A DNA stretch of 27,761 bases from a virus, in the IMG/VR virus record IMGVR_UViG_3300009158_000166, positions 1-27,761 of that record; one strand, 5' to 3'. Shown here in pieces: positions 1-27,761 of this stretch (positions within the stretch are counted from its first letter, which is position 1; every line of letters starts with the position of its first letter). The notes beneath the pieces are model-generated. The model did not search any database. It saw nothing but the letters and a program-made list of their open reading frames with translations, and was not told the DNA's origin. The position numbers and the translations under genes are program-made.

Positions 1-5
1 GCCAT
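1..5 (-). CDS. First codons of the next downstream gene (partial)
   Basis: An ATG reads leftward from base 5, and only Met plus two further bases lie in the window. A good ribosome binding site (GGAG, bases 11-14) sits 5 nt before it, just after the stop codon of the 594-residue fibre gene. The tight spacing matches the other junctions, so the late gene cluster very probably continues beyond the left edge. Nothing can be said about the product. A tail fibre or fibre-assembly protein would fit the context, but that is inference. Confidence 0.5.
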
Positions 6-23
6 GTTCGCTCCAAATTCCTT

Positions 24-1808
24 TTATGCTACAAATGTCCAAGCATTTGCAATAATTTGATAAGTTTTAATCAATCTTGTTATATTACTTGCAGAGCCAG
101 GAACAGTAAGAGTACTAAAACTAATATTAGTAACCGCAGATGCTGTTCCAGTTGGGGTATTAAATGTACTGGTTGATTGATTCAAGTTTGTATTTAGGTT
201 AACGTCTGTACTTAGATTACTAATAACTGTACACAATATTCTAGCTACTGTACCATTATCATATTCTAGTACAGGAGCTAGATCTTCTAACCAACCTGCA
301 ATGTCATTGTTTGAAATACCGTCACTGATATCAAAAGTAAATGCTAGGCTTCTTGCACGTAATTGTGTGTCTACGTAATTTTTTGTTGTGGCGTCGGAGA
401 TTCCGGTAGGTTCTCCCATATCTGTAATTCTTGGAAGCCCTATAAGAGCAATGTTTCCATTACCGTTTGGTTCTAACTCAAGATCTCCGTTAACATTTAA
501 TGTTGAAATTCTATTAGAGTTTATAAAAACATTATCAATAGTAAATTCTGCTTGGGTACCAAAAATTTGAATACCTGTTGCTAATGTAACTGCATTGGTC
601 AATGCAAAGGTGTTACCCTGTTTACGTAATAATGCAACGCCGCCTATACTAAAATATCTATCTTCTGCTAGATCAATATTTTCACTGCTGACCCATGCTT
701 GTTTTGCATAGTTCCATATTAATTCTTTATCAGCGGTAGCTTTTAAAACTATGCCGCCATTATTAGCTTCTTCATTAGTGAGTACCGTACTATCCGATTT
801 TATACCTAATTCAATAAATTTATTTTCAACTCTTAAATTAGAAACATCAACAGCCACAGTATTACCCAATACTGTTAAGTCTCCGTTGACAGTTAAATTT
901 CCGCCTGTTATAACTTGGCTTGATGTAAACCCATCATAGATTCTAACCGTCTGGCTGGCAGGTTCAATAACAATAGCATCGTATTGGTTACCGCCTGATC
1001 TAGCACTGATTACTACTGTTTTATTCTGACCTGTATTTTGTAATAATAAATTACCATTTACTTCCAATAGTTTTACGTTACCTGCGCCGCCAATTTCTAC
1101 ACCGTTATTGATTTTAACACGGCCATCAATTTCACTGTCTGTATCATTTCGAATATAGGTAGTATCTAATCTTCCTCCTAATCTTTCCGAATTGGTAGCT
1201 GTAACATTAAATTTTATACCAGCTAGACTTCCTGCATTAAATCCTGGGTTAATTATTCCGCTAAACCCTGCAATAGGAATTTTAGGGGTAAATTCTGTAC
1301 TGGAACTAGAAAAAATACCAATTAATGTTCCATTGTTGTAGAGATTAGTTATAACCTTACTTTGATTTAATGTATCTAAGATTGTAACTACTTTGATTCC
1401 GCTTAAACCCTGACTAACTCCGTAAGCGGGTCCTAAAAGTGAAGTGTTAATTCCGTCATAAAAATATAATTGTTTGTTTGTATCATCAAACCATAAGTCG
1501 CCTGGAGTTAAAGATGTCGGTTGTGTTGCAGAAATTGTTGCAGAACTCACTGGTTGAAAAGCTGTTCCGTTATATACTTTTAATTTTAGTTCAGTAACGT
1601 CAAACCAAATTTGTCCTCTTACAGGTTTAGTTGGTCTAGATGAGCTAGCAAAATTTTCTAATAGTTTAACAAGATTTTCATTAAATGCTTCGCCAAACCC
1701 ACTATAGTTTTTTCCGATAAGAGTAAGATCAGTGGTCAAATTATCTATCTGACCGTCTGACACTGTCGTTAATACCGACCCATCTGATTTATTAATTAAG
1801 TATGCCAT
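24..1808 (-). CDS. Tail-fibre-like structural protein, paralogue of its upstream neighbour
   Basis: This 594-residue protein is probably a virion appendage of the tail or baseplate. Residues about 1-140 match the start of the neighbouring 756-residue protein in layout. Both have a short N-terminal strand, a 'LLENFA' helix, and two successive modules of the type G-(Q/D)-(I/L)-W-x-D...LxxY followed by a Gly-Pro step (here 'GQIWFD' and 'GDLWFD'). The middle carries fibre-type strands such as 'GNLTVNGDLTVLGN' near residue 300. A 'DATTKNYVDTQL' motif near residue 475 is common in phage fibres. Unlike its paralogue it has no collar domain, and the C-terminal 100 residues are Asn/Thr/Ser-rich. The start lies 9 nt after the preceding stop codon, with only a weak AAGAG-type ribosome site overlapping that stop. 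A fibre role is inferred from architecture and position. The receptor, if any, is unknown. Confidence 0.75.
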   Translation of the reverse strand: MAYLINKSDGSVLTTVSDGQIDNLTTDLTLIGKNYSGFGEAFNENLVKLLENFASSSRPTKPVRGQIWFDVTELKLKVYNGTAFQPVSSATISATQPTSLTPGDLWFDDTNKQLYFYDGINTSLLGPAYGVSQGLSGIKVVTILDTLNQSKVITNLYNNGTLIGIFSSSSTEFTPKIPIAGFSGIINPGFNAGSLAGIKFNVTATNSERLGGRLDTTYIRNDTDSEIDGRVKINNGVEIGGAGNVKLLEVNGNLLLQNTGQNKTVVISARSGGNQYDAIVIEPASQTVRIYDGFTSSQVITGGNLTVNGDLTVLGNTVAVDVSNLRVENKFIELGIKSDSTVLTNEEANNGGIVLKATADKELIWNYAKQAWVSSENIDLAEDRYFSIGGVALLRKQGNTFALTNAVTLATGIQIFGTQAEFTIDNVFINSNRISTLNVNGDLELEPNGNGNIALIGLPRITDMGEPTGISDATTKNYVDTQLRARSLAFTFDISDGISNNDIAGWLEDLAPVLEYDNGTVARILCTVISNLSTDVNLNTNLNQSTSTFNTPTGTASAVTNISFSTLTVPGSASNITRLIKTYQIIANAWTFVA

Positions 1809-1817
1809 TGTTGTCTC

Positions 1818-4088
1818 TTAGAATATTGGTGGTCCTGAACGGATGATATAATTCACAACCAAGTAAGGGTTCATAATGGAGAACGGTTGACCTAATTGGG
1901 CCGATGTGTATCCTTGAATTCCCCCCGACGTCGGCAAGTATTGAGTTTGGCCTGGGGTAGTTGGACCTCTTCCCAAAAATGCACCGTCTGCAACCGCAGT
2001 ATCTTCTGGGGCTGTGGTTGCTAATCTTGTAACATAATATTGATCAAATCCTTTTGTACCATCGCTCTTTAATGCTTTTAAATCGTGTTCGTGTTGTGGT
2101 ATGTTTGTAGGAATTAATGTATTTTGATAATCACCTTTTGATCCACCTAGTGTAGATGCTTGGGTATCGTCAACTCTAGGTAATAAGGTTGCAACTCCAG
2201 TACCCGATCCCGGACCTGTAGCTGTAAAAACAGTACCAATTGTGCTGCTAGATGCTCCAACTGCTGTCCACACTGTAGAACCCAAACTGGCAATTTTATA
2301 TCGTCTGTTGATAACAAAATTTCCAGCTGGAACTGTTTCGTTAGTAGGGAGTCCGCCGCCACTATCAACAAATCCTCCACCTAAAGGAACGGTTGAATTA
2401 TTGTCCATGTCGTGTTTGCCTAGGGTAAAACGTCCTCTTAGATCTGGTAATACAAAGGTTAACCCAACTTGTCCTCTAAAAGGATTACCGTAGGTAGTAC
2501 CAATTATATTATATAGGTCTCGGTATTTTGCAATTTCTTGTTCGCTGCCGTCACATAACAAATAACCATAAGGTGCTGCTGCACCGGCAAAAGGTAATAT
2601 TGTTCCTACGGGGACGCCTAGATCTCCAACAAACACATCTCGAGTTTGTTTTAATAATCCTTCACCTGTTCTAAATACCAAAGTGTAGTCATCTTTTTTA
2701 CTTTGATTAGGACTTGGTTCTACTTTATTAGAAATAATACCCGATGTAATAACAGTATCAAAAGTTTTGGTTGTACCGCCTACTTGTCCGTCAAAAGTAA
2801 GGTTACCAGATGTAACATCGCCTTGCATTTTAAAAGTAGTTGGAAAACGCAAATTAGTAGCAGTAGTGGCATTTCCAATAATGTTGCCTTCGAGGGCTCC
2901 AACAATTGTATCGGCAACTAGAGTTTTTGTTCTAACAGTGTTCCAACGTCTAAATTGTGTACCGTTTTCATACTTGTCTGTTTCTCTTGGTTCAATTGTA
3001 TTAACAAGTGTAGAACCATAAACTTCTAAATTTTTTCCTACTAATATGCCTTTTGATACAGCAATACCGCCTGCTGTTCTAAAACTTCCATTATTAAAAT
3101 TTGTGCTTTCTGTAGCGTTGGTTAAAATTAAACTGCCGTCTGTTTTAATATTTCCACTGACAGTTAGTGCTTCATCAGGAGCGGCAACATTAATACCTAC
3201 TGTGGTATTGACAATTTTTACAACTGTGTTAGGAATACCATTTCTATTTGTCTGTAAATCTATACTAGAGCCTGCGGTAGCATTATAAATTTTAGCTGCT
3301 AAAGAACTACTAGTTAAACTAAACGTACCGTCAACGCCTAAGGTTAAACCTTCGTTGTTACGAATATTAAATGCTTGTTCTGTTGTGTTTACAGTATCAC
3401 TACGTAAAAATTTTGCTGAACTAATTGCAGTTCCAGCAATATTAAGGGCATCTGATGAGACCGCTGTTCCGTAAAATTTAGGAAGGAAGCCGCCTTCGCC
3501 AATGTCTAAACTGGTAATATTAATACCGGTTTTAATTGCAGAAAATCCACTAATAGAATTTTTTGGTGTAAAGCTATCTTTACTAAAAATAAGGATAGGG
3601 CTATCTTCAATGTAGAATGTTAAAATAACTCTATCATAATTGTCACTGTCAATTACAGATTCAACAACTGGACCGCTTCGTAAACCTGAAGAATAATTAG
3701 GTCCAATTAAAATCCAGCTTGATCCAGAGAATACATATAGTTGTTGATTAGTAGTATCTACCCAAAGTTCGCCAACGCGACTTGTTTCAACACTAGGTTC
3801 GCTGGTACTTTTTTGAATATTAGAAGCTGCTTTCCATTGTGTGTTGTCCCATATTTGTAAAATACCATCAACTGAGTTATACCATAGTTGACCTTCAATT
3901 GGGTTAATTGGAGCAGTGCCTTTAGCAAAATTTTCTAGTAATGCTAAAAAGTTTTCAGCAATAATTTGTCCATATCCCGTGACATTACGACCCGGAAAAT
4001 CTAAACTTGTTTCTTCATTTTTTGAGTTATCAAATACCGTAATAGGTACTTTGTTTTCTTTGTCTGTAAAATTAACAATATATGGCAT
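1818..4088 (-). CDS. Tail-collar-domain fibre protein (short-tail-fibre-like)
   Basis: This 756-residue protein is a probable baseplate-attached fibre. The N-terminus (about 1-140) parallels the downstream 594-residue protein, with two G-(Q/E)-L-W modules ('GQLWYN', 'GELWVD'). Residues 200-480 look like a beta-rich shaft with sequences such as 'VSGNIKTDGSL'. Residues about 486-564 form a phage tail-collar domain ('VGTILPFAG', 'GYLLCDGSE', 'LPDLRGRF'). The C-terminus has a 'PQHEHDL' motif (His666 and His668) and ends in 'NPYLVVNYIIRSG', the usual close of collar-domain fibres. In T4 gp12 (527 residues) an H-x-H motif in this region binds metal, so the same is possible here. About 50 residues of a different module are inserted between collar core and H-x-H. 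Start: a GAGG ribosome site lies 7 nt upstream, inside the end of the preceding gene, with a 2-nt gap that suggests coupled translation. Confidence 0.85.
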   Translation of the reverse strand: MPYIVNFTDKENKVPITVFDNSKNEETSLDFPGRNVTGYGQIIAENFLALLENFAKGTAPINPIEGQLWYNSVDGILQIWDNTQWKAASNIQKSTSEPSVETSRVGELWVDTTNQQLYVFSGSSWILIGPNYSSGLRSGPVVESVIDSDNYDRVILTFYIEDSPILIFSKDSFTPKNSISGFSAIKTGINITSLDIGEGGFLPKFYGTAVSSDALNIAGTAISSAKFLRSDTVNTTEQAFNIRNNEGLTLGVDGTFSLTSSSLAAKIYNATAGSSIDLQTNRNGIPNTVVKIVNTTVGINVAAPDEALTVSGNIKTDGSLILTNATESTNFNNGSFRTAGGIAVSKGILVGKNLEVYGSTLVNTIEPRETDKYENGTQFRRWNTVRTKTLVADTIVGALEGNIIGNATTATNLRFPTTFKMQGDVTSGNLTFDGQVGGTTKTFDTVITSGIISNKVEPSPNQSKKDDYTLVFRTGEGLLKQTRDVFVGDLGVPVGTILPFAGAAAPYGYLLCDGSEQEIAKYRDLYNIIGTTYGNPFRGQVGLTFVLPDLRGRFTLGKHDMDNNSTVPLGGGFVDSGGGLPTNETVPAGNFVINRRYKIASLGSTVWTAVGASSSTIGTVFTATGPGSGTGVATLLPRVDDTQASTLGGSKGDYQNTLIPTNIPQHEHDLKALKSDGTKGFDQYYVTRLATTAPEDTAVADGAFLGRGPTTPGQTQYLPTSGGIQGYTSAQLGQPFSIMNPYLVVNYIIRSGPPIF
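2186..2333 (-). other. Inserted beta module within the collar-domain fibre
   Basis: Residues about 586-634 of the 756-residue fibre run from 'GNFVINRRYKIASLG' through 'WTAVGASSSTIGTVF' to 'TATGPGSGTGVA'. I recall modules of this pattern (Y-x-I-x-x-x-G-x-T...IGA...G-x-x-F-x-A-T-G-x-G-x-G-T-G) recurring in unrelated phage structural proteins. It separates the collar core from the H-x-H region, which are closer together in T4 gp12-type proteins. Confidence 0.5.
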
Positions 4089-4090
4089 GT

Positions 4091-4756
4091 TTAGACCTCA
4101 GTAAAACCAGTTAAACTCTGTACACGTATTGTATAGTCTACCTGAAGTAATCTATTCAACGACTTTTGAACAGGATGGAATACCACATGAGTTAACAGTT
4201 TTCCTTCTCCATTAGGGTTATAGCTCTTTAAACCTAGTTCGTCAAATACAAAACTACCGTTCATATCTTGACTGTTATCAAATGCTTCTTGGCCCACAGG
4301 CTCACCGTAGTCTAGTAAACAACTGATAACAATATCACTGTAGGTTGCTCCGCTAACATGACGTATTTCCATTTTATTTCTTGTAGGATCTACGTTATCT
4401 GTAGCGTTTTGATCAACAGTTTTAGCATAGGTTTGATTATATAATCCAGTGTTAACTCCAATTGTATTTGGAGTTAAGTAGGTAATTAACCCTGTAGGAT
4501 CAACTGTGGTGCCGCCACTGCCAAATACCATTTGGTAAATCCAGCCTTGTCCTTGATTTGACAAACTGTTAACCATTGCTACACTCATATTTTCATAATG
4601 AATAGCATTGCGTTTATCAATAAAAACTTCTTTAGTTTCAGGATCAAAAATTTTGATATGGCCTTGAAAATGCCATCCTGTAGACTCGTTAGGGCGTTGG
4701 TTTTCCTGCGATTTTTGGTGTTTCATAGTCGGTTCACTTGTTTTTTTCTGTTCCAT
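4091..4756 (-). CDS. Conserved small structural protein, function unknown
   Basis: I do not recognise a named family in this 221-residue protein. The first 25 residues are polar and charged (Lys, Gln, Glu, Ser). The folded part begins near residue 27 ('GWHFQGHIKIFDPET'), continues with 'KRNAIHYENMS' and a glycine-rich 'MVFGSGGTTVDPTG' step, and ends in a strand-rich segment 'VDYTIRVQSLTG'. It has no membrane segment or signal peptide. It sits between the giant structural gene (7-nt gap) and the collar fibre (2-nt gap), so a virion role such as a connector or fibre-attachment protein is plausible, but this is inferred from position alone. The annotated ATG has no clear ribosome site. A second ATG at base 4726 (residue 11) is preceded by AAGTGA and could be the true start. 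Confidence 0.8.
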   Translation of the reverse strand: MEQKKTSEPTMKHQKSQENQRPNESTGWHFQGHIKIFDPETKEVFIDKRNAIHYENMSVAMVNSLSNQGQGWIYQMVFGSGGTTVDPTGLITYLTPNTIGVNTGLYNQTYAKTVDQNATDNVDPTRNKMEIRHVSGATYSDIVISCLLDYGEPVGQEAFDNSQDMNGSFVFDELGLKSYNPNGEGKLLTHVVFHPVQKSLNRLLQVDYTIRVQSLTGFTEV

Positions 4757-4760
4757 AGTA

Positions 4761-4768
4761 TATTTATT
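4761..4768 (-). promoter_or_regulatory. Possible T4-type late promoter element overlapping the giant gene's stop
   Basis: The minus strand reads AATAAATA here, one base from the T4 late -10 element TATAAATA, and is followed by TACTATG. It overlaps the TAA of the giant gene. If it is used, RNA would begin at about the first ATG of the 221-residue gene, which would favour that gene's second ATG (base 4726). In A+T-rich DNA such a match can arise by chance. Confidence 0.2.
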
Positions 4769-7700
4769 CAGGCAGCTCGGTGCTCTTTTGTTTTAAAAAT
4801 TCAGGGATTGCTCCTAGATTTTTAAGCAGTGTTACACCCGAACTAGCTAAACTTTCTCCTCTATCATACCAAACTTTTCCTAGTTTTCTTATGATTGTAA
4901 TACGTGTTCCTGCAGGAACAGTTTCAGTTAATCTAATATAAGGATTTGTGCCGTCAACTGTAAATTCAGGCTCAACTTCAACGTCTGCTTGAGGACTTGT
5001 TATATTTAGAGTTTGATCATAGACCATGACAGCATCCTTGCGAAGACGACGTCCTGCAACAAAGACTTCTATTTGATCGCAAGTATCAAATTCGACCGGA
5101 ATTGTATTTCTAGTCCAAGTTTTTTCGCTGAGCAAAGGAACATAAGATAGCGGACCTATTAATAAACTGCTTCCGTCGCTGACAAAATCTAATCTTTCCT
5201 GTTCCTCAGTATACGGTAAACTCTCAACTCGGCTAATATCTACCACAGGTGTATTTGCAGGATAAATTTCTGCAATAGCAGTTCCGAAACTACCTCTTCT
5301 TAGTTGCGATAAAATATTTTCATTTTTAACATAATAATCTATACGTTCACCGTTGATATAAATTGTTCCGGGAATGTTCCTTGAAAGGATCGGATCAAAT
5401 AAATTAGATGCGTCAGTTAATACAATTTCTTGATCATAATAGTATAAATCATTAACCAATATCACAGTCTTATCAATGCTAAAACGTTTAAAATGATGTA
5501 TGTTTAACATATCTTTAAACACTTCAAATCCTAGACTTTGTCTTTTTAAATAATTTCCAAACTGTACAATCTTAATTGTATCTGTTAGCACGGTTGGTTG
5601 TTGTAGGTAAACAAAATTTCTAGGTATAGAAACTTCATAATCTTTTTCCTGAGTTAGTCTTTGACCATTTAGGTATACCCAAACATAACTTGCACTGATT
5701 GGTTCTCTAGCAAGCTGATATCTAGATTTGCCGCCGGAATATTCATCGCTGATAATATTCATACTTGGATATTCACTAAACCAAGTGACTGTAATTGCGT
5801 CTCCTTGTTGTAGAGTAGTTGTGCTGTCATTTTCTACAAAACTTGTTCCGGCAAACACAATATTATTATTTTCAAACGTATATTGACTACCAACATCTAT
5901 AACAACTTTAATTTCGTCGCCGACTGTTAATACCTCTGTAGATATAGTTACGGTATTGTTGTTACCGTCATAAACATAATCTAAAAGATATCTTAATTGT
6001 TCATTGTTAACAAAAACTTCAATATTTTGTTGTGTAGCAGTATTTGTCGGTTGTAGTGGATCCTTTAAAATTGTAATAATATTATTTGTACCGTTATAGG
6101 TAACAAATTCAGTTTCTGGACCTGTTAACTTAGTTCCGTTGATTTCAACAAGAACTGACCCTGTAGCACTGGCTCTTTGTAAATTTACAAACCTATCAAG
6201 ATCGTAACTTAAAGTGCTACCATCAAATATTAAAACTTGTTGATTTACACGCACCACAGCTTGCTGACTAGAGTCAACATCTGCAGAAGCACCTAAACAG
6301 ATAATTTTTACAATTTGTCTACGCTCGGGACGATTTGCAAATTGAATTAACGTTTTTCCTGTTATGTCAGTTACATTAGTACTGTCAATAAACAATGCAT
6401 CAACTTGTACGCCATCAACTGTTACCAGTATGCTAGTAGTATCTATATAATTTGCTTTAGTTAAGAAGTTAGAAGTTTCTCCGTCTGCTTCAAATTCTTG
6501 ATAATCTAATAATGCAGTACCGCCAATACCTATGGCTAAAATTTCAATAACACTTCCTACAAGAGGTGCATCCACAAAAACTATTTCATTATTATTGTAA
6601 TCAATAATGTATGTTAAGGTACTATCAGTGCCGTCGCATTTAATCTTGTCAATATAAACCATCAAAGATGAAGATTCTAATATAGACAGACCAATCTTAA
6701 AATTTCTAGTAATTCCATTACCATTAACAATTCTTGACTGTAACGGAGTTGCGCCAGATTGTACAGTATGGAATACTTTGATGCTAACACTTTCTAATAC
6801 TTGGCCGGGAATATTTTCTTCTGGGGCAGGTACTTGATCTGGTCCAATAAATTTTCCGCCATCGATGCTGATATCTTCAGCCATTGTACCTGTAGCTGTT
6901 ACATAGGCTCCGCTCACTGCGCTAAGACTTCCACCAGAAAGGTTTGTATCAATGATATTAATGTCAGTGATATTAACAGTACCATCGCTTTCAAAAGGCC
7001 TGAATATTAAAGTATCTCCTGCATTAACTGTAATGTATTGACCAATTTCAACATTTTTAGTTACGCCATTGCCGATAAATGTTGGCATTTGAGCGTGGGG
7101 ATTTAATATTATTGTTGAGTCCCAATTTGTAGATCCGTCTGGGTATACAACAAAACTAGGGTCATCTATACGAACTGTTTCAGGAACTGGTATACCCGGA
7201 TCAAATACGACCCTTGGAGCTCCGACAGAGTCTAGTGTATCAATGCTACGAACTACTCCGTCACCTACACGTTTTAAGTATATAGAAATTCGTTGGCCCA
7301 GTGCAGGTGCGTCTGGAAGAGTTACGTAGGTTGTGCTACCGTCTGAGATATAGTGGAAATCGTTGTTAGATTCTACACTGTCCCAGGTATCTGTAAACCA
7401 AGGAAGAGCATCCCATCCACCACTAACATCAAATGTTGTGCCTTGAATTTGTACGCCGCCAAAATCAATTCCGGTCATAAGTTGATTTACTTCTTTACCT
7501 AACATGCCTGCAGTTGGGCTGTAATATTTGTTAATTCTATCAACTGCATCTAAGACAGAATCGTCCTTTTCATAAGAAATTGTAATAACATCTCCGGCGA
7601 CTGGTAGAGAAGCTAATTTTAATTTTCCTCTTAATAATTCATAAGTGTCAGATTCTAACGTATAGAATGTTAAAGAATAATCACTATCTAATGTTATTTC

Positions 7701-10700
7701 GCTGTTAATAGTTACAGATATTTTAGTCTTATCTCTTGTAGGAGGATAATTTAGATCATATATTGCAGTGAATCCGTTAGCAGTAAAAGTTTGTTCATAT
7801 TGATAGTTAGAATAAGAACCGTCTTTGGTTATTCTATCAAATCTTAATGCTAGATTAAAAGATCTAACCTTACCATTTCCTAGTATTGGCGATGCTTTAG
7901 CAATATTTGTCGAAGATGCATTTCCTCCAATTAGACTAACGGAGGCTGTTGTGTATCCAGATCCCGTAGTCAGCATTTTAATACCGGATACCTTGCCGTT
8001 AGATATATAGGCCTGTGCGGTCGCTCCTATACCGTCGCCGGTGATATAGACTTTAGGAGGAGTTTTATAATCCCCGCCCTGATTAGACAATTGAATATCT
8101 ATTATCTCGTATCCGTGATTATCGTTCCACCATTTGTAGGGGTACGTATTTAATTCAGAAGAATTAAACAGTATAGGCAATACTTGCCTAGTTTCTTTAT
8201 CGTACTTAGGAGGAACATCAAAGTCAGTTATAGCAGCGCCTTGGTGATCAATATCCGTATATCTACTTGTATATTCTCTAATAGTAGTTCTAAACGGTTT
8301 TACTTCTTCTAGGTATTGCTGGAAACTAGAAAGATTATCATTTTTATAATTTGGACGTTGGTCTAAATCGCCTACGTTATGTATAGCATTTAAAAAGCTA
8401 GTCTTAAAAGCCCAGTCAACATATAGTTGTTCAGAGAACACATATTTTATACTGGTGAAGAATAATTTATTCCATTCACTATCTAAATCGTCAATAAAGA
8501 TATTGTACTTTGCGGCATTTAAAATATTTCTTAATTCTCTGGTTGGTTGATTATCATAGACTGTTTCGTCATAGGTAGCAACATAGTCGTAAACTTTTAC
8601 ATTATATAAGTCTTTATCTATTTCAATAGTTCCGTTTTGTCTTGCTACTAATTCATAGTTAGATAGGATGCTTCCAGTTCCAGTCGCTACTCGCTGCAAT
8701 AATGCCCATCCACCGTTAGCATATTCTCGAACTCTTAACACATCTCCTAATTCAAAAGAATAATTTATTTCTTGAAAGACATTTGAAATTTCTCTAACAA
8801 TTCTAGTTGTAGAATTAAATCCGGTTGCATACCAATCTACATAATTCCAATAGTTAGTGGTATTATATGCCTGTACTTTAGATTTAAAAAATCCTTCTCT
8901 TACATTGTCCCAATAGTATACACTCCAATAATTTTTAAATGTAGAGTCTGATTTTACCAGTACAGAGAAACTACGCACAGAAACATCTGCTGTTGTATAT
9001 TTTCTTCCTTTTTGTAAAACAGTAACAGAACTTATTCTGCCTTGATTGTCTAACACTGCCTCTGCTTTTGCGCCGGTGCCGTCACCGACGATTACCACAG
9101 GCGGTACAGTTCTATAACCAAAACCACTATCTATAACATCAATTGTGTCAATTATACCATCAACAACATTTGCAGATAAAGTAGCAGGTTTTACTCGTAC
9201 AATACCTACTTCTAATAATTCTGGATATGTATCAATTGATACATCATATAAATTTAGAGAAGAACTAGGAAGCGGATCTACTTTGTTAAGATATTCAAAA
9301 TCGATTAAATCGCCGAACGGTTTAGTTGTTAGAATAGAATTGATCCTATCAATAACAATTTTTAAAGCAGTTGCCCTGTTTACAAAGATAGTCTGTATTG
9401 GTCTAAATTCTAATCCATATCGTTGTTTAGGTCTTAGAGTAGGATCAGGAACTGGATTACCTGATTGGTTAAATCCTACTAAACTGTCTATCCATTTTTG
9501 TTCTAGAGCCTCACTAGGTAGGCTAGATGCTTGCCCTTCTGTTAGCAGTTGATATTCTGTATGGATAACATTTGGTGTTCTTTCTGCTTTATAGTATTCG
9601 ATATTAAGCAGCGCAGAGTTTCCTTTAATTACTGAATCAAAATTATAAGCAAGGAATTTATCTTTGTCAATGATTGCAATAATTGGTATGCCCTCGCCAA
9701 TAGGATTAACTATTGAAGATGCAATATTAGCTGCAGAAATTTTTCTACCTGGAACTCCTTGAGGAATAACTGTTTTATTTTTTACCCAGAAATAATATCT
9801 TGTACCTGATTGAAGACCTGTTGTAGAATTAGTAAATTTCTTAACGCTATAAACAGCATTAGAATATGCAGGTTGTCCTGATATATTATTGGCTAAGCCG
9901 TCTACGGTGTCTGCAAGTTTTTTCCACTCAGTTGGAGTAACTGAACTTTCTACCCATTCATAGATATCTATAGAAGCTCCTGCTGCTAATTGGTTCCACA
10001 TACCAGAACGATATGCAATATCTCCTTGTTCGTGTGATGCCCATTTTACGGTGCTAAGATTCCACCATAGTGCTCCAACATTTTTTTCAAACCATGCTTG
10101 GTCTGAATCTATAACTACTTGATCCGTTCCGTTAGTATATGTTGCAGGGTCGTACGGTGTTTTAAATTTAATTTCTTCTTCTGCTGAACCTAAAATCTTA
10201 AACTTATTTGTATCAATAACATCAACATCTGCTAATTTAATATTATTTTCATCATCATATAAAGAAATACTCTTTATTAAATCAATGTTAACTAGATCAG
10301 TTTCTTGACTTATTATAGTAAGACTATTCTTTGTAGGATCTTTTCTAAAAATTCTAGTACGACCAACTTTTTCTCCAGACACTGTATAGTTAGGAGAACC
10401 AGTTACAACCACAGAAGCAGTAGCATCTAAGGAATAGCCAAATGCTTCATTACTTCCAAAATCTGCTTGTAATTTTTCTGAGAGTAGATAAGTTTGATCT
10501 TTTAATTCAAACACATAAACATCACCGTGATAGCCTAGTGTTTCAGAGAACGAGGTTCCACTAAAGCTAGTTCCTCCAAAAAGTGTAGGCACTACATAAG
10601 AAGTATTTTTTGCACCTACTACAATACGCTCTGTTCTTTCGCTGATAGATAAACTAAATCCAAAATATTCGTTGGTTAAGTCTTCAAAACTTTGTAGTTT

Positions 10701-13700
10701 TTGTTTTAATCTAAATTTAGGAATTGTAGAATCTGTGTCGTAATTAAACACATATACTGCTCCTTGATCTTGTAAACTGATATCTGCTTTAGGACTAGAT
10801 ACCACTAAGGTTGTTCCTGAATAATCTATATCAATTGCAAAGCCAAACAGATCGCCTGTCAGTATACTTTCATCAGCTACTGTATCACTGATAGCAGGTA
10901 AAGACTCAGCATTGATTGTTTGTACTAGGTTATAAAGTCCGTAGATATTTTTTTGATAAATGTATACTTTGCCAGACATTGTGGTTGCTTGTGCTGATAT
11001 TAAACTCCATGGAGCGGCTAACGGAGTTTCATTGTAGCTCTTATAAGAAGAATCTGTTCCAGGATCAGTAAGTTGATAATAATTTTTGTTATATTTGACA
11101 ACTGCTCCTTCGCTGTATTCTTGATAACCACTCCATGTTCCTTGATAGTTGGCGAAATATTGACCGTCACTTAGCGGGGCTCCTATAACCAATACTGAAC
11201 CGTCTCTACTCATAGCTAGGCTTGAACCAAATCGGTCTCCCTCTTTAACTAGTTCTGCTAATTGACCTGACGATAATAAACCTTCAGCTAATATAACTGT
11301 AGAATCATTATCAGTAGTAGCAGGATTGGAAGGTAACGAACTTTGTGTATGTAACGGGTTTAGTTTTTGCCATTGGCCGGAGTCGGTGGTAATTGTGCTG
11401 CCGTCACCGTTTTGATCTTCCAAAGATTGCCACAACGCATTATCATGCCATACTATCGACCCAGTTTCGTATCTAGTAGCACCTGTAGAATCGTAAACTC
11501 CTCGATAATTTTGATTTTGATCAAACTGCCATTCTTTAGCAATAGTTGGATATTTCTTAAAAATTCTCTTGCCCATATTCAATGGCAACGCTAAAGAATA
11601 ATAATTTAACGATCCGGCTGTAGATTCAGTTACAACAATTTTAACATATCTTGTTGTTGCAACATCAAAACCAGATACATATTGAACCTGTGTGACTGGT
11701 CGATTATCTAGATAATATGTAACACCTGTGGTATATAAAGTTCCACCGATATCTAAAGAACCATTTAGACTATCTGCACTTAAACTAATAGGATGCTTAT
11801 TTGTAACAGTTCCTTCTACCGGATTAGGAAAATAAACGTTGCTTAGATCTGTTTGATCAAAGATATAAGTGTTTCCAACTTCGAATGTTAGGTCGGGCCA
11901 GTATTGATCATTGATATAATACTTGTATCCTGTATCAAGACCTTGAGCAGGGCCGACGGTAACAGAGAATGTAATTGTTTGAGAATTATCTTCTGTTATA
12001 GGAGCATACTTGTATAGGTAAACTTTACCGGGCGTGTCATTATTACCAGGAGCAGATATTGCCATGTAGTAATTTCCAGAATCTACACCAAGCACAATCT
12101 TTTCACCAAAATTTTCATTTCCGTTAGGACGGGGACTAATAAAAGTAAATTTCTCTACCCAGTTTTGTCCACTCCATTCATACATGGTTACTGCACCTTG
12201 TTTTTTATATCCATTCCCAGTTCCATTGATATTAGCTGTAAGGATTGTTGCAGGTTCCCAATCATCTGTAGCTAAATTTATTGTGCTACCGTCGCCAATA
12301 AGATTAATCTTAGCTCTCCATAATCTGCCTTGATATAATACAATATCCCCCTTTGTGTATGATGCGGAAGTAGAAAATATATCTTTATAATCAGATGTAA
12401 CTGTGTCAGCATTTGGTGAGCCTACTGCTAACCATTTACCGTCTGGGCTAATTGCTAGTGTTTCTCCGAATACTCCGGATGTAGAAATATTGTTAGATTT
12501 AAGCAATGTTTGAAAAGGTTTTAATCCTTCTGCTCGTTCTATGTAAGCAACAACCATATTGCTACTAGGCATTGATGAGATTGTTTGGGCTAAACTATCT
12601 GAATAAACTACTGCTTGACCGTTACGTCTTGGTGCAGATATTCCGTATTCTGCAAGATCAGTAACATTATATTGTTTTTGTTTTTCAATAACTTCCCACC
12701 TATTTGATCCATTGTTATCAACCCAAATTTTTGCACCTGTAGTAAGGGCCGCAATTTGATCCGGATCCAATAACTGGTAAGAATCAAATCTGGATTCTGC
12801 AAACAGTTCAAGATTTACAATGGTACTAGCATCAAAAGAATTATCTGATGGTCCTTTTGCTACCTGGATGGCGAGAGAACTAGTAGTTGGCACTTCAGTA
12901 ATTTTATGAAAACCTGTGATATTTTCTATATTTCTAATACCAAATATATCACCAACAGACAATCCGTGATTCCTATTAAAACCTAATTCTACTCTAGTTT
13001 TATTTGTTGCAACACTGGTTACAACTAGTAGTGGGGATACATTGTATCTCAACGTTGCCCAAGAATTTTCATCGAATGTTATCCAGATGTGTGTATTTTC
13101 TTTAAATGTAGTATTGTCAAGAGTTAGTATATCATCACGTGTAGGAAGAATATAGTCAACATCAAATACATTAACATATCCTGCAACTCTAGGTGTTAAT
13201 GTATATTTTTTAACAGGATTTATGTCTTTGTTAAATGGAGCTGTTGCAATTGTAAAATCATTTACTGGTACGCGAAGATATAGATCTAATATATCACTAG
13301 CGATGTCAACTGGGGCTAATAAAATCGGTTGAGGATTTAATTTTAAATCATTTTTATGAATTCTAAATTCTGTTTCTATTGCTTGATCAGTGCCGCCCAA
13401 TCTACCAACACGGAATGCCCATTCTTCATTAAGTTCTACACTGCTACTATTAGTTCTACTTAATTTTTCAAATACTTTGGTAACAGAATTAGCTGTCCCT
13501 TTTTCTCTAATAAATCCTTGATAGATTCTAAACTGACTAACATTATCTTCAGCCATGGCCTGTAGGTATTCTCTAGTTTGATAGCCTATGACATGTCGAC
13601 TTAGGTCACGTTGACTAGAGCCAAGACCGTCTGCATCAGATTCGTAATAGTCCTGGAATTGGTTAATCCTATAATCAAAATTAGCAACTAGACCTTTCTT

Positions 13701-16700
13701 AGGATCAGTGTCTAATTTTGACCAAACAGCATCGTTGAATGTTTCTGAGCCTTGTTGATTTTGTAGTCCTACCCAATTATAAGATTTGTACGACACAATA
13801 TCACCTAATCTATAATCAGTATAAGGACTCCATTGTTGAATGTTTACATTATCAAACAAGAATCCTGGACTTGTGTAATCGCCGTCCCAGTCAACTGTAC
13901 GGAATCCGCGACTTTTAATACGTTCTTGACGATACCCTGTAGTCTTGTCATAGATAACATCATTAAAAACTGTGCGGTCGTCAAACAGTACAACATGCTC
14001 TTTTAATACGTAATTTAATTTTAAGAAATATATACCATCGTTGGTATTTACTGTGCTAACAGCTACCTTTTGAAAATCTCTCTTGATGTTTAAGAAGATA
14101 GGTAATAATGGAGTTCCGTCGCTTTTAAAAATTTCATAGTCATAAAAGCTATCAAATAAATTATCAGGAACACCACTTAGTATGTTTACATTAACTTCTT
14201 CAGCACTAGGACTTAGTGTTAGTAAACTGCCTACAGCCCAATTATGTTTTGTCCAGAATAAAAATTCCTTACAGCTAGTTTGCCAGTTGTATGCTGTTTG
14301 AGTTTCCGAATTGTAACGATCAAAATTAAATCCTATAAACTTTAAATAGGCTTCATAACCTAACATAAAATCTACAACACTTTGCACAGTTGTTAAAATT
14401 GTGCCGTAATACATTTTTTTAGTTTTAAGTTTGTTAAATGTTTTTCTAAAATAAGCGTCAACACCGCCAACTACAGGCAACTTAGGCAGGGTTTTCCATA
14501 ATGCTTTATCAAATGTACTAGTACTAGTATGAGACTTTAAAGCACGATAGTAAACATTTTGAGTTCTAACAATATCACCGTTGTTATAAAGTTTGTCTGG
14601 GGCCCAATCGTAAAACTTTGCGCTAACTCCGCCAACACTAGTTAAAGGATCAGTGCTGCTGGCAATAGCCTCAAAATAATTAAAATACGATAATTGATTG
14701 TCATATCCTCTTACTTTCCAGCCTTCTGCTAATTTTTCAACCAAGACTCCGCTATAAACAAGACTAGCAATTGGGGAACTAATATTAAAAATAATATCAT
14801 AGTTTTCATTAGGAACATAGATACTGCTGGAAGTTGAACTAGGATTTTTACTATCTAACAAATACTTTTGTTCTGTTTGATCTACAAATCCAGAAATTCT
14901 AGACGATATTCTAACGTCTAAATTATTAATACGTGTTATTAACTGTTCAGGATCTAAATTTTTACTTTTTATATAACTAGAGATAAAAGATATTAAGCCA
15001 GATACTTTGATCCCATCTGCTGTAGGAACTTTCATGTCTGAAAGTTTAACAAATACTCCGGTGCTACTAAAAACAGTTTGTCCTAATTTATTAACAGTCA
15101 TTCTAGACTTATCAAAGTTGTCAGTGATAAATTCAAAGGGCTTTAATAATGATAATGCTACTATAACAGAGAATGGCCATTCTGAACTACTTCTCCATGC
15201 AAATTCCGAAGGACTAATATCGCCTAATTTATAATCTCCGTTATTATTGACCAAGGTAAAGTTTGTAGCCATACCAGAGTCTAAAGGACTTAACAATTTG
15301 CCGTCGCCATCAGCAGGGATATGCCTCAATATTGATTTTCTAGCATATCGATCATAGGTGCCTGCACGTGGACCTTGACGAATAATACCCTGACTAATAT
15401 CTTCCCATAGTATTAAGTTTCCAGAAGTATATGGTGCAGGTCCGTATTCGCTTTCCCACCATACGGGCTTTTCACTAAATCCTAACATTTCCCACGGACA
15501 GGTATGTGGCCGAGAGGTATCATAAAACCATAGATATGCGCCTCTCCAGTAGCCTGGAAGATTTTTTAGACCTGTAGGGTCTGTCATATTACTATAGGTA
15601 TAGGTAAAACTATTTTGTCTGTCAAAGTACAAATCATTATTTGTATAATCTATATCGGTATTAGATACCCAACGTAAAAAGTCTGGGGCAACAATTGCAT
15701 CCAAATCTTGTTTGGTATAGAGTGCATTTCCGTAATATCCGCCGAAGATTGCATCTATGTCAAATAATGTATGATTGTATTCTTGTTTGATATTGTTATA
15801 GATTCTACGCTCTAATTCTAAAATAGCATCATCTCTATAGTCATCAAATGCAGTAATGATACTGCCATCGTGACCTTGGATTACATCTCTAGGTGTTTGA
15901 AATGTGTCATCAAGAAATTTCTGTGGTAGATATTTTTTATATAAACCTAATTTTGTAGGGGTATAAGGAATATAGTTAAAGGCGGTAGAAACATATTCTT
16001 TTATTTTAATAGAATCGCCTTCCGATAATGTCGCAGATAATCTTACAAAACCAAAGGTATCGTCAAATGTATAGTCTGATCCGTTGATAAGTTGCACATC
16101 ATTTAGATAAACATAAACTGCTCTATCGCTGAGATCTGTTAAATTAAATTTTTGACTTAGAGCAAATACTTTAATACCTTCATCCTCAACAGTATAGTCG
16201 ATGTCAGTATGGGCGCCACTGCCGATCATATCAGTACCGGAGAAAGGATTTGATATATCTTTGGCTAATCCCATATTAGATATAACGGTATCTACAAAGT
16301 CTGCAACATTATCTTCAGGCATTGTTTCTGTTATTCTAGTGATAAACTCATTTTTAAATGTTGAATAAGATCTAGAATTATATCTTAGAGATTTAATAAG
16401 ATTAGTATTTTTGTCACAAAGAACATCGATAGCTAGAGGTGCTACTCCAGAGTGTTTTAAAAATCTTGTGGCTTTATTTTGATACCCGTCTAAATTTCTA
16501 AGATTACTGTTACCAGGATAAATTCCGGTAAATCTATCATCAACATCAAGAGCCAAACTAAGGTGATCAATAGCCTGTCCTAATGTAAAAGTTTTTAATT
16601 CTGCATTTAGTGGGTTCTTTTCAAGACCGTGTGGTATTGCATAGTATCCTTGATCAGGATCTAAATCTGTAAAAATTTTAACTGAAAGAACATCATTTAT

Positions 16701-18989
16701 TAAAAAATTATTTGCAAAAGTGAATGTTCCTTCTACTCGTGTATAGCTATTTTTAAAATGTGTTCCGTTTAAGTAAAATAAAATTTTAGAATTAGCATCA
16801 TTAAATAATTCCCAATTTACTGTTGTCAGTGTTACAGAATTTGTTACGTCTGTAATAATCTTACTATCTAATATCGGTTGCAAATACTCGGCATCTGTTG
16901 TAGTCCACGAATTTCCAAAGTCATCCAACGGGTTAAATCTATAAAATCCAGTGTTTAGATTAATTGGAATTGTTTGTTGGTTTAACGAATAAGTGAATGA
17001 ATCAGAATCAAGATTAAACTTAAATTGTATATCACCAACATTGTCTATGTTTAGATAATCTAAACTAAAACCCAATTCTCTGTCAGCAACGCTATTGCCA
17101 ATTTTATATTCTAAAATGGGTGTTCCAATAAATGTACTAACTGGGTAGGAATCTGAATTGCCAAAACTAACTCCGTTAACATCAAATATATCAAACAGTG
17201 GGCTTTGATTTACTTTAGTTTTATCTTGGCTTCTTACCCAGTTTGTTCCGTTGAAATAATACATTAGCCCTTTATTAGCATTGCCGGATCGTATCAGTAC
17301 ACATTCGTCTAGTAAAGGTTCAGAATCGTCTACAGATTTTAATGCTATTTGTTTACGATTGTTGTGAGTAATAAAACTAACTTGGTATATTTTATTATTT
17401 GCCAATGTATCAGTATCTGCAATTACTAATATTCTTGCACCGTTATATAAAAACTCTCCGTCAATGCTGTAACCTTCACTACCTTCAATTGTTGAAAACA
17501 CATCTGTAGTAAAGGTATCTATAAAATCTACCGGAGTTTTTGCAACGCTGCCGTGATTGAATAATTGTAGATTAGGTCTAAATTCAATAATTGGTCGTTT
17601 GGCTCTAAAGCTATCCCCTGCTTCAAAATCACTGCCGTTAAGTTTGTGGGCCTGTTCTAATGTGGCTTTGTGAAACCAACGATTATATCTAGACCAAGGA
17701 TTACTATCAATACTTGCTCTGCAAATAGTAATATAATCTTTTTCTCCGGGATAGGCCGTTGCATCATCAAAAGGATCAGTATCAAATCCTGCATTATCAA
17801 AAATAACTTCTGGGACTTGACTTGTAATGATAGGAACTTCTAATGATGAAAATTTAATTAATTCTATAGAGCGTCCAACTTTTTCAATTAGCCAATTATC
17901 TTTAGAATATTTTCTTGGGGTAACATTTCCGCCAAATCTTACAATTAGTCCGTTAGTGAATTCAACCCCATTGCTGCTTGTGTACGTTTCTTTTCCTATA
18001 ATTTCTTTATCAATATCAATACTGGTATTGCTGTCAATGTCTTGAATTAAAAATCTACCAAACCTATCAGGATTAATTGCACTTTGATAATAAAGTATAT
18101 CAGGAGAGTCATATGGAACTTCAAATGTAACTGTGCCATTAGTTGTACCGTTATTTGTGATTCCTGACGAATAATCAAACTTAGATGTCTGTACACTATC
18201 TTCAACTATTTCCCAATCTGTACCTTCTGTGATTGTTCCGTCAACGCTGGCATTAACGTAGGTTTTTGCTCTCCACAACTTGCCGTCATATACTGCTAGC
18301 TGATTTGGAATATAAGGAAGTTCTGGTCTATATTTTAAACTACCGGTGTCATAGGCAGTTCTAATAAAGAAACCTTCTCTAGGACTGTTAACATTAAATT
18401 TATAAGTTTGTCCTCTATACAAAGTAATCGTAGGGTTATTTGTTAGACCGTCGGGATAAAAAATCCAAGTAGAGGTAGTACCTTGTCTTACTCTATAGGT
18501 ACTAACAATGTCATTACCTTGCCCAAGAACCTTAACGCTAGGAGGTCCGTTAGGAACCCAATAATATTCACGAAAGTTTACAAACTTATCCCATTCAACG
18601 GGAGGAGTCCAGCTGTAGTGTTCTTGGCTGGTAATTTTATCATCGCGTTCATTATAGTTGTTAAAAAATTGTAATTGATTTTTAAAATCAATATAATCAT
18701 AAAAATTCTCAACCTGACCTTGCTCGTTGCTGATTACTACTCCAGGCTCAAGCTGATATTTGCTTCTTAAAGTAGTATCATCATCAAGATAAATGTCAGA
18801 AGCGTTATATGTTTTCCCCCAACGACGACCAATATACCCAGTTGTTTTTTGTAAGACGCCAGGTTGAACCAAAGGATCGACCACAGCAGCCATAAATTTA
18901 TCATTGGTTTCTGTTTTAAATACCTGAGGCAATAGGTCAACGGTTCTTCTAATAGGAAGTCCACTTTGAGGAAAAATTTGATCTGCCAT
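4764..18989 (-). CDS. Giant modular virion structural protein (4741 residues)
   Basis: One uninterrupted frame fills half the window. The start is firm: AAGG lies 8 nt before the ATG, and the gene begins 14 nt after gp6 ends. The N-terminus ('LPIRRTVDLLPQVF', 'GYIGRRWGKTY', 'RSKYQLEPGVV', 'FVNFREYYWVPNGPP') and the segments 'NPWSRYNRWFH' (near 433) and 'RPHTCPWEMLGF' (near 1158) resemble, from memory, giant structural proteins of marine T4-like phages. Seven aromatic CBM5/12-like modules occur near residues 222, 1461, 1719, 2206, 2500, 2620 and 2983. Six FG-GAP-like blades span about 2170-2890, with a cupredoxin-like stretch at 2340-2470. Glycine-rich repeats lie near 3283 and 3628, and a conserved 'GGVQIQGTTF...GGWDALPW' block near 3845. 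The last 1000 residues hold repeated 'VYLNG'-type beta domains. No enzyme motif, intein or membrane segment was seen. It occupies the place of T4 genes 7-10. A peripheral baseplate and host-recognition role is inferred. Confidence 0.85.
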   Translation of the reverse strand: MADQIFPQSGLPIRRTVDLLPQVFKTETNDKFMAAVVDPLVQPGVLQKTTGYIGRRWGKTYNASDIYLDDDTTLRSKYQLEPGVVISNEQGQVENFYDYIDFKNQLQFFNNYNERDDKITSQEHYSWTPPVEWDKFVNFREYYWVPNGPPSVKVLGQGNDIVSTYRVRQGTTSTWIFYPDGLTNNPTITLYRGQTYKFNVNSPREGFFIRTAYDTGSLKYRPELPYIPNQLAVYDGKLWRAKTYVNASVDGTITEGTDWEIVEDSVQTSKFDYSSGITNNGTTNGTVTFEVPYDSPDILYYQSAINPDRFGRFLIQDIDSNTSIDIDKEIIGKETYTSSNGVEFTNGLIVRFGGNVTPRKYSKDNWLIEKVGRSIELIKFSSLEVPIITSQVPEVIFDNAGFDTDPFDDATAYPGEKDYITICRASIDSNPWSRYNRWFHKATLEQAHKLNGSDFEAGDSFRAKRPIIEFRPNLQLFNHGSVAKTPVDFIDTFTTDVFSTIEGSEGYSIDGEFLYNGARILVIADTDTLANNKIYQVSFITHNNRKQIALKSVDDSEPLLDECVLIRSGNANKGLMYYFNGTNWVRSQDKTKVNQSPLFDIFDVNGVSFGNSDSYPVSTFIGTPILEYKIGNSVADRELGFSLDYLNIDNVGDIQFKFNLDSDSFTYSLNQQTIPINLNTGFYRFNPLDDFGNSWTTTDAEYLQPILDSKIITDVTNSVTLTTVNWELFNDANSKILFYLNGTHFKNSYTRVEGTFTFANNFLINDVLSVKIFTDLDPDQGYYAIPHGLEKNPLNAELKTFTLGQAIDHLSLALDVDDRFTGIYPGNSNLRNLDGYQNKATRFLKHSGVAPLAIDVLCDKNTNLIKSLRYNSRSYSTFKNEFITRITETMPEDNVADFVDTVISNMGLAKDISNPFSGTDMIGSGAHTDIDYTVEDEGIKVFALSQKFNLTDLSDRAVYVYLNDVQLINGSDYTFDDTFGFVRLSATLSEGDSIKIKEYVSTAFNYIPYTPTKLGLYKKYLPQKFLDDTFQTPRDVIQGHDGSIITAFDDYRDDAILELERRIYNNIKQEYNHTLFDIDAIFGGYYGNALYTKQDLDAIVAPDFLRWVSNTDIDYTNNDLYFDRQNSFTYTYSNMTDPTGLKNLPGYWRGAYLWFYDTSRPHTCPWEMLGFSEKPVWWESEYGPAPYTSGNLILWEDISQGIIRQGPRAGTYDRYARKSILRHIPADGDGKLLSPLDSGMATNFTLVNNNGDYKLGDISPSEFAWRSSSEWPFSVIVALSLLKPFEFITDNFDKSRMTVNKLGQTVFSSTGVFVKLSDMKVPTADGIKVSGLISFISSYIKSKNLDPEQLITRINNLDVRISSRISGFVDQTEQKYLLDSKNPSSTSSSIYVPNENYDIIFNISSPIASLVYSGVLVEKLAEGWKVRGYDNQLSYFNYFEAIASSTDPLTSVGGVSAKFYDWAPDKLYNNGDIVRTQNVYYRALKSHTSTSTFDKALWKTLPKLPVVGGVDAYFRKTFNKLKTKKMYYGTILTTVQSVVDFMLGYEAYLKFIGFNFDRYNSETQTAYNWQTSCKEFLFWTKHNWAVGSLLTLSPSAEEVNVNILSGVPDNLFDSFYDYEIFKSDGTPLLPIFLNIKRDFQKVAVSTVNTNDGIYFLKLNYVLKEHVVLFDDRTVFNDVIYDKTTGYRQERIKSRGFRTVDWDGDYTSPGFLFDNVNIQQWSPYTDYRLGDIVSYKSYNWVGLQNQQGSETFNDAVWSKLDTDPKKGLVANFDYRINQFQDYYESDADGLGSSQRDLSRHVIGYQTREYLQAMAEDNVSQFRIYQGFIREKGTANSVTKVFEKLSRTNSSSVELNEEWAFRVGRLGGTDQAIETEFRIHKNDLKLNPQPILLAPVDIASDILDLYLRVPVNDFTIATAPFNKDINPVKKYTLTPRVAGYVNVFDVDYILPTRDDILTLDNTTFKENTHIWITFDENSWATLRYNVSPLLVVTSVATNKTRVELGFNRNHGLSVGDIFGIRNIENITGFHKITEVPTTSSLAIQVAKGPSDNSFDASTIVNLELFAESRFDSYQLLDPDQIAALTTGAKIWVDNNGSNRWEVIEKQKQYNVTDLAEYGISAPRRNGQAVVYSDSLAQTISSMPSSNMVVAYIERAEGLKPFQTLLKSNNISTSGVFGETLAISPDGKWLAVGSPNADTVTSDYKDIFSTSASYTKGDIVLYQGRLWRAKINLIGDGSTINLATDDWEPATILTANINGTGNGYKKQGAVTMYEWSGQNWVEKFTFISPRPNGNENFGEKIVLGVDSGNYYMAISAPGNNDTPGKVYLYKYAPITEDNSQTITFSVTVGPAQGLDTGYKYYINDQYWPDLTFEVGNTYIFDQTDLSNVYFPNPVEGTVTNKHPISLSADSLNGSLDIGGTLYTTGVTYYLDNRPVTQVQYVSGFDVATTRYVKIVVTESTAGSLNYYSLALPLNMGKRIFKKYPTIAKEWQFDQNQNYRGVYDSTGATRYETGSIVWHDNALWQSLEDQNGDGSTITTDSGQWQKLNPLHTQSSLPSNPATTDNDSTVILAEGLLSSGQLAELVKEGDRFGSSLAMSRDGSVLVIGAPLSDGQYFANYQGTWSGYQEYSEGAVVKYNKNYYQLTDPGTDSSYKSYNETPLAAPWSLISAQATTMSGKVYIYQKNIYGLYNLVQTINAESLPAISDTVADESILTGDLFGFAIDIDYSGTTLVVSSPKADISLQDQGAVYVFNYDTDSTIPKFRLKQKLQSFEDLTNEYFGFSLSISERTERIVVGAKNTSYVVPTLFGGTSFSGTSFSETLGYHGDVYVFELKDQTYLLSEKLQADFGSNEAFGYSLDATASVVVTGSPNYTVSGEKVGRTRIFRKDPTKNSLTIISQETDLVNIDLIKSISLYDDENNIKLADVDVIDTNKFKILGSAEEEIKFKTPYDPATYTNGTDQVVIDSDQAWFEKNVGALWWNLSTVKWASHEQGDIAYRSGMWNQLAAGASIDIYEWVESSVTPTEWKKLADTVDGLANNISGQPAYSNAVYSVKKFTNSTTGLQSGTRYYFWVKNKTVIPQGVPGRKISAANIASSIVNPIGEGIPIIAIIDKDKFLAYNFDSVIKGNSALLNIEYYKAERTPNVIHTEYQLLTEGQASSLPSEALEQKWIDSLVGFNQSGNPVPDPTLRPKQRYGLEFRPIQTIFVNRATALKIVIDRINSILTTKPFGDLIDFEYLNKVDPLPSSSLNLYDVSIDTYPELLEVGIVRVKPATLSANVVDGIIDTIDVIDSGFGYRTVPPVVIVGDGTGAKAEAVLDNQGRISSVTVLQKGRKYTTADVSVRSFSVLVKSDSTFKNYWSVYYWDNVREGFFKSKVQAYNTTNYWNYVDWYATGFNSTTRIVREISNVFQEINYSFELGDVLRVREYANGGWALLQRVATGTGSILSNYELVARQNGTIEIDKDLYNVKVYDYVATYDETVYDNQPTRELRNILNAAKYNIFIDDLDSEWNKLFFTSIKYVFSEQLYVDWAFKTSFLNAIHNVGDLDQRPNYKNDNLSSFQQYLEEVKPFRTTIREYTSRYTDIDHQGAAITDFDVPPKYDKETRQVLPILFNSSELNTYPYKWWNDNHGYEIIDIQLSNQGGDYKTPPKVYITGDGIGATAQAYISNGKVSGIKMLTTGSGYTTASVSLIGGNASSTNIAKASPILGNGKVRSFNLALRFDRITKDGSYSNYQYEQTFTANGFTAIYDLNYPPTRDKTKISVTINSEITLDSDYSLTFYTLESDTYELLRGKLKLASLPVAGDVITISYEKDDSVLDAVDRINKYYSPTAGMLGKEVNQLMTGIDFGGVQIQGTTFDVSGGWDALPWFTDTWDSVESNNDFHYISDGSTTYVTLPDAPALGQRISIYLKRVGDGVVRSIDTLDSVGAPRVVFDPGIPVPETVRIDDPSFVVYPDGSTNWDSTIILNPHAQMPTFIGNGVTKNVEIGQYITVNAGDTLIFRPFESDGTVNITDINIIDTNLSGGSLSAVSGAYVTATGTMAEDISIDGGKFIGPDQVPAPEENIPGQVLESVSIKVFHTVQSGATPLQSRIVNGNGITRNFKIGLSILESSSLMVYIDKIKCDGTDSTLTYIIDYNNNEIVFVDAPLVGSVIEILAIGIGGTALLDYQEFEADGETSNFLTKANYIDTTSILVTVDGVQVDALFIDSTNVTDITGKTLIQFANRPERRQIVKIICLGASADVDSSQQAVVRVNQQVLIFDGSTLSYDLDRFVNLQRASATGSVLVEINGTKLTGPETEFVTYNGTNNIITILKDPLQPTNTATQQNIEVFVNNEQLRYLLDYVYDGNNNTVTISTEVLTVGDEIKVVIDVGSQYTFENNNIVFAGTSFVENDSTTTLQQGDAITVTWFSEYPSMNIISDEYSGGKSRYQLAREPISASYVWVYLNGQRLTQEKDYEVSIPRNFVYLQQPTVLTDTIKIVQFGNYLKRQSLGFEVFKDMLNIHHFKRFSIDKTVILVNDLYYYDQEIVLTDASNLFDPILSRNIPGTIYINGERIDYYVKNENILSQLRRGSFGTAIAEIYPANTPVVDISRVESLPYTEEQERLDFVSDGSSLLIGPLSYVPLLSEKTWTRNTIPVEFDTCDQIEVFVAGRRLRKDAVMVYDQTLNITSPQADVEVEPEFTVDGTNPYIRLTETVPAGTRITIIRKLGKVWYDRGESLASSGVTLLKNLGAIPEFLKQKSTELPE
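4880..6672 (-). repeat. C-terminal series of 'YLNG' beta domains in the giant protein
   Basis: Several divergent units share the plan (V/I)-x-V-x-(L/V/I)-(N/D/A)-G-x-x-(L/V), then a strand-turn-strand, then G-x-x-(I/V)-x-I. Examples are 'LMVYIDKIKCDG' (near residue 4107), 'ILVTVDGVQVD' (4183), 'VLVEINGTKLTG' (4277), 'IEVFVNNEQLR' (4323), 'VWVYLNGQRLTQ' (4434) and 'IEVFVAGRRLRK' (4638). A different module, 'GTIYINGERIDYY' followed by 'LRRGSFGTA', lies between them near 4540. Earlier single units occur near residues 735, 957 and 3756. Such repeats are common in phage structural and receptor-binding proteins. Here they would form a chain of beta sandwiches. Confidence 0.55.
7923..8107 (-). repeat. 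Glycine-rich repeat, copy 2, in the giant protein
   Basis: Residues about 3628-3689 read 'GGDYKTPPKVYITGDGIGA' then 'GKVSGIKMLTTGSGYT'. It shares with copy 1 the plan G-x-Y...PP-x-V-x-I-x-GDG-x-GA-x-A-x-A, then G-(R/K)-(I/V)-S-x-(V/I), then Y-T-T-A-(D/S)-V-S. The two copies are about 350 residues apart. Confidence 0.65.
8975..9140 (-). repeat. Glycine-rich repeat, copy 1, in the giant protein
   Basis: Residues about 3284-3339 read 'GFGYRTVPPVVIVGDGTGA' then 'GRISSVTVLQKGRKYT'. It is clearly homologous to copy 2, though the 'GSGY' of copy 2 is 'GRKY' here. Repeats of this type occur in many phage tail and fibre proteins; their fold is uncertain to me. Confidence 0.65.
9915..10038 (-). repeat. 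CBM5/12-like module, copy 7 (weak)
   Basis: Residues about 2984-3025 of the giant protein, 'HEQGDIAYRSGMWNQLAAG' and a closing 'TEWKKL'. This is the least typical copy, with a long polar stretch before the last tryptophan. It lies after the propeller region. Confidence 0.35.
10998..11129 (-). repeat. CBM5/12-like module, copy 6, inside propeller blade 3
   Basis: Residues about 2621-2664, 'YSEGAVVKYNKNYYQLTD' and a closing 'APWSLI'. It lies between 'VLVIGAPLSDG' and 'GKVYIYQK' of the third blade. Confidence 0.5.
11356..11489 (-). repeat. CBM5/12-like module, copy 5, between blades 2 and 3
   Basis: Residues about 2501-2545, 'YETGSIVWHDNALWQSLED' then 'NGDGSTI' and 'GQWQKL'. It shares the 'GDGSTI' step with copy 4, so these two are probably the closest pair. 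Confidence 0.55.
11580..11965 (-). other. Possible cupredoxin-like beta module in the giant protein
   Basis: Residues about 2343-2470 read 'LTFEVGNTYIFDQTDLSN', then 'HPISLSADS', then 'YTTGVTYYLD' and a final 'YYSLAL'. The order (strand, G-x-x-Y-x-F-D, a His-Pro, a Y-x-x-G-V-T turn) recalls cupredoxin-like modules of marine phage fibres. I do not see a full copper site. A partial parallel ('ITLYRGQTYKFNV') is at residues 185-198. Confidence 0.35.
12249..12372 (-). repeat. CBM5/12-like module, copy 4, inside propeller blade 1
   Basis: Residues about 2207-2247, 'YTKGDIVLYQGRLWRAKIN' then 'GDGSTINLATDDWEPA'. This is the best match to the Y-x-x-G-D-(I/V)-V-x-(Y/F)-x-G-x-x-(W/Y)-x-(A/C)...W plan. 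It lies between 'WLAVGSPNAD' and 'GAVTMYEW' of the first blade. Confidence 0.6.
13723..13832 (-). repeat. CBM5/12-like module, copy 3
   Basis: Residues about 1720-1756, 'WSPYTDYRLGDIVSYKSYNW' through 'TFNDAVWSKL'. All the hallmark aromatics are present. It precedes a helical-looking, polar segment ('RDLSRHVIGYQTREYLQAMA'). Confidence 0.6.
14487..14606 (-). repeat. CBM5/12-like module, copy 2
   Basis: Residues about 1462-1501, 'WAPDKLYNNGDIVRTQNVYY' through 'STFDKALWKTL'. The ending (F-(N/D)-(D/K)-A-(V/L)-W-x-(K/T)-L) matches copy 3 closely. Confidence 0.6.
18204..18320 (-). repeat. CBM5/12-like module, copy 1
   Basis: Residues about 224-262, 'PNQLAVYDGKLWRAKTYV' then 'GTDWEIVED'. The first half matches copy 4 ('LWRAK' in both). 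The usual 'GD' is 'NQ' here. It follows an 'ITLYRGQTYKFNV' strand pair. Confidence 0.5.
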
Positions 18990-18997
18990 TTCTTATA

Positions 18998-19001
18998 CCT
19001 T
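18998..19001 (-). promoter_or_regulatory. Ribosome binding site fixing the start of the giant gene
   Basis: AAGG on the minus strand, 8 nt before the ATG at 18989 and within 3 nt of the gp6 stop codon. It supports the annotated start of the 4741-residue protein. Confidence 0.65.
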
Positions 19002-19003
19002 GA

Positions 19004-22000
19004 TTATGATGATACGATACCTGATGCACTTACACGAATCTCTGATGCTGAGATTGAGGTTACAATAACAATGTCATCTACTGTTGCGCCGCTGACAAAT
19101 ATTTCATCTGTGGCGCTTTGAATTTCAAAAAGACTACCAAAACTCTGTGTTGGTTGCCTTGGAACAATTACTAAGTTACTTAGATCCGGGCTAACTGCAT
19201 TGGTAATATAAGTGATTAATTCGCCTAGATAAAATCTATCTCCGAAGTCCCAATTGGCTACATCGAAGAAATCGTTAATGGCAGAAACAATTCTTACCTT
19301 TAGGTCATTATCATTGATTGTTTTATTAGGATTCTTAACTACTTTAAATTGTGCTTGGAGAGCATATTCTGCTGTTGAACCAAATAGAACTTTGTAATTT
19401 ACAGGATGATAAATGATTTCATCACTGATTGATTTAATTTCACCTAGTGCATTACCAAAACTTATTCTTAAACTATCGCTATTAGGGGCTTCAGGTTTTG
19501 TTACAGCGCCACCGGATAGATATTTTCTAAAACTGTTATCATAAGATTTTGTTAATAGATAAACATCAATGATATTGCTAACGCTAGGATCAATTCTACG
19601 ATCTACATTAGCATTGTGAATATATTGAAAATTTAATCTTGATCTGCCAATGTTAGCATTGTATGTAGATTCTAATATAAATGAATTTGATGCGTAATCT
19701 ACACGTTTAACACGATCTTCCGCACTGTCGTAAAAATATACTAGATCTCTGTCATTAAAATCTGTAACACTAACTGCATTTTCCTGTTGTCTTATTTTTA
19801 TAACTTCTTGACTATTATCAAAATAATTGTAGACAATATTACCAAATGTATCTTTGCTTTCAACAAAGAACAAATATTTTAAATCTTGATCGCTGCCAAC
19901 AATTTGTTCAAACGAATCAGGATTATCAATTACACCGTCATCATCTCTATCAGAAAATGCAATCTGCACTTCTTCTGCACTTTGAAACCCATCTTCATAT
20001 TTGATAGAGTCATCTACTTCAAATATCAAAGATTCTTTGATAGGCACAGTATCTGTAGGTTTAGGATTTATACCTAAAATTCTAATTTGATCTTTAATTA
20101 CTTTTCCAGTTTTACTATCGTAGATCTTCTGTCCGGAATCGTAATAAAATCTATTTTGTTCTAGGCTACCAAAAATATAGTTTAACACTCTTACGCGAAT
20201 TTTGTATTCGTCGGCTTCTTTTGTAAATGACAACAACCAGCTAGTGTCAACGTTGTTGTTAGTTGTGTCACCTGCTTTGCCCAATGCAAATGAATTAACT
20301 ACATCAATGTTAGGAGCTGTGATAATTTTCCAGGTGGATGTTGTTACATCAAATCTTAGACCAAAGTTTTTATTTTCTGCACAAAGATTAACAATTTGTG
20401 TTTCTAATGCATCAGGTAAATTATTAACAAACTTAGGTACAATCCTAGATGCAATTGCTCCTGTTGGAATAATGTCATTGAAAACAATTGGACCTTTGCC
20501 TGTGCTCAATACACCTCGATTAGCATTTGTACCGTCACCAACAACTCTAATAATTTTTGTCCACATGCGATCAGTTTGATCAGGATCTAATGCATTAGTT
20601 GTTACCAATTCTCCACGTTTGAAACTTTTTCCTGCAGGAGGTATAAATTTTATCAACGAACCCGAGGTTACATATTTTAAAGTATTGGTTGTGTACCCGC
20701 CTACTTTTTGCAGTGTCAAATCAATAGCATTTAAAAAGTATCCAGTACTTTCATTTACATCGTTGGTAATCTGTGTCCAAGTTGTATTTGTGTCAGTGAA
20801 TAAGATTTTATCGTATTTTGTAAAATAGTAATTATAAACACCTGTGCTGGTAAACAAAGGTTCTATACTCTTTCTAATAAAATTAACTGAGTCAATTCTA
20901 TTAATTGGTTTAAATGCTAGGCTTTTTTCGCTTTCTTTTTTGTATATTAATCCGTCATCAGCAAAAACATTTACGCTAGAATATTTTCCGCTGGCATCAA
21001 TAATGTCAAAATTACGACTAACACCGCTAGATGTTCTGTTAACAGCTTTAACTTTTAAAATATCTTGACTGCTAGTTAGCGGTGCAAGATTATAATCTTC
21101 CGCAGTGATCATTCTATTTTGTGTATAGTATTGTGCAGGTGCTTTTGTTCTAATGCTTTCAACTGTTTCAGCAGGAACGCTGTTGCTGACTGTATATTTT
21201 AAACTCATGCTTATGCTAAGTGTTTGTCTAGAACCTGATTTACTTACATAAGGAATATTAATATTAATTCCTCTCATTTCATTAGGCAAAATGCTATAAG
21301 ATAAACCATTACTTGTACGATAGTATACACGGAACGGCCCTTGAGGTAAGTTTCCATAAACTCCATCAGCAAAAATTAAATCTATTCTGTCACTGTTTTT
21401 TGTAGATATTGCATAGATGTTTCTAATATTTTTTTCTATAGAATTATAAGCAATGTTGTTTCCTGTAAGAGCTGAAACTTTGGTCCACTGATCTTGTTGC
21501 GCACCGTTAGATGCTAAAGAAAATAACCAAACATCGTCATTGTTAATATTATTAGCATCTACTGCAACTTTTTCATTTGTAGTTGGAACTGCTACTGAAA
21601 AGTCAGCAAGTTCTAAACTACCTTGTTTGAACATAAAATAAAATCCAGTGTTAGGGCTTGATGTTCCTTTACCGTCATTTCTATAAATGAATCCAATTTG
21701 ATTTCCAGGAACAGGTGGTTCTTCGTAAATTTCTTCACTGCCCTTAAATGCTGTGCTTACTAGTTCAAAAGGCATGCTGCGGCCGGCAACATTTTTCTCA
21801 TAGGAAAATATAGGAACATCTCTATTAGCTGTACGGAAACGATATTGGTCTGTAGGAATTCCCTGTATTATAGCGTTACCTTGACTACGACCAAATTCTG
21901 TATTATCTGCCATTGCTGCATTTAGTACAGCAACAAACTGTTCTTTCCAGTTGGCGTTTGTAGGATCATTCCAAATAATTGTTTGACGTGCTAGATTTTT

Positions 22001-22402
22001 TCCGTTAGCATCTAGAAGTGCTTCTGTTGTGCTTACTGTATCAAACTTCAACAGACCTTTGCTGGCAATATTCCTCTTAGCATTATAACTCAACATACGA
22101 GCTATTCTAAGGACGCTTTCTCTACGAGAAGCTAATTCAATAAAGTTTTCACGACTAGCAAGATCAATACGGAAAGCAAGACTCTGACCAAGGAAAGCAA
22201 CCGCGTCAATCAGGGCAAGATATTCACTACTTTCGATATAATCGTTGAAGTCTTCTGGATAATTTTCACGCAGATACGTGATAATAACACGACGGAGATT
22301 TTCAAAATCGTAGCTTTTAAAGTCAGCATTTTTAAAGGTCTGATAGATCCTTGTCCAATCCTGATTGATAATTAAATTTGTTTGTCTTGTAGTAGTTGTC
22401 AT
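19004..22402 (-). CDS. gp6: Baseplate wedge protein gp6, enlarged
   Basis: gp6 forms the ring that links the six baseplate wedges in T4-like tails. The N-terminal 110 residues are characteristic: 'DWTRIYQTFKNADFKSYDF', 'YLALIDAVAFLGQSLAFR', 'ASRENFIELASRRESVLRIA' and 'MLSYNAKRN'. The block 'PAQYYTQNRMITAEDYNLAP' near residue 415 matches the gp6 core, and 'AVSPDLSNLVIVPRQP' lies near the C-terminus. At 1132 residues it is far longer than T4 gp6 (660). The extra length appears to lie mainly between about residues 440 and 900, a beta-rich region that contains the acidic loop 'DRDDDGVIDNPD' near residue 817. The gene follows gp25 by 42 nt, with an AGGGCG ribosome site 5 nt before the ATG, and precedes the giant gene by 14 nt. 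Confidence 0.9.
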   Translation of the reverse strand: MTTTTRQTNLIINQDWTRIYQTFKNADFKSYDFENLRRVIITYLRENYPEDFNDYIESSEYLALIDAVAFLGQSLAFRIDLASRENFIELASRRESVLRIARMLSYNAKRNIASKGLLKFDTVSTTEALLDANGKNLARQTIIWNDPTNANWKEQFVAVLNAAMADNTEFGRSQGNAIIQGIPTDQYRFRTANRDVPIFSYEKNVAGRSMPFELVSTAFKGSEEIYEEPPVPGNQIGFIYRNDGKGTSSPNTGFYFMFKQGSLELADFSVAVPTTNEKVAVDANNINNDDVWLFSLASNGAQQDQWTKVSALTGNNIAYNSIEKNIRNIYAISTKNSDRIDLIFADGVYGNLPQGPFRVYYRTSNGLSYSILPNEMRGININIPYVSKSGSRQTLSISMSLKYTVSNSVPAETVESIRTKAPAQYYTQNRMITAEDYNLAPLTSSQDILKVKAVNRTSSGVSRNFDIIDASGKYSSVNVFADDGLIYKKESEKSLAFKPINRIDSVNFIRKSIEPLFTSTGVYNYYFTKYDKILFTDTNTTWTQITNDVNESTGYFLNAIDLTLQKVGGYTTNTLKYVTSGSLIKFIPPAGKSFKRGELVTTNALDPDQTDRMWTKIIRVVGDGTNANRGVLSTGKGPIVFNDIIPTGAIASRIVPKFVNNLPDALETQIVNLCAENKNFGLRFDVTTSTWKIITAPNIDVVNSFALGKAGDTTNNNVDTSWLLSFTKEADEYKIRVRVLNYIFGSLEQNRFYYDSGQKIYDSKTGKVIKDQIRILGINPKPTDTVPIKESLIFEVDDSIKYEDGFQSAEEVQIAFSDRDDDGVIDNPDSFEQIVGSDQDLKYLFFVESKDTFGNIVYNYFDNSQEVIKIRQQENAVSVTDFNDRDLVYFYDSAEDRVKRVDYASNSFILESTYNANIGRSRLNFQYIHNANVDRRIDPSVSNIIDVYLLTKSYDNSFRKYLSGGAVTKPEAPNSDSLRISFGNALGEIKSISDEIIYHPVNYKVLFGSTAEYALQAQFKVVKNPNKTINDNDLKVRIVSAINDFFDVANWDFGDRFYLGELITYITNAVSPDLSNLVIVPRQPTQSFGSLFEIQSATDEIFVSGATVDDIVIVTSISASEIRVSASGIVSS

Positions 22403-22420
22403 TTTAACGCCCTGATATCA

Positions 22421-22428
22421 TATTTACC
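22421..22428 (-). promoter_or_regulatory. Possible T4-type late promoter upstream of gp6
   Basis: The only junction longer than 15 nt (42 nt between gp25 and gp6) contains GGTAAATA on the minus strand, which keeps the TAAATA core of the T4 late element TATAAATA. The core ends 18 nt before the ATG, leaving room for a short leader with the ribosome site at 22408-22413. A match of 6 of 8 bases in A+T-rich DNA is weak evidence. Confidence 0.3.
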
Positions 22429-22444
22429 CTAAAAAATAAAGTGG

Positions 22445-22879
22445 TCAGTTAACAATATTATTCTTTTTATCAAAGTCAAAAGTCATACGCTCATTGATAT
22501 TAAAGGGCAAATAAACTACATCTGCTTGTATACGGATTCCCATATCTGTAGTATCAATAGTCAGCGAATTAACCTTAACTCGTGGATCGTAATTAATAAT
22601 TTGTTGCACATCCTCTGTGATCATTTTTTTAATTTCGGGTGTGAAATTTTCAAACAGCATATCCCAAATAATAGTTCCAAAGTTAGGATTTTCTAATTTT
22701 TCACCTTTACGAATATAAAAATGATTCATTAAATCTCGTTTAACTAAATTGATATCATAGAGTTTAAAGTTATTTTTTACTTCATTAGAGCTAAATCCTC
22801 TGTAGGTAAAACTAGAACTTGTTTGAGCTGTTGTGGCTTTGTTAGTTGCCACTGATTGTTGATTGTATAATTTTGCCAT
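22445..22879 (-). CDS. gp25: Baseplate wedge protein gp25
   Basis: gp25 is a small wedge protein that anchors the sheath to the baseplate in contractile tails. The 144-residue length is close to T4 gp25 (132). Family features are 'YDINLVKRDLMNHFYIRKGE', 'NPNFGTIIWDMLFE' and 'INYDPRVKVNSLTI', followed by strands ending in 'FNINERMTFDFDKK'. The first 25 residues are Thr/Ser/Gln-rich and probably flexible. It begins 3 nt after the spike gene's stop, with an AGGA ribosome site inside the end of that gene, and ends in TGA. The gp25-gp6 pairing is typical of contractile tail clusters. Confidence 0.92.
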   Translation of the reverse strand: MAKLYNQQSVATNKATTAQTSSSFTYRGFSSNEVKNNFKLYDINLVKRDLMNHFYIRKGEKLENPNFGTIIWDMLFENFTPEIKKMITEDVQQIINYDPRVKVNSLTIDTTDMGIRIQADVVYLPFNINERMTFDFDKKNNIVN

Positions 22880-22882
22880 ATT

Positions 22883-24637
22883 TTATTCTTCCTCTGGTGG
22901 TGGATCGCCACCAGCATCGCCACCTGCTGCTAGACCGTCTTCGCCGCCGCCAGCTTGCTCTCTATCTGTTAGATCGGGTTTCCAAGAAAGTGGATCTAAA
23001 TTTTCATGATTAGGCCAAGGCTCATGCATGGGTATTCTAAACATAATGCTGTCTAACGGAGTATACGTATCGTACCTATCACTGATCCATTCTGCTTGAT
23101 TTGGATTTATTACTATATTTCCTGTAATGCCTAGTGCTAGTGTAGGAGTGGCTGCGGTTGATTTTGTGGCTTCTGCTGCGTCTGCTGCTTCGGGTCCGTT
23201 TAGGTTAATAGCGCCACCGGTGAATGTTAAATTGGCAGCTCCCCAGCTTCCGTCGCCTCCTGCTGTTACCTGCATCGCATCACCCGACTTAATATCCATG
23301 CTTGTATCAGACTGAATGTTAATACTAGTTCCAGCTTTTAAATGAGTATCTGTACTCGACTGAATATAAGTTGACAATATGCTTTTAAAATTATTGTCCA
23401 TTGAAGAAGTTATATGATTGCTCATAAGTGTAGCAATATGAACTTCACCTTCTGTGGTAATTTTTGTATCGCCTTTGACAAAAAATCTAGTATTGGCTTC
23501 TGTGTCTACACGAAAGTTGCCGCCTCCTGTTTCATGTACAGCAGATGCTTTCATGTTGATATTTCTGCCAGCTTCTAAATTAAAATCACGATCGGCATAG
23601 AAATTAAAATCTTGTTTGGTGTGTATACTAACACTATCTTCTGCAAAAATATCAATCTTTCCATCACTGGACATTTCAATCCAACTAGTTCCTCTACTGT
23701 TGCCTATGTAAATTAAATCTTCACTAGAATGCATTAAAATTTGATGCCCTGTTCGTGTACGCAGTCTTACATATTCATCTTTAGGAATAGCAGGTTCACC
23801 GCTATCACCTCCTAGTGTGTCTGCATAATCGTATCCACCTTCACTGGCATTAGTTCTGCGCTGATAACGGTCATCACCGTCATCCATAACAAATTGTGTA
23901 CCACCTAGACGACTTACAGGAACAGGTGTCGGACTTTGACTTTGTACTTTGCCAATAAAAGATTTTTTAGCACCGTCTCTACGATCGAGCGGGCCGGGTG
24001 TTGAAATTCCATAAACACTACTAGGAACATTTCTACGAGCTGTACTCTTTGAAACTCCTCTGACATCGTCTGCAAGCAGGCCTTCTTCTCTTAGGTGGTC
24101 AGTAAAAGGATGAACTGCTTTAGGAATTTTATCTATTTCCATGCCTTCTTCAAGGTCGTTAGCTCTACGATTTATTTCTGCTACTGGAACATTATCAACA
24201 TCATAATACTCCGCATCACCTTCTGCAAATTCCACAGCATCCGACCCAGCAATTGCAGGCACCATGTGATTAGTAAATCTATCTGGGACACAGCCCATCC
24301 AAAAACCTTGGCTGGGATCCCCGTCTATGAAAAACACAATAACAGTTACCCCAACATCAGGCGGGACAAACCACATACCGTAGCTTTTCTGGCTGTCATT
24401 AAAATCGTCTTTATTTTCACCCTGGAATTCAAACGCTGTTTGACCAAAGAATGGTGAGGAAAAACGAACACCGTAAGTTTGTCCGCCATCGCCTACACTA
24501 TTACCATCTTTCTTTAATAATGTAACTTCTAGGCCACCCATAAAGCTAGGATCTAAATGCCCTACAACTTTAGCTAAAAACGGGCCGCCAGATATGTCTG
24601 ATGCGGCGTTTGCTGATTCTCTTTTTACTTGTGCCAT
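22883..24637 (-). CDS. gp5: Baseplate hub spike protein, gp5-like, without a visible lysozyme domain
   Basis: This 584-residue protein is the likely central spike, which crosses the outer membrane when the tail contracts. Residues about 18-130 form a gp5/VgrG-type OB domain ('FLAKVVGHLDPSFMGGLEV', 'YGVRFSSPFFG', 'MWFVPPDVGVTVIVFFIDGD'). A charged linker (about 140-285) follows. From about 290 to 480 the sequence turns to 8-residue periodic repeats ('GKIDIFAE', 'DSVSIHTK', 'QDFNFYAD', 'RDFNLEAG', 'RNINMKAS'), the pattern of a triple-stranded beta-helix. T4 gp5 (575 residues) has a lysozyme domain between OB and helix; none is recognisable here. The last 25 residues are rich in Gly, Asp, Pro and Glu. 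It starts 3 nt after the probable hub gene, with GGAT-type ribosome pairing. Confidence 0.82.
   Translation of the reverse strand: MAQVKRESANAASDISGGPFLAKVVGHLDPSFMGGLEVTLLKKDGNSVGDGGQTYGVRFSSPFFGQTAFEFQGENKDDFNDSQKSYGMWFVPPDVGVTVIVFFIDGDPSQGFWMGCVPDRFTNHMVPAIAGSDAVEFAEGDAEYYDVDNVPVAEINRRANDLEEGMEIDKIPKAVHPFTDHLREEGLLADDVRGVSKSTARRNVPSSVYGISTPGPLDRRDGAKKSFIGKVQSQSPTPVPVSRLGGTQFVMDDGDDRYQRRTNASEGGYDYADTLGGDSGEPAIPKDEYVRLRTRTGHQILMHSSEDLIYIGNSRGTSWIEMSSDGKIDIFAEDSVSIHTKQDFNFYADRDFNLEAGRNINMKASAVHETGGGNFRVDTEANTRFFVKGDTKITTEGEVHIATLMSNHITSSMDNNFKSILSTYIQSSTDTHLKAGTSINIQSDTSMDIKSGDAMQVTAGGDGSWGAANLTFTGGAINLNGPEAADAAEATKSTAATPTLALGITGNIVINPNQAEWISDRYDTYTPLDSIMFRIPMHEPWPNHENLDPLSWKPDLTDREQAGGGEDGLAAGGDAGGDPPPEEE
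23195..23770 (-). repeat. Octapeptide beta-helix repeats of the gp5-like spike
   Basis: Residues about 290-481 carry two blocks with an 8-residue period, 'GKIDIFAE' to 'RNINMKAS' and 'DTHLKAGT', 'SINIQSDT', 'SMDIKSGD', 'AMQVTAGG'. Between them the period is less regular. Gly, Asp or Ser at the turn and alternating Ile/Val/Phe match the gp5 and VgrG needle pattern. Confidence 0.7.
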
Positions 24638-24640
24638 TTT

Positions 24641-27061
24641 TTATCCATCCCAATCACCAAGGTCAGCATTGTTCTGTGCAATTTCTTCATCTGTATATCC
24701 GGGGCCTAAACCGCCAGCATCTATACCAAATAAATCACTGTAATCAACATCATTAGACATTTCGCCATTAGGAGAAAGGTCAATAGTGTCTTCTTGTGAT
24801 ATATCAATCCCATACGGGTTCTTGCTCGCCCCTTTATATGGATCATAGTCCCATGGTTGATTTGGCATGCGTGTAGCTTCTAATGTCTGTATAAATTTCC
24901 CGTCGCTGAATTTGTTGTTACATTTGATAACTTTATAAATTCCGCTGTAGGGATTAATTTTTTCACCTGGGGGGAAATTATAAAGACCGCCTTGTCCACT
25001 AGTTCCTAGATTAGGTTCTACTGGAGTTCTAAAAATTATTCTAATGTAAGTATCAGTGCCTTGATAATTTAAACTACCGGCAGCATCTCTCATAGCATCA
25101 ACACCGCCGGCATTAGGGCCGTCGTAGATGTCTCCTAGGTAATTTCCCATTCCGCTATCGCTTATCCAGTAAGGATCGCCAATAATTTCTAAATTTATTT
25201 TTGTCATGTCGCCGGTGCCTTGTTTTAAAATTTTATTTTTAAGCACTTCGGCAACACGCCTTGCTACAGTTTGAGCGCCGGGACCGCCTTTGGTGGTAAT
25301 TTTAGTCATTGCAAAATCACCGTATGACGGACTAGCGTCTGGAGTTGTAGTTGTTTCTACATCGCCCGTAGAGACATTTTTCATCTTTTGATCAGGATCT
25401 TCGTATGATTGATTAAGTGGTTTGTTAGCTACATCTCCGCTATTTTCTGCTTCTGTTATCATTTGCCCCTGATGGAATAATTGATTGATCTGTATATCAA
25501 ACTTTATAATATCGTTGTTTTGTCCAGTGTAAATGTATTTGTATTCTTTGCCGATAATTTTGTTTAAGGCAGGGTATCCTTTAGGATTAGCTGTTGGAGC
25601 TCTAAATACACTAGAATGTACTTTAAAAGGCAATACTCTAAAAATGTAAGTTCGTTGTCTACAATTTCTTATAGTATCAAAACTACCAATTATTATTTGT
25701 ACGTCTACTCTAAACCAACTAATCCTTCCAGTTTCTTCATCCATTTTACTAGGATCGATTGCATCTTTGGCATATTCACTGCTTAATATAACTTCTTGAA
25801 TTATATTTTGAATAGTTGCACCTTTGTTAAACTGAAACTCTCTTTGTTTAGGGTCAATTCTTAATTCACCTCTTTTAATTAATCCAGTTTCTTCGTCTGT
25901 AACATCTGCTTCAAAACCAAAATTATAGTTGCCGCCACTGCTAGGTCCAAAGCCTAATTTGCTAGTTCCAATAGGACCGTTTCCGTAATCTAAACTGTTT
26001 TGTCCTGTGCGACCCACCAATGGTGCAGAAATAGGTTTAGTAGGATCCCAAGTCATTGCTTCGTCTCCATCACCTCCAACCCATCTACCACCAGTTTCCT
26101 CGCCAGGTAATCCTACACGGTCGGCCCAATTTTCAGGAAATACTATAATATATTCATCAGCTGTGGTTTGTTTTTCACCTTTTACTAATTCTTCTTGAGC
26201 CCTATTCAATGTTACACACAAACTAGACTCGCCCGATATTAACATCTCTTTAATGTCTTCACCTCGCAGTTTTAAATCTGTTGCAACTTGCTGGGCAACA
26301 TTGGTAAATCCAGTATGGTGATAAGGTACTGCTTCGCATTTATAATTTGAGCCACCTTCGTTGGTACTAAATGTAACTTTTTTAAATTGAATAACAAAAT
26401 ACTTTTCTAAAGAATCTGTACTACCAAACATCTGTCCATTATCTTTATGGCCAACAAATTCTAATTTTAATAGAAAAGGTGTTCCGTTATAATTAGGGTA
26501 TCCTGCATTAATAGCTGCGGTCTGTAAACTATGAAGGAAATATCCCATTGAATACGGTTCATAAACATCAAAGGACATTGATATCATGTTTGTTGATCCA
26601 GCTTTTTCAGTGGCTGCTGTTGTCATATCCATTGAAAAATTATTGACATAATATTCTGGTTCACCTACAATAGTAGATGCTCTCTTATCGTCATATCTAC
26701 CTGCACTAGAAAATACAACATTTTCTAATGCTCCAGGTATTCCTCTATATGAATAAGGATTATTAAATTGATCGGGACTTAGACAACACAATGTCCAGAG
26801 CGGAGCATACGATGCAAATTGTTCTAAGATATTTTCAAACGGGGGACCGTCTATAGTAGAAGGAGTTGCAAGGCCAGTAAGGTTCCAGTAATTATTTTTT
26901 AGTATTGCTCCGTCAATATCTCCAAACTCAGTGTCTATTTCGATGCTGGTTAAATTGCCTTCTGATAAGTTTGTTGCTACCGTGGCCACTCCCCTACGTA
27001 GATTCAATATTCCAGGATCTTCGTTGTTAACATCGCCGCTGAATCCAAAGTCATCCCACAT
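24641..27061 (-). CDS. Probable baseplate central hub protein (gp27-like)
   Basis: This 806-residue protein is encoded directly before the spike gene, as hubs of the gp27/gpD type usually are. Supporting segments are 'ISMSFDVYEPYSMGYFLH' with 'NYNGTPFLLKLEFVGHKDNG' (residues about 160-205), a beta-rich middle with 'YIFRVLPFKVHSS' and 'YIYTGQNNDIIKFDIQI' (about 480-535), and near the C-terminus 'GIYKVIKCNNKFSDGKF' followed by 'QTLEATRMPNQPW', typical of late-control-D-type hubs. It is about twice the length of T4 gp27 (391). The extra length includes Gly/Thr/Asp-rich linkers around 300-370 and 560-590. The acidic C-terminus (about the last 60 residues) may be flexible. It starts 1 nt after gp53 with an AGGT ribosome site. 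An alternative is a hub-associated structural protein of unknown fold. Confidence 0.6.
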   Translation of the reverse strand: MWDDFGFSGDVNNEDPGILNLRRGVATVATNLSEGNLTSIEIDTEFGDIDGAILKNNYWNLTGLATPSTIDGPPFENILEQFASYAPLWTLCCLSPDQFNNPYSYRGIPGALENVVFSSAGRYDDKRASTIVGEPEYYVNNFSMDMTTAATEKAGSTNMISMSFDVYEPYSMGYFLHSLQTAAINAGYPNYNGTPFLLKLEFVGHKDNGQMFGSTDSLEKYFVIQFKKVTFSTNEGGSNYKCEAVPYHHTGFTNVAQQVATDLKLRGEDIKEMLISGESSLCVTLNRAQEELVKGEKQTTADEYIIVFPENWADRVGLPGEETGGRWVGGDGDEAMTWDPTKPISAPLVGRTGQNSLDYGNGPIGTSKLGFGPSSGGNYNFGFEADVTDEETGLIKRGELRIDPKQREFQFNKGATIQNIIQEVILSSEYAKDAIDPSKMDEETGRISWFRVDVQIIIGSFDTIRNCRQRTYIFRVLPFKVHSSVFRAPTANPKGYPALNKIIGKEYKYIYTGQNNDIIKFDIQINQLFHQGQMITEAENSGDVANKPLNQSYEDPDQKMKNVSTGDVETTTTPDASPSYGDFAMTKITTKGGPGAQTVARRVAEVLKNKILKQGTGDMTKINLEIIGDPYWISDSGMGNYLGDIYDGPNAGGVDAMRDAAGSLNYQGTDTYIRIIFRTPVEPNLGTSGQGGLYNFPPGEKINPYSGIYKVIKCNNKFSDGKFIQTLEATRMPNQPWDYDPYKGASKNPYGIDISQEDTIDLSPNGEMSNDVDYSDLFGIDAGGLGPGYTDEEIAQNNADLGDWDG

Positions 27062-27062
27062 A

Positions 27063-27380
27063 TTAGATACCTAGATAATTTTGTAAATTTGATTTTTTAG
27101 GAATATAAATTTCAATACCTGGCTCAAAATCATAGATAGGATCTTTGATTACATCCATATTTCTTTGAACAAATACCCACCACAGCTTAGGATCTCCATA
27201 AAGATCATAAGCTAATAAATCTGGACGATGACGATATTGATTTTCTAGGATATATCTGAAATCAGTTTTTTCTGACGGGACTGGCCTAACTGTCATTAAT
27301 TCCAAATACAATTTATTTTGTTTAGTATTCACCCAGGGACTGGTTTTTCTATATTTGATTTTCTTTTCAACGTTTGCCAT
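27063..27380 (-). CDS. gp53: Baseplate wedge protein gp53 (LysM-like)
   Basis: gp53 joins neighbouring wedges in T4-like baseplates. Diagnostic features in these 105 residues are 'YRHRPDLLAYDLYGDPKLWW', 'VFVQRNMDVIKDPIYDF' and the C-terminal 'GIEIYIPKKSNLQNYLG', a LysM-like strand of the type also found in small contractile-tail connector proteins. It is shorter than T4 gp53 (196 residues), with most of the difference outside this core. The N-terminus is basic ('MANVEKKIKYRK'). It starts 1 nt after the tube protein's stop. The AAGGG ribosome site is about 12 nt away, so initiation may depend on coupling to the preceding gene. Confidence 0.82.
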   Translation of the reverse strand: MANVEKKIKYRKTSPWVNTKQNKLYLELMTVRPVPSEKTDFRYILENQYRHRPDLLAYDLYGDPKLWWVFVQRNMDVIKDPIYDFEPGIEIYIPKKSNLQNYLGI

Positions 27381-27381
27381 T

Positions 27382-27761
27382 TTAGATATAACCCTTCATG
27401 CTCATATCTCCAGCAACATATTGTTGAAGACTAAATTGTCTTAGACGTGTTCTATTGTATATTGGCGAAACTGTAATAGATATTTTACTAACAATAGGTA
27501 CCCACGATGTGCCAAAATTTGTATTACATTTAACGTAGTTAACATCTTCAGGAAGGTCAACACTAAAACTTTTTATTATAACAGGTACGCTGTTTAATAC
27601 TGCTGGACCGTATCCTGACAGATTACAAATAACTGGAGGGTTGCCAACGTTGTCGCTGGCGCCATAAAACATTTTTGTTGCTGCTTTAAAAAATGTTGTA
27701 GCTTCAATCCAGTATTGAGCATCAGTTTCAGTTTCACAGCTAAATTCGCCGGCAATAGTTA
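27382..27761 (-). CDS. C-terminal part of a baseplate tail-tube protein (gp48/gp54-like), partial
   Basis: The frame is open to the right edge of the window, so the N-terminus lies outside. An internal ATG at 27672 is not the start. The visible 125 residues begin 'TIAGEFSCETETDAQYWIEA', continue 'TTFFKAATKMFYG', 'GNPPVICNLSGYG', 'VPVIIKSFSVDLPEDVNY', and end 'FSLQQYVAGDMSMKGYI'. I recall this pattern from the tube-cap proteins (gp48 and gp54 families) of marine T4-like phages, which sit between hub and tail tube. Position next to gp53 and the hub fits. I cannot separate gp48 from gp54 with the N-terminus missing. Confidence 0.6.
   Translation of the reverse strand, partial: TIAGEFSCETETDAQYWIEATTFFKAATKMFYGASDNVGNPPVICNLSGYGPAVLNSVPVIIKSFSVDLPEDVNYVKCNTNFGTSWVPIVSKISITVSPIYNRTRLRQFSLQQYVAGDMSMKGYI

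Follow-up and report, generated by a model that had tools for sequence, protein, structure and literature searches.

The baseplate operon and its giant gene

The window analyzed here is a 27.8-kb virus record (27,761 nt), taken whole, from an uncultured T4-like jumbo phage. Its minus strand carries a T4-like baseplate operon with gp53-like, hub-like, gp5-like spike, gp25-like and gp6 genes, followed by a giant gene and then by fibre-like genes; apart from gp6, these names were assigned from gene order and inspection of the sequences. The two genes on which the analysis centers are:

4764..18989, minus strand: open frame of a giant baseplate protein of 4,741 aa (P0001), the next gene after gp6 (phrog_10938, E 0)
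19004..22402, minus strand: gp6-like baseplate wedge subunit (phrog_10646, E 1e-293; phrog_219, the family of T4 gp6, E 3e-21)

Residue n of the giant protein starts at DNA position 18989-3(n-1). The giant gene directly follows the gp6-like gene, where T4 has the order 6-7-8. Profile comparisons with hhalign detected no sequence homology between the giant and T4 gp6 to gp11; in particular, a 17-member profile of the giant gave a probability of 0.1% against T4 gp7, a weak test with a single T4 gp7 sequence as its target. The giant is homologous to virion giants of six jumbo phages, namely PA5oct (gp355), Phosso, Atu_ph07, SCTP-2, RaK2 and Vibrio 2.275, with about 25-30% identity and the same gene position after gp6; the homology, which for the PA5oct, RaK2, Atu_ph07 and SCTP-2 giants falls within phrog_10938, spans residues 1-1947 and 2868-3600. 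The record of the PA5oct homologue bears an ESI-MS/MS note, which supports a virion location of the giant protein. The closest homologues are uncultured contigs. One scan through the conserved body found at least 587 relatives, from which 80 were kept, and 42 related sequences were used for the propeller described below.

Further downstream, two consecutive fibre-like genes (24-1808 and 1818-4088, minus strand) are homologous in an N-terminal region of ~90 residues (phrog_15511), and the second also matches tail collar families. In one relative (L043), the giant's frame ends at 2,355 codons, within the propeller, and the locus goes on, either as a real truncation or through an assembly error.

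The two conserved regions of the giant flank a slot, which holds 129-1,444 residues of unrelated sequence in PA5oct, RaK2, SCTP-2, Vibrio 2.275, Phosso and Atu_ph07. Unlike the window, the slots of PA5oct, RaK2, Atu_ph07 and SCTP-2 have no detected FG-GAP propeller, and when the slot of six cultured relatives was scanned with Pfam, no carbohydrate-binding domain reached significance; a LamG-like domain in the SCTP-2 slot and a CBM-like stretch in the Vibrio 2.275 slot were left unconfirmed by the Pfam scan and were set aside. Repeats of the form GxGYxxxPxVxxxGDGxGAxA (phrog_438-like) are numerous in the slot of Phosso and Atu_ph07 (L005 and L006, residues ~1700-3178), and in the window's giant they occur at residues 3271-3343 and ~3626-3700.

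A predicted integrin-type propeller

In the window, the slot region contains FG-GAP repeats: FG-GAP_2 (PF14312) scores 60-77 bits, against a cut-off of 23, with matches in all 42 related sequences. The corresponding features are:

10311..12677, minus strand: predicted integrin-alpha-type seven-bladed propeller, residues 2105-2893, from AlphaFold2 models and FG-GAP_2
12495..12677, minus strand: blade W1, degenerate, residues 2105-2165
10473..10664, minus strand: blade W6, residues 2776-2839, whose 2-3 loop carries a non-CBM insert of 27 aa

An AlphaFold2 model of window residues 2040-2985, calculated from an alignment of 42 sequences (the window and viral contigs), has a mean pLDDT of 68, its low part being mainly a 157-residue lineage-specific insert and the ends. 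Between residues 2105 and 2893 it superposes on integrin alpha-M and alpha-L, with a Z of 37.8 and an rmsd of 3.2-3.3 for 358-359 aligned residues. A model of a homologue without the 157-residue insert (L083) reached a pLDDT of 78.7 and a pTM of 0.80 and gave a Z of 38.0 with an rmsd of 3.0 over 357 residues; the two models are not independent, most alignment sequences being common to both. First Foldseek rows such as SF3B and DDB1 were set aside as generic propeller matches (rmsd 25-30).

The models predict that the FG-GAP units close into a seven-bladed propeller of the integrin alpha type, as an earlier note on this DNA had proposed for six blades. The structural alignment begins at model residue 66, which is residue 2105, and covers the integrin from its residue 1; since the match spans the whole integrin head propeller from its first residue, the predicted fold has seven blades, a degenerate first one that had been missed and the six that the note had recognized. 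The inserts described below are separate modules and not blade strands. Calcium loops are not found: the 1-2 turns, which would hold DxDxDG-type loops, are 3-5 residues long, the sole match to the pattern is at residue 2525, inside module 2, and DxDxDGxxD occurs in 0/42 sequences. The fold is therefore integrin-type, and the protein is not an integrin.

Searches with the propeller as query returned nothing from viral contigs (single-sequence search) or from 50,697 phage records (tblastn). The propeller zone of one relative matched the phage records only through the conserved C-terminal flank of the zone, and no relative turned up when prokaryote genomes were scanned with a profile of the propeller.

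CBM5/12-like modules in the blade loops

Six small modules resembling CBM5/12 (chitin-binding type 3) lie in the giant, three of them in the propeller, together with a larger extra domain:

12198..12404, minus strand: module 1, in the W2 2-3 loop, residues 2196-2264 (CBM_5_12, 24.7 bits alone)
11355..11522, minus strand: module 2, in the W3-to-W4 4-1 connection, residues 2490-2545 (profile match to module 1, E 7e-18)
10974..11171, minus strand: module 3, in the W4 2-3 loop, residues 2607-2672 (CBM_5_12, 16.1 bits alone; module 1 profile, E 1.6e-9)
18180..18335, minus strand: further module copy, residues 219-270 (module-1 HMM, E 6.7e-6 in the window and to 9e-15 in relatives)
14514..14606, minus strand: further CBM5/12 module, residues 1462-1492 (CBM_5_12, 30.5 bits)
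13719..13832, minus strand: further CBM5/12-like module, residues ~1720-1757 (CBM_5_12, 20.2 bits)
11535..12005, minus strand: residues 2329-2485, an extra domain of 157 aa specific to this lineage, in the 3-4 turn of W3, on the opposite side from the modules

Against the curated CBM_5_12 cut-off of 26.2 bits, only the module at 1462 passes alone, and module 2 gives no match. The three propeller insert profiles match one another (E 7e-18, 1.6e-9 and 4e-8), and CBM_5_12 matches occur in 35/42 related sequences; the inserts are thus CBM5/12-like above chance, and the three propeller modules are homologous. The PA5oct and Phosso giants have a CBM5/12-like stretch at the 1462 site, as in the window, and the module at ~1720-1757 is a clean insertion, with an alignment gap in six named phage relatives. 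Modules 1 and 3 are present in every propeller-bearing relative that was checked; module 2 is absent in two (L055 and L079).

The earlier note had placed CBM5/12-like modules in the same loop of its blades 1 and 3, here W2 and W4, and all of the motifs by which it bounded them are present (AVGSPNAD at 2188-2195, GAVTMYEW at 2265-2272, VIGAPLSDG at 2601-2609 and GKVYIYQK at 2673-2680). Both inserts do lie in the strand 2-3 loop, with 72 and 67 residues between strands. The span that it assigned, 10998-12372, has its ends within modules 1 and 3, and the whole propeller extends beyond it on both sides. Its blade 2 (W3) indeed lacks an insert at the 2-3 loop, which has 6 residues there, but module 2 in the connection to W4 had been overlooked, as had the three copies in the protein body. 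Its blades 4-6 have 2-3 loops of 9, 27 and 9 residues, and the 27-residue insert, in its blade 5 (W6), is not CBM-like.

Overall, the spacing from strand 2 (GSP/GAP) to strand 3 (GxVxxY) across the six blades W2-W7 is 72, 6, 67, 9, 27 and 9 residues. The 1-2 and 3-4 loops are 2-7 residues long and near-constant in the 42 sequences, with the W3 3-4 turn as the exception. Nearly all large inserts are found in the 2-3 and 4-1 loops; they include the three CBM-like modules, the insert in W6 and the lineage-specific inserts of up to 104 residues in the W7 loop (L061) and 108 residues between W4 and W5 (L055). For integrins, the FG-GAP loops and the 1-2 and 3-4 loops are documented at opposite ends of the blade (PMC3192720). 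Because strand order places the 2-3 and 4-1 loops on one face, the topology supports the display of all three propeller modules on that face, and the earlier claim that the modules share a side would extend to module 2. The 157-aa domain in the W3 3-4 turn is present in the window and its closest kin (L010, L012 and their kin), most other relatives having about 0-3 residues there; it resembles part of phrog_708, a baseplate wedge subunit of 1,383 positions (E 1e-12).

The earlier description of glycan-binding faces fared less well. In ChiA1, the surface residue Trp687 binds chitin (PMC3701571). The core aromatics, at the positions of ChiA1 Tyr662, Tyr675 and Trp696, are aromatic in all sequences of each insert alignment. 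A counterpart of Trp687 is absent: window modules 1 and 2 have no aromatic in that segment, none is consistent in their relatives, and module 3 has a Tyr there in only part of the family. Sequence support for sugar binding by the modules is weak.

A stretch like module 1 also occurs, as a remote match (7b5h_AE, E 0.002), in All3316/Cis13 of the thylakoid-anchored contractile injection system of Anabaena, so contractile tails may have had this type of module for a long time. All3316/Cis13 was analyzed for its transmembrane domain in a paper that makes no mention of carbohydrate or chitin (PMC8894136).

Divergence or replacement of the propeller block

The propeller behaves as a unit within the giant protein. 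In one relative (L088), it is cleanly absent, and body homology runs past its place without a gap. In the tree, the position of L088 is weakly supported; L088 may have lost the propeller, and module 2 may have been either gained or lost. Within the window lineage, a scan for divergent segments identified the following block:

9798..13166, minus strand: recombined or divergent block, maximal segment residues 1942-3064, with a sharp drop near 2880 (also given as ~1942-2893); its score is reached by 0/300 block permutations

In the body, the window and its relatives L010 and L011 are roughly equidistant, with 92-94% identity and a synonymous difference of about 0.5 before the block. In the block, L010 and L011 are 90% identical, whereas the window is 73-74% identical to either; the amino-acid difference is 26-27% for the window against L010 or L011 and 10% between those two, compared to 4-13% for all pairs in the flanks. 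The synonymous difference in the block is 0.64-0.67 between the window and L010 or L011 and 0.52 between L010 and L011. Faster amino-acid change alone would not raise the synonymous difference in this way, which speaks for recombination with a divergent allele. In the window lineage, the block was replaced or diverged as a unit, the pattern that a recombined cassette would leave.

The fastest-changing parts include modules 1 and 3. Compared with L010 and with L011, the window diverges most in module 3. Module 1 shows a 25% difference even within the L010-L011 pair, against 6-13% for the other segments of their propellers. Wherever comparisons of the block were informative, dN/dS came out below 1, and positive selection is not indicated.

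Proposed function of the decorated propeller

Block exchange, baseplate location and small modules on one face are best fitted by a host-contact device. We consider it somewhat probable that the propeller is an exchangeable host-contact domain of a giant baseplate wedge protein, projecting outwards with its modules facing the cell and swapped as a cassette. As a scaffold at the baseplate periphery, the propeller would then project outwards and keep the three modules near one another, facing the cell surface, where weak, multivalent contacts with surface polysaccharide or other envelope structures may add up through avidity. Such contacts would help to anchor the baseplate before sheath contraction, and host-driven selection would swap the block between related phages. 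The propeller fold, the one-face inserts, the cassette behavior, the fast change of modules 1 and 3 and the virion location count in favor of this reading; the dN/dS below 1, with no positive selection seen, counts against it, as do the missing ChiA1 surface Trp in modules 1 and 2, the same module type at three body sites, which suggests a structural building block, and the dispensability of module 2 (L055, L079) and of the propeller (L088, cultured relatives).

A docking role is a serious rival, as the same fold recurs in the protein body, and we give it a substantial though minority chance. The propeller and its modules would then be protein-protein surfaces at the baseplate periphery, engaging fibre or other wedge proteins; the CBM5/12 fold would serve only as a small, stable insert that binds no sugar, and co-evolution with an exchanged fibre partner would account for the changes in the block. 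Integrin-type propellers act as protein-binding scaffolds, and the core aromatics of the modules are kept with the ligand Trp gone in modules 1 and 2, the module type recurs at 219-270, 1462-1492 and 1720-1757, and the remote match in All3316/Cis13 comes from a protein whose paper does not mention carbohydrate. However, the body and the surrounding genes do not need the propeller, which is absent from L088 and from all cultured relatives seen, and fast block-wise divergence confined to this region, between giants that are otherwise equidistant, is less expected of a fixed docking site, although a co-exchanged fibre would explain it. The repeated insertions (the 157-aa domain, W7 in L061, W4-W5 in L055 and the module at 1720) and the absences of module 2 and of the whole propeller could also reflect neutral domain creep, by which small CBM-like and other domains pile up in the tolerant loops of a mosaic giant, in a large phage genome, with no selected function. 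This explanation appears improbable, because none of the propeller-bearing relatives checked lacks module 1 or module 3, core residues are invariant at about 45-60% overall identity, and dN/dS is well below 1.

A narrower form of the host-contact reading is a distinct class of phage host-recognition device, in which an integrin-type propeller borne by the wedge giant of a jumbo-phage lineage reads host glycans with one decorated face, through several weak CBM5/12-derived modules, and is cassette-swapped at host change; we regard this form as tentative and rather unlikely.

Comparison with known systems

Integrins carry the alpha-I domain as an insertion on the upper face of their propeller. 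The phage propeller resembles the integrin alpha propeller in its seven FG-GAP-type blades (Z ~38 over ~360 residues) and in the extra domains in the 2-3 and 4-1 loops of that face. It differs in its 16-19% identity, the lack of DxDxDG calcium loops in the 1-2 turns and the baseplate context, and its inserts are CBM-like, whereas those of integrins are von Willebrand A domains. An integrin-like propeller fold is not new in phages, given structure-library matches in other phage proteins: S-TIM5 H6WG31, Atu_ph07 A0A2L0UZX4 and the uncultured A0A6J5S3H5 have FG-GAP repeats and predicted integrin-like propellers, and are listed as short proteins of 393-473 aa, compared to the 4,741-aa giant.

The 'evolved' Dit of Lactobacillus phages J-1 and PLE3 is a baseplate core protein whose CBMs protrude outwards for host contact (PMC6115969). 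It shares with the giant the presence of CBMs on a core baseplate protein, but it is a siphophage Dit hub with larger CBMs of other families and no propeller. Phage phi11 gp45, PRD1 P2 and phiKZ gp131C contain beta-propellers of five, six and seven blades, respectively, in receptor-binding or peripheral tail proteins (PMC6115969); they are separate gene products rather than a domain of a wedge giant, and no CBM5/12 modules in their blade loops are described in that work. The earlier note knew of no phage protein arranged in this way. The exact combination, a phage baseplate protein whose integrin-type propeller bears CBM-like inserts, had no description in the literature searched, an incomplete collection, but the 'evolved' Dit, phi11 gp45 and phiKZ gp131 are close analogues.

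The arrangement adds to known phage adhesion architecture, with the CBM-bearing 'evolved' Dit and the phi11 gp45 and phiKZ gp131C propellers as its precedents, and integrins and phages have apparently come, by convergence, to insert domains on the same face of the propeller. Its recognizable marks, namely FG-GAP repeats, the restriction of modules to 2-3 and 4-1 loops, and a divergent block between quiet flanks, make it searchable in metagenomes and testable as an isolated domain. For most uncultured jumbo phages, little is known of what determines host range, and tail fibres are the usual place to look; in this case, the apparent exchangeable contact domain, with its integrin-type fold, belongs to a wedge protein of the baseplate.
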